Shown here: positions 1 through 64,000 of the stretch, piece by piece
Layout: the number at the start of each line of letters is the position of its first letter
Position numbering within the stretch: the stretch's first letter is position 1
The notes under the pieces: model-generated
Databases searched by the model: none
What the model was told of the DNA's origin: nothing
Seen by the model: the letters and a program-made list of their open reading frames with translations, nothing else
Source: Bacteroides uniformis
GTDB taxonomy: Bacteria; Bacteroidota; Bacteroidia; Bacteroidales; Bacteroidaceae
DNA: 64,000 bases
NCBI RefSeq assembly: GCF_025147485.1
Contig: NZ_CP102263.1
Coordinates: 1,873,501-1,937,500 of the forward strand
Direction: 5' to 3'
Position numbers and translations under genes: made by a program

Positions 1-284
1 CGCGTGTAGATGCCATTGATAAATACACCAACTCTTTATCAGACCGTTGGTTGACAAGTTCTGATTATTTCTCTATCAATAACATCACCCTGGGCTATAC
101 TTTACCTAAGAGATGGTTGAGAAGTCTGGGTATCGGAAGCTTGCGTATTTACGGTGCGGCTGACAATGTGGCTCTTTTCTCTGCCCGTAAAGGGCTTGAT
201 CCACGTATGAGCTACACAACAGCTTCTACAGATAGATATACGCCTATACGTACTATTTCCGGCGGTTTGAAAGTAACATTCTGA
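1..284 (+). CDS. SusC/RagA-family TonB-dependent outer-membrane receptor, C-terminal end only
   Basis: This is the last 93 codons of a gene that starts before the window; the open frame runs from base 3. The residues RWLTSSDYFSINNITLGYTL followed by a SLRIYGAADN-like strand and a terminal GLKVTF are the usual last beta-strands of a SusC barrel, ending in an aromatic residue as outer-membrane barrels do. SusC proteins import glycans or peptides through the outer membrane with energy from TonB. It is followed 31 bp later by a susD gene, so the pair forms cassette 1. Whether its 5' end is complete or truncated like the next two susC genes cannot be seen here. Confidence 0.93.
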   Translation, partial: RVDAIDKYTNSLSDRWLTSSDYFSINNITLGYTLPKRWLRSLGIGSLRIYGAADNVALFSARKGLDPRMSYTTASTDRYTPIRTISGGLKVTF

Positions 285-315
285 TAATAGTTCAATAATA
301 AAATACAGAAAAAAT

Positions 316-1905
316 ATGAAGAAATTATATAAGATAACACCGTATGTTATGCTCGGTTTGATGGTAGCTGGATGTACAGATCTGGATACAGAACCGCTGA
401 GTTCGACTATTACATCTGACCAAAAGGAAGAAGTTGTTGAATCTGATCCTTCCAGATTGGAAGCCAGCGTAGCAGCTGTGGCTGCAAATTTCACCCAATA
501 TGCCAAAATCTACACAGAAGATGACAATGTGCATAGTGATATAGGTTATCCGACCATTATGCTGGCCACGGAATCAAGAGGTACGGACATGGTGGCAGAT
601 ATTACTGGTTATAACTGGTATTCCAATTCAGCCGATTACAGTGACTGCTTGAATACAAGTACAGCTACCATTGAATTCTGGGGTACATTGTACAATCAGA
701 TTTTTACAGCCAATAACGTAATCGGTACTGTAGATAACGAAACTGAAGATCCTACGTTACAATATTATCTGGCGCAGGCATTAGCTGTCCGTGCTTTTGA
801 CTATTTTACGTTGATACAGTTGTATCAGTTCAATTACAAAGGACATGAGAGCGCTATGGGTATGCCTTTGATTACAGAGCAGAATGCAACAGAAGTTGCA
901 GCCAATGGCTGCGCCCGTTCTACTGTGCAAGAAACTTATGATTTTATCTTGGCAGACCTGAATAAAGCTATTGAGCTGCTGACAGCCACTACAAAAGAAC
1001 GTGATGACAAGCGCTATGTCAGCTTGGATGTCGCTTACGGTATCCGTGCCCGTGTCTATCTGGCAATGCACAACTATGCGGAAGCTTTAAAGGATGCGGA
1101 AGCCGCACTGGCCAAAACTACTGCCACTCCATACTCCCGTGCTGATGTAAGCAAGCCTTCATTCATTAATATCGAAGACAATTCATGGATGTGGGGTATC
1201 TTGATTACAGAACAGGACCGTGTAAGTACAACCGGTATTTGTAATTTCCCTTCACATATGGGCTCTTTGAATTATGGTTATGCTTCTGTAGGTGGATGGC
1301 GTAGAATCAGTCCGAAACTCTATAGTGAGATTCCTGCCAGTGATGTCCGCAAGGGATGGTTCCTGAACGGTGAAGGTGTATCTGCCAATTTGCCTGCTGC
1401 GGCCCAAACATACATTACTGGGAAAAAGGCACCTGCCTATACACAAGTAAAGTATGGGGTGCTGAATGACCAATGGGGAACTGACAACAATGCTACGGAT
1501 ATAATATTGATGCGTGTTGAGGAAATGTATCTTATCAAGGCTGAGGCACAAGCTATGAGTGGTAATGTTAGTGGCGGTGTATCTACCCTTAACTCGTTTG
1601 TTACTGCATATCGTGACCCGTCTTATCAGTGTACAGCCACTACACCGGAAGCTGTGCAGGAAGCTGTTTGGCAACAACGTCGTCTTGAATTCTGGGGAGA
1701 AGGTATGGCATATTTTGATATTATGCGTCTGAACAAGGGAGTCAACCGTTTAGGCTGCGGCTTCCCGACTACTGCCGTATTTAATATTACAGCAGGTGAT
1801 CCGGTTCAGATTTACAGTATTCCTAATAAGGAAGTACAATATAACCCATTATTGGAGAACAATCCGCTGGTTTCGGCACCTACACCAATACCTGATGTAG
1901 AATAA
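316..1905 (+). CDS. SusD/RagB-family nutrient-binding outer-membrane lipoprotein (cassette 1)
   Basis: The 529-aa protein begins with a lipoprotein signal peptide ending VAGC (Cys20), and is expected to sit on the cell surface as the lid of the SusC channel. The helical TPR-like SusD fold is indicated by the family signature RVEEMYLIKAEAQA near residue 400 and by the C-terminal RRLEFWGEGMAYFDIMRLN stretch. It lies directly after the susC remnant and 30 bp before a second lipoprotein gene, so the three are probably one transcript. It is a distant homologue of the SusD of cassette 3 (same YPTIMLATE / YPSLMLAQTE block). The ligand cannot be predicted. Confidence 0.93.
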   Translation: MKKLYKITPYVMLGLMVAGCTDLDTEPLSSTITSDQKEEVVESDPSRLEASVAAVAANFTQYAKIYTEDDNVHSDIGYPTIMLATESRGTDMVADITGYNWYSNSADYSDCLNTSTATIEFWGTLYNQIFTANNVIGTVDNETEDPTLQYYLAQALAVRAFDYFTLIQLYQFNYKGHESAMGMPLITEQNATEVAANGCARSTVQETYDFILADLNKAIELLTATTKERDDKRYVSLDVAYGIRARVYLAMHNYAEALKDAEAALAKTTATPYSRADVSKPSFINIEDNSWMWGILITEQDRVSTTGICNFPSHMGSLNYGYASVGGWRRISPKLYSEIPASDVRKGWFLNGEGVSANLPAAAQTYITGKKAPAYTQVKYGVLNDQWGTDNNATDIILMRVEEMYLIKAEAQAMSGNVSGGVSTLNSFVTAYRDPSYQCTATTPEAVQEAVWQQRRLEFWGEGMAYFDIMRLNKGVNRLGCGFPTTAVFNITAGDPVQIYSIPNKEVQYNPLLENNPLVSAPTPIPDVE

Positions 1906-1935
1906 TGTATATGTTAACTATTAAAAATATGGAAT

Positions 1936-2889
1936 ATGAAATATATAAATAAGATACTTAGTCTGTTTGTCATCGCACTGATAGCTACCTCTTGCGATCC
2001 TGATGCAGAAAGTTATACTCCGGGTGAACTGGAAGACGGTAATCAAGGCATCTGCTTTGTGGGCAATTACACCCAAACAGTGGAAGTTGAGCCGGGAATA
2101 ACCTCTTTTGATTTAACTTTGACACGCTCCTTGACAGATGCTGCCGGTACGGTTGATGTTACTGTGATAAATAATGAAGAGAATATATTTGTATGCCCTT
2201 CCACTGTATCATTTGCTGCTGGAGAGAAAACAGCCAAGTTGACAGTTGAAACACCGTCAGCTGCCGAGGGTATCACTTATAATCTACAACTGGCTTTGAG
2301 TGGTAATGATGTCAGCAACTATTCTTCCGGATACCATGAAATATCAGTAAATTTTGCTATCTTGAAGTGGGAATCTATCGGTACCGGATACTATTTGGAC
2401 GGTACAGTTGCTAATTTCTTTGGCGTAGATCCGTCTGTTCCGATGGCTGTGGAAATTGAAAAAACTACAACTGCTACCAGTACACGTTTCCGTTTTGACA
2501 GTCCGTTTGCCAAAGTTGCGACTGCACAAGATGAGGTTGGCGGTTTCAACGGTTATCCCTTTAATGAAGAGGCTGATGTAGTTCCAGGTGAATATACTTT
2601 CGTAATTGATGTGACTAAAGAAGGTGCTTCTTTGAAACCGGTTCAATATGGTATGGATTGGGGATATGGTATGTTCAGCGGTGGTTCTGTATATGGCAAC
2701 CTATCTACTAATATAAATTCTTATCCTTTGGGAGTTTATAATGAAAAGGCCGGTAGTATTACCTTCCCAGCCAATTCGTTGTACGTAAGTATGGCTGACT
2801 ATCAAGACGGTGGTGCATATCCTTGTACCAACCCGTCTTATCTCTACTTGAGTGCGGAAGCATACCTTAACTCTTTGGAGACAGAGTAA
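1936..2889 (+). CDS. Surface lipoprotein of a SusC/SusD cassette, function unknown
   Basis: The 317-aa protein has a lipoprotein signal ending ATSC (Cys20). Residues 40-140 look like a beta-sandwich of the Calx-beta/Ig type (alternating strands, VEVEPGITSFDLTLTRSL). The second half starts with WESIGTGYYLDGTVANFFG and resembles the matching region (WLNIGIGYYASQLFG) of the third-cassette lipoprotein at 16990, so the two are homologous. The first start would be TTG-free; ATG at 1936 gives a normal signal peptide. In such loci this position usually holds a SusE/SGBP-like surface binding protein. That role is inference; no catalytic motif is visible. Confidence 0.75.
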   Translation: MKYINKILSLFVIALIATSCDPDAESYTPGELEDGNQGICFVGNYTQTVEVEPGITSFDLTLTRSLTDAAGTVDVTVINNEENIFVCPSTVSFAAGEKTAKLTVETPSAAEGITYNLQLALSGNDVSNYSSGYHEISVNFAILKWESIGTGYYLDGTVANFFGVDPSVPMAVEIEKTTTATSTRFRFDSPFAKVATAQDEVGGFNGYPFNEEADVVPGEYTFVIDVTKEGASLKPVQYGMDWGYGMFSGGSVYGNLSTNINSYPLGVYNEKAGSITFPANSLYVSMADYQDGGAYPCTNPSYLYLSAEAYLNSLETE

Positions 2890-2916
2890 TTTGAAAATTA
2901 AAAAAATTACATAAGA

Positions 2917-2948
2917 AAAGCCGGTTCACACAAAGGGCCGGCTTTTTA
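2917..2948 (+). terminator. Intrinsic terminator after cassette 1
   Basis: The arms AAAGCCGG and CCGGCTTT form an 8-bp stem around a 13-nt loop and are followed by a T-run. It lies 27 bp after the lipoprotein stop and before the convergent ATPase gene. An A-rich upstream arm means it could also work on the opposite strand. Confidence 0.8.
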
Positions 2949-2984
2949 CTTTAAATATTGATTCGTAGAGATTGAATCGTTAAT

Positions 2985-4211
2985 TTACAGTTTTTCTTTA
3001 TCCTCTGCCAACAAAAAGTTTCGCAGTGAAATCTGTTTAATTCCTTTGTAATTTCCCCCGCTTTGCATTTCATCCATTGTTACCACATATTTAGGGTAAT
3101 TGTCTGCTATTTCCAAAAGATTGCCAAATTCTCGCCTAACAGTTGCATCGTCGGGAAGCATATACGCTACTTGAATATAGATTTTATGGTCGTCTTTGGA
3201 AGCAATGAAATCAATTTCTTTATTACCACTCTTTCCGACATATACTTCATATCCATATCTTAACAAATCAATGCATACTACATTTTCCATTAACTTGTTG
3301 ATGTCTTTTCGAAAATCGAAATGCTGTATGGAATTATGTAATCCTAAATCTTCAAAATAATATTTCTCACCAATCTCAAAGATTTTCATCCCTTGGATTT
3401 CAGCTCGTTGAATTTTGTAAATAAAGAAACTATTGCACAGTGCCTTTAGATAGTTCAGAATTGTCTGCGTAGGAATGTTGACGTGTTGCGACTTTAAATA
3501 TTTACTAATATTCTGGGCAGAAAAAAGAGAACCGGTATTATCTATCAGATAAGCTACGAGATTCTCCAAAAAAGATACATTCCGGATTGATTCACGGGCA
3601 ACCACATCTTTTAGTAGGATAGTAGAGTAAACATTTCTCAAATACTCGAATATGACATTCTTGTCCATTGTTAGATTATGAATGTATGGCATACCTCCGA
3701 ATGTAAGATAGAGTTTTAAACTTTCGGTGGAATCTTGACATTGATTGAAAGTTAAGAATTCCCCGTAGCTAAGTGAATGAATGGGAAATTCTATATATCT
3801 TCCTGCCAATTGAGTAGCAAGTTCACTGGACAGCATTTTAGCATTACTTCCGGTGCAATAGATATCGCATTTATTTTCGTTCAATAAACTCCGCAGACAC
3901 AATTGGAATTCTTCAATCTCTTGGATTTCATCTACAAAAAGATAGTTATGATTATGCCCAGTAACCTTCTTTAAAACATATTGATAAAGATCCATGTAGT
4001 TCCTAATTTCCGTGAAGGCAAGTTGCTCTTTATCTACAAAAATGATATTGGCTTCCGGTATGTTTTTCTTTATGATATCTGATATCTGCAAAAGAATGTA
4101 GCTTTTACCTATCCTACGTTGGCCGGTTATTACTTTTATTATACTTTTATCAATAAACGGTTCAATTCTCCTTATGTATAAAGGGCGGGAGATATAATTT
4201 TTCATATTCAA
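2985..4211 (-). CDS. AAA+ ATPase with C-terminal DUF4143 domain (copy 1)
   Basis: The 408-aa cytoplasmic protein shows a Walker A motif GQRRIGKS at residues 30-37, a Walker B motif LFVDE at 91-95 followed by IQEIEEF, and a TGSNAKMLSSEL block at 120-132 typical of this prokaryotic AAA family. The C-terminal part carries NKEIDFIAS and IYIQVAYML, a PD-(D/E)XK-like arrangement seen in DUF4143 proteins. The biochemical role of the family is not settled. It is transcribed away from the truncated susC and converges with cassette 1. A copy 98.5% identical in protein lies at 10640. The perfect -7 box in front suggests this copy is expressed. Confidence 0.88.
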   Translation of the reverse strand: MNMKNYISRPLYIRRIEPFIDKSIIKVITGQRRIGKSYILLQISDIIKKNIPEANIIFVDKEQLAFTEIRNYMDLYQYVLKKVTGHNHNYLFVDEIQEIEEFQLCLRSLLNENKCDIYCTGSNAKMLSSELATQLAGRYIEFPIHSLSYGEFLTFNQCQDSTESLKLYLTFGGMPYIHNLTMDKNVIFEYLRNVYSTILLKDVVARESIRNVSFLENLVAYLIDNTGSLFSAQNISKYLKSQHVNIPTQTILNYLKALCNSFFIYKIQRAEIQGMKIFEIGEKYYFEDLGLHNSIQHFDFRKDINKLMENVVCIDLLRYGYEVYVGKSGNKEIDFIASKDDHKIYIQVAYMLPDDATVRREFGNLLEIADNYPKYVVTMDEMQSGGNYKGIKQISLRNFLLAEDKEKL

Positions 4212-4230
4212 ACATGATTTAGTTTATATA

Positions 4231-4238
4231 CAAAGATA
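4231..4238 (-). promoter_or_regulatory. -7 promoter box of ATPase copy 1
   Basis: On the minus strand the bases read TATCTTTG, a perfect match to the Bacteroides -7 consensus TAnnTTTG, 20 bp before the ATPase start codon. In the second copy the aligned bases (11886-11893) read TATCTTTT, so the conserved final G is lost there. Confidence 0.6.
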
Positions 4239-4246
4239 TAAAATAT

Positions 4247-4262
4247 TTCAATTATAATTGAA
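4247..4262. repeat. 16-bp perfect palindrome upstream of ATPase copy 1
   Basis: TTCAATTATAATTGAA is fully self-complementary and lies where the -33 region of the ATPase promoter would be. It is conserved unchanged in the second module (11902-11917), although bases around it have diverged. An operator for a dimeric regulator is a reasonable guess; A+T richness alone could also produce it. Confidence 0.55.
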
Positions 4263-4637
4263 TCTTGCCGTATATATTATATATTCATCAATTATAAATA
4301 ACATATGTAAAGCAAATATTTCTCAACAAAAAAATATTTTGGAACTTTTATGGATAAAATTTATCTTTCAAGATAAATTCCTCTATATAATCTATCGTTA
4401 TTCTTGAATAAAAAACATTTATTGGGTTAATTAGTACATCACCAATTAAAAGAGTAGAATGAAATGTTACAATAACGCGCTCATTATCAGCTTTTAATTA
4501 TTCAAAACGGTATGAAATGGGTACTTCGAGCCACTTACCTCCCTTTGCCATATACCTTTATAGATAATATACAATAGAATAAACTCTGTTCTATAGCAAA
4601 CGTAAACAATTGTTTTTTAGCAATATACACTTATTGT
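4263..4637. other. Non-coding spacer before truncated susC, no gene seen
   Basis: No open frame with a plausible start or signal peptide is visible in the spacer, and no remnant of the missing SusC N-terminus could be found in any frame. It holds one small inverted repeat (4360-4377, arms TTTATCTT/AAGATAAA) that is not kept in copy 2. I see no good TAnnTTTG box directed at the susC frame. Confidence 0.6.
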
Positions 4638-4672
4638 AGTTCCGCGAAAACTCTGGTAATTTCGTACATCGG
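4638..4672 (+). other. Shared susC 5' junction (candidate recombination site), copy 1
   Basis: Read in frame these bases give SSAKTLVISYIG, the normal end of the N-terminal domain of SusC, running straight into MQTQEV. The frame continues upstream only into spacer, with no start codon or signal peptide. The same bases occur at the same point before the other truncated susC (12293-12327) with few changes. Confidence 0.6.
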
Positions 4673-4673
4673 C

Positions 4674-7600
4674 ATGCAGACTCAAGAGGTTACAATTAAG
4701 CCGCATGTACGGGTTGTCATGCAGAGTGATACTGAACTTTTGGATGAAGTTGTAGTTGTTGCCTATGGTACTGCTACAAAAAGATCCTTCACAGGTTCCG
4801 CTACTGAAATTAAAGGAGACCGTATTGCTAACAAAAATCCGTCCGAATTATCTAAAGCGCTAACCGGTGAAGTAGCAGGTGTACAAGTTATTTCAACTAG
4901 TGGACAACCCGGCTCAAATGCAAGCATCAGAATTCGCGGTTTAGGTTCTGTAAATTCAAGCCGTGCTCCGCTGTATGTAGTGGATGGAATCCCCTTTGGT
5001 TCAGATTTAAGTGGAATTGATCCTTCAGACATAGAGTCAACTACCGTATTGAAGGACGCAACAGCAACAGCTCTATATGGTTCAAGAGCTGCCAATGGAG
5101 TAATTTTGCTGACCACCAAAAGAGGTAAAAAAGGAAAAACGCAGGTTGAGGCAAATGTAAAATATGGTATCAACACCCGTATAATTCCTCTTTATGACAC
5201 GATGGAAAATCCTGAAAGGTTTCTTGAACTGACATGGGAAGGTATTAAAAACAAATATATGTACCGCGCGAACAATCCTAAGGATGAAGCTACTGCCAAA
5301 CAATATGCAAGCGAAGACCTTTTTGATGCAGATTACGGTATTGCCCCCGTATATAATATGTGGAAGGCTGAAGGTAAAAATCTGATAGATCCTGTTACTG
5401 GAAGAATGAAGGCAGGTGTAATCCGCAAATTTACTCCGGAGAAATGGGAAGATTATATTTTCCGTACAGGAGAAAAAGTAGAAGCCAATGTTAAGATATC
5501 AGGAGGTAGCGACAAGTTATCACATTATACCTCTTTCGGTTACTTGAAAGATGAAGGATACTATATAGGTTCGGATTTTGAACGTTTTAATGCCCGTTCC
5601 AATCTGTCTCAAGACATCACTTCATGGTTGAAATCAAATGTTAATATGGCTTATAGCTATATGGAACTGAATAAGCCCGGTCAAGGTGACAACATGAACA
5701 ATGGTTTCCAATTCATTAATTTTATGCCTTCCATATTTCCGGTATTCCAACGTGATGCAGATGGCAATAAAATAAAGGATAATGTGGTCGGAGGATATCT
5801 GTATGATTATGGTATGGCTGAAGGTTATGGACGTCCTTACGCTTCAGGCGTAAATCCAGCCGGAGCGATTCAATTGGACAAGAATGAGTACCAGTCTCAT
5901 TCATTCAACGGAAATGCCATGTTTGAAGCAACTTTCTTGAAAGACTTCAAAGGAACGGTAAACTTTGGATTGCAATATCTTGGTACAAAAAACAATGAAT
6001 TGACAAATCCATATTATGGTGATGCAGAGGGGTTAGGACGTATTTTCAAAAACATGAGTACATTCTTCAGCTTCACGTCAAACCAGATATTGTCATGGAA
6101 GAAAAGTTTTGGTGTGCACAATCTCGATGCATTCGTTGCGCATGAATCTACATTCTACAAGTCATCTGACAACTATGGCCAGAAATCAAAGATTGTTCGT
6201 CCTAACAATACAGAATGGTCTAATGCTGTAATTATGGACTATATGGATTCTCAAACCTACGGGTTTGACATGGAAAGCTACTTCGGACAAATTAGATATG
6301 ATTATAACGATAAATATTTCTTTCATGGAACATTAAGACGTGATGGTTCATCACGTTTTGCCAAAGGGCAGAAATGGGGAACATTCGGTTCTATCGGCGC
6401 CGCCTGGGCCATCACTAACGAAAATTTCATGAAAGACGTGAGCTGGTTGAAGAATTTGAAATACAAGTTAAGTTGGGGTGTGTTGGGTAACCAAGACTTT
6501 ATCACCAATCCTACCATTGCAGGTTATTATCCTTACAATGATTTGTATACGATCGGTAACCTGAATGATGAAATCAGTTTTAGCTTTAAATATAAAGGTA
6601 ATCCTGATTTGACATGGGAACGCAGCGAAACATGGAATACTGGTATCGAGTTTAATATAGCCGATATTTTGGAAGGTGAAGTGGAATACTACAATAAGAC
6701 TACCAAAGATATGTTGTTCCTAAAGCAAGTATCTCCATCGCTGGGATATGCACAATACCCCGTCAATGACGGTAAAATGGTCAATAAGGGTCTCGAATTT
6801 TCTTTGGTGGCACATCTTGTGAAAACGAATGATATAAGTCTTGATTTACGTGTTAATGGTGGACATTATAAGAATAAAATGACCCAGATGCCTATGGATG
6901 ATACCACAGGAAAAGAAAAGCCATTGGAGATACAAGGTGCTTACGGATGGTCGAAAGGACATTCTCTGTATGATTTCTATATAAGAGAATATGCCGGTGT
7001 AGATCCAGAAACCGGTATGGCATTATACAACTCATACTATAATGTAAAAGCCGATGGAAGCAAGGACTTGATTACAGATATGGTAACTTACCAGCAAAAC
7101 AATAAAATAGAGCGTTTGGAAGTAGAAAAGACCTCCGATTATAACAACGCAACTAAGAAATATGTCGGGAAATCAGGTATTCCGACTTTACAAGGGGGAT
7201 TCGGTTTTGATTTAGCTGTTAAAGGTTTCGAATTAAATACGACTTTCTCCTATAGCTTAGGAGGATATGCTTACGACGGTGTATATGCTACATTAATGTC
7301 TAACAATACACCTGGTAGTGGAAACTGGCATAATGACATTGAAAATCGTTGGCAAAAGCCGGGTGATATAACAGACGTGCCACGTTTAACTTCCGGATAT
7401 GATGAATATACAAATGCATCTTCTACTCGGTTCATTACCAGTCGTTCTTATTTGAATTTATCCAATGTAAGATTATCCTACACATTCCCTAAAAAATGGA
7501 TGAATAGAATGAACATTGGTTCCTTGTCGGTTTATGTTTCCGGTGACAACCTGATGTTCATTTCGGCTCGTAAGGGATTTGTCTCAATGGCAGGAAATAC

Positions 7601-7697
7601 CGTCAGTACAGATCCTAATGAGGATTCCGGAGGCTCTGACAGAAGTCAGTATGCTCCATTGAGTACTATTATGGGAGGTATTAAGATTCAGTTCTAA
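4674..7697 (+). CDS. N-terminally truncated SusC-family receptor (cassette 2, probably silent)
   Basis: The 1007-aa frame carries the SusC motif ELLDEVVVVAYG at residues 21-32, the plug domain (SIRIRGLGSVNSSRAPLYVVDG), and a complete barrel ending GGIKIQF. Compared with the full-length SusC at 46732 it lacks about 78 residues: the whole signal peptide and most of the carboxypeptidase-regulatory-like domain. The codons just before the ATG still encode SSAKTLVISYIG, so the ATG is an internal methionine and the break lies at the spacer edge. Without a signal peptide the product could not reach the outer membrane. It may be a silent cassette awaiting recombination, or a pseudogene. The long intact frame favours the first. 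Confidence 0.85.
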   Translation: MQTQEVTIKPHVRVVMQSDTELLDEVVVVAYGTATKRSFTGSATEIKGDRIANKNPSELSKALTGEVAGVQVISTSGQPGSNASIRIRGLGSVNSSRAPLYVVDGIPFGSDLSGIDPSDIESTTVLKDATATALYGSRAANGVILLTTKRGKKGKTQVEANVKYGINTRIIPLYDTMENPERFLELTWEGIKNKYMYRANNPKDEATAKQYASEDLFDADYGIAPVYNMWKAEGKNLIDPVTGRMKAGVIRKFTPEKWEDYIFRTGEKVEANVKISGGSDKLSHYTSFGYLKDEGYYIGSDFERFNARSNLSQDITSWLKSNVNMAYSYMELNKPGQGDNMNNGFQFINFMPSIFPVFQRDADGNKIKDNVVGGYLYDYGMAEGYGRPYASGVNPAGAIQLDKNEYQSHSFNGNAMFEATFLKDFKGTVNFGLQYLGTKNNELTNPYYGDAEGLGRIFKNMSTFFSFTSNQILSWKKSFGVHNLDAFVAHESTFYKSSDNYGQKSKIVRPNNTEWSNAVIMDYMDSQTYGFDMESYFGQIRYDYNDKYFFHGTLRRDGSSRFAKGQKWGTFGSIGAAWAITNENFMKDVSWLKNLKYKLSWGVLGNQDFITNPTIAGYYPYNDLYTIGNLNDEISFSFKYKGNPDLTWERSETWNTGIEFNIADILEGEVEYYNKTTKDMLFLKQVSPSLGYAQYPVNDGKMVNKGLEFSLVAHLVKTNDISLDLRVNGGHYKNKMTQMPMDDTTGKEKPLEIQGAYGWSKGHSLYDFYIREYAGVDPETGMALYNSYYNVKADGSKDLITDMVTYQQNNKIERLEVEKTSDYNNATKKYVGKSGIPTLQGGFGFDLAVKGFELNTTFSYSLGGYAYDGVYATLMSNNTPGSGNWHNDIENRWQKPGDITDVPRLTSGYDEYTNASSTRFITSRSYLNLSNVRLSYTFPKKWMNRMNIGSLSVYVSGDNLMFISARKGFVSMAGNTVSTDPNEDSGGSDRSQYAPLSTIMGGIKIQF

Positions 7698-7715
7698 CAA
7701 TAAAATCATTTGAAT

Positions 7716-9209
7716 ATGAGAAATGTAATATATAAAATAGCAGCTTGTTCTGCATTAGTAGCCTTGGTGCTTTCTGGCTGTAAAGAATCTTTTCTGGAGG
7801 AAGATCCAAATGGATATATTTCATCTGACCAGATAAAAGAAAATGCAGTGTGGAATCCTAATATCATGTTAGGTCAGGCATTAGGTACGTATTCCACAAC
7901 ATTTGCCTGGCAGACAGGCGGTACGACGAATCACGACGATTTCGGACAAAAATCCATTGATATTGCCACAGATTTAATGAGTGGGGATCTGGCAATGAGC
8001 GGAGAAACCTACGGCTGGTTTAGCGATGCAGCTAGATTGCAGTGTAATACTACCACAAAAAATAGAACCTACATGCTGTGGAGGTATTATTACCGCATCA
8101 TCAAGGCCTGCAATGAAATATTTGACACTGTAGGAGGAGATGAAAGTGTACCGGCTAATGAGGATAACCAAAATTATTATGCACAAGCAAAAGCTTTGAG
8201 GGCTCATTCGTATTTCAATTTGGTGAATTTATATGCAAAACCTTACGATATTGATAAAAATGCTAAGGCCATACCTCTTTACCGTTCTCAAACCACAGCA
8301 GAGACATTAGGACTCTCCACAGTGGAGGAAGTGTATGAACGGGTTATTATCGACTTGAAGGAATCAATAAATATTTTGGAAGAGTTGGAATCAGCAGGTA
8401 TTGGTCGTCCCAACGGCACTAAGGACCAAATCGACCAATGGACAGCTAAAGGAATACTTGCCTATGTTTATTTGACCAAAGGTGAATATGAGAATGCTGC
8501 TGCATTAACTTCCGATATTATCAATAACTCAGGATATCCTTTGATGAGTGAAACTGAAATTATCGAATCTGGATTCCGGAGTATCAATATCGGTTCATGG
8601 ATGTGGGCATTTGATATTACCAAAGATAACACCGGAGGTTTGCCCACATTCTGGGGACAGGTAGATTATTTCACTTATAGCTACTGTTCTGCAGGTGATT
8701 ATAAAATGATAGACCATAATCTGTATAATGAAATACCTGAAACAGATACTCGTAAACAGTGGTTTCATCCGTCTGTATTGATTAGCTGGTATAAATTTTA
8801 TGATGCCGGAAGAAAAGCAATGGGAGACCGTACATGGACAAATGATATTGTTTACATGCGAGTTGAAGAGATGTACCTGATAAATGCTGAAGCCAATGCA
8901 CGGGCAAATCATCTGCCCGAGGCAAAAGCAGCATTGAAGGCTCTATTAGAACAGCGGGATCAGGCCACGGCTGCAGAAGTGGACAATATGAATGCTGATC
9001 AATTACTGGAAAACATATACTACAACTGGCGTGTAGAAATGTGGGCCGAAGGACGAGGTTTACTTACCTTGAAACGTTTCCACAAATCAATGGTACGTGG
9101 TGACAACAACTACGCATTGACTGGTGAAACAATCTCATACGATGACTCCAGATTGATCTTTGAAATTCCAGAGCGTGAAGTAACGAATAATCCCAATTTG
9201 CAGAAATGA
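7716..9209 (+). CDS. SusD/RagB-family lipoprotein (cassette 2)
   Basis: The 497-aa protein starts at ATG 7716, giving the signal peptide MRNVIYKIAACSALVALVLS and a lipobox Cys22; a TTG two codons earlier is less likely. The SusD signature RVEEMYLINAEANARA and a C-terminal WRVEMWAEGRGLLTLKRFHK place it in the SusD/RagB family. It follows the truncated susC by 18 bp and must share its transcript, so it is probably expressed only if that susC is. It has no third lipoprotein gene after it, unlike cassettes 1 and 3. The binding ligand is unknown. Confidence 0.92.
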   Translation: MRNVIYKIAACSALVALVLSGCKESFLEEDPNGYISSDQIKENAVWNPNIMLGQALGTYSTTFAWQTGGTTNHDDFGQKSIDIATDLMSGDLAMSGETYGWFSDAARLQCNTTTKNRTYMLWRYYYRIIKACNEIFDTVGGDESVPANEDNQNYYAQAKALRAHSYFNLVNLYAKPYDIDKNAKAIPLYRSQTTAETLGLSTVEEVYERVIIDLKESINILEELESAGIGRPNGTKDQIDQWTAKGILAYVYLTKGEYENAAALTSDIINNSGYPLMSETEIIESGFRSINIGSWMWAFDITKDNTGGLPTFWGQVDYFTYSYCSAGDYKMIDHNLYNEIPETDTRKQWFHPSVLISWYKFYDAGRKAMGDRTWTNDIVYMRVEEMYLINAEANARANHLPEAKAALKALLEQRDQATAAEVDNMNADQLLENIYYNWRVEMWAEGRGLLTLKRFHKSMVRGDNNYALTGETISYDDSRLIFEIPEREVTNNPNLQK

Positions 9210-9251
9210 TAAAGTGCCACATTAGATTGTGCAAATCAGATGAATAAAAGA

Positions 9252-9288
9252 GGGAGAGTATCTAAATTTAGAATACTCTCCTTTTTTA
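9252..9288 (+). terminator. Intrinsic terminator after cassette 2
   Basis: GGAGAGTAT and ATACTCTCC form a 9-bp stem, extended inside by the self-complementary TCTAAATTTAGA, and are followed by six T. It lies about 45 bp after the susD stop. Confidence 0.85.
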
Positions 9289-9361
9289 ATATAACGAAAT
9301 CTGGTTCTTGTTGTATAAAGAGGGCAACACAAATCATTGCAGATGCACTGACATATCAATC

Positions 9362-10500
9362 TTATTTAGACTGCTTCAATAACCATATTTCAAAGAATTT
9401 ATCGTAAACCTTGTATTCTCCAAGTTCACAAGTAACAAAATCCTTGTCCAACAATCCTTTTATAGCTCCTTGTACTGAGCTGGCTGTCAATTTATAGGTT
9501 TTCAAGAATCTGGAAGAAGTTATTTCCCTTGCTTTTCCTTCTTTGCAAATGGCAAACAATACCTCCTTTTGTTTGGGAGGAAGTTGATAAAGAAGAGAGG
9601 AATAAGTAAAATTCAACTGAGACTAAATGTTTTCGATCGCTATGCTCACTTTGTCTGCCGTACAAATTTCACCTGTAGCTGTCATTGCATACAATGAGTT
9701 GGAGATGAATTGAATATACCATGTAATGCCCTCAAAACGTTCATATACGTTCTGAACAGTTTCTTCTGTAATGTCTTTATTGGCTATGAGGAAATGTTTC
9801 CTAATAAACTTTGTGTAAGTTCCTATGTCTATTGGATGTAATTCCATGATGGCTGTACTTTGATAGAAAGGGCGTGCTGGACTTGTGAATATTTCGCCCA
9901 TCATATGCCGTTGGGAACCTGCATAAATAAATCTTGCATTTGCGCAATGCTGAATATGGGTACGCAATACAGCTTCAATATTTTTTCCGGATATTTGGCA
10001 ATAGCTTGAAATTCGTCAATAGCCACCAGGCAGGGCTTGTCGGCCTTCTCCAAATAATAAAAAATTTCATCCAAAGTAATAGAAGGAGTTTTTATATCTC
10101 TCATCTCCAAATTCCAACCGGGATTTCCTGCAAAATCAAATGAAATTCCCGCCCGAAGCGATGACAAGCAACTTAAAAACAAATCCCACGCTTTTCTACC
10201 TCGTGGTTTCAGACCATTCATAATTCCTTTGCCAAGCTCAAAAACAAACTCTTGAAGATTCTTAGTCGCATATATATCAATCAAGAAAATATAATATTCC
10301 TTTTCGATATGTTTTTTGATGAAAACAATGTTCTATTAAGCCCGTCTTTCCTAAACGACGAGAAGATATTAAAGCTACATTGTTACCATTTGTGATATAA
10401 CGGGTTAATGTTCCGGTTTCAGCTACACGGTCACAAAAATATTCAGCGGATATATATCCATTGGTTATGAAAGGGTATTCTTCTCCATAAAGTGAATGCT
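9362..10500 (-). pseudogene. Decayed AAA ATPase gene (second ATPase family)
   Basis: Reading three minus-strand frames in turn reconstructs one ATPase of about 375 aa: an N-terminal FITNGYISAEYFCDR block, Walker A-like SSRRLGKTG, IDIYATKNLQEFVFELGKG, Walker B LVAIDEF, a sensor region FIYAGSQRHMM, and a winged-helix-like C-terminus. Three lesions break it: an extra base in an A-run near 10311-10316, a missing base in an A-run near 9982-9987, and an in-frame TAG at 9623-9625. No ATG is evident at its start. It differs from the DUF4143 ATPases on either side. Homopolymer sequencing error could explain the two frameshifts but not the stop codon. Confidence 0.8.
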
Positions 10501-10639
10501 TTATACAAAAAAAATTATAATCTTATTATAATGCAAATATCACAATGCTTTTGTATCGATTCTCCAACTTTGTTTCATATAATCTGTCAGAGGAAATCTG
10601 TTGATTTACTCTTCTCATATTGGAAATTAAATTATAGAT

Positions 10640-11866
10640 TTACAATCTTTCTTTATCCTCTGCCAACAAAAAGTTTCGCAGTGAAATCTGTTTAATTCCT
10701 TTGTAATTTCCCCCGCTTTGCATTTCATCCATTGTAACTACATATTTGGGGTAATTGTCTGCTATTTCCAAAAGATTGCCAAATTCTCGCCTAACAGTTG
10801 CATCATCGGGAAGCATATATGCTACTTGGATATAGACTTTATGGTCGTCCTTGGAAGCAATGAAATCAATTTCCTTATTGCCACTCTTTCCGACATATAC
10901 TTCATATCCATATCTTAATAAATCAATGCATACAACATTTTCCATTAACTTGTTGATGTCTTTTCGAAAATCAAAATGCTGTATGGAATTATGTAATCCC
11001 AAATCTTCAAAATAATATTTCTCACCAATCTCAAAGATTTTCATCCCTCGGATTTCAGCTCGTTGAATTTTGTAAATAAAGAAACTATTGCACAGTGCCT
11101 TTAGATAGTTCAGAATTGTCTGCGTGGGAATGTTGACGTGTTGCGACTTTAAATATTTACTAATATTCTGGGCAGAAAAAAGAGAGCCGGTATTATCTAT
11201 CAGATAAGCTACGAGATTCTCCAAAAAAGATACATTCCGGATTGATTCACGTGCAACCACATCTTTTAGTAGGATAGTAGAATAAACGTTTCTCAAATAC
11301 TCGAATATGACATTCTTGTCCATTGTTAGATTATGAATGTATGGCATACCTCCGAATGTAAGATAGAGTTTTAGACTTTCGGTGGAGTCTTGGCGTTGAT
11401 TGAAAGTTAAGAATTCCCCATAGCTAAGTGAGTGAATGGGAAATTCTATATATCTTCCTGCCAATTGAGTAGCAAGTTCACTGGACAGCATTTTAGCATT
11501 ACTTCCGGTGCAATAGATATCACATTTATTTTCGTTCAATAAACTCCGCAGACACAATTGGAATTCTTCAATCTCTTGGATTTCATCTACAAAAAGATAG
11601 TTATGATTATACCCAGTAACCTTCTTTAAAACATATTGATAAAGATCCATGTAGTTCCTAATTTCCGTGAAGGCAAGTTGCTCTTTATCTACAAAAATGA
11701 TATTGGCTTCCGGTATGTTTTTCTTTATGATATCTGATATCTGTAAAAGAATGTAGCTTTTACCTATCCTACGTTGGCCGGTTATTACTTTTATTATACT
11801 TTTATCAATAAACGGTTCAATTCTCTTTATGTATAAAGGACGGGAGATATAATTTTTCATATTCAA
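10640..11866 (-). CDS. AAA+ ATPase with C-terminal DUF4143 domain (copy 2)
   Basis: This 408-aa protein differs from copy 1 (2985-4211) at six positions: residue 14, the TGYNHNY segment near 87, NQRQD, AEIRG, HKVYIQ, and the penultimate residue. Walker A (GQRRIGKS), Walker B (LFVDE) and the DUF4143 EIDFIAS motif are intact. Its promoter differs: the -7 box has become TATCTTTT. The protein is better conserved between copies than the adjoining spacer, which suggests selection on the protein or gene conversion. It is again divergent from a truncated susC. The role is unknown; a part in maintaining or rearranging the cassettes would be speculation. Confidence 0.88.
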   Translation of the reverse strand: MNMKNYISRPLYIKRIEPFIDKSIIKVITGQRRIGKSYILLQISDIIKKNIPEANIIFVDKEQLAFTEIRNYMDLYQYVLKKVTGYNHNYLFVDEIQEIEEFQLCLRSLLNENKCDIYCTGSNAKMLSSELATQLAGRYIEFPIHSLSYGEFLTFNQRQDSTESLKLYLTFGGMPYIHNLTMDKNVIFEYLRNVYSTILLKDVVARESIRNVSFLENLVAYLIDNTGSLFSAQNISKYLKSQHVNIPTQTILNYLKALCNSFFIYKIQRAEIRGMKIFEIGEKYYFEDLGLHNSIQHFDFRKDINKLMENVVCIDLLRYGYEVYVGKSGNKEIDFIASKDDHKVYIQVAYMLPDDATVRREFGNLLEIADNYPKYVVTMDEMQSGGNYKGIKQISLRNFLLAEDKERL

Positions 11867-11901
11867 ACATGATTTAGTTTATATGAAAAGATATAAAATA
11901 T

Positions 11902-11917
11902 TTCAATTATAATTGAA
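11902..11917. repeat. 16-bp perfect palindrome upstream of ATPase copy 2
   Basis: Identical to the palindrome at 4247-4262 and at the same place relative to the ATPase gene, while bases on both sides differ between the copies. Confidence 0.55.
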
Positions 11918-12292
11918 TATTTCCATGTATATTCCACATTCATACATTATAAATAATATATGTAAACTAAATATTTCTCAACAAAAAAGAATTTTGGGAC
12001 TTTTATGGATAAAATCTATATTTCAAGATAAATTCCTCTATATAATTTATCGTTATTCTTGAATAAAAAACATTTGTTGGGTTAATTAGTACATCACAAA
12101 TTAAAAGGGTAGAATGAAATTTAATAATAACGTGCTTATTATCAGCTTTTAATTATTCAAAATGGTATGAAATGGGTACTTCAAACCACTTACCTCCCTT
12201 CGCCATATACCTTTATATAGAATATATAATAGAGTAAGCCTTGTTTTATAATGATTGTAAATTATTAATTTTCAGCAATATACATATATTGT
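11918..12292. other. Non-coding spacer before the second truncated susC, no gene seen
   Basis: This is the counterpart of 4263-4637. No gene is seen in it. The frame leading into susC is closed by TAA at 12266-12268 and has no start codon after it, so no alternative N-terminus with a signal peptide exists here. Confidence 0.6.
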
Positions 12293-12327
12293 AGTTCCGC
12301 GAAAACTCTGGTAATTTCGTATATTGG
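12293..12327 (+). other. Shared susC 5' junction (candidate recombination site), copy 2
   Basis: The stretch from AGTTCCGCGAAAAC through TGGTAATTTCGTA is identical to that at 4638-4665 and encodes SSAKTLVISYIG in frame with the susC that follows. Confidence 0.6.
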
Positions 12328-12328
12328 T

Positions 12329-15304
12329 ATGCAGACCCAGGAGGTGGCAATAAAATCCAGCGTAAAAGTGGTGATGAAGTCTGATACTGAGATGCTTGAT
12401 GAGGTAATGGTGGTCGCTTTCGGTACAGCAAAGAAGTCTGCATTTACGGGTTCGGCTAAGGTGGTTGGTACCGAAAAGCTGGAGCAGTCGCAAGTGACGA
12501 ATGTTACCGATGCTTTGGCAGGTGCTGTGCCGGGTGTGACATTGACTTCCAATGACGGTGCTCCAGGTGCAAAATCATCCATCAAGATTCGTGGTTTTAG
12601 TTCTATCAATGCAAAGAATGACCCTCTGATTATTGTGGACGGCGCTCCTTATAGCGGTGATATTAATAATATCAATCCTAACGACGTTGAGTCAATGACA
12701 GTATTGAAGGATGCAGCTTCGAATGCACTTTACGGTGCTCGTGGTGCTAATGGTGTAATTATCATCACTACCAAAAGAGCCAACATGTCGGGAGAGGCTA
12801 AGGTGACTTTTGATGCTAAGTGGGGTGCTAACACTCGAGCGTTGCAGAAATATGAAGTGATTGACAATCCTGGCATGTACTACGAGATGCATTATCGTGC
12901 CATGAACAATTATTATAAGTCAACGGGAATGAATGACCAGGCTGCATGGCTTGAGGCAAACAAGAATTTGTTTGGCTCCAACGGTGGATTGGGATACAAT
13001 GTATATACGGTTCCCGATGGGCAATTCCTCATCGGCCAGAACGGTAAGCTCAACCCCAACGCTACATTGGGTAGAGTGACGAACTATAAAGGACGTGATT
13101 ATCTGCTGACTCCGGATGATTGGGAAGATGTAGGAATGCGTACCGGTCTGCGTCAGGAATACAACTTCTCGGTGAGCGCAGCCAATGAAAAGTCCTCTTT
13201 CTATGTTTCTTTAGGTTATCTTGGAAATGAGGGTATCACTGAAGGCTCTGACCTGAAACGTTTGACAGGCCGTTTGAAAGCCGACTATCAGGCAAAGAAG
13301 TGGTTGAAGATTGGTGGTAATATGGGATATGCACGTTTTGATTCTAACTCGTTGAGTAACAATGGTACCAGTTCGTCTACCGGTAATATATGGGCGTTTG
13401 TTACCCAAATGGCTCCCATCTATCCCGCCTACGTGCGCAATGCTGACGGCAGCATCATGGTGGATAATAATGGTATTGGAATGATGGACTACGGTAGTGG
13501 TATCAATGCAGGTATGCAGCGTCCTTTCATTGCTGATGCCAACCCTATTCTAGACAATAAACTAAATACCAGAAACTCTGAAGGAAATGCCATTAACGGC
13601 AACGCCTTTGTAGATATAACTCCTATAGAAGGCCTAAAGGTGACATTCAATGGTGCTTTCAACTTGGATGAGACACGTCATAGTTACGTTTACAATCCTT
13701 ACTACGGGCAGTTCGACTCCACTGGCGGTACAGTGAGTAAGTATCATACACGTACTTACGATTACAACCTGCAACAACTTGTTTCTTATGCCCGTTCGTT
13801 TGGCGACAATAACTTCGATATTCTTTTAGGTCACGAATATTATGATTATCGCTACTATGAACTTGGGGCCAGCAAGTCGCAGATGTTCTCTCAAGGCAAT
13901 AAGGAATTGGATGGTGCCATTATCGACGGACAAGGTGCTTCTTCCTATAAAGAGCGTCGTAACAATGAAGGTTTCTTCGGCCGTTTGCAATACAATTATG
14001 ACGAACGCATCTTCGGCTCGGCTTCTTTGCGTCGTGATGCTTCCAGCCGTTTCCATCCGGACCATCGCTGGGGTACATTCTGGTCGGTAGGCGGTGCGTG
14101 GCTTATCAACAAAGAAAGCTGGTTTGATGCTTCATGGGTGCAGGAACTGAAGCTGAAGGCTTCTATTGGTTCACAAGGTAATGACAATATCGGTGACTTC
14201 CTCTATACGGATAGATTTAACATTATCAACTCTAACAACAGCCTTGGTACTTCATTTAAATCTAAGGGCACTAAAGACATCACTTGGGAAACCAACACTA
14301 ACTTCAATATCGGTGCAGAGTTCCAGTTGTGGAACCGTGTAACCGGTAGCATCGAGTACTACAGACGTAAGACTTCGGATATGTTGTTCTCATTTACCGT
14401 GGCTCCATCATTGGGTTATGCTTCCTATATGGACAACGTTGGTAACATGGTCAATAGTGGTGTGGAAATGGACTTCAATGTGAATATCTTCGATACACGT
14501 AACTTTACGTGGGATGTGAATGTGAACATTTCAACCTTGAAGAACCGTATTACGATGCTTGATCCTGATAAGTTGATTACTACTGAGTATACAGCTGATG
14601 GAAAAGGATATAAGGGCTATTCTAACGGAAGCTTCTTCATTGGTGAAGATTTGTCTATGTTTACATGGCGCTTGAAGGAGTATGCCGGAGTGAATGAAAA
14701 GGGTGAGTCTTTGTTCTATAAGAATGTCAAGGACGAGGCCGGCAATATCACCGGACGTGAAACGACTACGAATCATGCTCAGGCTGACTATTACATCACA
14801 GAGGAAAGCTCAATACCTAAAGTGTATGGTGGTTTCGGTACCAAACTGAAAGTCTATGGCGTGGACTTTGGCATAAACTTCACTTACCAGATTGGTGGTA
14901 AGCAATATGATGGTACGTATGCTTACTTTATGTCGTCACCTTATGGTACGGCTGGTTACAACTACCATAAGGATTTGCTGAACTCATGGACTCCTGAGAA
15001 CACAAATACTAATATCCCTCGTTTCCAGATGAACGACCAATATTCAGGGGCAATGTCTACGCGCTTCTTGACAAATGCAAGCTTCTTGAATATCCAGAAT
15101 ATTAATGTGGGCTACACGTTGCCTTCCAAGTGGACAAGAAAGTTGGCCATCAACTCATTGCGTGTGTATATGTCGGCAGAAAATGTTTTCTATTGGTCTA
15201 AACGTAAAGGGTTCGACCCACGTCAGTCATACGACGAGACAACCAATGCTACTTTCTATTCACCGATGCGTACCATCTCTGGTGGTGTGTCATTTGAGTT
15301 CTAA
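12329..15304 (+). CDS. N-terminally truncated SusC-family receptor (cassette 3, probably silent)
   Basis: The 991-aa frame starts MQTQEVAIKSSVKVVMKSDT and reaches the SusC motif EMLDEVMVVAFG at residue 21. The plug region (SIKIRGFSSINAKNDPLIIVDG) and the full barrel with a terminal GGVSFEF follow. As in cassette 2, the signal peptide and most of the N-terminal domain are missing, and the sequence joins the repeated spacer at the same codon. Beyond the first 25 or so residues the two truncated receptors are clearly different proteins, as expected for alternative cassettes sharing a joining site. It is followed by susD and a lipoprotein gene. Confidence 0.85.
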   Translation: MQTQEVAIKSSVKVVMKSDTEMLDEVMVVAFGTAKKSAFTGSAKVVGTEKLEQSQVTNVTDALAGAVPGVTLTSNDGAPGAKSSIKIRGFSSINAKNDPLIIVDGAPYSGDINNINPNDVESMTVLKDAASNALYGARGANGVIIITTKRANMSGEAKVTFDAKWGANTRALQKYEVIDNPGMYYEMHYRAMNNYYKSTGMNDQAAWLEANKNLFGSNGGLGYNVYTVPDGQFLIGQNGKLNPNATLGRVTNYKGRDYLLTPDDWEDVGMRTGLRQEYNFSVSAANEKSSFYVSLGYLGNEGITEGSDLKRLTGRLKADYQAKKWLKIGGNMGYARFDSNSLSNNGTSSSTGNIWAFVTQMAPIYPAYVRNADGSIMVDNNGIGMMDYGSGINAGMQRPFIADANPILDNKLNTRNSEGNAINGNAFVDITPIEGLKVTFNGAFNLDETRHSYVYNPYYGQFDSTGGTVSKYHTRTYDYNLQQLVSYARSFGDNNFDILLGHEYYDYRYYELGASKSQMFSQGNKELDGAIIDGQGASSYKERRNNEGFFGRLQYNYDERIFGSASLRRDASSRFHPDHRWGTFWSVGGAWLINKESWFDASWVQELKLKASIGSQGNDNIGDFLYTDRFNIINSNNSLGTSFKSKGTKDITWETNTNFNIGAEFQLWNRVTGSIEYYRRKTSDMLFSFTVAPSLGYASYMDNVGNMVNSGVEMDFNVNIFDTRNFTWDVNVNISTLKNRITMLDPDKLITTEYTADGKGYKGYSNGSFFIGEDLSMFTWRLKEYAGVNEKGESLFYKNVKDEAGNITGRETTTNHAQADYYITEESSIPKVYGGFGTKLKVYGVDFGINFTYQIGGKQYDGTYAYFMSSPYGTAGYNYHKDLLNSWTPENTNTNIPRFQMNDQYSGAMSTRFLTNASFLNIQNINVGYTLPSKWTRKLAINSLRVYMSAENVFYWSKRKGFDPRQSYDETTNATFYSPMRTISGGVSFEF

Positions 15305-15323
15305 ACCTAATATATAGATTACA

Positions 15324-16958
15324 ATGATTATGAAGAAGAATATATTCAAACTATTTTCGGTTATGGTCGTATCGGCCACGGTATTGACCGGCTGTATAGA
15401 AGAGGTTTTTCCCGAAGATTCTACAGCGACCTCCGATCAGATTGGTGCATCGGCAACAGCGATTGAGGCTTCGCTTAATGGCTTGCCATCGCAAATGGTA
15501 CAAGGCTATCTAGTGTACGGTAAGCAAACACATGAGACCGACCTTGCTTATCCCTCATTGATGTTGGCCCAGACAGAACTGCTGGGTGATGTCGTGGCTA
15601 CGGATTACGGATATGACTGGTGGTGGCGCTTCAATGCCAATAATGGTATGAACGACACCGGCTATTATTCATATTTGCCTTACTTCACCCTATATAAGTT
15701 CGTTAAATCGGCCAATGACGTGATTGCGGCCGTTGATGTGACTGATCCCACAATTACCGATGAAATGCGTGGGCTTGGAAGTATAGCCCATGCTTTCCGT
15801 GCATTGGACTATTATACGCTGATGGTACTTTTCGAACCGGTAGAAAACATCTATACCGATTGTAGCAAGGTACTGGGGCTGACGGTGCCCATCGTGACTG
15901 AGGCAACAACTAACGACATTGCGAAGAGCAATCCGCGTGCAACCCACGAAGAATTGGTGAATTTCATTCTTGCCGACCTTGACAAGGCAGAGATAGGTCT
16001 GGAGTCTTATACACCTGTCAGTAAGAACTTCCCTGACTTGGCGGTCGTATATGGTCTGAAGGCCAAAGTATATATGTGGGATGGTCAGTTTGCTAAAGCT
16101 GCCGAGTATGCCCGCAAGGCTATTGATAAGTCGGGAGCAACACCTATGAGCGAATCACAGTGGCATAATCCCACTACCGGTTTCAATACGGCTACTTCTG
16201 CATGGATGTGGTACCTTCACCCCACGGCTTCCAATATGGGTAATCTTGCTAATTTCATTGGTCACATTTCCAATGAAGCGGATTGGGGATATGCTTCTTT
16301 GTCTAAGCTCCAGATGGCACGTTCACTTTATGACGCGATTCCTGCTACCGATTTCCGCAAATATTCTTACCTTGACCCGGACAGAAGTACTTACGCTTAC
16401 CAGTCAGTGAGAGGCAATGCATGGCTGGATGAACAACCGGATTATATGTCATTGAAGTTCCGCCCCGTGGGTGGTGACTATAACACTTATTCTGTGGGTG
16501 CGGCTGCAGATATTCCCGTGATGCGTGTGGAAGAGATGTATCTCATAGAGGCTGAAGCAGTAGGTGCCAGCCAGAATGTGGCAGCAGGCGTACAGTTGTT
16601 GAATAACTTTATGAAGCAGTACCGCCAGAGCAATTACAATTTCAGTACGGGTGATTTGCGTAATTTCCAACTTGAGGTGTTGAAACAGATGCGTATCGAG
16701 TTCTGGGGTGAGGGAATCGCATTCCCCACGGCTAAACGTCTGAAACCGGATGTCATTCAGAATTATGAGGGTACCAACTTTATAGAAGATATCTTCAAGA
16801 TAAACTGTAAAGGTGTGAAGCCCAACTGGACATTGATGATTCCTAAGACCGAGGTCGATTCAAATACTGCCCTTCAGGGAATGAACAATCCGGACCCGTC
16901 CGGTGCTATTGCTAAACGTCCTACTCCGATAGGGGAGTTTGCACCGGGTAACAATTAA
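15324..16958 (+). CDS. SusD/RagB-family lipoprotein (cassette 3)
   Basis: The 544-aa protein has a lipoprotein signal ending VLTGC; ATG 15330 is an equally plausible start two codons in. It carries the SusD signature RVEEMYLIEAEAVGAS and a C-terminal QMRIEFWGEGIAFPTAKRLK. It lies 19 bp after the truncated susC and 31 bp before the next lipoprotein gene, so the three would be co-transcribed. Similarity to the SusD of cassette 1 in the YPSLMLAQTE and SNPRATHEELVNFILADLDKA regions suggests cassettes 1 and 3 share an origin. Confidence 0.92.
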   Translation: MIMKKNIFKLFSVMVVSATVLTGCIEEVFPEDSTATSDQIGASATAIEASLNGLPSQMVQGYLVYGKQTHETDLAYPSLMLAQTELLGDVVATDYGYDWWWRFNANNGMNDTGYYSYLPYFTLYKFVKSANDVIAAVDVTDPTITDEMRGLGSIAHAFRALDYYTLMVLFEPVENIYTDCSKVLGLTVPIVTEATTNDIAKSNPRATHEELVNFILADLDKAEIGLESYTPVSKNFPDLAVVYGLKAKVYMWDGQFAKAAEYARKAIDKSGATPMSESQWHNPTTGFNTATSAWMWYLHPTASNMGNLANFIGHISNEADWGYASLSKLQMARSLYDAIPATDFRKYSYLDPDRSTYAYQSVRGNAWLDEQPDYMSLKFRPVGGDYNTYSVGAAADIPVMRVEEMYLIEAEAVGASQNVAAGVQLLNNFMKQYRQSNYNFSTGDLRNFQLEVLKQMRIEFWGEGIAFPTAKRLKPDVIQNYEGTNFIEDIFKINCKGVKPNWTLMIPKTEVDSNTALQGMNNPDPSGAIAKRPTPIGEFAPGNN

Positions 16959-16989
16959 CCAATGAACTAACTTTTAATAGAATTTGTAT

Positions 16990-17766
16990 ATGAATAAGAT
17001 ATTCAATAAATTGTTTTTGGGCTTGGCCGTATGCGGTTTGGCTATGACGGCTTGTTCAGACGGTGTGGAGTGGGAGCCTTCTCCGGTTCCTACCGAGGGT
17101 GTACAAGCTTATATTTATGCTGATAACACTGATTTGACTTATTATCCGAATGATGAACAGGTTTTTGTGGTCAAAATCGGCCGTCAGAAAACAGATGCGG
17201 CTGCATCTATTCGCTTGACTACAGATGCGGAGAACGTAACAGTGCCGACAACGGTTGATTTTGCTGCCGGTGAAGCACTCAAAGAAGTAAAGATTGCGTT
17301 TGACATAGCTGTGGGTACTACTGCATCTTATACAATTACCATTCCTGAAGAAGATTCCTATGTTTATGGTTCACCCAAGGTGACGATAAAAATAAAGCGT
17401 GACTATACTTGGCTCAATATAGGTATAGGCTACTATGCATCTCAATTATTTGGCGAGGGTTGGGATCAACCTGTACTGAAGGCTAAAGAGGCTAATATCT
17501 ATAAGCTGGAAGATTGCATTACGAAAGGATATCCCATCATGTTTACGCTAAGCGATGACAATCAAGAACTGATAGGTTGGGATCCTCAACCTACTGGTTA
17601 TGACAAGACGGATTATGGTATGCTATATTTTGCAGCTGCAGGTATGGAGCGTAAAGGGAACGTGTTGTCTTTCCCGATGCAGGGCTTAGTAATACTTGAC
17701 GGTGGTAAATGGGGAGTACTGTATCAGGGATTCACGGAAACGTTGGAGATGCCGGAAGGGTTCTGA
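16990..17766 (+). CDS. Surface lipoprotein of a SusC/SusD cassette, function unknown
   Basis: Starting at ATG 16990 the protein has 258 aa and a lipoprotein signal MNKIFNKLFLGLAVCGLAMTAC (Cys22); a TTG two codons upstream is less likely. An N-terminal beta-rich domain (FVVKIGRQKTDAAASIRL, VDFAAGEALKEVKIAF) resembles a Calx-beta-like sandwich, followed by a region starting WLNIGIGYYASQLFG. It matches the overall plan of the 317-aa lipoprotein of cassette 1 but is shorter. No enzymatic motif is visible. A role as an accessory surface ligand-binding protein is inferred from its place. Confidence 0.75.
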   Translation: MNKIFNKLFLGLAVCGLAMTACSDGVEWEPSPVPTEGVQAYIYADNTDLTYYPNDEQVFVVKIGRQKTDAAASIRLTTDAENVTVPTTVDFAAGEALKEVKIAFDIAVGTTASYTITIPEEDSYVYGSPKVTIKIKRDYTWLNIGIGYYASQLFGEGWDQPVLKAKEANIYKLEDCITKGYPIMFTLSDDNQELIGWDPQPTGYDKTDYGMLYFAAAGMERKGNVLSFPMQGLVILDGGKWGVLYQGFTETLEMPEGF

Positions 17767-17797
17767 TTATCCTGGCAATTAGATAACATGTAATTTG

Positions 17798-17845
17798 AAA
17801 TGGCATGTAAGATGAAGTTCGACTTCATTTTACATGCCATTTTTC
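17798..17845 (+). terminator. Intrinsic terminator after cassette 3
   Basis: A 21-bp stem starting AAATGGCATGTAA, with one G-T pair, closes on a 3-nt loop and runs into TTTTT. It lies 31 bp after the lipoprotein stop and separates the cassette array from hflX. Confidence 0.88.
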
Positions 17846-17901
17846 TATTGTATCTGTTTTTATTTTATTCCCCTTTTTAAGGCGCTTCCGCCAAAATTAT
17901 T

Positions 17902-17909
17902 TATATTTG
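17902..17909 (+). promoter_or_regulatory. -7 promoter box of hflX
   Basis: TATATTTG matches the TAnnTTTG consensus 44 bp before the hflX ATG. No clear TTTG is seen at -33. Confidence 0.5.
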
Positions 17910-17953
17910 CTGCCCGAACCAACAATACGTATATATAATAAGGTATAGAAACT

Positions 17954-19210
17954 ATGAAAGAATTTGTAATCTCCGAAGCGCAGGCAGAAACAGCGGTATT
18001 GGTAGGTCTTGTCACGAAGACTCAGGATGAGCGTAAGACCAATGAATACCTGGACGAGCTTGCATTCTTGGCTGAGACAGCCGGGGCGGAAGTAGTGAAG
18101 CGGTTTACCCAAAAGCTGGATGCAGCGCATTCCGTGACTTATGTCGGCAAGGGCAAGCTGGAAGAAATTAAAGAGTATATCCGGAATGAAGAAGAAGCCG
18201 AACGCGAAATCGGCATGGTGATTTTTGATGATGAACTCTCCGCCAAGCAGATACGCAATATAGAAGCTGAACTCAAAATCAAGATACTGGACCGTACGTC
18301 CTTGATTCTCGATATCTTTGCCATGCGTGCCCAGACTGCCAATGCAAAAACGCAGGTGGAGCTGGCGCAGTATAAGTACATGCTCCCCCGTCTGCAACGT
18401 TTGTGGACCCACTTGGAACGCCAGGGTGGTGGCTCCGGTGCCGGTGGAGGTAAAGGTTCCGTGGGACTTCGCGGTCCGGGTGAAACGCAGCTGGAAATGG
18501 ACCGCCGTATCATCTTGAACCGTATGTCATTGTTGAAGGAGCGTTTGGCTGAGATTGACAAGCAGAAGTCTACCCAGCGGAAGAACCGCGGACGCTTGAT
18601 TCGTGTGGCATTGGTGGGATATACCAATGTAGGAAAATCCACATTGATGACTTTGCTTTCGAAAAGTGAAGTCTTTGCAGAGAATAAGCTGTTTGCCACG
18701 TTGGATACTACGGTGCGTAAGGTGATTATTGAGAACCTGCCGTTCCTGCTATCCGATACGGTGGGCTTTATCCGTAAATTGCCGACGGATTTGGTAGACT
18801 CCTTCAAGTCTACTCTGGATGAGGTACGCGAGGCGGACTTGCTGTTGCATATCGTAGACATCTCTCATCCGGATTTTGAAGAACAGATAGAAGTTGTGAA
18901 CAAGACGTTGGCAGATATCGGTGCCGCCGGTAAGCCCATGATTCTTGTATTCAATAAGATAGACGCTTATACTTATATAGAGAAAGCGGCTGACGACCTT
19001 ACCCCCAGAACCAAGGAAAACTTGACACTCGAAGAACTGATGAAGACGTGGATGGCTAAGATGGAGGATAACTGCCTCTTTATTTCTGCCCGCGAAAAAA
19101 TCAATATGGAGGAACTGAAGAGTGTAGTTTATCAGCGTGTGAAGGAATTGCACGTGCAGAAGTACCCCTATAATGACTTTCTTTATCAGACCTACGAAGA
19201 AGAAGTTTAA
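17954..19210 (+). CDS. hflX: GTPase HflX
   Basis: The 418-aa protein has the HflX N-terminal domain (YVGKGKLEEIKEYIRNEE, ERTSLILDIFAMRAQT-like block), a glycine-rich linker GGGSGAGGGKGSVGLRGPGE, and a TRAFAC GTPase domain with G1 GYTNVGKST near residue 221, G3 DTVGF and G4 NKID. HflX binds the 50S ribosomal subunit and splits stalled or hibernating ribosomes under stress. It is a single gene with its own likely promoter after the terminator of cassette 3. A heptamer-repeat element follows its stop codon directly. Confidence 0.96.
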   Translation: MKEFVISEAQAETAVLVGLVTKTQDERKTNEYLDELAFLAETAGAEVVKRFTQKLDAAHSVTYVGKGKLEEIKEYIRNEEEAEREIGMVIFDDELSAKQIRNIEAELKIKILDRTSLILDIFAMRAQTANAKTQVELAQYKYMLPRLQRLWTHLERQGGGSGAGGGKGSVGLRGPGETQLEMDRRIILNRMSLLKERLAEIDKQKSTQRKNRGRLIRVALVGYTNVGKSTLMTLLSKSEVFAENKLFATLDTTVRKVIIENLPFLLSDTVGFIRKLPTDLVDSFKSTLDEVREADLLLHIVDISHPDFEEQIEVVNKTLADIGAAGKPMILVFNKIDAYTYIEKAADDLTPRTKENLTLEELMKTWMAKMEDNCLFISAREKINMEELKSVVYQRVKELHVQKYPYNDFLYQTYEEEV

Positions 19211-19214
19211 TTTT

Positions 19215-19310
19215 AGTTATGAGTTATAAGTTATGAGTTATTTGCTGGCAGCGGTTTGAATCGGTAGTGCCGGCAAAGGCAATAACTTATAACTCATAAC
19301 TCATAACTCG
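19215..19310. repeat. Heptamer inverted-repeat element E1 (hflX / DUF4954 gap)
   Basis: The left arm is four 7-bp units (AGTTATG, AGTTATA, AGTTATG, AGTTATT) and the right arm is four units of the complementary type (AATAACT, TATAACT, CATAACT, CATAACT). They frame about 38 bp with a smaller GCTGGC/GCCGGC hairpin. The whole gap between the genes is made of this element. The transcript would fold into a long hairpin. Confidence 0.8.
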
Positions 19311-19318
19311 TTATAAGG

Positions 19319-21310
19319 ATGAATTACAGAAGACTGACCGAAGATGAAATTCTCCGGTTGAAGAGCCAGTCATGTCTGGCTGATGATTGGGGGAAAGTAA
19401 CCGTTGCAGAAGAGTTCTCAACGGAATTTGTGCATCATACCCGTTTTTCGGGTGAGGTGTGTTTGGGAGTGTTCCATTCAGAATTTATGTTGCCGGGAGG
19501 AATCAGGAAGCATTCCGGTTTGCGGCATGTGACGCTGCATAATGTAACGGTGGGAGATAACTGTTGCATTGAGAATATCCAGAACTACATTGCCAATTAT
19601 GAAATAGGGCATGACACCTTCATTGAGAATGTGGATATTATTCTGGTAGACGGTGTGTCGAAGTTCGGTAACGGGGTAGAAGTGTCTGTCCTGAATGAGA
19701 CGGGAGGCCGTGAGGTGCTGATTAATGATAAACTCTCCGCACACCAAGCCTATATTCTGGCGCTTTACCGCCATCGCCCGGAGCTGATTGCACGGATGAA
19801 GGAAATCACGGATTTTTATTCCAACAAACATGCTTCTGCTGTAGGAAGCATCGGGAACCATGTAATGATATTGAACACCGGTTCCATAAAGAATGTGCGC
19901 ATCGGTGATTATTGCCGCATCTGTGGTACATGCCGTCTGTATAACGGAAGCATCAACAGCAACGAGGTGGCGCCGGTACACATCGGGCATGGGGTGATTT
20001 GTGATGATTTCATCATCTCTACCGGGTCTCATGTAGATGACGGAGCTATGCTGAGCCGCTGCTTCGTGGGGCAGGCATGCAAGTTGGGACACAACTACTC
20101 TGCCTCGGATTCTTTGTTTTTCAGCAACTGCCAGGGAGAGAACGGGGAGGCGTGCGCTATTTTTGCCGGACCCTATACGGTAACCCACCATAAGTCTACG
20201 TTGCTGATTGCCGGTATGTTTTCCTTTATGAATGCCGGTTCGGGGTCCAATCAGAGTAACCATATGTATAAGTTAGGACCTATCCATCAAGGCACTTTGG
20301 AACGTGGTGCCAAGACGACTTCCGATTCGTACATCCTATGGCCTGCAAGGGTAGGGGCATTCTCTTTGGTAATGGGGCGCCATGTCAACCATTCTGATAC
20401 TTCGAACCTGCCGTTCTCTTACTTGATAGAGCAGAATAATACCACCTACCTTGTACCCGGTGTCAACCTGCGTAGTGTGGGTACCATCCGTGATGCCCAG
20501 AAGTGGCCGAAACGTGACGGGCGTACCGACCCGAACAAACTGGATTACATCAACTATAATCTTCTCAGCCCCTACACGGTGCAGAAAATGTTCAAGGGAC
20601 GGGAAACGTTGCAGAATCTGCGTCATGCCAGTGGCGAGCTTTCGGATATCTATTCTTTCCATAGTGCGAAGATACGTAACTCGGCTTTGGTGAAAGGTAT
20701 CCGCTTCTATGAAATAGCCATTCATAAGTTCCTCGGAAACTCTGTCATCAAGCGCTTGGAAGGCATTGACTTCCGGAGCAATGAAGAAATACGTGCCCGT
20801 TTGAAGCCCGATACTGCCATTGGCAGCGGCGAATGGGTGGATATTTCCGGATTGATAGCCCCAAAGAGTGAGATAGATGCGCTGATAGACGGTATTGAGT
20901 CCGGCAAAGTCAATCGCTTGAAGTCTATCAATGCCGAGTTTGAGAAGATGCACAGCAACTACTATACCTACGAATGGACCTGGGCGTATGAGAAGTTGGA
21001 AGAGTTCTATGGTATCAAGCCGGAAGGTATGACGGCAGAAGACGTCATACATATTGTCGAAAAATGGAAAGAAGCAGTAGTTGGCCTCGACCGCATGGTG
21101 TATGAGGATGCTAAGAAAGAATTTTCACTGGCTTCCATGACGGGCTTTGGAGCTGACGGCTCACGCTTGGAAAAGGAACTTGATTTTGAGCAGGTACGCG
21201 GCGACTTTGAAAGCAATCCGTTTGTAATGGCTGTGTTGAAACACATTGAGGTGAAGACGGCGCTGGGCGATGAACTGATAGGGCGGATGCAGCGGGTATC
21301 AGAAAATTAA
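19319..21310 (+). CDS. DUF4954 family protein with left-handed beta-helix repeats
   Basis: The 663-aa protein has no signal peptide and is probably cytoplasmic. From residue 60 to 330 it shows the short isoleucine/valine-spaced turns typical of hexapeptide-repeat left-handed beta-helices (VTVGDNCCIENIQNYIANYEIGH region, VRIGDYCRICGTCRLYNGSI region, HIGHGVICDDFIISTGSHVD region). Such folds are common in acyltransferases and sugar nucleotidyltransferases. The C-terminal third is helical. The family is common in Bacteroidetes and described only as DUF4954; no reaction can be assigned from sequence. It follows hflX across the E1 hairpin and may be read from the same promoter. Confidence 0.82.
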   Translation: MNYRRLTEDEILRLKSQSCLADDWGKVTVAEEFSTEFVHHTRFSGEVCLGVFHSEFMLPGGIRKHSGLRHVTLHNVTVGDNCCIENIQNYIANYEIGHDTFIENVDIILVDGVSKFGNGVEVSVLNETGGREVLINDKLSAHQAYILALYRHRPELIARMKEITDFYSNKHASAVGSIGNHVMILNTGSIKNVRIGDYCRICGTCRLYNGSINSNEVAPVHIGHGVICDDFIISTGSHVDDGAMLSRCFVGQACKLGHNYSASDSLFFSNCQGENGEACAIFAGPYTVTHHKSTLLIAGMFSFMNAGSGSNQSNHMYKLGPIHQGTLERGAKTTSDSYILWPARVGAFSLVMGRHVNHSDTSNLPFSYLIEQNNTTYLVPGVNLRSVGTIRDAQKWPKRDGRTDPNKLDYINYNLLSPYTVQKMFKGRETLQNLRHASGELSDIYSFHSAKIRNSALVKGIRFYEIAIHKFLGNSVIKRLEGIDFRSNEEIRARLKPDTAIGSGEWVDISGLIAPKSEIDALIDGIESGKVNRLKSINAEFEKMHSNYYTYEWTWAYEKLEEFYGIKPEGMTAEDVIHIVEKWKEAVVGLDRMVYEDAKKEFSLASMTGFGADGSRLEKELDFEQVRGDFESNPFVMAVLKHIEVKTALGDELIGRMQRVSEN

Positions 21311-21364
21311 TTATGATTTGCCGCCTTTTTACTCTAATTAAAGAATTATTTCAATAATAGTTTT

Positions 21365-21372
21365 TACCTTTG
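21365..21372 (+). promoter_or_regulatory. -7 promoter box of fumarase
   Basis: TACCTTTG matches TAnnTTTG 72 bp before the fumarase start. It lies inside an imperfect inverted repeat (21321-21332 with 21377-21386, CCGCCTTT/AAAGGCGG type). Confidence 0.55.
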
Positions 21373-21443
21373 CTCTGTAAAGGCGGTTTTCAGGCTGCCT
21401 TTGCTACCCGAATCACTTTTAAACATTAAATATACGAGTAATT

Positions 21444-23084
21444 ATGGCAACAACACCTCCGTTCAAGTATCAGCCCATGTTCGAGAAGGGAAAAGATACT
21501 ACTGAGTATTATCTGCTTACGAAAGATTACGTGTCAGTAAGCGAGTTTGAAGGAAAACCTATCCTGAAGATTGAAAAAGAAGGTTTGACGGCAATGGCCA
21601 ATGCGGCTTTCCGTGATGTATCGTTCATGTTGCGTCGTTCGCACAACGAGCAGGTTGCTAAGATTCTGAGTGACCCCGAAGCAAGCGATAACGATAAATA
21701 CGTGGCACTCACCTTCCTGCGCAATGCAGAGGTAGCGTCCAAAGGGGTACTTCCTTTCTGCCAGGATACGGGTACGGCAATCATCCACGGTGAGAAGGGA
21801 CAGCAGGTATGGACCGGATACTGTGACGAAGAAGCCCTCTCACTGGGTGTTTACAAGACTTATACCGAAGAGAACCTGCGCTATTCGCAGAATGCTCCCC
21901 TCACCATGTACGATGAGGTGAATACGAAGTGCAACCTTCCCGCACAGATTGACATCGAAGCTACGGAAGGTATGGAGTACGAGTTCCTCTGCGTAACCAA
22001 GGGTGGTGGCTCTGCCAACAAGACTTATCTCTACCAGGAGACAAAGGCTATCCTCAACCCCGAAACATTGGTTCCCTTCCTTATCTCAAAAATCAAGACT
22101 TTGGGTACGGCAGCTTGTCCTCCCTATCACATCGCATTCGTTATCGGCGGTACCTCTGCCGAAAAGAACTTGCTGACTGTGAAACTGGCTTCCACCCACT
22201 TCTACGATAACCTACCCACTACCGGCAATGAGTTCGGCCGCGCTTTCCGCGATGTGGAACTGGAGAAGCTGGTACTGGAAGAAGCTCATAAGATTGGCCT
22301 CGGTGCCCAGTTCGGCGGCAAGTATCTGGCTCACGACATACGCATCATCCGCCTGCCGCGTCACGGTGCTTCCTGCCCCGTGGGTCTGGGCGTTTCCTGC
22401 TCTGCCGACCGCAACATCAAGTGTAAAATCAATAAAGAAGGTATCTGGATTGAAAAGCTCGACAGCAACCCGGGTGAACTGATTCCCGAAGAACTCCGTA
22501 AGGCCGGTGAAGGCGATGTGGTGAAGATTGACTTGAACCAGCCGATGGCCGATATTCTGAAGGAACTGACCAAGTATCCGGTTTCCACCCGTTTGTCTCT
22601 GAATGGAACCATCATCGTAGGCCGTGACATCGCACACGCCAAGCTGAAAGAACGTCTGGACCGTGGCGAAGACCTGCCGCAGTACATCAAAGACCATCCC
22701 ATCTACTACGCCGGTCCTGCCAAGACTCCTCAAGGCATGGCTTGCGGCTCCATGGGCCCGACTACTGCCGGACGTATGGACCCGTATGTAGACCTCTTCC
22801 AAAGCCACGGCGGCAGCATGATTATGCTTGCCAAAGGTAACCGCAGCCAGCAAGTGACAGATGCCTGCCAAAAGTATGGCGGTTTCTACTTGGGCTCTAT
22901 CGGTGGTCCTGCCGCTATCTTGGCACAGAACAACATCAAGAGCATTGAGTGCGTGGAATATCCCGAACTCGGTATGGAAGCTATCTGGAAGATTGAGGTG
23001 GAGAACTTCCCTGCATTCATCTTGGTGGACGATAAGGGCAACGACTTCTTCAAGCAACTGAAGCCCTGGAATTGCAGCAAGTAA
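21444..23084 (+). CDS. fum: Fumarate hydratase, class I (Fe-S)
   Basis: The 546-aa protein matches the class I, oxygen-sensitive 4Fe-4S fumarase of E. coli FumA/FumB size. It has the N-terminal lyase domain ([42 protein letters not shown]) and the C-terminal domain ([52 protein letters not shown]). It interconverts fumarate and malate; in Bacteroides this serves the reductive branch from oxaloacetate to succinate. It is monocistronic, with its own promoter box and a terminator. Codon use is rich in C-ending codons, consistent with high expression. Confidence 0.97.
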
Positions 23085-23118
23085 AACAGAAGCCTTTTAG
23101 AAAGGCATAATATAAGGA

Positions 23119-23154
23119 AAGCCGTAACGGAGAAAATCTTGTTACGGCTTTTTT
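23119..23154 (+). terminator. Intrinsic terminator after fumarase
   Basis: AAGCCGTAAC and GTTACGGCTT form a perfect 10-bp stem with a 12-nt loop, followed by six T. Confidence 0.9.
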
Positions 23155-23168
23155 GTTTTGTAGAGGAA

Positions 23169-23338
23169 AACAAAGTGTTTCGCGGCATAGAACACTCTGT
23201 TTCATCAAGCAAAACAAACTGTTCCTTTATGTTGAAACAAATTGTTTCAATAGGAAGAAACAAACTGTTCTTTCATGTTGGAACAAAGTGTTCTTCCCTA
23301 TTGGAACACTCTGTTCTGCCTTGATAAAACAGATTGTT
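23169..23338. repeat. Array A: eight palindromes AACA-N3-TGTT at 22-23 bp period
   Basis: Copies start at 23169, 23191, 23213, 23236, 23259, 23282, 23305 and 23328, so the spacing is 22, 22, 23, 23, 23, 23, 23. Each has AACA, three variable bases, then TGTT, usually flanked by G/A and C/T to extend the dyad. The 11-12 bp between them vary, though alternate spacers share words such as CATGTTG and CTATTGG. The array fills the gap between the fumarase terminator and the acyltransferase promoter region. The repeats are too short and too variable for a CRISPR. Confidence 0.85.
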
Positions 23339-23376
23339 TTCTATAGGAGAATAAAACTGAAACTCGTTTGTTGTCG

Positions 23377-23384
23377 TATTTTTG
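23377..23384 (+). promoter_or_regulatory. Possible -7 promoter box of the acyltransferase gene
   Basis: TATTTTTG matches TAnnTTTG 72 bp before the ATG and begins 39 bp after the last palindrome of array A. A weaker alternative, TATCTTTA, lies at 23420-23427. Confidence 0.4.
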
Positions 23385-23455
23385 TTACATTCTCCTTTTC
23401 ATTTCTCGGTTAACTTCTTTATCTTTAGCCCTCCAAACAACCAATTTAATAAAAC

Positions 23456-24613
23456 ATGGAACCAACTCTTACACGACAAACTCCGGCACAACACATCGTA
23501 TGGCTGGATGTGGTACGCCTTGTTGCAATGTTTACAGTAGTTTGCTGCCATTGCACAGACCCTTTTAACTTCTATCCGGGCACATCGCCCGACATTGTTG
23601 ACATCAAGTTCTGGGGAGCTGTCTACGGTGCGGCGCTCCGTCCTTGCGTACCGCTTTTTGTAATGATTACCGGTGCATTGCTGTTGCCGGTACGGGGTGA
23701 CGCCTCGGCATTCTACAAGAAACGTATCCCCCGCGTATTCTTTCCTTTCCTCATCTGGTCTGTGATTTACAATCTGTTCCCCTGGATAACGGGACTGCTG
23801 GGAGTGGAGCCGAAAGTGATTCTGGATTTCTTCCCTTATTCGGGTGAGGAAGTGATGCGCCAGTCTCTGGCAGTGAGCCTGGGATATATTGCAGAAATGC
23901 CTTTTAATTTCTCTCTATTGGATGTACACATGTGGTATATCTATCTGCTGATAGGGCTTTATCTCTATCTTCCGATATTCTCGGCATGGGTGGAGAAGGC
24001 CTCGGAACGTGCCAAACTATGGTTTCTTGCAGCATGGGGAGTGACACTGCTGCTGCCTTATTATACCGAGTTTGCCGCTCCGTACCTTTGGGGGACTTGC
24101 TCGTGGAACTCGTTCGGTATGCTGTATTACTTTGCCGGTTTTAACGGCTACCTATTGTTGGGCCATTATCTGAGGAACCATAACTGGACGGGCCGGCAAC
24201 TCTGTGGCATCGGCATTCCCATGTTTGCCATTGGCTATGCCGTGACATTCCTTGGTTTCCGTCGTATGACCTCCTTGCCGGATTTTACGGATGAGATGCT
24301 CGAACTCTTTTTCACCTACTGTTCGCTGAATGTAGTAATGATGACCATCCCCGTGTTTATGCTTTGCAAGCGGGCCAATTTCCGTTCGGAGCGCATCAAG
24401 AAAGCATTGGCAAACTTGACGCTCTGTGGTTTTGGAGTCTATATGATACACTATTTCTTTACCGGACCGAGCGTAGTCCTGATGCGTGCTATCCATGTTC
24501 CTATCTATCTTCAGATACCTTGTGCCGCAGTCGTCGCTTTCTGTACTTCCTGGTTTCTGGTGGCAATGGCATACCGTTGTTTCGGGAAGCAGACCAAGTG
24601 GGTGCTGGGGTAG
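23456..24613 (+). CDS. Acyltransferase family 3 integral membrane protein
   Basis: The 385-aa protein begins after a short cytoplasmic tail with WLDVVRLVAMFTVVCCHCTD, the typical first helix of acyltransferase-3 proteins with the conserved histidine. It has about ten hydrophobic segments, an RIPRVFFPFLIWSVIYN block and a HMWYIYLLIGLYLYLPIF helix. Such enzymes move acetyl or other acyl groups onto cell-surface sugars or lipids across the inner membrane. No glycan operon surrounds it, so the acceptor is unknown. It stands alone between array A and a convergent amino-acid permease gene. Confidence 0.87.
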   Translation: MEPTLTRQTPAQHIVWLDVVRLVAMFTVVCCHCTDPFNFYPGTSPDIVDIKFWGAVYGAALRPCVPLFVMITGALLLPVRGDASAFYKKRIPRVFFPFLIWSVIYNLFPWITGLLGVEPKVILDFFPYSGEEVMRQSLAVSLGYIAEMPFNFSLLDVHMWYIYLLIGLYLYLPIFSAWVEKASERAKLWFLAAWGVTLLLPYYTEFAAPYLWGTCSWNSFGMLYYFAGFNGYLLLGHYLRNHNWTGRQLCGIGIPMFAIGYAVTFLGFRRMTSLPDFTDEMLELFFTYCSLNVVMMTIPVFMLCKRANFRSERIKKALANLTLCGFGVYMIHYFFTGPSVVLMRAIHVPIYLQIPCAAVVAFCTSWFLVAMAYRCFGKQTKWVLG

Positions 24614-24660
24614 TTTGGATGAAAGATTGTTTATCTTTAAAGGAGGAGATTTAGGGCTTA

Positions 24661-26301
24661 TTATTTCCTCCAGATTCTCCACATATAGTAAGCGCAGTGC
24701 GTGAATGCGAAAACAAACGAGATAATCAGCAGCACTTTGTTTTCTCCCCATCCCACAGTCTGTTGGTGCCACAGTCCGGTGATGACGCAAAGAACGGCAA
24801 GGATAAGTCCAATCATGTTCAAGGCAACCTGCCCGTGGCGGGTGTCGCCTCCATGCTCCAGCTTACTGTGCTTCATGCCGTAGCCCACGTAGATGTCCAG
24901 ACCGATGAGCATCCACAGCACCAGGCGTATCCATGTATCGGCAGGAAGGAACAACATCATGCAAAGGCAAGTAAGAATACCCAGTATGGGGATAAGTGGA
25001 ACAAGTGGGGTTTTAAAGGAACGGGGCACGTCAGGCATGGTTCTGCGTACTACCAGTACAGCGGCACAGACCAGCGTGAAGGCCATCAGCGTGCCGATGC
25101 TTGTCATCTCTCCGGCCAGCCGTGCGGGTACAAAAGCTGCCAGCAGGCCCACAAGTACCATGAAGAGCAGGTTGCTGCGTGCCGGAGTACGGAACTTTTC
25201 GTTGATATGCGAGAAGAAAGGAGGCAGCAGCCCGTCGTGGCTCATGCTCAGGAATACGCGGCTCTGTCCCAGCAGCGTCACCATGATGACGGAGCAATAT
25301 CCGAACAGAATGGACAGCACGATGGCACGGTTCAGCCAGGGATAGTCCGGCTGGATGATACCTGCCGCATCAGCCTGCCCCATGTGCTCTATGGCTATGG
25401 CAACGGGAGCAATGCCTTGCTGTCCGCTGAAGGCGGTGTAGTGTGCCACTCCCGTCATGACGTGGGCAAAAACCATATAGAGCACGGTGCATACCAGCAG
25501 GGAGACCAGAATGCCGATAGGCATGTTCCGCTTCGGGTTCTTCGTCTCTTGGGCAGCTGTGCTCACGGCGTCGAACCCGAGGAAGGCGAAGAATACGATG
25601 GCCGCCCCTCGCAGGATGCCGGAGAAGCCATATTCGCCCAGCACGCCCGTATTGGCAGGGATGTAAGGTGTATAGTTGTCGGTATTGATGTATTTCCAGC
25701 CGAGTATGACAAAAATCAGTATGACGGAAACCTTCAGGAATACAATGAAGCCGTTGAAGATGGAGCTGCCTTCCGTACCCCGTATCAGGAAGAGGCTCAT
25801 CAGCACGACGATAAGGAAGGCGGGGATATTTACGACTCCGCCATCCCAGGGACAGGCGGTGAGGGCTTGCGGTAGATGTATGTCCAGTCCCTCGAGAAAG
25901 ACGACCAGATAGCGGCTCCAACTGATGCTTACCGTGGTTGCGGCTACGGTGTATTCCAGTACCAGGTCCCACCCGATAATCCAGGCGATGAGTTCGCCCA
26001 TCGTGGCATACGAGTAGGTGTATGCGCTGCCGGCTACGGGTATCATGGACGCAAATTCCGCATAACACAGTCCGGCGAAGCAGCATCCCAGTGCGGCAAT
26101 GGCAAAGGACAGTGTGATGGCCGGTCCCGTATAGCCTGCCGCCACCGTTCCGGTGATGGAGAATAGACCCGCTCCGATGATGACTCCCACGCCCAGGGCA
26201 ACAAGGCTCCACGGACCAAGTACACGTTTCAATGTTTTCTTTCCGGAGGCATTAGCCTCCGCTTGCAGTGCCTCGAATGGCTTTCTGATGAATAATCCCA
26301 T
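24661..26301 (-). CDS. APC-superfamily amino acid permease (cationic amino acid transporter type)
   Basis: The 546-aa inner-membrane protein starts MGLFIRKPFEALQAEANASG and enters helix 1 with LVALGVGVIIGAGLFSITGT, the conserved APC substrate-binding segment. About 14 hydrophobic helices follow, including GFDAVSTAAQETKNPKRNMP, the hallmark of the CAT/YfnA branch. It is expected to import an amino acid by proton symport; the substrate is not readable. It is a single gene facing away from the TolC gene, with a good -7 box, and converges with the acyltransferase gene. Confidence 0.9.
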   Translation of the reverse strand: MGLFIRKPFEALQAEANASGKKTLKRVLGPWSLVALGVGVIIGAGLFSITGTVAAGYTGPAITLSFAIAALGCCFAGLCYAEFASMIPVAGSAYTYSYATMGELIAWIIGWDLVLEYTVAATTVSISWSRYLVVFLEGLDIHLPQALTACPWDGGVVNIPAFLIVVLMSLFLIRGTEGSSIFNGFIVFLKVSVILIFVILGWKYINTDNYTPYIPANTGVLGEYGFSGILRGAAIVFFAFLGFDAVSTAAQETKNPKRNMPIGILVSLLVCTVLYMVFAHVMTGVAHYTAFSGQQGIAPVAIAIEHMGQADAAGIIQPDYPWLNRAIVLSILFGYCSVIMVTLLGQSRVFLSMSHDGLLPPFFSHINEKFRTPARSNLLFMVLVGLLAAFVPARLAGEMTSIGTLMAFTLVCAAVLVVRRTMPDVPRSFKTPLVPLIPILGILTCLCMMLFLPADTWIRLVLWMLIGLDIYVGYGMKHSKLEHGGDTRHGQVALNMIGLILAVLCVITGLWHQQTVGWGENKVLLIISFVFAFTHCAYYMWRIWRK

Positions 26302-26328
26302 TATGCTTCAATTCTGATAAATCGGGCG

Positions 26329-26336
26329 CAAAGGTA
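26329..26336 (-). promoter_or_regulatory. -7 promoter box of the APC permease gene
   Basis: TACCTTTG on the minus strand, 28 bp before the start codon, matches TAnnTTTG. Confidence 0.6.
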
Positions 26337-26349
26337 CGGATTATATTGC

Positions 26350-27675
26350 TTATTCCATATAGCGCGCTACTTTTCCACTGATTTGCAGTAGGGAGATTTC
26401 ACATAATTTGGTATCATATTCTGCGGAGAGAATACGTTCTTCTGCATCCAGCAGACTCTTTTGGGCTTCGCGCATCTCGATTCCCGAGAGGTTGCCCAGC
26501 ATATATCGTTCCATGGCAATCTCGTGGTTCTCCTTGGCAGCCACAAGGTTCTGGCGTTCCAGGTTCAGCATTTGCAGGTTGTTTTGGTAGGCCTGCCATA
26601 GGTTGCTGAGGTCGGCGCGCAGGGCTTGCTCCAGTTGCTCCCGTTCCAGGCGAGCGTTCTGCACGGCAATGCGGGCATTCTTGCGTTCGCGGCGCCGGTT
26701 GCCGTCGAACAGATTGAAGCCGACCGTGACGCCGAAGTTCAGACCGAGGTTGCTGCGGCGGCTGTTGGCAGAGATGTCATACTTGTTGAGGGTGTAGCCG
26801 TATCCGCCGTTCATCTTCACGTATGGGTAGTCGCGCGAGCAGACTTTCTTGTAGTCCAGACGGGCCAGGGTATTGTTCTGTTCGGCACGTAGCAGTGAGG
26901 CGTTGATGGTGAGGGTGGCGTTCCACAGCTCCTCGAAGTTCAGGGAGGCGGTCACGTTGATGAGGCTGTCTTGTATGATAAACGGCTGGTCTACATCTTT
27001 GTTTGCCATGAGTTCGTTCAGCTGGATACGTGAGGTGTGCAGCAGTTCCTGCTGTTTCATGTATTGGGCACTGTCGGCATTGAAGTCCACTTTGGCCTGC
27101 TGGTAGTCCAGGCGCGAGAAGTTACCGATGTGGTAACGCTCTTCCACAATGCGCAGGCGCTCTTTGGATAGCGATACGGCATAACGGAAGTTCTTCAAGC
27201 GGATTTTTTGCTGAACATAGTTATAGTATTCGGCGGCTATGTTGGCTATCAGGTCCTCGATGGCGATGCGCGTATTGGTCTCGCCTTGGCGTTCCAGCTC
27301 CTTGAGCCGTTGGTAGTTGGCGGTAATGTTGAAACCGTCGAAGATGGTCCAGTTCAGGTTGATGCCTGCATCGAGAGTTTGGTCAAATACTCCGTTGTCC
27401 TTGGTTGTCTCTCCGGTGGCTCGGGCTTTGGTCTCGGTATTGTCTATGGTTCCCTTGTAGCCGGCGGAGAGGTCCAGTGTGGGCAGGTAGCCCGCATTGC
27501 CCAATGTGGCGTTGTTCTTGCTGACCTGCTCTTCATTGCGGACAATGCGCAGGGAGTAGTTGTTCAGCAATCCCTGCTCCAGGCAGGACTTCAAGGTGTA
27601 GGTAGGCGCAGGCTGTGCATAAAGGCCCAGCGCTGTGCAGGCAGTGGCTATGAAAATTAAAACAATGCGTTTCAT
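26350..27675 (-). CDS. TolC-family outer-membrane efflux protein
   Basis: The 441-aa protein has a cleavable signal peptide (MKRIVLIFIATACTALGLYAQ) and two outer-membrane-efflux-protein repeats of long helices rich in Arg, Glu and Gln (LKELERQGETNTRIAIEDLIANIAAEYYNYVQ region and RRRERKNARIAVQNARLEREQLEQALRADLSNLWQAYQNN region). It forms the outer-membrane duct of the three-part efflux pump encoded upstream. Its start overlaps the stop of the RND pump gene by 4 bp, showing translational coupling. Confidence 0.94.
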   Translation of the reverse strand: MKRIVLIFIATACTALGLYAQPAPTYTLKSCLEQGLLNNYSLRIVRNEEQVSKNNATLGNAGYLPTLDLSAGYKGTIDNTETKARATGETTKDNGVFDQTLDAGINLNWTIFDGFNITANYQRLKELERQGETNTRIAIEDLIANIAAEYYNYVQQKIRLKNFRYAVSLSKERLRIVEERYHIGNFSRLDYQQAKVDFNADSAQYMKQQELLHTSRIQLNELMANKDVDQPFIIQDSLINVTASLNFEELWNATLTINASLLRAEQNNTLARLDYKKVCSRDYPYVKMNGGYGYTLNKYDISANSRRSNLGLNFGVTVGFNLFDGNRRRERKNARIAVQNARLEREQLEQALRADLSNLWQAYQNNLQMLNLERQNLVAAKENHEIAMERYMLGNLSGIEMREAQKSLLDAEERILSAEYDTKLCEISLLQISGKVARYME

Positions 27676-30600
27676 TCGGTCTTCAGTTTACTTCGGTTCG
27701 TTGATACATAACTATATATGGCAGGCACGATGTACATCGTCAGCAGTGTGGAGATGAGCATGCCGCCTACGACGGCAGTACCCATGGCGATGCGCTGGTT
27801 GCAGCCTTCGCCGGTGGCGTAGGCAAGCGGTATCAATCCCAGGATGGTGGAGGCACTCGTCATCAGGATGGGGCGCAGACGTTGCAGGGAGGCGTCCTTG
27901 ATGGCTCGCATCTTGTCTTCACCCGCTTCCTGCTTCTGATTGGCGAACTCCACAATCAGGATACCGTTCTTTGCTACCAGACCAATCAGCATGATGATGC
28001 CAATCTGGCTGAATATATTCATCGTGATGTCTCCGAAATACATGAATACCAGCGCGCCGGCAATGGCGAGAGGCACCGTCAGCATGATAATCAGCGGGTC
28101 TTTGAAGCTCTCGAACTGGGCGGCCAGAATCAGGTAAATCAGCACGATGGCAAGGATGAAGGCGAACATCAGACTGGAGGAGCTTTCGCGATACTCCTTG
28201 GAGTCTCCGGTCAGTGCGGTACGGAAGGTCTCGTCCAGTGTCTCCTTGGCAATCTTGTCCATTTCGTCCAGTCCTTGCCCGATGGTCTTCCCGTCGGCAA
28301 GCCCCGCGGAGATGGTGGCGGACACGAAACGGTTGTAACGGTACAGTTTCGGAGGGGCGATACCGCCGGTCAGCTCTATCAGGTTGTCCAGCTGCACCAT
28401 GTTCCCGTTGTCGCTTCGGATATAGATACCTTTCAGGTCGGCGGGCTTGTTGCGTTGCTGGCGGTTGATTTCGCCCAATATCTCGTATTGCTTTCCGTTC
28501 ATGTAGAAGTAGCCCATACGCTGTCCGCTCAAGCCGTATTGCAGAGTTTGGGCAATGTTCTTGGTGCTTACGCCCATGATACTCGCCTTGTCACGGTTGA
28601 TGTTGATGCGCGCTTCAGGCTTGCTGAACTTCAGGTTTACGTCTGCCATCTGGAATACCGGATTTTCGTAGACCTTCGTCATGAACTTGGGGAGCACCTC
28701 CTGCAATTTCTCGATATTAGTTGCCTGCAATACATACTGCACGGGCATACCGCCGCGCCGTCCTCCGAATGAGGAGGACTGCTGTACGAAAGAGCGTGCC
28801 ATGGTCTTTTTCTGCACTGCCTTCGACAACTTTTCGGCAACCTCCATCTGGGTATAGTCACGGTCTTTCATGTCTTTCAGTGTGATACGTACGTTACCGC
28901 TACCACTGGATACACGCGCTGTTACCGCTTCTGCATCCGGGATAATGGAGTCCACCAGATGATTGATGTCTTCGGTATAGTCGCGGATATATTCGTAAGT
29001 CACTCCTTCGGCACCCATTGTATTGATACTGATTTGCGAACGGTCCTCCAATGGCGCCATTTCAGCCGGGATAGTATTCCAAAGGACTCCGATAAGCAGG
29101 ATGGTGACGATGGTGAAGGGCAGGGCAATCCAGCGCCGTTTCAGGAAGGCGGCCAGTGACTGGCTGTATACCCGGTTCATCCCTTCGAAGAAAGGTTCGG
29201 TCTTGCGATAGAACCAGCTCTGCTGTTCCCTTTTGATTAAAAGTTTGGTGGCAAGCATCGGCGTAAAAGTCAATGCGGCGAAGGAGGAGATAATCACCGA
29301 ACCGGAGACCACGATACTGAATTCGCGGAACAGTCGTCCTGTCGTACCGTCCATGAATACAATAGGGAAGAATACCGCCACCAGCGTAATGGTAGTGGAG
29401 ATGACGGCAAAGAAAATCTCCTTGGCTCCTTCTATGCCGGCTTCTTTCGGGGGCATCCCTTTCTCGATGCGGACATAAATGTTCTCCGTCATCACGATGG
29501 CGTCGTCCACCACCAAGCCCACGGCAAGCACCACGGCAAGCATGGAGAGCACATTGATGGAGAAACCGGCCAGATACATGATGAAGAAAGCTCCAATCAG
29601 CGAAACGGGGATTACAATACATGGCACAAGCGTCACACGCCAATCGCGCAAGAAGAGGAAAATGATGATGATAACCAGTACAAAGGCCTCATACACCGTC
29701 TGCTTCACCTCGTCGATAGAAGCGCGGATAAACTTGGTATTGTCAAAACCGTAGTTGTAATGAACATCTTCGGGAAGGTCTTTCTTCATCTTCTCCATGC
29801 GGTCATATACGGCGTTGGCTATTTCAATGTGGTTGGCACCCGGCTGCGGAATTACTACGACACCTACCATGGGCACACCGTTCATCTTCATATAACTTTT
29901 GATGTCGGCTGGTCCCAGTTCGGCACGTCCAATGTCGCTGAAGCGGACAATACGGTTACCGTCTTCCTTCAGGATAAGATTGTTGAACTCTTCGGCTGTA
30001 TGCATCAGACCCAACGTACGGATGGTGAGCTCGGTAGTGTTTCCTTCGATACTTCCGGAAGGGAGCTCTACGTTTTCGTTGTCCACCGCATTCTTTACAT
30101 CCAGAGGAGTGATTCCATAGCCGGACATCTTGATGGGGTCCAGCCAAAGCCGCATGGAATAGCGCTTTTCTCCCCAGATACTTACACTACTTACATCTGA
30201 AATAGTCTGAAGCTGCTCCTTGACAGTCAGGTCGGCTATTTCACTGAGCTCCAGTAGGGAACGTTTGTCACTTTGGAGGGCAACCATCAGGATAGGGGTG
30301 GCGTCCGCATCGGCTTTTGATACGGTAGGCGGGTCACAGTCACGAGGCAGATAGCGTTGTGCACGCGACACTTTATCACGTACGTCGTTGGCGGCGGTTT
30401 CCAGGTCAACGGAAAGCTCAAACTCTACTGTAATGCGTGATGAGCCTTGCTGGCTGACACTGGAGAGGGAGCGTATGCCGGGAATACCGTTGATGTTCTG
30501 CTCCAGAGGCTCCGTTATCTGGTTCTCGATGACATCGGCGTTGGCACCCGGATAGGAGCAGGATACTGATATGATGGGATTGTCTACAGATGGGTACTCG

Positions 30601-30704
30601 CGTACACCCAGATAATTGTAGCCGATGAAGCCAAACAGCAGGATTATCAGGGTAAGTACTGTCGAGAGTACCGGTCGCCGTATACTTAATTCGGATATAT
30701 TCAT
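27672..30704 (-). CDS. RND-family efflux pump, inner-membrane permease (HAE1 type)
   Basis: The 1010-aa protein has RND architecture: helix 1 (RRPVLSTVLTLIILLFGFIGYNYLGVREYP), a large periplasmic porter domain, the helix 4 proton-relay region (LAVGLVVDDAIVMTENIYVRIEKG), a second porter domain, and C-terminal helices (IGLVAKNGILIVEFANQ). It exports hydrophobic compounds or drugs using the proton gradient. It is the middle gene of an adaptor-pump-TolC operon. The 40-bp gap to the adaptor gene is filled by a heptamer element. The substrate is unknown. Confidence 0.95.
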   Translation of the reverse strand: MNISELSIRRPVLSTVLTLIILLFGFIGYNYLGVREYPSVDNPIISVSCSYPGANADVIENQITEPLEQNINGIPGIRSLSSVSQQGSSRITVEFELSVDLETAANDVRDKVSRAQRYLPRDCDPPTVSKADADATPILMVALQSDKRSLLELSEIADLTVKEQLQTISDVSSVSIWGEKRYSMRLWLDPIKMSGYGITPLDVKNAVDNENVELPSGSIEGNTTELTIRTLGLMHTAEEFNNLILKEDGNRIVRFSDIGRAELGPADIKSYMKMNGVPMVGVVVIPQPGANHIEIANAVYDRMEKMKKDLPEDVHYNYGFDNTKFIRASIDEVKQTVYEAFVLVIIIIFLFLRDWRVTLVPCIVIPVSLIGAFFIMYLAGFSINVLSMLAVVLAVGLVVDDAIVMTENIYVRIEKGMPPKEAGIEGAKEIFFAVISTTITLVAVFFPIVFMDGTTGRLFREFSIVVSGSVIISSFAALTFTPMLATKLLIKREQQSWFYRKTEPFFEGMNRVYSQSLAAFLKRRWIALPFTIVTILLIGVLWNTIPAEMAPLEDRSQISINTMGAEGVTYEYIRDYTEDINHLVDSIIPDAEAVTARVSSGSGNVRITLKDMKDRDYTQMEVAEKLSKAVQKKTMARSFVQQSSSFGGRRGGMPVQYVLQATNIEKLQEVLPKFMTKVYENPVFQMADVNLKFSKPEARININRDKASIMGVSTKNIAQTLQYGLSGQRMGYFYMNGKQYEILGEINRQQRNKPADLKGIYIRSDNGNMVQLDNLIELTGGIAPPKLYRYNRFVSATISAGLADGKTIGQGLDEMDKIAKETLDETFRTALTGDSKEYRESSSSLMFAFILAIVLIYLILAAQFESFKDPLIIMLTVPLAIAGALVFMYFGDITMNIFSQIGIIMLIGLVAKNGILIVEFANQKQEAGEDKMRAIKDASLQRLRPILMTSASTILGLIPLAYATGEGCNQRIAMGTAVVGGMLISTLLTMYIVPAIYSYVSTNRSKLKTE

Positions 30705-30713
30705 TCTTTACAA

Positions 30714-30756
30714 TTGATAATTAACGGTTGATAATTGACAGTTGTCAATTGATATT
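30714..30756. repeat. Heptamer element E2 (RND pump / adaptor gap)
   Basis: Six successive 7-bp units from 30714: TTGATAA, TTAACGG, TTGATAA, TTGACAG, TTGTCAA, TTGATAT. The central part is an inverted repeat (TTGACA/TGTCAA). The stop codon of the adaptor gene (30745-30747) lies within the fifth unit, so the element contributes the last codons of that gene. Confidence 0.65.
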
Positions 30757-31827
30757 GTCCAGTGTTACCGGTAGTCCGGTACGGAGTTGCAGGGTTCCCG
30801 AGGTGATGATGGTATCTCCTGCCTGCAAGCCTTGCAATACTTGTACTTCCGCTTCCGTACGGATTCCCGTAGTAATCTCTACCGGCTGGGCTTTTCCCGA
30901 CTTATAGAGGAATATCTTGTCTTTTCCCATTTCCGGCACAATGGCTTCGGACGGTACGGCAAGGGCGTCCTGAATTTCATCCTTGTTCAGCTTGATGCTG
31001 GCATAGCGGCCCGGAAGCACAGCTCCGTTGGCATTGGGATAAAGTGCACGGATTGTCAGGGTATGGGTAGTAGGGTCTATCTTTGATTCGCGTGCATAAA
31101 CCGTGGCGTGGAAGGTATTTAGCTTTCCTTCGAGAGTGAAGTCCAGTCCGGCGCCGGTCTTTACGTCATTGGCATACCGCTCGGGTACGGCAAATTCCAC
31201 CTTCAACGGCGAAATCTTGGTGAGTTTGGCTACAATGGTTGTAGGGGAAGCGTAAGTACCCACACTGACTTGGCGCAGACCGATGACACCGTCGAAAGGA
31301 GCACGCAGCTCAGTTTGTGCGATGTTCGATTCTATCAGGTCAATGTCGGCATTCAGGGTGGCCAGCTCGGTCTTTACTTGTTCGTAGGCTTCTTTACTGA
31401 CCGCATCCCTTTCCAGCAGGGCGTTCTGGCGAAACACGCGGTCTTCTGCCAACTTTAATTGGGAGACGAGGCGTTGCAATTGTGCTTGCAGCGGCCGGTC
31501 ATTAACTTTGGCAAGTAATTGTCCTTTCTTGACGAAGCTGCCTTCTTCAAAATTTATCTCTATGATTTTGCCGGATGTCTCGAAAGAAAGGTCCACTTCC
31601 TCATCCGGCAGCAGGCTGCCGCTGATTTGTATTTCATCCTTCAGCAGTTGCGGTTTGATTATTTTTGCGTTTACGTTTAGAATTTTCTTACCGCTACGTT
31701 GACCGGTCATCACCTTGTCTGCAGCGGCTAATTCTTCATTCTCTTTAGGTAATTGGGAGTAGATTCCTCCTCCAATCAGTCCGGCACCAATCACGATAAT
31801 GATGCCCCATTTAACTCTCTTATTCAT
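30745..31827 (-). CDS. RND efflux periplasmic adaptor (membrane fusion protein)
   Basis: The 360-aa protein has an N-terminal membrane anchor (WGIIIVIGAGLIGGGIYS). A lipoyl/barrel-sandwich half follows (GKIIEINFEEGSFVKKGQLLAKVNDRPL), then a coiled-coil hairpin of about 60 residues, the second lipoyl half (LRAPFDGVIGLRQVSVGTYAS), and C-terminal beta-barrel and membrane-proximal domains. It links the inner-membrane pump to TolC. It is the first gene of the efflux operon. Its final codons (DNIN and stop) fall in heptamer element E2. Confidence 0.94.
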   Translation of the reverse strand: MNKRVKWGIIIVIGAGLIGGGIYSQLPKENEELAAADKVMTGQRSGKKILNVNAKIIKPQLLKDEIQISGSLLPDEEVDLSFETSGKIIEINFEEGSFVKKGQLLAKVNDRPLQAQLQRLVSQLKLAEDRVFRQNALLERDAVSKEAYEQVKTELATLNADIDLIESNIAQTELRAPFDGVIGLRQVSVGTYASPTTIVAKLTKISPLKVEFAVPERYANDVKTGAGLDFTLEGKLNTFHATVYARESKIDPTTHTLTIRALYPNANGAVLPGRYASIKLNKDEIQDALAVPSEAIVPEMGKDKIFLYKSGKAQPVEITTGIRTEAEVQVLQGLQAGDTIITSGTLQLRTGLPVTLDNIN

Positions 31828-31948
31828 GTTGTAGTATTAGTAGTAATAAAATCAGCCTTAGATTAGACTACGGGAAAAGAGAATAGTTTAAAAGATAAAG
31901 AGTTAAAAAGTGTAAGAATATGGATTGGAAAGGTGATAAAATGACAAA

Positions 31949-32881
31949 TCAGTAAGCAGCCCGGTATTTTCCCTCCTCCTTGTCCTCCAGCATGTTCAGA
32001 TAAGAAGCGTAACGGGATTCGCTGATATAGTGCTTCTCGACAGCCTCGCGTACAGCGCATCCGGGTTCGTGGCGGTGGGTACAGTTGCCGTAACGGCAGT
32101 CGGCAGATACCTTGAATATTTCCGGGAAGTAGTGGCCTATCTCTTCTTCTTCCATATCGAATGTTCCGAAACCTTTGATGCCCGGAGTGTCAATGATATA
32201 TCCGTTGCCCGGAACCGGGAACATTTCTGAGAAGGTAGTGGTGTGCATACCTTTATTATGATAGGTGGATATCTCTCCGGTTTTAATCTCTATATCGGGC
32301 AGTATTGCCTTGATGAGTGTCGATTTCCCTACTCCGGAATGTCCGGAAAAGAGGGTTATGCGTCCTTTGAGTTCTTTCTCGATAGTGTCGATGCCTTCCC
32401 CTTTTCTGGCAGAAACCTTGAAACAAGGATAGCCGATGGTGGTGTAAAGGTTGATGAGACTGTCCAGATAGTGCAGTTCCTCTTCATTGTAGGCATCCAC
32501 TTTGTTGAATATAATCTTGACGGGAACACGGTATGCCTCGGCAGAGGCGAGAAAACGGTCTATAAAGGTAGTGGAGGTCTCGGGATAGTTCACCGTCACT
32601 ATGAGCATGCACTGGTCGAGGTTGGCAGCAAGAATGTGCGATTGCTTGGAAAGGTTGGAGGCGCGGCGGATGATGTAATTCTTCCGGTCCTCTATCTCGC
32701 TGATAAAGGCCGTACCTTCTTGGTTCAGTATGATGTTCACATAATCGCCTACAGCCACGGGATTAGTGCTTCGTATGCCTTTCAGCCGGAAGTTCCCTTT
32801 GATTTTACATTCAATCTCCCTTCCGTCGTCAGTCCGTACCAAGTACCAACTTCCGGTGTTTTTTATAACGAGTCCCCTCAA
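31949..32881 (-). CDS. rsgA: Ribosome small-subunit biogenesis GTPase RsgA
   Basis: The 310-aa protein has an N-terminal OB fold ([17 protein letters not shown]), a circularly permuted GTPase domain with G4 NKVDAY before G1 [11 protein letters not shown] and G3 DTPGIKGFG, and a C-terminal zinc-binding region [14 protein letters not shown]. RsgA assists late 30S subunit maturation. The start is TTG at 32881, giving [13 protein letters not shown]; relatives usually begin with ATG at this codon. It directly abuts heptamer element E3, so the element may have changed the start codon. No better ATG exists upstream. Confidence 0.95.
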
Positions 32882-32884
32882 AAT

Positions 32885-32989
32885 AATTGAAAGTTGAAAG
32901 TTGAAAGTTGAAAATGGAAGGTTGAAAGGCTTCTATACTTGGTATATCGGTTTATTTTCAACTTTCCATTTTCCGTTTTCAACTTAATT
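32885..32989. repeat. Heptamer inverted-repeat element E3 (rsgA / frr gap)
   Basis: The left arm has six units (AATTGAA, three AGTTGAA, AATGGAA, GGTTGAA). The right arm from 32955 has TTTTCAA, CTTTCCA, TTTTCCG, TTTTCAA, CTTAATT. The arms are complementary with mismatches, around a 28-bp middle. The element spans from three bases after the rsgA start codon to the frr stop codon (32988-32990). Confidence 0.78.
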
Positions 32990-33548
32990 AAACGGTCATG
33001 ATTTCTTTATCCTTTGCAGCCAGCATGTCATCAATCTGCTTGATGAACTTGTCGTGAATCTTCTGCAGCTTTTCTTCACCGCCTTTCTGGGCGTCTTCGG
33101 CCAGTCCGTCCTTTACGGATTTCTTCAAGGCGTCGATGGCATCACGGCGTGCATTACGTACACTTACCTTGGCAGTTTCTCCTTCTCCCTTACACTGTTT
33201 GGCAAGTTGTTTACGGCGTTCTTCCGTCAGTGGCGGGATGCCGATACGGATAATCTCACCATTGTTTTCGGGCATGATGCCGAGACTGGAGTCAATGATG
33301 GCCTTTTCAATGACGCGGAACATGCTCTTATCCCATGGCTTGATGGCAATGCTGCGTGCGTCCGGAGTGGTTACGGCTGCCACATTGTTGATAGGAACCA
33401 TACTTCCATAAGAATCCACACGGATACCGTCCAGCAAACGGATATCGGCTTTTCCGGCGCGGATATGAGCCAGTGCCTCGTCCAGATACATGATGGCCAT
33501 GTCCATACTTTCTTGCGCTTCGTCTAAGATGTCTTTTACGTCTCTCAT
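32988..33548 (-). CDS. frr: Ribosome recycling factor
   Basis: Starting at ATG 33548 the protein is MRDVKDILDEAQESMDM and 186 aa, the usual length (E. coli 185). It has the RRF signature VNIPPLTEERRKQLAKQ in the form IGIPPLTEERRKQLAKQ, and the long helix ARRDAIDALKKSVKDGLAEDA. RRF and EF-G split post-termination ribosomes. A 14-codon upstream extension is possible on paper but no relative has it. It has its own -7 box. Its stop codon lies in heptamer element E3. Confidence 0.97.
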   Translation of the reverse strand: MRDVKDILDEAQESMDMAIMYLDEALAHIRAGKADIRLLDGIRVDSYGSMVPINNVAAVTTPDARSIAIKPWDKSMFRVIEKAIIDSSLGIMPENNGEIIRIGIPPLTEERRKQLAKQCKGEGETAKVSVRNARRDAIDALKKSVKDGLAEDAQKGGEEKLQKIHDKFIKQIDDMLAAKDKEIMTV

Positions 33549-33587
33549 ATTATTTTCGTTTTGAAATAGCTTTGATTTGAAACTTTG

Positions 33588-33595
33588 CAAATATA
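33588..33595 (-). promoter_or_regulatory. -7 promoter box of frr
   Basis: TATATTTG on the minus strand, 40 bp before the frr ATG, matches TAnnTTTG. Heptamer element E4 begins just upstream of it. Confidence 0.5.
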
Positions 33596-33600
33596 ATTAT

Positions 33601-33663
33601 TAAATTGAAAATTGAGAATTAAGAATTAAATAACATTCATTTTTTATTCTCCATTTTCCATTC
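33601..33663. repeat. Heptamer inverted-repeat element E4 (frr / pyrH gap)
   Basis: Nine consecutive 7-bp units: TAAATTG, AAAATTG, AGAATTA, AGAATTA, AATAACA, TTCATTT, TTTATTC, TCCATTT, TCCATTC. The first four and last four are roughly complementary. The pyrH stop codon (33662-33664) lies at the end of the ninth unit. Confidence 0.75.
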
Positions 33664-34372
33664 AATTGTGCACCAGTGTACCGATTTCTTCTCCTTGCAT
33701 CACTTTTTTCAGATTACCCACTGTGTCCATGTCAAAAACGATGATGGGCAGGTTATTCTCTTTGCACATGCAGGTGGCAGTGAGGTCCATCACTTTCAGA
33801 CCGCGCTTCAGCACTTCGTCGTAGGTGATGTCGTGGAACTTCGTGGCTGTCGGGTCCTTCTCCGGGTCGGCGGTGTAGATGCCGTCCACACGGGTACCTT
33901 TCAGCATGACATCCGCCTCAATCTCGATGCCGCGCAGACTGGAACCGGTATCGGTAGTGAAGAACGGATTGCCTGTACCGGCGGACATGATGACTACTTC
34001 GCCTGCTTCCATACATTCGATGGCACGCCATTTATTGTAGAATTCACCGATGGGTTCCATACGTACGGCAGTCAGCACGCGGACCTTCACGCCGGCAGCT
34101 ACCAGAGCCGAACTGAGTGCAAGGCTGTTGATGACGGTTGCCAGCATTCCCATCTGGTCGCCTTTCACACGGTCGAACCCTTTGTTGGCACCGCTCAATC
34201 CGCGGAAAATGTTTCCACCGCCTATCACGATGCCTATTTGTACTCCCAATTCGTGGATTTCTTTGATTTGAGCTGCGTACTCGGCAAGGCGTTTCTCGTC
34301 GATGCCGTATTGCTTTTCACCCATCAGGCTCTCGCCGCTGAGTTTCAATAAGATTCTTTTATAGGTTGCCAT
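33662..34372 (-). CDS. pyrH: UMP kinase
   Basis: Starting at ATG 34372 the protein is [18 protein letters not shown] and 236 aa, the usual length. It has the amino-acid-kinase fold motifs [32 protein letters not shown] and the C-terminal [20 protein letters not shown]. It phosphorylates UMP to UDP as the first committed step to UTP and CTP. In many bacteria pyrH and frr are neighbours, as here, but both have their own -7 boxes. The upstream extension to 34519 crosses the promoter and is not used. Confidence 0.97.
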
Positions 34373-34402
34373 AATATATAGTTTTGTTATATTGCTTTGC
34401 AG

Positions 34403-34410
34403 CAAAGATA
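34403..34410 (-). promoter_or_regulatory. -7 promoter box of pyrH
   Basis: TATCTTTG on the minus strand, 31 bp before the pyrH ATG. Confidence 0.6.
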
Positions 34411-34455
34411 AAGAATTAAACTGAAAAGTGCAGCAGAATGTGGTAGGATAGTTGC

Positions 34456-34971
34456 CTAACGCACAGTCTTTAGGAACTCGTCCATGCTGTGATATAGCGG
34501 AACGCCATAGCGGTTGCAAGTAATCCGCACATTGTCGTAGCGGTAGAAACCGGGTTCACAGATAACGTGCAATTTGCCCGAACGCATGTGCAGCCCCATC
34601 TCCAGCAGGGTGATGGGGGACTTGCTGCTTGCCAGGATATTCATGATTATCAGGTCGGCTTTTTCCAGATGTTCCAGTTCCCAGTTCACTTGATGTTCAA
34701 AGTCGGACATTTCGCCGCTGAGTCCCTTGTCCCTTCGGGGATTGTATAGGATGTATTTACCTTGGGGGCGTGCGCGGAACCAGTCGCAGGTTGCCTTTTG
34801 CCAGTCTATGCTTTTGCCCATGTCGATGGTGCCTGCCAGGAAAATTCTGGTGTATTCGGCTTCGTTCACTTCGGCTTTGCCTTCATCCGGGTGGAGTACT
34901 ATAACCTCGGACTGAGCCTGCAGCCCGATAGGAAACAACAGCAGTAAAAGCAGGTAGAGACTTTTCTTCAT
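34456..34971 (-). CDS. Exported nucleoside 2-deoxyribosyltransferase-like protein
   Basis: The 171-aa protein has a clear signal peptide ([20 protein letters not shown]) followed by a short Rossmann-like domain: [45 protein letters not shown], and [19 protein letters not shown]. This pattern, with the LLEMG glutamate, is that of the nucleoside 2-deoxyribosyltransferase-like family, whose classical members act on nucleosides in the cytoplasm. Export is unexpected and suggests a periplasmic or surface nucleotide-related substrate, which is inference. It sits 83 bp upstream of pyrH and 22 bp after the EamA transporter gene on the same strand. Confidence 0.8.
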
Positions 34972-34993
34972 GGTTGGTGATGGTTTTATAGGA

Positions 34994-35932
34994 TTAGTTT
35001 CTTTTCTTGCTTCTTATCGGGAGTCTTGGGAACAGTTTCCTGAAACGGACCAGTTGGCTTGTAATATTGCCTCCTGCGATGACGAACGTTACGGCTACGA
35101 TAATCATCACCAGTCCGAAGCTTTCTCTGACTGTCAGGCTTTCTCCAAAGACGGCTATTCCGAAGAAGATGGCTGTCACGGGCTCCAATGCGCCGAGAAT
35201 GGCGGTCGGGGTGGAGCCGATATATTGGATGGCACCGGTAGTGCAGAGGAAGGATATGGCGGTGGGGAAGACAGCCAATGCAAGCAGATTGGCCCACAGA
35301 TACCACTGGTCCGGTGTGTTCAGTACGCCGGAATAGAGCAGGCGTGCCACAAAAAGCGATAGGCCGAAGAGAAGGACATAGAAGGTGACTTTAAGCGTAG
35401 CCACATTTTTCAACGATGTCTGGTTGATGCCCACGATGTATATGGCATAGGAAAGGGAAGACGCGAAAACCAGCAGTGTCCCTATCAGGCTCAGTGTGCT
35501 GCCGTCCTCGCTCTTGTAGAGCAGTCCGATACCTCCCAGTGCAAGCAGCATGCAGACGATGGTTTGCAGTGCCAGCTTCTCTTTGAAAACCATGGCCATA
35601 ATAAGCGCCACCATGATGGGATAGACGAACAGCAGTGTAGACGCTATGCCGGCGGCCATGTAGTTATAGCTCAGGAAAAGCGTCAGTGAGGAGAGGGCCA
35701 CGAGCAATCCCATGATGATGAGCGGAAATGTTTCTTTCCGCTGTATCTTGAATGACCGCCCTCTCGCCTTTATCATAATGCCCAGCAACGGGATGGCGAA
35801 GAGGTATCTGAAAAAAAGTACCGAGTCCGGGTCCATGCCGGCCTTGTACAACGGGAGGGCAAACAGTGGATTCATGCCGTAGGAGGCTGCGGCGATGGAA
35901 CCTAAAATATATCCTTTGGCTTTTGCGTTCAT
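34994..35932 (-). CDS. EamA/DMT-superfamily transporter
   Basis: The 312-aa inner-membrane protein has ten hydrophobic helices in two EamA repeats (SIAAASYGMNPLFALPLYKAG at the start; GTLLVFASSLSYAIYIVGINQ at the start of the second). The first repeat ends KEKLALQTIVCMLLALGGIG and the second GESLTVRESFGLVMIIVAVT, the usual repeat closures. Such carriers export amino acids or other small metabolites; the substrate cannot be told. The C-terminus is basic. It is the first gene before the deoxyribosyltransferase-like gene, which follows after 22 bp, so both may be co-transcribed. Confidence 0.9.
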   Translation of the reverse strand: MNAKAKGYILGSIAAASYGMNPLFALPLYKAGMDPDSVLFFRYLFAIPLLGIMIKARGRSFKIQRKETFPLIIMGLLVALSSLTLFLSYNYMAAGIASTLLFVYPIMVALIMAMVFKEKLALQTIVCMLLALGGIGLLYKSEDGSTLSLIGTLLVFASSLSYAIYIVGINQTSLKNVATLKVTFYVLLFGLSLFVARLLYSGVLNTPDQWYLWANLLALAVFPTAISFLCTTGAIQYIGSTPTAILGALEPVTAIFFGIAVFGESLTVRESFGLVMIIVAVTFVIAGGNITSQLVRFRKLFPRLPIRSKKRN

Positions 35933-35955
35933 ATCTTTATCTGTAAATTAGCGCG

Positions 35956-35963
35956 CAAAGGTA
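35956..35963 (-). promoter_or_regulatory. -7 promoter box of the EamA transporter gene
   Basis: TACCTTTG on the minus strand, 24 bp before the start codon. Confidence 0.6.
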
Positions 35964-36020
35964 GATATTTACTTTGATTTCCTCCTTCTTTTCTGTATGA
36001 AAACCGTATGAATTCTACAC

Positions 36021-38543
36021 TTATGCCTTCAGTGTGTAGTCGCCGGCTTCTTTCGTCACTACTTTCTGCAGTTCTTCGAGCGTCTTTTCACCGTCCGAAA
36101 ACTCTACGGTGGCTACCGGAGGGTTCAGGGTTACGGTGGCGTGTATGCCTTCCATACTGTTCAATGCTTTCTCTACATGCATGCGGCAATGGTTGCACAT
36201 CATGCCTTCTACTTTGAATTCTTTCTTCATGATTGTTTCTGTTGGCGGTTCAACTTCTTTGTTTTCTTCTCCTTCATGTATTCTTTTCCGTTTCAGCAGC
36301 AGGCTGTTGCTCACCACACTGACACTGCTGAATGCCATGGCCGCACCGGCTATCATCGGATTCAGCAGGAAGCCGTTGATGGGATAGAGTATTCCGGCCG
36401 CAATGGGTACACCTATTATATTATATATAAATGCCCAGAAGAGATTCTGCCGGATGGTCCGGACGGTGAGACGCGACAGACAGAGAGCTTCCGGTATCTT
36501 GGTCAGGTCGGAAGAGATGATGGTCATTTTGGCTACATCCATGGCGATGTCGCTGCCTCCACCCATGGCGATGCTTAAGTCGGCTTGGGCAAGGGCGGCG
36601 CTGTCGTTGATGCCGTCGCCCACCATGGCAACCTTCCGGCCTTCTGCCTGCAACCGGCTGACGAAGGCAGCCTTGTCCTGCGGCAATACACTGGCCTGGT
36701 AGTGGGCGATGCCTGCTTTGCGGGCAATCTCACGGGCGGTGGCCTCATTGTCTCCGGTCAGCATGTGGACTTCGATGCCGGCGGCGTGCAGCTCGCTGAC
36801 GGCACGGATGGAAGTTTCCTTTATCCGGTCTGTAATTCCGGCTATTGCCAGCACGTTTTCTTCATCGGCAAACCAGATGACGGTCTGTGCTTCCGATGTC
36901 AGTCGGGTTGCCTCTTCCTGCAGGGAGGGGGGGATGGCGATATGGTTTTCTTCCAGCAGTTTCCGGTTCCCGGCGAGGTAGGTCCGGCCTTGTGCCCGTC
37001 CTTTCACGCCTTTTCCGGTGATGCTTTCAAAGTCTTGAATGTCTATGGAGGCCGACTCCTTGAGGTGGTTCACCACGGCTTCTGCCAACGGATGTTCCGA
37101 GAGCTTCTCCAGACTATAGAAAATGTCCGACAGCGCATTGCCTGCAGTGGCGCCAGTACCGGGCGTCATTGCCTGCGTATTCCATATCAGCTTGCTGACT
37201 ACCGGTTTTCCTTCAGTCACCGTTCCGGTCTTGTCGAGTACCACGGTGTCTATCTTCTTGGCAATCTCCAGGCTTTCGGCATCTTTTATCAGAATGCCCC
37301 TTTCGGCGCCCTTGCCGATGCCTACCATGATGGCGGTAGGAGTAGCCAGTCCCAGTGCACACGGGCAGGCGATGATGACCACCGTGACAAATGCCAGCAA
37401 TCCGTGGGTGAATCCGCCGGTTCCGTCCAGTAGCATCCATGCGATGAAGGCAAGCACTGCGATGCCTATAATGGTAGGCACGAATATCCCGGCTATCTTG
37501 TCCACCAGCTGCTGCACCGGTGCCTTGCTTCCTTGCGCGTCCTGCACCATGTGTATAATCTTCGCCAGCAGTGTATCCGTGCCGATTTTCTCTGCCCGGA
37601 AGCGGAAACTTCCCTTCTGATTGATGGTACCTGCAAAGACCTTGGCGTCTTTGTGCTTGGATACTGCTACCGGTTCGCCGCTCAGCATACTTTCGTCTAC
37701 GTAGGAGCTACCTTCCGTCACGATGCCATCCACGGCAATCCGTTCTCCGGGCTTCACCAGGACGATGTCTCCGGGGCGAATCTGCTCGATAGGGATAACG
37801 CGCTCAAAGGAAGAGTGAGGGACAGCGTGTCCTTCATCCACAATGATGGTCACAGTCTTGGGTTGGAGCCCCATCAGTTTCTTGATGGCGGTTGAGGTGT
37901 TTCCTTTCGCTTTTTCTTCCAGCAGGCGGCCCAGCAGGATAAAGGCTATGATGACACTTGCCGCCTCAAAATATACATGCGGATGGATGCCTCTGGATAG
38001 CCAGAAGTCCGGAAATAGCATGTTGAACAGGCTGAACAGATAGGCGGTCCCCGTACTGATGGCTACCAGTGTGTCCATATTGGCGCTGCCATGCTGCAAT
38101 TGTTTCCAGGCGCTGGTGAAGAATCCCCGCCCCAGCCAGAATACGACGGGAGTGGACAACGCCCACATGATGGGATTGGCATGGGGCATATCCATGAAGA
38201 ACATGCCTATGATGACAACGGGCATAGACAAGATGATGGCCCAGGTTGTGCGGAATTTCAATGCGCTGAATTTCTTGTTGTGGGCCTCTTCCGCCTCTTC
38301 GAGCGTGTTGCCGTCCTGGTTTATCAACAAGTCATATCCGGCCGCCTGCACAGCCTGCTGCAAAGTCTCGGAAGAACAGCTCGTAGGGTCATATTCCACG
38401 GTTGCCGTTGCCGAAGCGTAGTTTACGACCGCTTTCTTGACACCTGACTGATGGTTCAGCGTCTTTTCTACCCGTGCGGAGCATGAGGCGCAACTCATTC
38501 CCAATACGGGAAATGTCTCTTGAACTATATTCTTTTCTGCCAT
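36021..38543 (-). CDS. copA: Copper-translocating P1B-type ATPase with HMA domains at both ends
   Basis: From ATG 38543 the protein has 840 aa. An N-terminal heavy-metal-associated domain carries GMSCASC (Cys18, Cys21). The P-type core has the metal-site CPC in ACPCALGLATPT near residue 393, the phosphorylation motif DKTGTVTEG near 437, and GDGINDSAAL near 641. A second HMA domain (VEGMMCNHC, near 777) follows the last membrane helix, an arrangement that resembles a CopZ-type chaperone fused to the pump. It exports Cu(I) from the cytoplasm. The upstream extension to 38636 only translates palindrome array B. The probable promoter lies at 38770, giving a leader of about 220 nt that contains that array. 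Confidence 0.95.
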   Translation of the reverse strand: MAEKNIVQETFPVLGMSCASCSARVEKTLNHQSGVKKAVVNYASATATVEYDPTSCSSETLQQAVQAAGYDLLINQDGNTLEEAEEAHNKKFSALKFRTTWAIILSMPVVIIGMFFMDMPHANPIMWALSTPVVFWLGRGFFTSAWKQLQHGSANMDTLVAISTGTAYLFSLFNMLFPDFWLSRGIHPHVYFEAASVIIAFILLGRLLEEKAKGNTSTAIKKLMGLQPKTVTIIVDEGHAVPHSSFERVIPIEQIRPGDIVLVKPGERIAVDGIVTEGSSYVDESMLSGEPVAVSKHKDAKVFAGTINQKGSFRFRAEKIGTDTLLAKIIHMVQDAQGSKAPVQQLVDKIAGIFVPTIIGIAVLAFIAWMLLDGTGGFTHGLLAFVTVVIIACPCALGLATPTAIMVGIGKGAERGILIKDAESLEIAKKIDTVVLDKTGTVTEGKPVVSKLIWNTQAMTPGTGATAGNALSDIFYSLEKLSEHPLAEAVVNHLKESASIDIQDFESITGKGVKGRAQGRTYLAGNRKLLEENHIAIPPSLQEEATRLTSEAQTVIWFADEENVLAIAGITDRIKETSIRAVSELHAAGIEVHMLTGDNEATAREIARKAGIAHYQASVLPQDKAAFVSRLQAEGRKVAMVGDGINDSAALAQADLSIAMGGGSDIAMDVAKMTIISSDLTKIPEALCLSRLTVRTIRQNLFWAFIYNIIGVPIAAGILYPINGFLLNPMIAGAAMAFSSVSVVSNSLLLKRKRIHEGEENKEVEPPTETIMKKEFKVEGMMCNHCRMHVEKALNSMEGIHATVTLNPPVATVEFSDGEKTLEELQKVVTKEAGDYTLKA

Positions 38544-38578
38544 AACAATTTTGTATAAGTCATTACTCTTGCTATGAG

Positions 38579-38702
38579 TGACTTGGTTCCAAATGCAAAT
38601 ACCGTCAGTCTCATTCCGAGATACCGTTGGTTTCACTACTTGAAACCGTCGGTTTCTCGCATTGAAACCGATGGTGCCAAAAGTTGAAACTTGTTTGGCA
38701 CC
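38579..38702. repeat. Array B: five to six palindromic units at exact 22-bp period
   Basis: Aligned units begin at 38579, 38601, 38623, 38645, 38667 and 38689, each 22 bp apart. The best unit is GAAACCGTCGGTTTC (38642-38656), a 15-bp odd palindrome; the others are variants (ACCGTTGGTTTC, ACCGATGGTGCC, ACCGTCAGTCTC). The last unit is joined with its neighbour in a larger hairpin (38673-38681 with 38694-38702, GGTGCCAAA/TTTGGCACC). The array lies in the probable copA leader, between copA and the MATE gene. Confidence 0.82.
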
Positions 38703-38769
38703 GTATACTGGCTACCTGACGCCTTGTTCTGGAGGGTGGAATCCATATTTTATATCAGTCATAGCGATA

Positions 38770-38777
38770 CAAAGATA
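38770..38777 (-). promoter_or_regulatory. Possible -7 promoter box of copA
   Basis: TATCTTTG on the minus strand matches TAnnTTTG. It lies between the MATE stop codon and array B, so the copA transcript would carry about 220 nt of leader. No TTTG at -33 is obvious. Confidence 0.45.
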
Positions 38778-38806
38778 ATGCTTTTTCCCTTGAAATTGTT
38801 CATAGC

Positions 38807-40180
38807 CTACCCCTCACGCCAAGCAGGTTCCTTCTTGCTGGGAAATGCCCGTCGGATGACTTCCCGGCTCAAGCCTGTCTGCACCACTCCCCGCATCAGC
38901 AGGTAAGTGAGGAAGGCAAGCCATAGAGCATGGTTTGCCAGGACGGGATGCAGCCCATAATATAAGATAAAAAAGCTGACAGCTGCCGCTGCCATGGAGA
39001 GGAGCATTCCTCGCGTGGCGGTGGCACCGATAAAGATGCCGTCCCAGATGAAGGCGGCTATCCCGACGGCGGGCACGGCAAGCGCCCAATAAAAATAGGT
39101 GTCGGCAACAGCTATCACTTCTTTGTCATCCGTCAATAGTCCGAGGAAGGCATTGCCTCCCAGCGCATAAACCAATGTAAAGAGAACCGCTATCACCGCT
39201 CCCCATCCGAAGAGGTGCCGGACGGTGTCTGTAAAGGCTTCCCGGTTGCGTGCGCCTATGTATCTGCCGCTTAAGGCTTCGCCAGCGTAGGCAAGGCCGT
39301 CCATTACATACGAGAATAAGGTGAAGAGCTGCATCAGCAGCGTGTTGACCGCCAGAATAATCTCTCCCTGCGAAGCTCCCGCCGAAGTGAAGAACAACGT
39401 GACTGCCACCAGGCAAAGGGTACGCAGAAAAATGTCCCTATTCACTTGGAAGAACCGGAACATCGCCCCTTTCTCCCAGATACCTGCCCCTTCTCCCCCT
39501 TTAATTTTTAATTTATAATTTTTAATTTCCCAGAATCTTTTCAGCCTGCCGTAGTTGTGCATCCAAAGGACAATGCCCATCAGGAAGCCAGCATACTGGG
39601 CAATCAACGTCCCCAAAGCTACTCCTTCTACTTTCATCCCACACAGATAAACCAGTCCGAGGCTGGCAATGATATTGACCACATTCTGTGTGATGGCTAT
39701 ATACATGGGGATACGCGAATTCTGCATGCCGATGAACCATCCCGTCAGTCCGTATAGCCCCAGCATGGCAGGGGCACCCCAGATGCAGATATGGAAATAA
39801 AGCGTTGCCATCTCTCTGACTTCGTCCGTAGGATGGATGAGAAGGAAGGCTCCCTGCCTGATAGGCGTTTGCAGCAGGATGAGGCAGAACGCGACTGCCA
39901 GGCCTATGCTCACGGAACGCAACAGCAGGCGGACCACCTCCGGTAAATCCCGCTTGCCGAATGCTTGCGAGGTCATTCCGCTGGTACCCATCCTCAGAAA
40001 ACCGAATATCCAGTAGATAATGTTGAACAGCATGCCACCTACGGCAATGGCGCCTATGTAGGCGGGCGAACCCAGATGGCCGACGATGGCTACATCAATC
40101 AGGCCGAGCAGCGGCACGGTGATGTTCGATACGATGGAAGGTAAGGCTATTTGCAGTATTTGTCTGTCTCTGGGCTTCAT
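38807..40180 (-). CDS. MATE-family efflux transporter
   Basis: The 457-aa inner-membrane protein has twelve hydrophobic helices in the two-bundle MATE pattern (ALPSIVSNITVPLLGLIDVAIVGHLGSP at helix 1; GMTSQAFGKRD loop; FMLDGLAYAGEAL-type motif as YVMDGLAYAGEALSGRYIGARN). It belongs to the DinF-like branch and exports drugs or metabolites with a cation gradient. Between the two halves a cytoplasmic loop holds an 18-residue in-frame insertion (EIKNYKLKIKGGEGAGIW) encoded by a heptamer element. The protein may still work because the insertion is in a loop and keeps the frame. Confidence 0.93.
   Translation of the reverse strand: MKPRDRQILQIALPSIVSNITVPLLGLIDVAIVGHLGSPAYIGAIAVGGMLFNIIYWIFGFLRMGTSGMTSQAFGKRDLPEVVRLLLRSVSIGLAVAFCLILLQTPIRQGAFLLIHPTDEVREMATLYFHICIWGAPAMLGLYGLTGWFIGMQNSRIPMYIAITQNVVNIIASLGLVYLCGMKVEGVALGTLIAQYAGFLMGIVLWMHNYGRLKRFWEIKNYKLKIKGGEGAGIWEKGAMFRFFQVNRDIFLRTLCLVAVTLFFTSAGASQGEIILAVNTLLMQLFTLFSYVMDGLAYAGEALSGRYIGARNREAFTDTVRHLFGWGAVIAVLFTLVYALGGNAFLGLLTDDKEVIAVADTYFYWALAVPAVGIAAFIWDGIFIGATATRGMLLSMAAAAVSFFILYYGLHPVLANHALWLAFLTYLLMRGVVQTGLSREVIRRAFPSKKEPAWREG
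39474..39534. mobile_element. Heptamer element E5: 54-bp in-frame insertion inside the MATE gene
   Basis: The 7-bp sequence TCCCAGA stands at both 39474-39480 and 39528-39534, exactly 54 bp (18 codons) apart. Between them lie 47 bp: 19 bp rich in C and T, then four 7-bp units (TTTAATT, TTTAATT, TATAATT, TTTAATT) at 39500-39527. Removing one repeat and the insert restores RFWEKGAMFRFF, the sequence expected of a MATE protein. This looks like insertion with a 7-bp target duplication; slippage-type expansion is the alternative. Confidence 0.65.
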
Positions 40181-40207
40181 TTATATTATTTAATTCATTA
40201 AGGTCGG

Positions 40208-40215
40208 CAAAGTTA
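40208..40215 (-). promoter_or_regulatory. -7 promoter box of the MATE gene
   Basis: TAACTTTG on the minus strand, 28 bp before the start codon. Confidence 0.55.
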
Positions 40216-40260
40216 ACTATTTTTCTACTTTCAACTATTGATGGTTACCGTAAAAATGCG

Positions 40261-40268
40261 TAGTTTTG
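40261..40268 (+). promoter_or_regulatory. -7 promoter box of the TPR-protein gene
   Basis: TAGTTTTG matches TAnnTTTG 56 bp before the ATG at 40324. It diverges from the MATE promoter. Confidence 0.5.
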
Positions 40269-40323
40269 TAGGTAGATTTCTATGAGACTGATTGGGCTGT
40301 TAAACTATATATATACACTAAAA

Positions 40324-41004
40324 ATGAAAACCTTAACGTTGCTTTTCTCCTTGTTCTTGATGTGTCCGCTGTCTGTCTGGGGACAGTCGGCAGATGAGTT
40401 GCTTTCGAAAGTGTCCGATGCACTTTCCGAGGGTAAAGATGACTATGCGGTGAGTTTGTTTCGCCAGGCGGCAAATGCCGGTGAGGATAGGACGGAAATG
40501 TTCTACTGGACCAATGTGGACAAGAGCAGTGAGGTGGCTCCTCGTCTTGCGGATGTGCTGGCTGTGCACTACAAGGAAATGCGGAATTACGATAAAGCCT
40601 ACCTCTTCTATAAGGAGTTCTTGCAGCGTCATCCCGAAGACGTACCTGCACTTGTCTCTTGTGCTGAAATGGAGATGATGCGGGGAAAGGAGAAAGATGC
40701 CTTAAAAACCTATGAAAAGGTATTGATGCTGGATGCCGACAATCTCCAAGCCAATATCTTCTTGGGGAATTATTATTATCTCCAAGCCGAGAAGGATAAG
40801 AAGAAGCTCGAAGAAGACTATAAAAAGATAACTTCCCCCACAAGGATGCAGTATGCACGCTATCGCAACGGATTGTCAGACGTGTTCACCAATAGCTACG
40901 GCAAGGCTAAGGCATACCTGCAACGCGTGCTTCAGGTATTCCCCTCCATGGAAGCAGGCAATACGCTGGAAAAGATAAAGAAGATGGAGCTGGAGCTGAA
41001 ATAG
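40324..41004 (+). CDS. Exported TPR-repeat protein, function unknown
   Basis: From ATG 40324 the protein has 226 aa with a cleavable signal peptide (MKTLTLLFSLFLMCPLSVWGQ). The rest is helical with TPR-like units (LADVLAVHYKEMRNYDKAYLFYKEFLQRHPEDVPAL and ALKTYEKVLMLDADNLQANIFLGNYYYL). It probably acts in the periplasm as a protein-binding scaffold; the partner is unknown. ATG 40282 in the same frame would place a poorly hydrophobic tail in front of the signal peptide and lies only about 8 bp from the likely transcription start. It converges with the hybrid regulator gene of the PUL. Confidence 0.82.
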   Translation: MKTLTLLFSLFLMCPLSVWGQSADELLSKVSDALSEGKDDYAVSLFRQAANAGEDRTEMFYWTNVDKSSEVAPRLADVLAVHYKEMRNYDKAYLFYKEFLQRHPEDVPALVSCAEMEMMRGKEKDALKTYEKVLMLDADNLQANIFLGNYYYLQAEKDKKKLEEDYKKITSPTRMQYARYRNGLSDVFTNSYGKAKAYLQRVLQVFPSMEAGNTLEKIKKMELELK

Positions 41005-41044
41005 CTGTCCGCATTCCGACTAATAGGAAGGGGCTGTTTGTCTC

Positions 41045-43117
41045 TTATTTCTCTCCGGTCTCTTTTAATCTCTTCAGATATTCCGAAGGTATGTAGCCGA
41101 ATTCTTCCTTGAAGCATTGCCGGAAGTAGAACAGATTGTTTATACCTACCTTGAATGCTATTTCCGAAATGTTGTATTTGCCTTCCAGCAGGTATTGCTC
41201 GGCGTGTTTCATCCTTATCTTGCGGACATATTCGTTGGTGGAAAGTCCGGTAAGCGCTTTCATCTTGCGGTAGAGGGTGGAATTGCTCATGCACATTTTA
41301 TCCGAAAGATAGCTGATGTCTATTTTGTCTGAAGAAAGCCGTTCCTCTATCAGCTGGTTTATCTTGTGGATAAACTCGTTGTCCAGCTTGTTGAGCGATT
41401 CTGTAATGACAGCCGCTTTATTGCTTATGGCGGCATTGGCGCTGAAATGGTTTGCCAGGTTGCGCCGCGACTGGAGCAGGTTTTCTATACGGCTATGCAG
41501 CAGGCTGGCGCTGAACGGTTTGGTGAGGTAGGAGTCGGCACCTACCTGGTAGCCTTCCTCTTTGTCGCGCAGCGAGTCTTTGGCTGTCAGCAGTATAATG
41601 GGTATGTGGCTGGTGCGCACGTCTTTTTTCAGCTCACGGCACATCTCGTTTCCGTCCATTACCGGCATCATAATGTCACTGACGATGATGTCAGGTATTT
41701 CTTTCAGGGCGCTTTCCTTGCCCAGCTTTCCGTTGGCGGCAGTCTTTACTTCAAAGTGGTCGGAGAAGGATTCGGCTATATAGTCGCAGATGTCCGGATT
41801 GTCTTCCACTACCAGCAATATGGGTTTGTCGCTGGATGAAACTTGATTTACTTGTGCCTCTTCTATATGCTGGACGTTGCTTTCCTTTTCCTGCGAATCG
41901 GCATGCAGTGCCTGCGGGTAACTGTTGTCGGTAAGCAGGCTGACGTAGAAGGTACTACCTTGATTGGGAGCACTCTCTACGCGGATTTCCCCTTCGTGTA
42001 GGGCTACGAGGTTTTTCACCAGAGAAAGTCCGATACCGGTACCCGAAGCCTGGTGTTTGCCGCCTTCCTGGTAATAACGGTCGAATATGTGGGGTAGTGC
42101 CTCCGGCTTGATACCGTATCCCGTGTCGCTGACCCGGATTTCCGTATAGTTCACTTCGGCACGTTCCACCTGTCGGATACCGATGCTGATGCTACCCTTT
42201 TCCGTGTACTTTAGGGCATTGGATATCAGATTGTCCAGGATGGTCTGGATAATTTCCTTGTCGAAGTATATAGGCATATGCTCTTTCTCCACCACCAGCC
42301 GGATATCGACGGCTGGCTTCCGGTTCAGTTCCTTGTACTTCAGGCCTATCTCGCGGATAAGGGGTACGAGGTTGTCCCGGCTCACGCAGAGTTTCTTGTT
42401 CTGGGTCTCGGTCTTTCTGAACTCCAATATCTGGTTGATGAGGTTCAGTAGCCGGATGGCACTTTGGTGAATGACGGATATCTTCTGTGCGTCTTTGGTG
42501 GATAGTGTATCACTTTTCTGTATGTCTTCCAGCGGACCCAGTATCAGCGTAAGCGGGGTGCGCAGTTCATGGGTGATGTTGGTGTAGAAGCGCAGGCGTT
42601 CGTTGTTCAGTTCCTGCTCGTGTTCGTGGCTCTGCTTCTCCAGTTGGTACAGTGCTTCAGCATCCAGTCTTTTCTTGTAGGCATAGAGTATAGAGAAAAG
42701 GATGATAAGGGACAGCAGGATATAGAATGACTTTGCCCACCAAGTAAGCCAAAGGGGTGGGGCGATGCGGATGTTCAATGAGGTGGTTGCGTCCGACCAT
42801 GCTTGGTTGCGCATGCGCGTTTTCACTTGGAACTGGTATTTCCCGGGAGGAAGATTACGAAAGGTGACATTATTGGGGTCTGTAAGCGTATACCAGGAGT
42901 TCTCGAGTCCTTTCAGCATATAGGCATATTCCACTTGGTTGACCAGGGCATAGTTCTGGATGTTGAACCGGATACTGAAACTATTCTGTGTATATTTCAG
43001 TTGCACGTTCTTCTGTCCGTTTAAGGCAATGGTGCTCTGTCCGTTTTCCGGTTTGTTCAGCGGGTCGGTAATTTCAATGTTGGTGATGAATGCGGGTGGT
43101 GATTTGCGTTCCTGCAA
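41045..43117 (-). pseudogene. Hybrid two-component regulator (HTCS), C-terminal part: Y_Y_Y, kinase, receiver, AraC domains
   Basis: This 690-codon frame has no proper start (TTG 43117). It opens with PEVVLQERKSPPAFITN in frame, the region just before the Y_Y_Y domain. A membrane helix (SFYILLSLIILFSILYAY), a histidine-kinase domain (THELRTPLTLILGP), an ATPase domain (DTGYGIKPEA, GTGIGLSLVKN), a receiver domain (LVVEDNPD, IIVSDIMMPVMDGNEM) and an AraC-type HTH (ISEIAFKVGINNLFYFRQCFK) follow. All signalling motifs are intact. It is the continuation of the sensor part at 43057-44985 in another frame. As written, the two parts cannot make one protein. Confidence 0.85.
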
Positions 43118-44985
43118 TACAACTTCCGGGAGAAAATGTCTTTACTGTCCACAAGACAGCTGATACCTTTGTTGGTGCTCACCCAAATATTTCCTGCCTT
43201 GTCCTCACCGATGGCTTGTATGTGGGTGTTAGCCAGTCCGCTTTCACGTTGGTATACTTTGTAGTTTCTGTCTGTCAGGGAGGGGAAGCATACCAAACCT
43301 TCACCCGTGGCCACCCACAACCGCTTTCTGCTGTCTTCGTAGAGAGCATTGATGGTATTGGAGGGGAATTTGGCCAGGACGTTGAAGAGCTGGATGCTTT
43401 GGAGTTGAGGGTCATAGAGGCCCAGGCCTCCTCCGAAGAATCCTACCCATACTTGGTCTTCGGAATCCTTCAGCACACAGCGGGCCAGATTGTTCTCCAG
43501 ATTGTAGTGTGCCTTGATTGTCTTGCTGTCACAATCTATAAGATAGACGCCTTCGCTGGTTCCGACCCAAATGTTTCCCTGCTTGTCTTCATGAAAGGAA
43601 CGTACGTCAGTGCGTGACTTGTCTTCGGAGAAAATCTGCCGGAAGCTTTGGCTCTTGGGGTTGTAGTAGGCTATTCCTCCATAAAAAAGTCCGAACCATA
43701 ATCCTCCCTTCGAGTCGCACAAGGCTGCCTGCACCGTATTGCTTCTGAATTTCTTGTTGTCAGCATTGTATATGGCTATTCGTCTTCCCTTGTTGAATAC
43801 GTTGATTCCTCCTCCATCGGTTCCTATCCAGAGGTTACCGGCTTTGTCCATACAGACACCGGAGGCTATTTTACTGTTCAGGCTGTTGTTGGTGGATGGA
43901 AAAGGAGAATATTTATAAGTGCTGAAGAGTGACGGCTCGCGTTTTATGAAGTTGATGCCGCCTCCCCAGGAACCTGCCCATACATTACCGAAGGAATCTT
44001 GGAGCAGGCAACGGATACTGGAGTTGGACAAGCCGTATTCATCGTCTCCCTCCCGGATAGAAAGCGCATGAATCTGGTCCGACGAACGGAAAAGCTGTTG
44101 GGACAAATCCACTACGGCAATGCCGCCGAATTCCATGGCTATCCAAAGTCTGTTGTCATCCAGTTGGTGTATATCATATACACGGTGCGATATGCAGTTG
44201 GTTTTGTCGTCGAAGGGGATGAAACTTTCCGCTTCCGGGTTAAACAGTACCACTCCTCTATCGGTTCCTATCCATATGTTTCCGCTTTTGTCTTTGTAGA
44301 CACATGTCACTTCGTTGCCGGGCAGGCTGTTGGGGTTTTGCGGCTCGTGTGTGAAGTTCTTGACTGTCTTGTCTTTTATGGAAAGTATACTGAATCCCCG
44401 GTCCACATGCCCGATATAGAGTAGTCCGTTACCACCGTCTATGGCAGACCAGATATGGTTGCTTGCAAAACCCGGTACGGTTTCGGTATTGTAATGGGTG
44501 AATTGCCCGGTTTGCTTGTCAAAATAGTCCACGCCTTTCCAATAGGTGCAAATCCATAGGTTACCGTCGGAGGCGGCAATGATTTTGGTAATGTCGTCCG
44601 TAACCAGGCTTTTAGGGTTGTTTTCGTTGTGTCTGTAAGTGATGAATGAATCGTTGGCATAATTGTATGCATTGATTCCGGCACGCTGGGTTCCTATCCA
44701 TAAGATGGAGTCGACGGGATCGTCCAGCAGACAGTTCAGTTCGTTGCCGGTGATGCTTTGCTTGCCGGTTGTTTCTTCTTTATAATAGGTAAGGAAGCGT
44801 ATTCCGTCGAATTTATTTAAACCCTCTTCTGTGGCAAACCATAGAGAGCCCCGTTTGTCTTGGGCTATGCTTACCACATGGTTGTTGGACAGCCCTTCAC
44901 GGATACTCAGATGTTTTATGGTATATGGCTGCGCGGATAGCAGGAATGGCAGGCATAGGAAAATGGAAAGTAGAATCTTCTTCAT
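43057..44985 (-). pseudogene. Hybrid two-component regulator (HTCS), N-terminal sensor part
   Basis: From ATG 44985 it has a signal peptide (MKKILLSIFLCLPFLLSAQ) and then periplasmic two-component-regulator propeller repeats (IREGLSNNHVVSIAQDKRGSLWFATEEGLNKF and many GNIWIGT-type units) up to NKGISCLVDSKD. After that the frame runs 25 or so codons of unrelated sequence to a stop. The last propeller blade normally found before Y_Y_Y is missing, about 50 residues, and the downstream part continues in another frame. A deletion changing the frame, or a deletion plus a one-base change in the CCC run near 43127-43130, would explain it. HTCS proteins sense a PUL glycan and activate the adjacent genes. 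Confidence 0.85.
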
Positions 44986-45011
44986 AACGGGTCGTTTTTC
45001 ATTGCATGAGT

Positions 45012-45019
45012 CAAAAGTA
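45012..45019 (-). promoter_or_regulatory. -7 promoter box of the HTCS gene
   Basis: TACTTTTG on the minus strand, 27 bp before ATG 44985. Confidence 0.5.
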
Positions 45020-45188
45020 CAAATAAAATCTTTAGATGATGTGCACAAATCGTGCATTGACAGATTTATATGCCTTCTCTGCAAGATTTATACAGCTGTT
45101 GAATCGAAAATTGGCATATGTTTGCATTGCCGATTATTATAAATCGGAACAAAATGTACTTTTTTGTTTAACTTTAATAATAATATTT

Positions 45189-46709
45189 ATGAAGAAGCAT
45201 TTCTTTAACGCCACTTTCTGGGCGTTGTTATCGCTGGCTTTATGGACTACTGGATGTAGTGACGATGACGGATACTCTGATGTAGACGGGCAGATTCCGA
45301 CAATGACATTGGTGACGGATCATATTGAATCCGGTGCCGGCCATCGTTTTACCATTGAGGGTTCGTTGGCTGACCAGGATGGAATTGTATCCGTCAATCT
45401 GCAATGTGCCGATCTTTATCTGAACAAGACGATTGATTTGGTCGAAATCTATGGAGCTCCCCAAACGGAGTATGAGTTGAGCTATTCTTATGACCTCAAG
45501 CGTGATGAAATCGGTGAACGCTTCACCGTGAAAGTGACCGTAACAGATGCGGGCGGGCGTGAAGTGTCGCAGGATGTGTTGATAACGATGGATGGGGACT
45601 TTGAGAATCCTACATTTACAATTGCCCCTGGTAAGGAGGTTACCGTACTGATAAAGGATGAAACAAAGTTCAACCTGAATTTCACGGTGAAAGATGACCG
45701 CATACTGGATTATGTACTCATTGAGATTCCTGGGGTAGAAGGTTTTGAAAGCCGCCGTATAGAGGCTGGCGGGCAATCTACTTTGAGCTTTACGGAGAAG
45801 ATTATTCTGCCTAATGAGGTGAAAAGTTACGATGTGACTTTGACGGCTGTGGATGCCAGAGGCAATCAGACAGTGACCAATAGTACCATCAGTGTATCTG
45901 AAATGCCTGACTTCCCCAAAATGTATCTGGCCGATGTGGCAACCGTAGAGGAATTGAACAGTGATATTTTCGGTGTACCGATGGTGATTAACCATACGGG
46001 CGAGTACCAATATCGTGCACGTTATTATAATAAAGCTGCCGGTACGGAAATTTTCTTCTTACCGCAAAAGACAGACTTTACTCCTATCTGTTTTGGCCTT
46101 GATCCGGAGGATAATACAAAATTGCCGGATGACCCGGAAACGGCTAAACCTATTGTCTTGGATGAGGCTGGTGTTTATTATGAAATAGACATCAATGTGA
46201 AAGAGTCTACTTATAGTATGCGCACGTACTCGGTGACAGAGGCTACAAATCCGATGAAATATGAATATGGAAAGCCTTGTTTTGACCGTTGGGAGAATGG
46301 GGAATCGTTCATTGATTTCTATATCGGTTGGGGAGGTTCTCCTCAGGATGCGGGAAATCAGTTGTTTGCCCAGGATAAAAATAATCCTCATCTTTTCTAT
46401 TATCCGGAAAATGGAACTTGGACGCTGGAAGCCGGTGAAGAAATGAACTTCATCATATCCAATTATCATCCCGACGGATGGTGGGATCATGTGGAATGGC
46501 GGTGTGACGACTCTCAGAATGTAGAGAAGTTTGGTTACTTCAGTAAGAAAGGGGATGTGAATCCTAATTGGGAAGGCACCAATCAGCGTTGGGAAGACGG
46601 CTCGATGGTAGGTGACAACTGGATGAAGCCTACGGTTACGGTGACCGGCAACTACCGCTTTGAGTTTGACGCGCATTTGGGTCGCGGCAAGATTGTTCCT
46701 GCTAATTAA
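45189..46709 (+). CDS. PUL surface lipoprotein, putative glycan-binding protein
   Basis: From ATG 45189 the protein has 506 aa with a lipoprotein signal ending WTTGC (Cys23) and an acidic SDDDGYSDVDG tether typical of surface-exported Bacteroides lipoproteins. Residues 35-290 look like beta-sandwich (Ig/cadherin-like) domains. The C-terminal half is rich in Trp and Tyr (FYIGWGGSPQDAGN, NYHPDGWWDHVEWRCDD), as in carbohydrate-binding surfaces. ATG 45036 would put 51 residues without signal features in front and is rejected. It lies upstream of susC by 22 bp and divergent from the HTCS gene. The binding role is inferred. Confidence 0.75.
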   Translation: MKKHFFNATFWALLSLALWTTGCSDDDGYSDVDGQIPTMTLVTDHIESGAGHRFTIEGSLADQDGIVSVNLQCADLYLNKTIDLVEIYGAPQTEYELSYSYDLKRDEIGERFTVKVTVTDAGGREVSQDVLITMDGDFENPTFTIAPGKEVTVLIKDETKFNLNFTVKDDRILDYVLIEIPGVEGFESRRIEAGGQSTLSFTEKIILPNEVKSYDVTLTAVDARGNQTVTNSTISVSEMPDFPKMYLADVATVEELNSDIFGVPMVINHTGEYQYRARYYNKAAGTEIFFLPQKTDFTPICFGLDPEDNTKLPDDPETAKPIVLDEAGVYYEIDINVKESTYSMRTYSVTEATNPMKYEYGKPCFDRWENGESFIDFYIGWGGSPQDAGNQLFAQDKNNPHLFYYPENGTWTLEAGEEMNFIISNYHPDGWWDHVEWRCDDSQNVEKFGYFSKKGDVNPNWEGTNQRWEDGSMVGDNWMKPTVTVTGNYRFEFDAHLGRGKIVPAN

Positions 46710-46731
46710 AAAGTAACATTAGATTTAAGAT

Positions 46732-49700
46732 ATGAAAAAGCAAATTCTATTATTATGTCTTGCGCTGATAAGCCTTTGCGGTTATGCGCAGCAGATAACG
46801 GTTAAGGGTGTGGTGACTTCGGCCACCGACCAGCAGCCGTTGATTGGAACTACAGTTCAAGTGAAAGGTACCGGTACGGGTACAATTACCGGTATCGACG
46901 GTGATTATACATTACCCAATGTAGACAAGAATGCAGTGTTGGTATTCTCTTCTATTGGTTTTGAGTCTCAGGAAATAGCTGTAGGTGGACGTACTACGAT
47001 TAACGTGGTACTGAAGGAGGCTGCGGAATTACTGGATGAAGTGGTGGTTATCGGTTATGGTGCTGTGAAAAAGAGCGATTTGACCAGTTCTATTGCTACA
47101 GTAAAAGGCGATGAAATCACTGAAACCGTGACCGGTAATGCTATGGATGCTTTGCAGGGTAAGGTAAATGGTGTACAAGTCACCAGTGGTGGTGGCCCTG
47201 GAGCTACTCCGAAGGTGCTGATTCGTGGTGTAACTACCGTAAACGGTACGAATCCGTTGTATGTAGTGGATGGTATGCCGGTAGGTGACAATATCAACTT
47301 TCTGAATAGTAACGATATTGCTTCCATGGAAGTATTGAAAGATGCTTCGGCTGCCGCTATCTATGGTACACGTGCATCAAACGGTGTCATCCTGATTACT
47401 ACAAAGAAAGGTAAAACTGGTAAAGCCCGCATCAATTGGAATTCTTCTGTTGGTTTCCAGACCGTGGCCAAACCTAATATTGCCGGTGCGGCTGAATATA
47501 AAGAAGTGTTCAATACCCGTTATACGAATGATGGCCTTTCTTCTATCTGGAACGATACGGGTGCTACGACCAATCCCGGTGGTACAGACTGGTGGGATAC
47601 TGTAGTCAATAAAACAGCTTTGGTGCAGAACCATTCACTTAGTGTTGCCGGTGGCTCAGAACAGTTTGTTTATAACTTTAGCGTGGGCTATTATCGTAAC
47701 AACTCACAGTTTGATGTAGGTTATTGGGATAAGATAAATATCCGTCTGAATACTGAATATACATTTAATAAGTATGTAAAATTGGGAGTTGATATTGCTC
47801 CACGTGTCGAATCATGGGATGATACCCCAAACCAGTTCTCGGCAGCCATGGCTATGGACCCGACAACTCCGGTATTCCGTCCGCAGGACCAATGGGAGGA
47901 TAATGAGTACAACAACTATCAACGCTCTTACAACAACCAGGAGTGGAATCCCGCCGGTTCAATTGCCCGTAGCAATGCTCATTCTCGCGAGTTGGGTGCC
48001 ATTCTGAATACCTATCTGCAGGTAACCCCGATAGAAAAGCTGACGTTGCGCACCCAGTTCGGTGCCAATGCACACTATCGCCGTTCTGATTCATTCGTTC
48101 CGAAGTTCAATATGGATCCGTTGGAGAAACAAGACTTGAACGAAATCACCCGCCGCAATCAGGAGTGGTTTGACTGGAACTGGACGAATACAGCCACTTA
48201 CATGGACACTTTCGCTGAAAAGCACAACTTGAATGTAATGGCTGGCTTTACTGCCGAACGTTTTGCATGGTACAATACTCAGGCACGGCGTGATAATGTT
48301 CCCAATAATCTGGACCAGATGCAGGAAGTGAATGCCGGACAGCAGGGTACGGACGAGGCCAACGGTGAAACCACTTACAATACACTGGTTTCTTTCCTGG
48401 GCCGTGTCATGTACAACTACGATAACCGTTACTACATTTCGGCATCTCTCCGTGCCGACGGTTCCTCCCGTTTCCCGAAGGGCAGCAAGTATGCCCTCTT
48501 CCCGTCTGTTTCCGCTTCCTGGCGTGTCATCAGTGAGGCATTTATGCAGGACCAGGACATCTTCAGTGACCTGAAGTTTCGTGGAGGCTGGGGCCGTGTA
48601 GGTAATCAGAATATCAACAATAATGCTACCCTTACTTTGTTGAGCGAAACCCAATACTATTATGGCAATACGTTGGCAAATGGTTACTTCGTGTCTACAG
48701 TAGGTAACAACCAGTTGAAGTGGGAGACTGTGGAAGATTGGAACGTAGGCGTGGATATGTCATTCCTTGATTCACGTTTGGGTGTAACATTCGAATATTT
48801 CCAGAAAAAGTCCATTGACATGCTCTACCAGAAACAGAACATCCTCTCTTTGGGATATGATAACTGGAACAGCCAGATTTGGATGAACATCGGTAGTATG
48901 CAGGCCCGCGGTTGGGAAGTGGGACTTACCTGGCGCGATGAAATCGGCAAGGATTTCTCTTACGATCTTGGTCTGAACCTTTCTGCCGTGCGCAACAAGG
49001 CCATCAAGTTCTCGGGCGACGGTCCTATCAATGTCGGTGGATTCAATAGCGACCAGATTATCCGTAACGAAGATGGTGGTTTTATCTCCCGTTTCTACGG
49101 TTACGTGGCCGATGGCTTGTTCCAGAATTGGGAAGAGGTGTATGCGCACACTGACGAACACGGAACACTGATTCAGCCCAATGCAAAACCGGGAGACATC
49201 CGCTTCAAGGACCGGGACCATAACGGAGTGCTCGATGCCAATGACAAAGATTATATCGGTAATCCTTATCCTGATTTAATGATGGGTCTGAATATTGGTA
49301 TGCGTTATAAGAACATTGATTTTGCAGCCAATTTCTATGGTACGTTCGGTAATGATATTTACAATGTCACCAAAGGACGGTACTCCGGTTCAGGCGGACA
49401 GAATGTTTGGGCAGGTACACTGGAGAAAGCATGGCATGGAGAGGGTACCGGCAATGATATTCCCCGTTTGTCGAGCAATGACTTGAACCTGAACTATAAC
49501 CGTGTTTCCAGTTTCTATGTGGAAGATGGTTCCTACTTGCGTTGCAAGCTGTTACAGATAGGCTATACGCTTCCTAAGAAATGGGTTGGAGGTGCTGACT
49601 TGCGTCTTTCCTTCTCTGCACAGAATCCGTTTACCATTACCGGTTATTCGGGAATGGACCCCGAACGCCCGATGGTTGACGGTACTACCGACAGCTCTGG

Positions 49701-49782
49701 CAGTGCCATCAATACCGGTATTGACAACGTGGCTTATCCTAATCCGAGAACATTCTTGTTTGGCATTGACTTCAAATTTTAA
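46732..49782 (+). CDS. SusC-family TonB-dependent receptor, full length
   Basis: The 1016-aa protein has a signal peptide (MKKQILLLCLALISLCGYAQ), a carboxypeptidase-regulatory-like domain (GVVTSATDQQPLIGTTVQVK to SSIGFESQEIAV, residues 25-85), the motif ELLDEVVVIGYG at 99-110, a plug domain (VLIRGVTTVNGTNPLYVVDG) and a 22-strand barrel ending FLFGIDFKF. It transports the PUL glycan fragments through the outer membrane with energy from TonB-ExbBD. It forms a complex with the SusD encoded 13 bp downstream. It also provides the comparison showing what the two truncated receptors lack. Confidence 0.96.
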   Translation: MKKQILLLCLALISLCGYAQQITVKGVVTSATDQQPLIGTTVQVKGTGTGTITGIDGDYTLPNVDKNAVLVFSSIGFESQEIAVGGRTTINVVLKEAAELLDEVVVIGYGAVKKSDLTSSIATVKGDEITETVTGNAMDALQGKVNGVQVTSGGGPGATPKVLIRGVTTVNGTNPLYVVDGMPVGDNINFLNSNDIASMEVLKDASAAAIYGTRASNGVILITTKKGKTGKARINWNSSVGFQTVAKPNIAGAAEYKEVFNTRYTNDGLSSIWNDTGATTNPGGTDWWDTVVNKTALVQNHSLSVAGGSEQFVYNFSVGYYRNNSQFDVGYWDKINIRLNTEYTFNKYVKLGVDIAPRVESWDDTPNQFSAAMAMDPTTPVFRPQDQWEDNEYNNYQRSYNNQEWNPAGSIARSNAHSRELGAILNTYLQVTPIEKLTLRTQFGANAHYRRSDSFVPKFNMDPLEKQDLNEITRRNQEWFDWNWTNTATYMDTFAEKHNLNVMAGFTAERFAWYNTQARRDNVPNNLDQMQEVNAGQQGTDEANGETTYNTLVSFLGRVMYNYDNRYYISASLRADGSSRFPKGSKYALFPSVSASWRVISEAFMQDQDIFSDLKFRGGWGRVGNQNINNNATLTLLSETQYYYGNTLANGYFVSTVGNNQLKWETVEDWNVGVDMSFLDSRLGVTFEYFQKKSIDMLYQKQNILSLGYDNWNSQIWMNIGSMQARGWEVGLTWRDEIGKDFSYDLGLNLSAVRNKAIKFSGDGPINVGGFNSDQIIRNEDGGFISRFYGYVADGLFQNWEEVYAHTDEHGTLIQPNAKPGDIRFKDRDHNGVLDANDKDYIGNPYPDLMMGLNIGMRYKNIDFAANFYGTFGNDIYNVTKGRYSGSGGQNVWAGTLEKAWHGEGTGNDIPRLSSNDLNLNYNRVSSFYVEDGSYLRCKLLQIGYTLPKKWVGGADLRLSFSAQNPFTITGYSGMDPERPMVDGTTDSSGSAINTGIDNVAYPNPRTFLFGIDFKF

Positions 49783-49795
49783 TTCTTGATTATCC

Positions 49796-51457
49796 ATGAA
49801 ACGAATATTTACAATAGTAGTTCTGATTGCTTCGCTGGTGTTTACCTCTTGCGAGGACTTCCTGACCGAAGACGTACGCGGGCAATTGAACGTGGACACT
49901 TATTATAAGTCCATAGAAGAGTGTGAATCCGCAGTCACGAGCTGTTATCAGGCCATGACATATGGAGGATGGTGGCAAATCAACACCGTGTGGTTACTTT
50001 CCGAAATGTGTGGAGATGATGCCTGGATGGGGAATACCTCTCAGTCTCAGAGTGATTATATCTCATTGGCACATTATCAGGGAAACGGTGCCAGCAATGG
50101 TCCTATCTCCAATTTTTGGCAGTACCGTTACAAAGGTATTTTACGTTGTAACATAGCCATAGATCGCATTGCGGCTCTCGAAACCCAAGAGACAGAAACC
50201 AGAGACCGTCTGGTGGCAGAAGCCCGTTTCCTGCGTGGCTACTATTACTTCGAACTGGTGAGAAATTTTGGCGGGGTGCCCTTGATGACCAGTTTCCAAA
50301 TGCCGGAAGAAGTGGAGGGAACAGAACGTGCTACGGCAGAAGCCGTGTACAAATTCATAGAGGATGACCTGATGGCAGCTGCCGAAATACTGCCGCAACG
50401 CAGTACTGCGCAAGTAGGGCATGCTACCCGTGGCGCCGCTTTAGGATTATTGGGTAAAGTGTACCTCTATCAGGAGAAATGGCAGGCTGCCCATGATGTG
50501 TTGAAGACTGTGATAGATGAAGGCGAATACCAATTGCTTCCCGATTTCGGGCAGGTATGGAATGTCGACTATGACAACAGTGCGGAGAGCCTTCTGGAAA
50601 TCCAGTATGAATATCATCCCACTTTGGGCTTAGGAGGGGCGCTTGCTACGGTAACCGGTGCCCGTAATGGTCCTGGTGATGGTTGGAGCTGGTGTCAGCC
50701 TACGGCAAATTTGGAGCAAGCTTATATTGAGGCCGGTGATACGGAACGTTTGAAATGGACAATAATCAAGTCGGGCTGTACAGAAATTGCCGGCGAAGAC
50801 CAATTCGAAGATTTCATTGACGCAAGCAAAGCGTTGAATAAGTATCAGGAATATCTTGATAAATATGGTTGGGACCCCAATTGCTATATTATCAATCCCG
50901 CTGACCATAAGTCTGCGCGTATCATCCGCAAGTATTTCCTGCCGATGAAATATCGTGCTCAAGGCGATGCAACGGCTTACGCCACGGACAAGAGTCCTTT
51001 GAATCACCGTATTCTGCGTTATGCCGATGTCCTTTTAATGTATGCTGAGGCTTGCAATGAACTGGGTGATGACGCTTCTGCCCGTGATGCTCTCAATCAG
51101 GTGCGCAGACGTGCCAAGTTGGATGACGTTACGGCAAGTGGAAAGGCATTGCAAAGTGCCATTCGCCTGGAGCGCCGTTTGGAATTGGCTTTCGAGCAGA
51201 ACCGTCTGTATGATATCCGCCGCTGGACTGATACAAATGGTAAAAAGGTGATTAGCAATATCCTGGGACCGAACGGTTCCTTTGTGAAGTGGAACACTGA
51301 AGAGGCTACCCGTGACGCTCTTGAGTGGGAAAATCAAGGTGAAGCAAGTGACAAAGGCATCACTTTCAATGAAAACCGCGACATGGTGTTCCCCATTCCT
51401 TTGTACGAAATCACGATGTCCAACGGTTCCATTACCCAGAACCCGGGTTGGAATTAA
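49796..51457 (+). CDS. SusD-family glycan-binding lipoprotein of the PUL
   Basis: The 553-aa protein has the signal MKRIFTIVVLIASLVFTSC (Cys19) and SusD family blocks: the N-terminal EDFLTEDVRGQLNVDTYYKS, TPR-like helices, RYADVLLMYAEACNELGD, and AIRLERRLELAFEQNRLYDIRRW. It caps the SusC barrel on the cell surface and binds the glycan. Trp-rich segments (GGWWQINTVWLLSEMCGDDAWMG) may line the sugar site. A strong terminator-like hairpin follows, so susC and susD are probably transcribed more than the downstream hydrolases. Confidence 0.95.
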   Translation: MKRIFTIVVLIASLVFTSCEDFLTEDVRGQLNVDTYYKSIEECESAVTSCYQAMTYGGWWQINTVWLLSEMCGDDAWMGNTSQSQSDYISLAHYQGNGASNGPISNFWQYRYKGILRCNIAIDRIAALETQETETRDRLVAEARFLRGYYYFELVRNFGGVPLMTSFQMPEEVEGTERATAEAVYKFIEDDLMAAAEILPQRSTAQVGHATRGAALGLLGKVYLYQEKWQAAHDVLKTVIDEGEYQLLPDFGQVWNVDYDNSAESLLEIQYEYHPTLGLGGALATVTGARNGPGDGWSWCQPTANLEQAYIEAGDTERLKWTIIKSGCTEIAGEDQFEDFIDASKALNKYQEYLDKYGWDPNCYIINPADHKSARIIRKYFLPMKYRAQGDATAYATDKSPLNHRILRYADVLLMYAEACNELGDDASARDALNQVRRRAKLDDVTASGKALQSAIRLERRLELAFEQNRLYDIRRWTDTNGKKVISNILGPNGSFVKWNTEEATRDALEWENQGEASDKGITFNENRDMVFPIPLYEITMSNGSITQNPGWN

Positions 51458-51516
51458 ACACATTCTGATGAAAACAGATTGTTGCAGGAACTGATTATTC
51501 AATAGGTCTTTATATT

Positions 51517-51560
51517 CTGTCGCGGATAGTTTGCAATGGATTATCCGCGGCAGTTTTTTT
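51517..51560 (+). terminator. Terminator-like hairpin inside the PUL, between susD and GH30
   Basis: CTGTCGCGGATA and TATCCGCGGCAG form a 12-bp stem with one G-T pair and a 13-nt loop, followed by seven T. The T-run ends 16 bp before the GH30 ATG. It has all the features of an intrinsic terminator, yet no promoter is evident between it and GH30, so it may attenuate the downstream genes. Confidence 0.85.
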
Positions 51561-51576
51561 AATCCGAAACAATATC

Positions 51577-53184
51577 ATGAATTTGAGACACATTTTTATT
51601 CTTCCGGCACTGCTTGCTGCAATGGCTTGCAGCGACGATTCTCCCGTTACGCCGGATACTCCAGACACTCCTGAGGGTCCGGACATTACAAACAGCGTAG
51701 AGAAACTGGTGAGCATCGATGCCGGACAGACTTTCCAGACAATAGCCGGCTTTGGCGCTTCGGACTGTTGGTCGCCTGCCTTTGTGGGCAAGTCATGGAC
51801 TTCGCACCGTGCGGGGATTACGGAACTGCTTTTTTCTTCAGAGATTGTGGGCGGCAAGCCGAAAGGAATCGGCCTTTCCCAATGGCGGGTGAATCTTGGT
51901 GGCGGCAGTGCCGCGCAAGGTGAAGCCAGCGGCATCGAGGATAAATCCCGTCGTGCGGAATCCTATCTTACGGATGACTTGACGTACGACTGGACCCGTT
52001 GCGAGGGACAACGTTACTTCATGGACCGTGCCAAGGAGCTGGGATGTAACAATTTCGTTCTTTTCAGCAATACACCTCCCGTGCAGTACACCTATAATGG
52101 AAAAGGATTTTCCGCCAGAGGGGGACTTTCCAATCTGAAACCGGAGCATTATGGTGACTTTGCAGGATATATGGCCGATGTAGCGGCCCGTTATACCGGT
52201 GAAGGCTATCACATAAGCCATATCTCGCCCGTCAACGAGCCGCAGTACAACTGGGACAGCGGTCAGGAGGGCAGTGGCTGGACCAATGACGAAGTGGCTG
52301 CACTGGCACGCGAGTTGGATATGTCGTTGGATGACCGGGGGCTTTCCACAGACATTCTCTTGGGCGAATCCGGTGATTGGGAGTATCTGTATAAAGTGAA
52401 AGGCGATGCCAACCGCAGTAATATATTCTCAGCTTTCTTTACACCCGGCTCTTCCGCCTACGTGGGTGACTTGGCACACGTGAAGAATCTCATTTGCGGA
52501 CACAGCTATTGGACTGACGGCACATGGGACGGTATGCGCAACGTGCGCAAGCAAGTGGCCCAGGCTGCCGGTCAGTATAATCTGGATGTTTGGCAGAGTG
52601 AATGGAGTATGCTGGGCGATAATTACAGCAGTTCCGAATTCGTGGGCTACGAGCAGGCTTCTGAGATGGATATCGCTTTCTACATGTCGAAGGTCATCCA
52701 CAATGACCTCACTGTGGCTGGGGTGTCTTCCTGGAGTTACTGGACATCGATGGATGTTTCCCGTTGGGGGCATAAGAACCGTTTTCTCTTGATTTCGCTG
52801 GTACCTGCCGGTGGCGAGTATGGTGATATAGAGCAGGAGGGAAGCTATCAGGCTACTGCCACTCTTTGGGTACTGGGCAATTACAGCCGCTTTATCCGTC
52901 CGGGATACCGCCGTATTGCCCTCGACTTGAACGAATCGCGTACTTTTTTCGGTTCCGCCTGGCTTTCTCCCGAGGGGGATAAGGTAGTGGCCGTCTATAC
53001 AAACATGTCTGATAAGGCGGTTCGCTTAGGTGAAACGCATGTGGGATGGAGCAATGAAGCGAAGTCAATAGCTACTTATACAACTACCGGTAGCAAGAAT
53101 CTGGTGGAAGGAACGGTGGCGGCAGGCAAGCAGGTGATTCTGGAAGCCAAGAGTGTGACAACCGTGGTGTATAGCCTGAAGTAA
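51577..53184 (+). CDS. Glycoside hydrolase family 30, candidate endo-beta-1,6-galactanase
   Basis: The 535-aa protein has a lipoprotein signal ending AAMAC (Cys18) and a Pro/Thr-Asp linker (PVTPDTPDTPEGPD). The TIM barrel has the general acid-base in SPVNEPQYNW (Glu221) and the nucleophile in WQSEWSM (Glu342), followed by a C-terminal beta-domain (SVTTVVYSLK end). The NLGGGSAAQG, RRAESYL and FSNTPPVQYTYNGKGF stretches resemble the GH30 branch that contains endo-beta-1,6-galactanases; other GH30 activities such as beta-1,6-glucanase are possible. It lies after the PUL attenuator-like hairpin and 30 bp before the GH2 gene. A surface endo-enzyme would release oligosaccharides for SusC/D uptake. 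Confidence 0.85.
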   Translation: MNLRHIFILPALLAAMACSDDSPVTPDTPDTPEGPDITNSVEKLVSIDAGQTFQTIAGFGASDCWSPAFVGKSWTSHRAGITELLFSSEIVGGKPKGIGLSQWRVNLGGGSAAQGEASGIEDKSRRAESYLTDDLTYDWTRCEGQRYFMDRAKELGCNNFVLFSNTPPVQYTYNGKGFSARGGLSNLKPEHYGDFAGYMADVAARYTGEGYHISHISPVNEPQYNWDSGQEGSGWTNDEVAALARELDMSLDDRGLSTDILLGESGDWEYLYKVKGDANRSNIFSAFFTPGSSAYVGDLAHVKNLICGHSYWTDGTWDGMRNVRKQVAQAAGQYNLDVWQSEWSMLGDNYSSSEFVGYEQASEMDIAFYMSKVIHNDLTVAGVSSWSYWTSMDVSRWGHKNRFLLISLVPAGGEYGDIEQEGSYQATATLWVLGNYSRFIRPGYRRIALDLNESRTFFGSAWLSPEGDKVVAVYTNMSDKAVRLGETHVGWSNEAKSIATYTTTGSKNLVEGTVAAGKQVILEAKSVTTVVYSLK

Positions 53185-53214
53185 GGAATTAGTTTAACTT
53201 CAAAGAAAATCTAT

Positions 53215-55662
53215 ATGAAAATGTATTTTAAGAATAACAGGACTGCTCTTATCTTTTTGCTGGCAATGCTGGTCGTTGCTCCGATAAAGGCGCAGGTGGC
53301 ATTTGGCGATGCCGCAAAATTCAATGACGGATGGCTGTTCCGGCTGACGGACGACTCGGCTATTGTCCGGACTGACTATGACGACAGCGAATGGCGGAAG
53401 CTTTCTTTGCCACACGATTGGTCCATAGAGGGGCAATTGTCGCCCACACTGGCCAGTTGCACCGGGTACCTGCCGGGTGGGATAGGCTGGTATCGCAAAC
53501 ACTTCAGGGTTGAAGACAACGCAACACGTCATTATATCTATTTCGAAGGGGTATATAACCGGAGCGAGGTTTACCTGAACGGGCATCTGCTTGGCAGGCG
53601 CCCCAACGGCTATGTATCGTTTCTTTACGACATGACCCCTTACCTGAAGGAAGGCGACAATGTGCTGGCTGTCCGTGTAGACCATAGCCGTTATGCCGAT
53701 TCACGTTGGTATACGGGGTCGGGCATCTATCGCGATGTATGGCTGGTGGCTGCTCCCGATACACATATTGCGCAATGGGGTGTGGGCTGGCATGCCGCTT
53801 CGCTGACAGACAAGCAAGCCGTCGTTGCGGTCGATGTAGAGGTGGAGAAGCACAAGGCAACTTCCGACAAACTGGAACTGAAGGCTTCACTGTACGATAC
53901 TGCCGGAAAGAAGGTGGCACAACGCCGTGTGCGTGTTGCCGATGGAAAAGAGGGCATTGCCAAGCAAAGTCTTGACTTGAAAGTGTCCAAACCCCATCGT
54001 TGGAATCTGGATAATCCGTATCTGTATACATTGAAAACCGAATTGCTTGCCAATGGCAAACGCATTGACGGCAGTGAGACCAAAGTGGGACTGCGTACGC
54101 TGGAATTTGATGCCAACAAAGGTTTTGCCCTCAACGGCAACTGGATGAAGGTAAAAGGTGTATGCCTGCATCATGATGCAGGAGTGCTGGGTGCAGTAGT
54201 GCCGCCGGAGGTATGGGAACGCCGCCTGAATAACTTGAAAGGGATTGGCGTAAATGCCATCCGCATGAGCCATAACCCACAAGCCCCCGTTCTTTATGAA
54301 CTGTGTGACCGCCTGGGATTTCTTGTAATGGATGAAGTCTCTGACGAATGGGAGTTTCCGAAACGCAAATGGGTACAAGGCTGGAATGTGGGTACTCCGA
54401 GTTATGACGGTACTTTCGACTTCTTCGAGGAGTGGATAGAACGGGACGTAACCGATATGGTACGTCGTGACCGCAATCATACCTGTATTTTCTTGTGGAG
54501 TATCGGCAATGAAGTGGATTATCCGAACGACCCTTATTCGCATCCCGTTCTTGATGGAGCTAAAATCAACCAGCCTATGTTCGGGGGCTATAAGCCGGAT
54601 GCTCCCGATGCCATGCGCATCGGAACCATAGCAAAGCGTCTGGCTGCCTGTGTACGTGCCGTGGACACTTCCCGTCCCGTGACCGGAGCTTTGGCGGGTG
54701 TCGTGATGTCGAACGAGACGGAGTATCCCGATGCTGTGGATGTGGTGGGGTATAACTATACGGAAAACCGCTACGACCAAGACCATGCCACTTATCCGGA
54801 CCGCATTATCTATGGAAGCGAGACGGGTTCGGGGCTTGATGCCTGGTATGCCGTCCGCGACAAGGATTTCATCTTCGGGCAGTTCATCTGGACCGGTACG
54901 GATTATCTGGGTGAATCGGGCAGATGGCCGTCCCGCGGTTTGTACACGGGTTTGCTCGATTTCGGAAGTTTCCCCAAGCCACGCGGACATTTCCGGGCTT
55001 CGTTGTGGTGCGAGAATCCGGTCACGTATGCAGGAACATATCCGGTATATGCCCATCCCAAGCATCCCGAGCATGTATTCCTTTCGCCTGATGCATGGGA
55101 CATCTGGAACTATGACGAGGGGCAGAACATACGTGTGGTGTGTTATACCAATGCTCCGCAGGCGCGTTTGCTGCTCAACGGCAGGGTGGTAGGCGAGATG
55201 AAACCTTATGATGAAAAGACCGGCATCATCTACTGGGATATTCCTTTCCGGGCTGGTGAGCTTCGTACTGAGGGCTGCGATAAGGAAGGAAATGCCTTGT
55301 CGAGCTATTCCATCCGGACATCCGGACGTCCTTATGCCATCCGTGCCACGGCGGATCGCACTATTTTGTCCGGCGACCGCGCCACTGCGCACATCACCGT
55401 AGAGGTGGTTGACGAAGAAGGTACTGTTGTGAAACTTGGCGACAATGAAATTACGTGTACAGTTGAAGGAGCGGCGCGTCTGCTTGGGCTCGAAGGCTCT
55501 GACAACAGTGACATGAGTGATTATACCGATAACCGTCACCGCGTATACCACGGGCGTTTGCTGGCCTATATACAGACTACCGGAGGAGAGGGACCGGTTA
55601 AAGTAAAGTTTGCTTCCCCCCTTCTGAAAGGAACTGAAGTAAAGTTTGAAGTAGGGCAGTAG
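53215..55662 (+). CDS. Glycoside hydrolase family 2 enzyme, probable beta-galactosidase
   Basis: The 815-aa protein has a cleavable signal peptide (IFLLAMLVVAPIKAQ); ATG 53221 is an equal choice. GH2 domains follow in order: sugar-binding jelly roll (FNDGWLFRL, SLPHDWSIEGQL), Ig-like domain, TIM barrel with acid-base in SIGNEVDYP (Glu433) and nucleophile in IIYGSETGSG (Glu536), then a DUF4982-type domain (VVCYTNAPQARLLLNGRVVG) and a terminal Ig-like domain. Periplasmic location and the GH30 partner suggest it removes terminal beta-linked galactose from imported fragments. Beta-glucuronidase or other GH2 activity cannot be excluded by sequence alone. Confidence 0.9.
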   Translation: MKMYFKNNRTALIFLLAMLVVAPIKAQVAFGDAAKFNDGWLFRLTDDSAIVRTDYDDSEWRKLSLPHDWSIEGQLSPTLASCTGYLPGGIGWYRKHFRVEDNATRHYIYFEGVYNRSEVYLNGHLLGRRPNGYVSFLYDMTPYLKEGDNVLAVRVDHSRYADSRWYTGSGIYRDVWLVAAPDTHIAQWGVGWHAASLTDKQAVVAVDVEVEKHKATSDKLELKASLYDTAGKKVAQRRVRVADGKEGIAKQSLDLKVSKPHRWNLDNPYLYTLKTELLANGKRIDGSETKVGLRTLEFDANKGFALNGNWMKVKGVCLHHDAGVLGAVVPPEVWERRLNNLKGIGVNAIRMSHNPQAPVLYELCDRLGFLVMDEVSDEWEFPKRKWVQGWNVGTPSYDGTFDFFEEWIERDVTDMVRRDRNHTCIFLWSIGNEVDYPNDPYSHPVLDGAKINQPMFGGYKPDAPDAMRIGTIAKRLAACVRAVDTSRPVTGALAGVVMSNETEYPDAVDVVGYNYTENRYDQDHATYPDRIIYGSETGSGLDAWYAVRDKDFIFGQFIWTGTDYLGESGRWPSRGLYTGLLDFGSFPKPRGHFRASLWCENPVTYAGTYPVYAHPKHPEHVFLSPDAWDIWNYDEGQNIRVVCYTNAPQARLLLNGRVVGEMKPYDEKTGIIYWDIPFRAGELRTEGCDKEGNALSSYSIRTSGRPYAIRATADRTILSGDRATAHITVEVVDEEGTVVKLGDNEITCTVEGAARLLGLEGSDNSDMSDYTDNRHRVYHGRLLAYIQTTGGEGPVKVKFASPLLKGTEVKFEVGQ

Positions 55663-55686
55663 TACACTACTATGGACTTATGTTTG

Positions 55687-55768
55687 TGCCATCGTATTGG
55701 CACAGTCGTGCCAGTACGATGGCAAGGCTGTGCCAGTATGGTGGCACAACTTTGCCAATGCGATGGCA
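55687..55768. repeat. Array C: four palindromes TGCCA-N6-TGGCA at exact 22-bp period
   Basis: Copies start at 55687, 55709, 55731 and 55753, each exactly 22 bp apart and each 16 bp long. The inner six bases are TCGTAT, GTACGA, GTATGG and ATGCGA. The 6-bp spacers between units differ. The array lies between the convergent ends of the GH2 and birA genes, so it is in no promoter there. Transcripts from both sides would cross it. Confidence 0.88.
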
Positions 55769-55783
55769 CGGGTTGTGCATTTC

Positions 55784-56557
55784 TTACAGAATGTATTGCA
55801 CTTCCTTGAACAGATATTCCCGTTCACTTCCTCCTTCATCCTCCAGCACGAACCGTCCGTCTTGCTCTATACGCAGCAACCGGGCAAGGAACTTGCCGTT
55901 GGTATCTTCATAAGGGTGCAATCCCCGGCGACGGAAAAGGGAGCGGGCATACCGTGTGGATATCTCGTCGGAGTAGACGGCGAAGTCCTCCATTTGGAGG
56001 CTGTTGTAGTAGATTTGTACACGTCTTAGGATATGGGCAAGGATTTCATAACGGTCGTGCTCCTTTCCGGTGATTTGTTTCAGTGAGACGGGGTTGGGAG
56101 CATCACTGTTGAAGACTTCCTGGTTGATGTTGATACCGATTCCGGCAATGCTGCGCCTGATATGATGTCCGGAAAGGTCGTTCTCTATCAGTATGCCGCA
56201 GATTTTCTTGTCTTTCCAATAAATGTCGTTCGGCCATTTGATGGTGATTTCATCAGACCATCTGCTCAGCTCTTCCTTAATGGCGAGGGAAACGATTTGT
56301 GAAAGGATGAACTGCCGGCGGGCTTCCAGAAAAGAAGGGTAGAGTACAAAGCTGAAAAGCAGGTTCTTGCCTTCTTCAGCTTCCCAGGTGTTGCCGCGCT
56401 GGCCTTTACCGGCAGTTTGGAACTCGGCAGTCACGGTTGTTAGTTCGGCAACGGATTCTTGCAACTGGTTGCAAAGCTGGCTGAGGTATTGGTTGGTCGA
56501 TGCCGTCTCGTCCAATGCCACCAGCGGGAACGGGAATGTGTCAGGGCAGGGCTTCAT
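55784..56557 (-). CDS. birA: Biotin--[acetyl-CoA-carboxylase] ligase
   Basis: The 257-aa protein has the catalytic biotin-ligase domain: LDETASTNQYLSQL, the biotin-binding loop GKGQRGNTWEAEEGKNLLFS, KWPNDIYWKDKKICGILIE, and GIGININQ. A C-terminal SH3-like domain follows. It has no N-terminal DNA-binding domain, so it is the enzyme-only type. It adenylates biotin and attaches it to carboxylase biotin carrier proteins. Its start overlaps the end of the MmcQ-like gene by 17 bp, so the two are translationally coupled. Confidence 0.95.
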   Translation of the reverse strand: MKPCPDTFPFPLVALDETASTNQYLSQLCNQLQESVAELTTVTAEFQTAGKGQRGNTWEAEEGKNLLFSFVLYPSFLEARRQFILSQIVSLAIKEELSRWSDEITIKWPNDIYWKDKKICGILIENDLSGHHIRRSIAGIGININQEVFNSDAPNPVSLKQITGKEHDRYEILAHILRRVQIYYNSLQMEDFAVYSDEISTRYARSLFRRRGLHPYEDTNGKFLARLLRIEQDGRFVLEDEGGSEREYLFKEVQYIL

Positions 56558-56897
56558 ATTCGGTACGCATTTTTTTGGTGAACTTCTTCAATACTTCTTC
56601 CACGGAGTGGTCTATCAGTTGCTTCAACAGTTTGTCGTCGACGTCACCGTCAAGGAACACCTGGTTCCAGTACTTTTTGTTGAAGTGATAGGCACCTTCG
56701 ATGGCAACATAGTGCTCCCGCAGTTCGAGTGCATATTCGGGGTCGCATTTCAGACAAATCTTGTTGGCGCTTTCCAGGTCGATAAGTGCAAACATTTTAT
56801 TCATGACTTTCATCACGAGCGAGTATTCGTCAAACGGAAAGCATTCCGTGACGGCTTTTTTGCTGAGGCAATATTCGCGGGCGGTTTCGATGTCCAT
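56541..56897 (-). CDS. MmcQ/YjbR-family protein
   Basis: The 118-aa cytoplasmic protein starts MDIETAREYCLSKKAVTECFPFDE and includes KMFALIDLES, CLKCDPEYALELREHY, and HFNKKYWNQVFLDGDV, the pattern of the YjbR fold (CyaY-like alpha/beta sandwich with possible DNA-binding ability). The cellular role of the family is not established. It overlaps birA downstream. Heptamer element E6 fills the gap on its upstream side. Confidence 0.9.
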   Translation of the reverse strand: MDIETAREYCLSKKAVTECFPFDEYSLVMKVMNKMFALIDLESANKICLKCDPEYALELREHYVAIEGAYHFNKKYWNQVFLDGDVDDKLLKQLIDHSVEEVLKKFTKKMRTEYEALP

Positions 56898-56902
56898 GAT
56901 GG

Positions 56903-56965
56903 TATTTACGGTTTTACGGTTTACAATTTACGATTGAAATAACTCTTGCTTGTCAATTTTCAACT
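56903..56965. repeat. Heptamer element E6 (MmcQ-like / yraN gap)
   Basis: TTTACGG, T, TTTACGG, TTTACAA, TTTACGA run from 56905 to 56933, and 7-bp CAATTTT, CAACTCT units lie near 56954-56967. The arms are only weakly complementary. It fills the gap between the MmcQ start codon and the yraN stop codon. Confidence 0.55.
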
Positions 56966-56966
56966 C

Positions 56967-57332
56967 TCAGAACATCGGCGGATAGAAGGCTTCTTTGAGA
57001 TGCTCTATCCTGAATGCACCCGGTTCGCCTACAGCCGTTATGATGTCGAAGCGGACGGGTGCATCCAAGCAGAAGTGCTTGATATAGGCATCGGCCGCTA
57101 CGACAATACGTCGTATTTTCTGCCAGTTCACGGCATCCTGCGGCTCAATGTAATCCGTATTGCTACGGGTTTTCACTTCCACAATAATCAGTTCCTTATC
57201 TTTGTCGGCTACAATATCCAGCTCAAGGTGATTCTTCCGCCAGTTACGGTCACGTATGGTGTAACCGTTCTGTTCCAAGTATTTGGCAGCGGCGTCTTCA
57301 CCGGCTTTTCCAAGAATATTGTGTGCACTCAT
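56967..57332 (-). CDS. YraN family protein (UPF0102, endonuclease-like fold)
   Basis: The 121-aa protein has NILGKAGEDAAAKYLEQNGYTI, then NWRKNHLELDIVADKD and LIIVEVKTRSN, the UPF0102 signature with the Holliday-junction-resolvase-like residues E, D and ExK. Nuclease activity is presumed from the fold but the role is uncertain. Its ATG overlaps the stop codon of the S41 peptidase gene by one base (TAATG), so translation is coupled. Confidence 0.93.
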   Translation of the reverse strand: MSAHNILGKAGEDAAAKYLEQNGYTIRDRNWRKNHLELDIVADKDKELIIVEVKTRSNTDYIEPQDAVNWQKIRRIVVAADAYIKHFCLDAPVRFDIITAVGEPGAFRIEHLKEAFYPPMF

Positions 57333-59134
57333 TATTCTGCGTGTCTGGCAGGCATCAGCATACCGTCGTGTCCAGGACGGAAGATAGCGGGCAACTTATA
57401 AGTTTTACCATCCAATGTATTGACCACTGCACTGCGCGTTTGGGGGGCTGGATTTGTACCGGTAATCAGTTCAATGGCCTTGGCATACAGAGGTTCTTCA
57501 TTGTTTCCATAATCTTTATGAATATAGAATACACCTTGTTCGTTATAAGGATTGGTTTCATCCATCAATATATCGGGTTCAAATCCTTTTTCATACTCCC
57601 CGAATCCTTTGGCGTTATAGCTTTGGATGGTGATAGGAACAACACGATATGTGTTATTCCGGACAGTGTACTCCTCATATTCCATACCTACGTTCTTACC
57701 AGTGGTCTTTTCACCTATAAGTATTACGTCCAAATCTATTCCTTCTAAGGAATTAATGACGAGTTCACTGGCAGAGGCCGTTCCATTTCCGACAAGGCAG
57801 TAGACGCGGGGAAGGTTGAGGCTTCCGGCTGATAAGGAAGTACCCAAGTTGGGATAACTGGAGTATGCAAATAATTCATCTTCCCGTTTGTTATTGAGTT
57901 TTGCCATTCTTTCATCATTGTATCGTAAACTGCTGAATACTTTACCTTGAGAGGCAGTACCGGCAATACAAGTTGCTATCAGATTAGCCGACATGGTATG
58001 CCCACCACCATTGTACCGCAAGTCCAGAATCAAATCTGTGACGTTCTTGTTTTTAAAATCTTTGAAAACATTGAATAATTCTTGGTCAAAGCCTGCCTCG
58101 AACCCAGAATAAACGAGGTAACCGATTCTATGTCCTTCTATATCTTCCTTGACATTACTGAAGATGACGGGGTTGTTGTATGTGGCTTTGGAAGTTATGG
58201 TGTATTCCTTTTGCCCGGTAATGGTGCCTCCTTCTACGACATCTTCTGTCAAAGTATAGTTGATAGTTGCATCTGGTGACAATATGTCGTAATAGAAGTT
58301 ATTAATATTGTTATTATTTATCTTCTTTCCATTTATCAGGCTTATCATTGCTCCTCGTTTGAGTCCAGCTTCGGAGGCCGGTGAATCGGGATATACACCT
58401 TGGAGGCAGAAATAAATGGTATTTTCTGCTTGTGTGCCAATGCTTATGGGGGTTATACCGGTGATACCGAAACTATATGCCAGTTCCTTGTTTACAATTT
58501 TGGTGGTACGGGTTGAACTAATATTGGGCAATAGCTGGATATAAGAGAAAAGATTATAATATGTCTTGCCGTCGCTACCGACATATGTTTTTTTATCCAA
58601 TGTATTGGTAGTCATACTTCCCAATGCATCATAGAAGAAGTCTTCATAGCCTTTGTTATGGTCAAGATTCAACGTTTTGTATTCATCGTTCCAGAGATAC
58701 ATTTCCCTCAGATATTCATCAACTTTTGCGTTAATCTCCATATCTTCAGTGGTTTGGGGAACACTGGTCCCCTTTTGTGTAACTTCAAAACTTGCAGGAG
58801 AATAGCCGTCTATATTAATGGAAATTCTGGCTGTCCGGTCGGTGGTGGAACTTGTACTTACAGATAATTTCAAGGTGCTTTGTCCTTTTGTACCCGAGGT
58901 CGTATTCAGTTTGCACCAATCCGCTCCTGAGGTGACGGAAGCTACCCATTTGGCTGCAGCATTGAAGCTTACAGACAACTCATTATCCTGGCTGATCTCC
59001 AGGGATTTTCCCTCTGTCCAACTCTGATTGGTTATGCCGGTATTAAGTTTATTATCGTCATCGTCACTACATGAGATAAAACTTATACTGAACAATGTGA
59101 GTAGAAAGAAACTAAGATAATTTACATGTTTCAT
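57332..59134 (-). CDS. S41-family C-terminal processing peptidase, lipoprotein with BACON domain
   Basis: The 600-aa protein has a lipoprotein signal ending SFISC (Cys22) and an SDDDDN surface-export-type tether. Residues 40-125 form a BACON domain (AKWVASVTSGADWCKLNTTSG). A PDZ-like region follows (GVYPDSPASEAGLKRGAMISLING), then the S41 protease domain with VTDLILDLRYNGGG, the catalytic serine in GNGTASASELVINSLEG and the lysine in GEKTTGKNVG. It probably cleaves proteins or peptides at the outer membrane or surface. The catalytic Ser/Lys dyad is intact. Confidence 0.92.
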   Translation of the reverse strand: MKHVNYLSFFLLTLFSISFISCSDDDDNKLNTGITNQSWTEGKSLEISQDNELSVSFNAAAKWVASVTSGADWCKLNTTSGTKGQSTLKLSVSTSSTTDRTARISINIDGYSPASFEVTQKGTSVPQTTEDMEINAKVDEYLREMYLWNDEYKTLNLDHNKGYEDFFYDALGSMTTNTLDKKTYVGSDGKTYYNLFSYIQLLPNISSTRTTKIVNKELAYSFGITGITPISIGTQAENTIYFCLQGVYPDSPASEAGLKRGAMISLINGKKINNNNINNFYYDILSPDATINYTLTEDVVEGGTITGQKEYTITSKATYNNPVIFSNVKEDIEGHRIGYLVYSGFEAGFDQELFNVFKDFKNKNVTDLILDLRYNGGGHTMSANLIATCIAGTASQGKVFSSLRYNDERMAKLNNKREDELFAYSSYPNLGTSLSAGSLNLPRVYCLVGNGTASASELVINSLEGIDLDVILIGEKTTGKNVGMEYEEYTVRNNTYRVVPITIQSYNAKGFGEYEKGFEPDILMDETNPYNEQGVFYIHKDYGNNEEPLYAKAIELITGTNPAPQTRSAVVNTLDGKTYKLPAIFRPGHDGMLMPARHAE

Positions 59135-59156
59135 ACCTTTTAAATTTAGAACTCTC

Positions 59157-59164
59157 CAAAAATA
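59157..59164 (-). promoter_or_regulatory. -7 promoter box of the S41 peptidase gene
   Basis: TATTTTTG on the minus strand, 23 bp before the start codon. Confidence 0.5.
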
Positions 59165-59298
59165 CGTTTTTAATTACTAAATTAAAATGTTTTTAAGAAA
59201 TACTTTAAGTTTACCGGTCAAAAAAATATTTCAGTGCTATTTAAGTGTTTCCGATATAAAAATTACGTAGGTTCGTTTTGTTTTTACAGAAGTAAAAG

Positions 59299-59306
59299 TA
59301 ATTTTG
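59299..59306 (+). promoter_or_regulatory. Possible -7 promoter box before the small helix protein
   Basis: TAATTTTG matches TAnnTTTG, with TTTTG 18 bp upstream (59276-59280) near the -33 place. It lies only 9 bp before ATG 59315, which would make the transcript nearly leaderless; a weaker box TAGGTTCG is at 59268-59275. Confidence 0.35.
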
Positions 59307-59314
59307 CAGGAAAT

Positions 59315-59548
59315 ATGAGAAAGAGAGATAAAACGTGTGCGAAAGCAACGCCCGAAGAACCGAAACGCGAGCAGCGCATGGTATGCCTGATGAGCGAGGA
59401 AGAGCAGCGGATTGTGGACCGTTATCTGGAGAAATACAAGATAACGAACAAGTCGCGTTGGCTGCGGGAGACTATTCTCATGTTTATCCATAAGAATATG
59501 GAAGAGGATTATCCTACTTTGTTCGGTGAGCACGACATGAGGAGGTGA
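59315..59548 (+). CDS. Small basic helical protein, possible ribbon-helix-helix type
   Basis: From ATG 59315 the protein has 77 aa: a lysine-rich start (MRKRDKTCAKATPEEPKREQ), a short strand RMVCLMSEEEQ, and helices IVDRYLEKYKI and SRWLRETILMFIHKNMEED. The strand-helix-helix order resembles MetJ/Arc-type antitoxins and regulators, but no toxin gene is next to it. The in-frame TTG 59234 extension is unlikely. It is followed by tadA after a heptamer tract. The function is unknown. Confidence 0.7.
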   Translation: MRKRDKTCAKATPEEPKREQRMVCLMSEEEQRIVDRYLEKYKITNKSRWLRETILMFIHKNMEEDYPTLFGEHDMRR

Positions 59549-59566
59549 AAATTAAAAATTAAAGGG
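59549..59566. repeat. Heptamer tract E7 before tadA
   Basis: AAAATTA, AAAATTA, AAGGGGG. The stretch AATTAAAAATTAAAGGGGG is the same as the minus strand of the insertion inside the MATE gene (39495-39513), showing that a specific sequence recurs at unrelated loci. Confidence 0.6.
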
Positions 59567-59567
59567 G

Positions 59568-60008
59568 GTGGCGTTGGACGATAGCTATTATATGAAGCAG
59601 GCGCTTTTGGAAGCCCATAAGGCCGGTGAACGGGGAGAAGTTCCCGTAGGTGCAGTTGTGGTGTGCAAGGACCGTATCATAGCTCGTGCCCATAATTTGA
59701 CGGAGACTTTGACGGATGTCACCGCCCATGCCGAGATGCAAGCCATTACCGCTGCCGCTGCAACTCTTGGCGGCAAATATCTGAATGAATGTACTCTCTA
59801 TGTCACAGTGGAACCCTGCGTGATGTGTGCTGGTGCCATTGCCTGGGCGCAGATGGGACGTCTGGTGTTTGGTGCTGAAGATGAGAAAAGAGGGTATCAG
59901 CGCTATGCCTCGCAGGCATTGCATCCCAAAACACAAGTAGTAAAAGGAATTCTGGCAGATGAATGTGCCGCCCTGATGAAAGAGTTCTTTGCCGCCAAGC
60001 GCAAATAA
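59568..60008 (+). CDS. tadA: tRNA-specific adenosine deaminase
   Basis: The 146-aa protein has the zinc-dependent deaminase motifs HAE (His54, Glu56 in TAHAEMQAI) and PCxxC (Cys84, Cys87 in EPCVMCAGA), and the substrate-loop pattern GEVPVGAVVV. It converts A34 to inosine in the tRNA-Arg anticodon and is essential in most bacteria. The start is GTG 59568, preceded by a G5 run from heptamer tract E7 that may serve as ribosome-binding site. A later ATG (59592) would remove conserved DDSYYM residues. Its stop codon TAA opens element E8. Confidence 0.95.
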   Translation: MALDDSYYMKQALLEAHKAGERGEVPVGAVVVCKDRIIARAHNLTETLTDVTAHAEMQAITAAAATLGGKYLNECTLYVTVEPCVMCAGAIAWAQMGRLVFGAEDEKRGYQRYASQALHPKTQVVKGILADECAALMKEFFAAKRK

Positions 60009-60047
60009 TCTCTAATCCTTTATCCCTAATCTCTACTCTTTGATTTC
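60006..60047. repeat. Heptamer element E8 (tadA / DUF4834 gap)
   Basis: Units of 7 bp: TAATCTC, TAATCCT, TTATCCC, TAATCTC, TACTCTT, TGATTTC. The first unit begins with the tadA stop codon, and the DUF4834 stop (60033-60035 on the minus strand) lies across the fourth and fifth units. Both convergent genes therefore end in the element. Confidence 0.7.
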
Positions 60048-60332
60048 TTCAAAATCCACATACTCTCCCTCGTCTTTGGAGAACAGTTTCTTGTGGCGGG
60101 GGCGTATTTCACCTTCTTCAGTTTGTGCCTCCTCAGACGATTGTCTATTATCATTGTAGGAATACCCTCCCGGCTGGTAATTACCATTTCCTTTTTGGTA
60201 GGGACCGGAGTTGGAGGAAGTACGGCGTCCGCCCAATCCGAATATGTTCCGGATGACAGTACCGATAATGCTGAGGCCAATGAGCAGAATGGCAATTATG
60301 ATGATGAATAAAAATCCTAAAATATGAAACAT
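60033..60332 (-). CDS. DUF4834 family small membrane protein
   Basis: The 99-aa protein has one N-terminal membrane helix (ILGFLFIIIIAILLIGLSIIGTVI) followed by a Gly/Asn-rich stretch (GGRRTSSNSGPYQKGNGNYQ) and a charged C-terminus KKLFSKDEGEYVDFEEIKE. This matches the DUF4834 family, which is restricted to Bacteroidetes and has no known role. It lies 67 bp downstream of pssA on the same strand. Confidence 0.85.
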   Translation of the reverse strand: MFHILGFLFIIIIAILLIGLSIIGTVIRNIFGLGGRRTSSNSGPYQKGNGNYQPGGYSYNDNRQSSEEAQTEEGEIRPRHKKLFSKDEGEYVDFEEIKE

Positions 60333-60399
60333 GGGCTAATGTCTTTTTATGTGTTCGTTTTCTGCGAACTTCAATACAACAACCGTGCCAAAGATTTGT

Positions 60400-61107
60400 T
60401 TATTTACTTTTCCTTGTAATAAGCGAAAGCAGTATATACCAGACGATGATTGCAGAAAAGCTGCAGATTCCCAAGAAGATGAGGAACGGAATGCAGACAA
60501 GCAGGAAAATGAAGCTTGTTTTATTGTCTTTCCATGACAGATTCTTGAATTTGAGTGAGAACATTGGAATCTCCGATACAAGCAGCCATGAGAAAAGGCA
60601 GACCAGCAGCAACAGATAAACCGGATGGAAATTGCTGCTCACCAGCCAGTCGTGAGCGCCCGTCACCAATGAAGCCCAGAACAAGGCGTTTGCCGGGACG
60701 GGAAGTCCTACGAAAGAGCTCGTCTGGCGGGTATCGTTGTTGAACTTGGCAAGCCGCAGTGCAGAGAATACGGACAAAAGAAATGCGAGATAGGGGAAAA
60801 CGCCGGCCAAGCTTTCCATTGCGCCCGAATAGTCCATTTCCTTGAACAAGGAAAATACAATCAGGGAAGGGGCCACTCCGAAACTGACATCATCTGCCAG
60901 AGAATCCAAATCCTTGCCGATAATGGAGTGTGCGTCCAGTGCACGTGCCATCATGCCATCGAAGAAATCGAATACGGCACTGAAGATAATGAAAGCGAGT
61001 GCCCATTCATATCTGGCTTCGAATGCCATGACACAAGCAATACACCCGGAGAATAGGTTCAGGCAGGTCAGAGTATTTGGAATATGGCGGGTAATGCAGT
61101 TTGCCAT
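60400..61107 (-). CDS. pssA: CDP-diacylglycerol--serine O-phosphatidyltransferase
   Basis: The 235-aa integral membrane enzyme has the CDP-alcohol phosphatidyltransferase motif DGxxARx8GxxxDxxxD at residues 50-72 (Asp50, Gly51, Ala54, Arg55, Gly64, Asp68, Asp72) and about seven helices. It makes phosphatidylserine from CDP-diacylglycerol and serine. The decarboxylase for the next step is encoded 13 bp upstream, so the two genes are an operon for phosphatidylethanolamine. Confidence 0.96.
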   Translation of the reverse strand: MANCITRHIPNTLTCLNLFSGCIACVMAFEARYEWALAFIIFSAVFDFFDGMMARALDAHSIIGKDLDSLADDVSFGVAPSLIVFSLFKEMDYSGAMESLAGVFPYLAFLLSVFSALRLAKFNNDTRQTSSFVGLPVPANALFWASLVTGAHDWLVSSNFHPVYLLLLVCLFSWLLVSEIPMFSLKFKNLSWKDNKTSFIFLLVCIPFLIFLGICSFSAIIVWYILLSLITRKSK

Positions 61108-61120
61108 TGTTGTTCTTTTA

Positions 61121-61807
61121 TTATTTAAGTTTGGCTATCACAGTCTGATTGCCGGTAGTCAGTTGTCCTAGTTTAACGAATACTTCGGTGCCCAACGGTA
61201 GAAAGACATCCACGCGGGATCCGAATTTGATGAAACCCATATGTTCGTCAATATAGCATTCCTCGCCCGGTTCGGCATAGGTCACGATGCGGCGCGCCAT
61301 GGCTCCGGCTATCTGTCGTGCCATAATCTCCACGCCTTCCGGAGTTTCTATTACTACGGTGGAACGCTCGTTGTCGGTGCTGGCTTTGGGCAGCCAGGCT
61401 TTCATGAACTTCCCGTTTTTGTGCCATACCTTCTTTACCGTACCATCTACCGGATACCAGTTGGCGTGTACATTAACCAGACTCATGAATATAGATACCA
61501 TGATACGGCGGTCGTGGAAGTATTCGTTTTCCTCCACTTCTTCCACCACTACGATTTTACCGTCGGCAGGAGCTACCACGACTTTCTCCGTTTCTTGTCC
61601 GAACAAACGGATGGGGCAGCGGAAGAAGTTCACGAGTATGCCATATACTATGAGGCTGATGACCGCTACTACGTAAAAAGGAACTTTGCATTCCAATCCG
61701 AAGTAAAGGGCAGTGTTGACAGCCAGAATCAGAACCAGGCTGCCTGCCAATGTATGTGTTCCTTCACGGTGTATGCGTATCTTTTTTAATCTTTTTAATC
61801 GACCCAT
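61121..61807 (-). CDS. psd: Phosphatidylserine decarboxylase proenzyme
   Basis: The 228-aa protein is the short archaeal/Bacteroidetes-type decarboxylase: two N-terminal membrane helices ([40 protein letters not shown]), [11 protein letters not shown], and [11 protein letters not shown]. The self-cleavage motif is [10 protein letters not shown], where Ser197 would become the pyruvoyl group. It converts phosphatidylserine to phosphatidylethanolamine. It is the first gene of the psd-pssA operon. Confidence 0.96.
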
Positions 61808-61844
61808 GTATATCGTATTTGCTAATTTAGATAGAAATTATCTG

Positions 61845-61852
61845 CAAAAATA
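61845..61852 (-). promoter_or_regulatory. -7 promoter box of psd-pssA
   Basis: TATTTTTG on the minus strand, 38 bp before the psd start. Confidence 0.5.
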
Positions 61853-61919
61853 GGCTTATTTTGAAAATCTAACAAGGATTTGGAGAGAGAAATGTGCATG
61901 TTGATAACTTTTTGGGAAA

Positions 61920-61927
61920 TATTTTTG
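61920..61927 (+). promoter_or_regulatory. -7 promoter box of dnaE
   Basis: TATTTTTG on the plus strand, 51 bp before the dnaE ATG, divergent from psd. Confidence 0.45.
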
Positions 61928-61977
61928 TTAGCTGTGATAGAGGTTGTAATTTTAGGCTCTCAATAGAAAGGATATAT

Positions 61978-64000
61978 ATGCAAGATTTTGTTCATTTACA
62001 TGTCCATACCCAATACTCTCTTCTGGATGGTCAGGCAAGTGTCAGCAGGCTGGTTGACAAGGCCATGAAGGATGGTATGAAAGGCATTGCCGTGACCGAC
62101 CATGGAAATATGTTCGGTATCAAGGAGTTCACCAACTATGTCAACAAGAAGAACAGCGGGCCAAAGGGGGAGATAAAGGACCTCAAGAAAAGGATTGCCG
62201 GTATTGAAAGCGGTGAGATAGAGTGTGAAGACAAGGAAGCGGAGATTGCCGATTGTCGTGCCAAGATGGCAGAAGCGGAAAGCAAGCTGTTCAAGCCGAT
62301 TGTAGGCTGTGAAATGTATGTGGCCCGCCGAACCATGGATAAGAAGGAGGGGAAGCCGGACCAGAGTGGCTATCACCTGATTGTGCTGGCAAAGAATGAG
62401 AAGGGGTATCACAATCTGATAAAACTTGTATCGCATGCCTGGACAAGGGGATACTATATGCGTCCGCGTACAGACCGCAGTGAACTGGAAAAGTACCATG
62501 AGGGGCTGATTGTCTGCTCGGCTTGTATCGGTGGCGAGGTTCCTAAGAAGATTATCAATGACCAGCTGGAAGAGGCAGAAGAAGCTGTACGCTGGTATAA
62601 GAATCTGTTTGGCGATGATTACTATCTGGAGCTTCAGCGCCATAAAGCCACTGTTCCCCGTGCCAACCACGAAGCCTATCCGCTTCAGCAGAAGGCGAAT
62701 GCCAAGTTGCTGGAGCTTGCCCGGAAATATGACATTAAGGTTATCTGCTCCAATGACGTCCACTTTGTGGATGAAGAGAATGCAGAAGCGCACGACCGCC
62801 TGATTTGTCTGAGCACGGGTAAAGATCTGGATGACCCTACCCGAATGCTTTATACCAAGCAGGAATGGATGAAGACAAAGGCTGAGATGAACGCCTTGTT
62901 TGAGGATGTTCCCGAAGCCTTGTCCAATACCTTGGAGATTTTGGACAAGGTGGAATATTATTCCATCGACCACGCTCCTATTATGCCTACGTTTGCTATT
63001 CCGGAAGATTTCGGAACGGAAGAGGGCTATCGGCAGAAATATACCGAAAAGGACTTATTTGATGAGTTTACCCAGGATGAAAACGGCAAGGTGGTGCTGG
63101 ATGAGGATGCCGCCAATGCCAAGATAAAGCGTCTGGGGGGCTACGACAAGCTGTACCGTATCAAGCTGGAAGCCGACTATCTGGCAAAATTGGCATTCGA
63201 CGGTGCTAAAAAACTGTACGGTGATCCCTTGTCCGACGAGGTGAAGGAACGTCTGGTCTTTGAGCTGTACATCATGAAGACGATGGGTTTCCCGGGATAC
63301 TTCTTGATTGTGCAGGACTTTATCAATGCCGCCCGCACACAGCTGGGCGTTTCGGTAGGACCGGGACGTGGTTCGGCTGCCGGCTCGGCGGTGGCCTATT
63401 GCTTGGGCATCACGAAAATAGACCCGATTCAATACGACCTTCTGTTCGAGCGTTTCTTGAATCCCGACCGTATCTCTTTGCCTGATATCGATGTGGACTT
63501 CGATGATGACGGGCGTGGAGAAGTGCTCCGCTGGGTGACGGAGAAGTACGGGCAAGAGAAGGTGGCGCACATCATTACATATGGCACGATGGCGACCAAG
63601 ATGGCCATCAAGGACGTGGCGCGCGTGCAGAAACTGCCTTTGAGCGAATCGGACCGTCTGTGCAAGCTCGTGCCGGATAAGATTCCCGACAAGAAACTCA
63701 ACCTGCCCAATGCCATTGCCTACGTGCCCGAATTGCAGGCTGCGGAGGCTTCGCCCGATCCCCTGGTGCGCGATACGATGAAATATGCCAAGATGCTGGA
63801 AGGTAATGTACGCGGTACGGGTGTGCATGCCTGCGGTACTATTATTTGCCGTGACGACATCACGGATTGGGTACCCGTCAGCACGGCGGATGATAAGGAG
63901 ACGGGCGAGAAGATGCTCGTTACCCAATACGAAGGTTCCGTCATCGAAGATACGGGACTTATCAAGATGGACTTCCTCGGACTGAAAACCTTGTCCATCA
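61978..64000 (+). CDS. dnaE: DNA polymerase III subunit alpha, N-terminal part (runs off the window)
   Basis: The frame opens at ATG 61978 with MQDFVHLHVHTQYSLLDGQ, the PHP domain of the DnaE-type replicative polymerase (HLHVHT, VTDHGNMFG). It stays open to the window end, 674 codons. The catalytic palm region with PDIDVDFDDDGR starts near residue 502, after VSVGPGRGSAAGSAVAYCLGI. It synthesises DNA in the replisome. The beginning matches the family closely and no upstream start is needed. It is the first gene of a new unit with its own -7 box. Confidence 0.97.
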   Translation, partial: MQDFVHLHVHTQYSLLDGQASVSRLVDKAMKDGMKGIAVTDHGNMFGIKEFTNYVNKKNSGPKGEIKDLKKRIAGIESGEIECEDKEAEIADCRAKMAEAESKLFKPIVGCEMYVARRTMDKKEGKPDQSGYHLIVLAKNEKGYHNLIKLVSHAWTRGYYMRPRTDRSELEKYHEGLIVCSACIGGEVPKKIINDQLEEAEEAVRWYKNLFGDDYYLELQRHKATVPRANHEAYPLQQKANAKLLELARKYDIKVICSNDVHFVDEENAEAHDRLICLSTGKDLDDPTRMLYTKQEWMKTKAEMNALFEDVPEALSNTLEILDKVEYYSIDHAPIMPTFAIPEDFGTEEGYRQKYTEKDLFDEFTQDENGKVVLDEDAANAKIKRLGGYDKLYRIKLEADYLAKLAFDGAKKLYGDPLSDEVKERLVFELYIMKTMGFPGYFLIVQDFINAARTQLGVSVGPGRGSAAGSAVAYCLGITKIDPIQYDLLFERFLNPDRISLPDIDVDFDDDGRGEVLRWVTEKYGQEKVAHIITYGTMATKMAIKDVARVQKLPLSESDRLCKLVPDKIPDKKLNLPNAIAYVPELQAAEASPDPLVRDTMKYAKMLEGNVRGTGVHACGTIICRDDITDWVPVSTADDKETGEKMLVTQYEGSVIEDTGLIKMDFLGLKTLSI

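Follow-up and report, generated by a model that had tools for sequence, protein, structure and literature searches.

A probable six-cassette SusC/SusD shufflon in Bacteroides uniformis

A locus of Bacteroides uniformis very probably (about 0.88 in our judgement) constitutes a six-cassette SusC/SusD shufflon, in which one gene start is joined to one of six receptor bodies and the choice is switched by DNA inversion. SusC/SusD pairs are located on the cell surface and set which glycans gut Bacteroides import. The stretch of DNA that was analysed, hereafter the window, comprises 64,000 nt (assembly GCF_025147485.1, NZ_CP102263.1, positions 1,873,501-1,937,500, forward strand) and displays part of the locus; its features, with two lying upstream on the same contig (C1), are collected in Table 1. 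The locus holds six cassettes, A to F, of which a preliminary description of the window had two, and in all of them susC is followed by susD (Pfam was run on the susD genes of C and D). Besides D and F, three further headless susC genes are found upstream, C reaching into the window with its end only.

Table 1. Features of the locus; positions are those of the window, or of the contig where marked C1.
Feature	Position	Strand	Remark
Complete susC, 1052 aa	C1:1858163-1861321	-	upstream of window
Tyrosine recombinase gene	C1:1861775-1862965	+	divergent from complete susC, gap 453 nt
Headless susC C, 3' end	3..284	+	whole ORF C1:1870818-1873784, mostly left of window
susD of cassette C	316..1905	+	Pfam SusD-like_3, SusD_RagB
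Lipoprotein-like ORF, cassette C	1936..2889	+	without Pfam match
Repeated spacer ahead of cassette D	2983..4690	+	94.7% identical to 10638-12345 across 1708 nt
AAA_14-DUF4143 ATPase gene within spacer	2985..4211	-	domain match
Putative recombination site D	4638..4666	+	AGTTCCGCGAAAACT (4638-4652), proposed core
Headless susC D	4674..7697	+	1007 aa; frame open from 4638
susD of cassette D	7710..9209	+	Pfam
Repeated spacer ahead of cassette F	10638..12345	+	alignment with 2983-4690
Second AAA_14-DUF4143 ATPase gene	10640..11866	-	near-identical to 2985-4211
Putative recombination site F	12293..12321	+	proposed core 12293-12307
Headless susC F	12329..15304	+	991 aa; same body exon-attached in P0121
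SusD-like gene, cassette F	15324..16958	+	by position and resemblance, no Pfam scan
Lipoprotein-like ORF closing cassette F	16984..17766	+	starts like a lipoprotein; without Pfam match

The observation that susC D and F are headless is confirmed. As first described, both ORFs are intact, lack a signal peptide, have the same start and join the same repeated spacer: plug and barrel are present and the CarboxypepD_reg domain is absent (Pfam), and inspection by eye shows no signal peptide at the starts as called (MQTQEV). Read in frame with the complete gene, the ORFs are open from the site for 1019 codons in D (from 4638) and 1003 in F (from 12293), and upstream of the site a stop occurs after 20 and 8 open codons, respectively. 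The first codons had also been said to be alike before the proteins diverge; indeed, past the site the D and F bodies are alignable for just 136 nt (73%) and are divergent beyond.

The body starts are marked by a 28-nt in-frame core present in six copies with 0-2 mismatches. A degenerate pattern for this core gave six matches in the 4.63-Mb genome, all clustered in C1:1855399-1885821, against 0 for the pattern read backwards, so that a chance origin of the site is excluded; the reversed control also gave 0 matches in every other genome scanned. The candidate core site of the recombinase would be AGTTCCGCGAAAACT. We take the motif of Tsr0667, the tyrosine recombinase of B. fragilis, to be AGTYYYN4GDACT; compared by eye, AGTTCCGCGAAAACT departs from it at one position of 15. 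The motif was not found stated in the literature that was searched. Outside the window, the preliminary description had called for a tyrosine recombinase, possibly an inverted partner, and a susC that is complete and carries the same SSAKTLVISYIG junction. All are present: the complete 5' end with this junction, whose absence from the genome was to speak against the idea, adjoins the recombinase gene (Table 1), and two of the six sites are reverse, the other four being forward.

The recombinase contains Arm-DNA-bind_5, Phage_int_SAM_5 and Phage_integrase domains, and what we take to be its R, HxxR, GH and Y motifs, located in the protein, look conserved. NCBIfam gave it no name (10 matches, all under the cut-off). 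Since the genome has 20 matches to its arm-binding domain, another enzyme could act. The constant exon comprises the 67 codons before the junction at codon 68, with a predicted signal peptide and promoter. In the gap between exon and recombinase the site does not occur and the inverted repeats are weak (the best 24 nt at 71%), and promoter inversion was provisionally set aside on these grounds. An Rfam search of the locus sequences L007 and L008 returned a single tRNA and a single TPP riboswitch from the former and nothing from the latter.

In the proposed mechanism the exon, at present joined to body E, would be the shared start of all six receptors, the other five bodies being headless at the same in-frame 15-nt site. 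The recombinase would invert the DNA between opposed sites, leading to expression of a different body, and the joined susC/susD pair would be transcribed from the exon promoter. The exon-promoter-recombinase block lies between two outward-facing cassette arms; an inversion spanning the recombinase would reverse this block, which would then meet the other arm next. Switching may serve to diversify nutrient uptake, or else the exposure of the cell to phages and antibodies. We infer the activity of the enzyme, and the expression and function of the locus.

Evidence that bears on switching comes from comparison of genomes and proteins rather than from this strain, and the alternative junctions found in B. 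muris and in database proteins lend support to the silent-cassette reading first put forward. In B. muris, body A (98%, 900 nt) is preceded by the site B flank (89%, 690 nt) with the switch point at the site, a junction that fits an inversion. The upstream flank of its cassette F is closer to the D spacer (93%) than to the F spacer (88%), which may reflect switching or gene conversion. Among the 40 candidates scored out of 97 in this draft assembly, bodies B and E had no long match; the two genomes are therefore separated by more than inversions. The end of its contig C22 and the start of C139 share the same 55 nt from the site, in a listing restricted to longer or closer matches; the 55-mer occurs twice in L078, and as a repeated 55-mer alone can break an assembly, it was dropped as a sign of mixed culture states.

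Among database proteins, P0121 consists of our own genome's first 80 residues followed by the cassette F body (from 12329; 6 differences in 991). Each protein list is confined to its 120 best matches, out of 7800, 7997 and 6157 respectively. Among the best 120 relatives listed for F, 34 are exon-bearing and 86 are not; the bodies of 18 of these 34 are identical to headless ones, and a further 8 are one residue off. The same bodies thus exist with and without the exon, as in a shufflon, where interchangeable segments are fused in frame to a single constant part that is expressed. Counting the other way, the six best relatives listed for cassette D are all headless.

Within the genus, relatives of the recombinase were found in 95 of 158 genomes, and the exon (MKRKLM), sought in the 30 recombinase loci returned out of these 95, adjoins the recombinase in 30/30. 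The site sits 67 codons in at all 28 readable loci (in L051 the site is masked and in L062 the frame is broken). Exon identity averages 87% (28 loci, 378 pairs) against 47% for residues 21-120 past the site (276 pairs; columns from 26 loci). Opposed sites occur in 18 of 23 genomes with the recombinase, and no site occurs in 6/6 without it, these 29 having been chosen by hand from the 158, mostly near-complete, with G101 (B. fluxus) reached through its locus. The exceptions are G017 and G081, with one site, and G160, G161 and G030, with none by the pattern used.

The most serious rival, which we consider improbable, is RecA homologous recombination, including one-way gene conversion, joining the exon to the bodies, the site being simply a spot of high homology. 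It would account for the likeness of the bodies for about 110-160 nt beyond the site, and for genome G073, in which the cassette that is expressed recurs as a headless copy in inverted orientation (8.2 kb, 99.7%). It would also suit P0006, in which F residues 1-293 (1 difference) run into the C-terminal 721 residues of D, so that the two are mixed inside the gene, unless this record is an assembly chimera. However, exon-type and headless flanks have one base in common upstream of the core, and neither the constant presence of the recombinase beside the exon nor the lack of the pattern in genomes without it favours such a route. Moreover, headless sites face away from the recombinase in 39/39 cases in 16 mapped genomes, which inversion requires and conversion does not. 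These sites were tallied by hand, each against the nearest recombinase, and a site counted if it had at least 200 open codons, which removed two in G121; the mapped set combines our own genome with 15 of the other 17 that have opposed sites, G108 and G110 being the two left over, and in G117 two of four sites adjoin a 100-N gap. As for silent-cassette conversion of the pilin type, the B. muris junction fits inversion, but G073 has its 99.7% headless copy.

That the headless genes are decayed remnants or assembly errors is very unlikely: pieces of ATPase genes between the cassettes are indeed decayed, but each of the five headless genes has an open frame of 944-1019 codons counted from the site, identical bodies are exon-bearing in other records, and the layout is repeated in 16 genomes. 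An assembly artefact in particular was rejected because the genome is a single 4.63-Mb contig and those genomes share the layout. Expression in place, from start codons some 36 nt beyond the site and with unusual export, can practically be dismissed: gene callers assign the MQTQEV start in many database forms, but a SusC barrel without a signal peptide would miss the outer membrane, and identical bodies are known with a signal peptide attached.

Beyond the shufflon itself, we tentatively suggest, at somewhat less than even odds, that a two-armed rotor operates across much of Bacteroides. The block would flip between outward arrays forming an open-ended, refreshable library of SusC/SusD receptors, all served by the single constant signal-peptide exon, and outward orientation would be a design rule keeping every cassette reachable. 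As the arrays survive, the recombinase would have to favour inversion over excision.

Within each arm the sites are directly repeated, an arrangement expected to lead to loss of cassettes by excision and one that counts against a shufflon; such arrays pose a testable question, namely why they do not delete themselves.

Should inversion indeed select a single receptor out of six, the assembled genome is misleading, as five of the six resemble truncated pseudogenes. Together, the 15-nt site and the constant exon provide a simple sequence handle for hidden receptor libraries genus-wide, and the same handle would let receptor states be read from existing sequencing data.

Among known systems, B. 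fragilis carries susC/susD pairs in multiply invertible segments with the tyrosine recombinase Tsr0667, at region EE, according to PMC4747536, PMC11852207 and PMC5729914 (with further background in PMC12632263). The likeness lies in paired susC/susD genes at a locus with a tyrosine recombinase. As described in PMC5729914, the repeats of region EE lie across the start codon of susC, and an invertible promoter is located upstream of them, whereas the junction here is at codon 68 of the constant exon; some of the differences may be of description only. In B. thetaiotaomicron, alternative nutrient receptors are switched by DNA rearrangement (PMC12548429, citing other papers), a likeness by description only. 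In the Rci shufflon of plasmid R64 and in other multiple-inversion systems, the recombinase picks one of several segments joined to a constant gene part (PMC11852207). What varies in R64 is the C-terminal segment of a pil-operon protein; here, in contrast, about 93% of the receptor and the partner genes behind it would change, and the sites lie in two outward arms. The portions available of PMC12118408, PMC10994844, PMC8042965 and PMC11868660 hold nothing on this type of locus. B. fragilis is already known to have SusC/SusD shufflons (PMC4747536 and PMC5729914), and what is less familiar here are the outward arms and a constant exon whose junction falls inside the gene.

Both susC genes of the window, those of cassettes D and F in this 4.63-Mb single-contig Bacteroides genome (window at C1:1873501-1937500), are headless, that is, they consist of a body lacking the constant 67-codon start, here called the exon. 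No CarboxypepD_reg domain was found in either by domain search, and no signal peptide was seen by eye. The preliminary description, which took these two intact genes without N-terminal part for likely silent cassettes, is borne out in its details: both are preceded by the same 1.7-kb repeated spacer (94.7% identity over 1708 nt), both start at the same in-frame site, and the near-identical first codons soon give way to divergence, alignment of the two bodies spanning only 136 nt past the site. Directly 3' of cassette F lies an inverted repeat with almost perfect 21-nt arms and a loop of 3 nt (window 17798-17842), possibly its terminator, and an intergenic pair of 28-nt inverted repeats, composed of AGTTATGAGTTATAAGTTATG-like units and separated by 38 nt, is found at window 19215-19309.

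The expressed 5' end had been expected elsewhere, and the 37.5 kb before the window indeed contain a complete susC with the same junction (cassette E) and a tyrosine recombinase gene, divergent and separated by 453 nt, as well as the headless susC genes of cassettes A, B and C, each followed by a SusD-like gene. In the complete SusC, the CarboxypepD_reg Pfam match covers residues 26-107 and the site begins at residue 68. The exon-recombinase gap holds a single TAnnTTTG (TATATTTG), 56 nt 5' of the exon ATG, which we take to be the Bacteroides -7 element; transcription of the exon from this gap is presumed.

Features of the cassette locus (C1, contig NZ_CP102263.1; L008, an extracted locus)
Feature	Position	Strand	Remarks
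Headless susC, cassette A	C1:1852593-1855409	-	far left
Complete susC, cassette E	C1:1858163-1861321	-	with exon; 1052 aa; CarboxypepD_reg, plug, barrel
Tyrosine recombinase gene	C1:1861775-1862965	+	
Headless susC, cassette B	C1:1863846-1866761	+	
Zeta_toxin + AAA_33 gene (Pfam)	L008:13353-13961	+	between cassettes B and C
AAA_14-DUF4143 ATPase gene or piece	L008:12475-13041	-	
Headless susC, cassette C	C1:1870818-1873784	+	extends into window
AAA_14-DUF4143 ATPase gene	window 2985-4211	-	
Headless susC, cassette D	window 4674-7697		intact plug and barrel
AAA_14-DUF4143 ATPase remnants	window 9362-10284	-	
AAA_14-DUF4143 ATPase gene	window 10640-11866	-	
Headless susC, cassette F	window 12329-15304		intact plug and barrel
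28-nt core, reverse copies	C1:1855399, 1861092	-	
28-nt core, forward copies	C1:1863811, 1870804, 1878139, 1885794	+	

The six copies of the 28-nt core of the site carry 0 to 2 mismatches, and its degenerate form has no further match elsewhere in the genome. Read in the frame of the AGT of AGTTCCGCGAAAACT, every copy is open for 944-1019 codons. The complete gene has CCA and the exon directly before its site; the five headless sites are preceded by TGT, with a stop 1 to 20 open codons upstream. Other codons stand before headless sites in other species, so TGT is no general mark, and only the A directly before the core is common to exon-type and headless flanks. Within the site, AGTT-CCGCGAA-AACT forms a dyad with an asymmetric 7-nt middle, a core type that would suit a tyrosine recombinase.

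Comparison with B. muris (ex Afrizal et al. 2022), in which cassette F and its surroundings are 96% identical over 8 kb to this genome, points to switching. Body A (98%, 900 nt) is placed there behind a flank whose sole match here is the flank of site B (89%, 690 nt); the changeover coincides with the site, giving an inversion junction between the two genomes. The B. muris exon is oppositely oriented relative to the left flank. Bodies B and E have no long match in the B. muris draft genome (40 of 97 candidates scored), therefore cassette content also differs. The upstream flank of its cassette F is closer to the D spacer (93%) than to the F spacer (88%).

Database proteins display both states of the same bodies. 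P0121 (1070 aa) joins the first 80 residues of this genome's SusC to an F body that departs from the one here at 6 of 991 residues. Among F relatives, the best 120 of a longer match list, the exon is present in 34 and absent from 86; compared without the first eight residues, the body is identical to a headless form in 18 of the 34 (for example P0130, with exon, and P0126, headless and recorded on 464 contigs) and differs by one residue in 8, and 8 have no such partner within the 120. The six best relatives of cassette D are all headless, with no exon-bearing form among them; this is a negative result for body D, though compatible with the majority of cassettes being silent at a given moment. 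Two D relatives display apparent internal changes in the barrel region, a repeat in P0001 (1058 aa) and a deletion in P0005 (901 aa). Beside site-specific switching, homologous recombination may also mix bodies: P0006 carries residues 1-293 of F (1 difference) and then the last 721 residues of D (0 differences), which suggests that cassettes D and F of the window were fused within the gene, although it could alternatively be an assembly chimera.

Recombinase relatives (E <= 1e-60) occur in 95 of 158 genomes of the genus. All 30 recombinase loci listed, one per genome, have the exon start MKRKLM close to the recombinase, and the site is exactly 67 codons into the exon gene in all 28 readable ones. 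Mean exon identity is 87% (378 pairs); past the start of the site it is 88% over the first 20 residues and 47% over residues 21-120 (276 pairs), the start thus being constant and the bodies variable. Opposed sites lie near the recombinase in 18 of 23 chosen recombinase-bearing genomes; G017 and G081 have a single site, G160, G161 and G030 none, and none was found in six chosen genomes lacking the recombinase. Across 16 genomes mapped in detail, each of 17 close recombinase relatives (G121 carries two) has one divergent exon, and all 39 headless sites counted face away from the nearest recombinase. A distant homologue in G159 (105 bits) has no exon. In G073 (C1:2804177-2830648), the expressed cassette and its inverted headless copy (8.2 kb, 99.7%) form a duplication starting exactly at the site, the same cassette occurring both exon-joined and headless. 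The G121 locus (C1:1482000-1521999) holds two exon-recombinase modules in inverted orientation with about 3 kb common at 99%, apparently an array with two rotors.

ATPase genes or pieces of the AAA_14-DUF4143 type recur in the spacers 5' of cassettes C, D and F; a B. fluxus stretch before a cassette (L014:4334-5555) matches the remnant region at 88%, and G057 has an intact relative 5' of one cassette. B. muris carries a 94% copy of the Zeta_toxin/AAA_33 stretch ahead of one of its cassettes.

The working mode of the locus is most likely inversion of the exon block. The recombinase, presumably acting at the AGTT-CCGCGAA-AACT dyad, would pair the exon site with an oppositely oriented site on its far side, and the intervening DNA would invert, carrying recombinase, promoter and exon. 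The exon would thereby be joined in frame to a new body and its susD, leaving the previous body headless and, because the block has turned round, bringing the opposite arm (the cassette array on the other side) within reach for the following switch. The products would be complete SusC proteins with the same signal peptide and, for a large part, the same CarboxypepD_reg domain, differing in plug, barrel and partner lipoproteins. The recombinase arm domain has 20 matches in the genome, so other enzymes are candidates as well, the neighbouring one being the best. Direct-repeat sites inside one arm should lead to cassette excision; for arrays to persist, either the enzyme favours inversion, or duplication and import replace losses, as the G073 copy and the differing B. 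muris content suggest.

SusC/SusD shufflons controlled by Tsr0667 are established in B. fragilis (PMC4747536, PMC11852207), whose region EE is described as lying behind an invertible promoter, with repeats that overlap the start codon of susC (PMC5729914), and nutrient-receptor shufflons are mentioned in B. thetaiotaomicron (PMC12548429). Neither a constant exon of 67 codons joined inside the gene nor the outward orientation of the arms was found described in the portions of the literature searched, though primary papers may describe either. By eye, the site agrees at 14 of 15 positions with the Tsr0667 motif. The present locus would work like the Bacteroides receptor shufflons, and it is very probably of the same kind.
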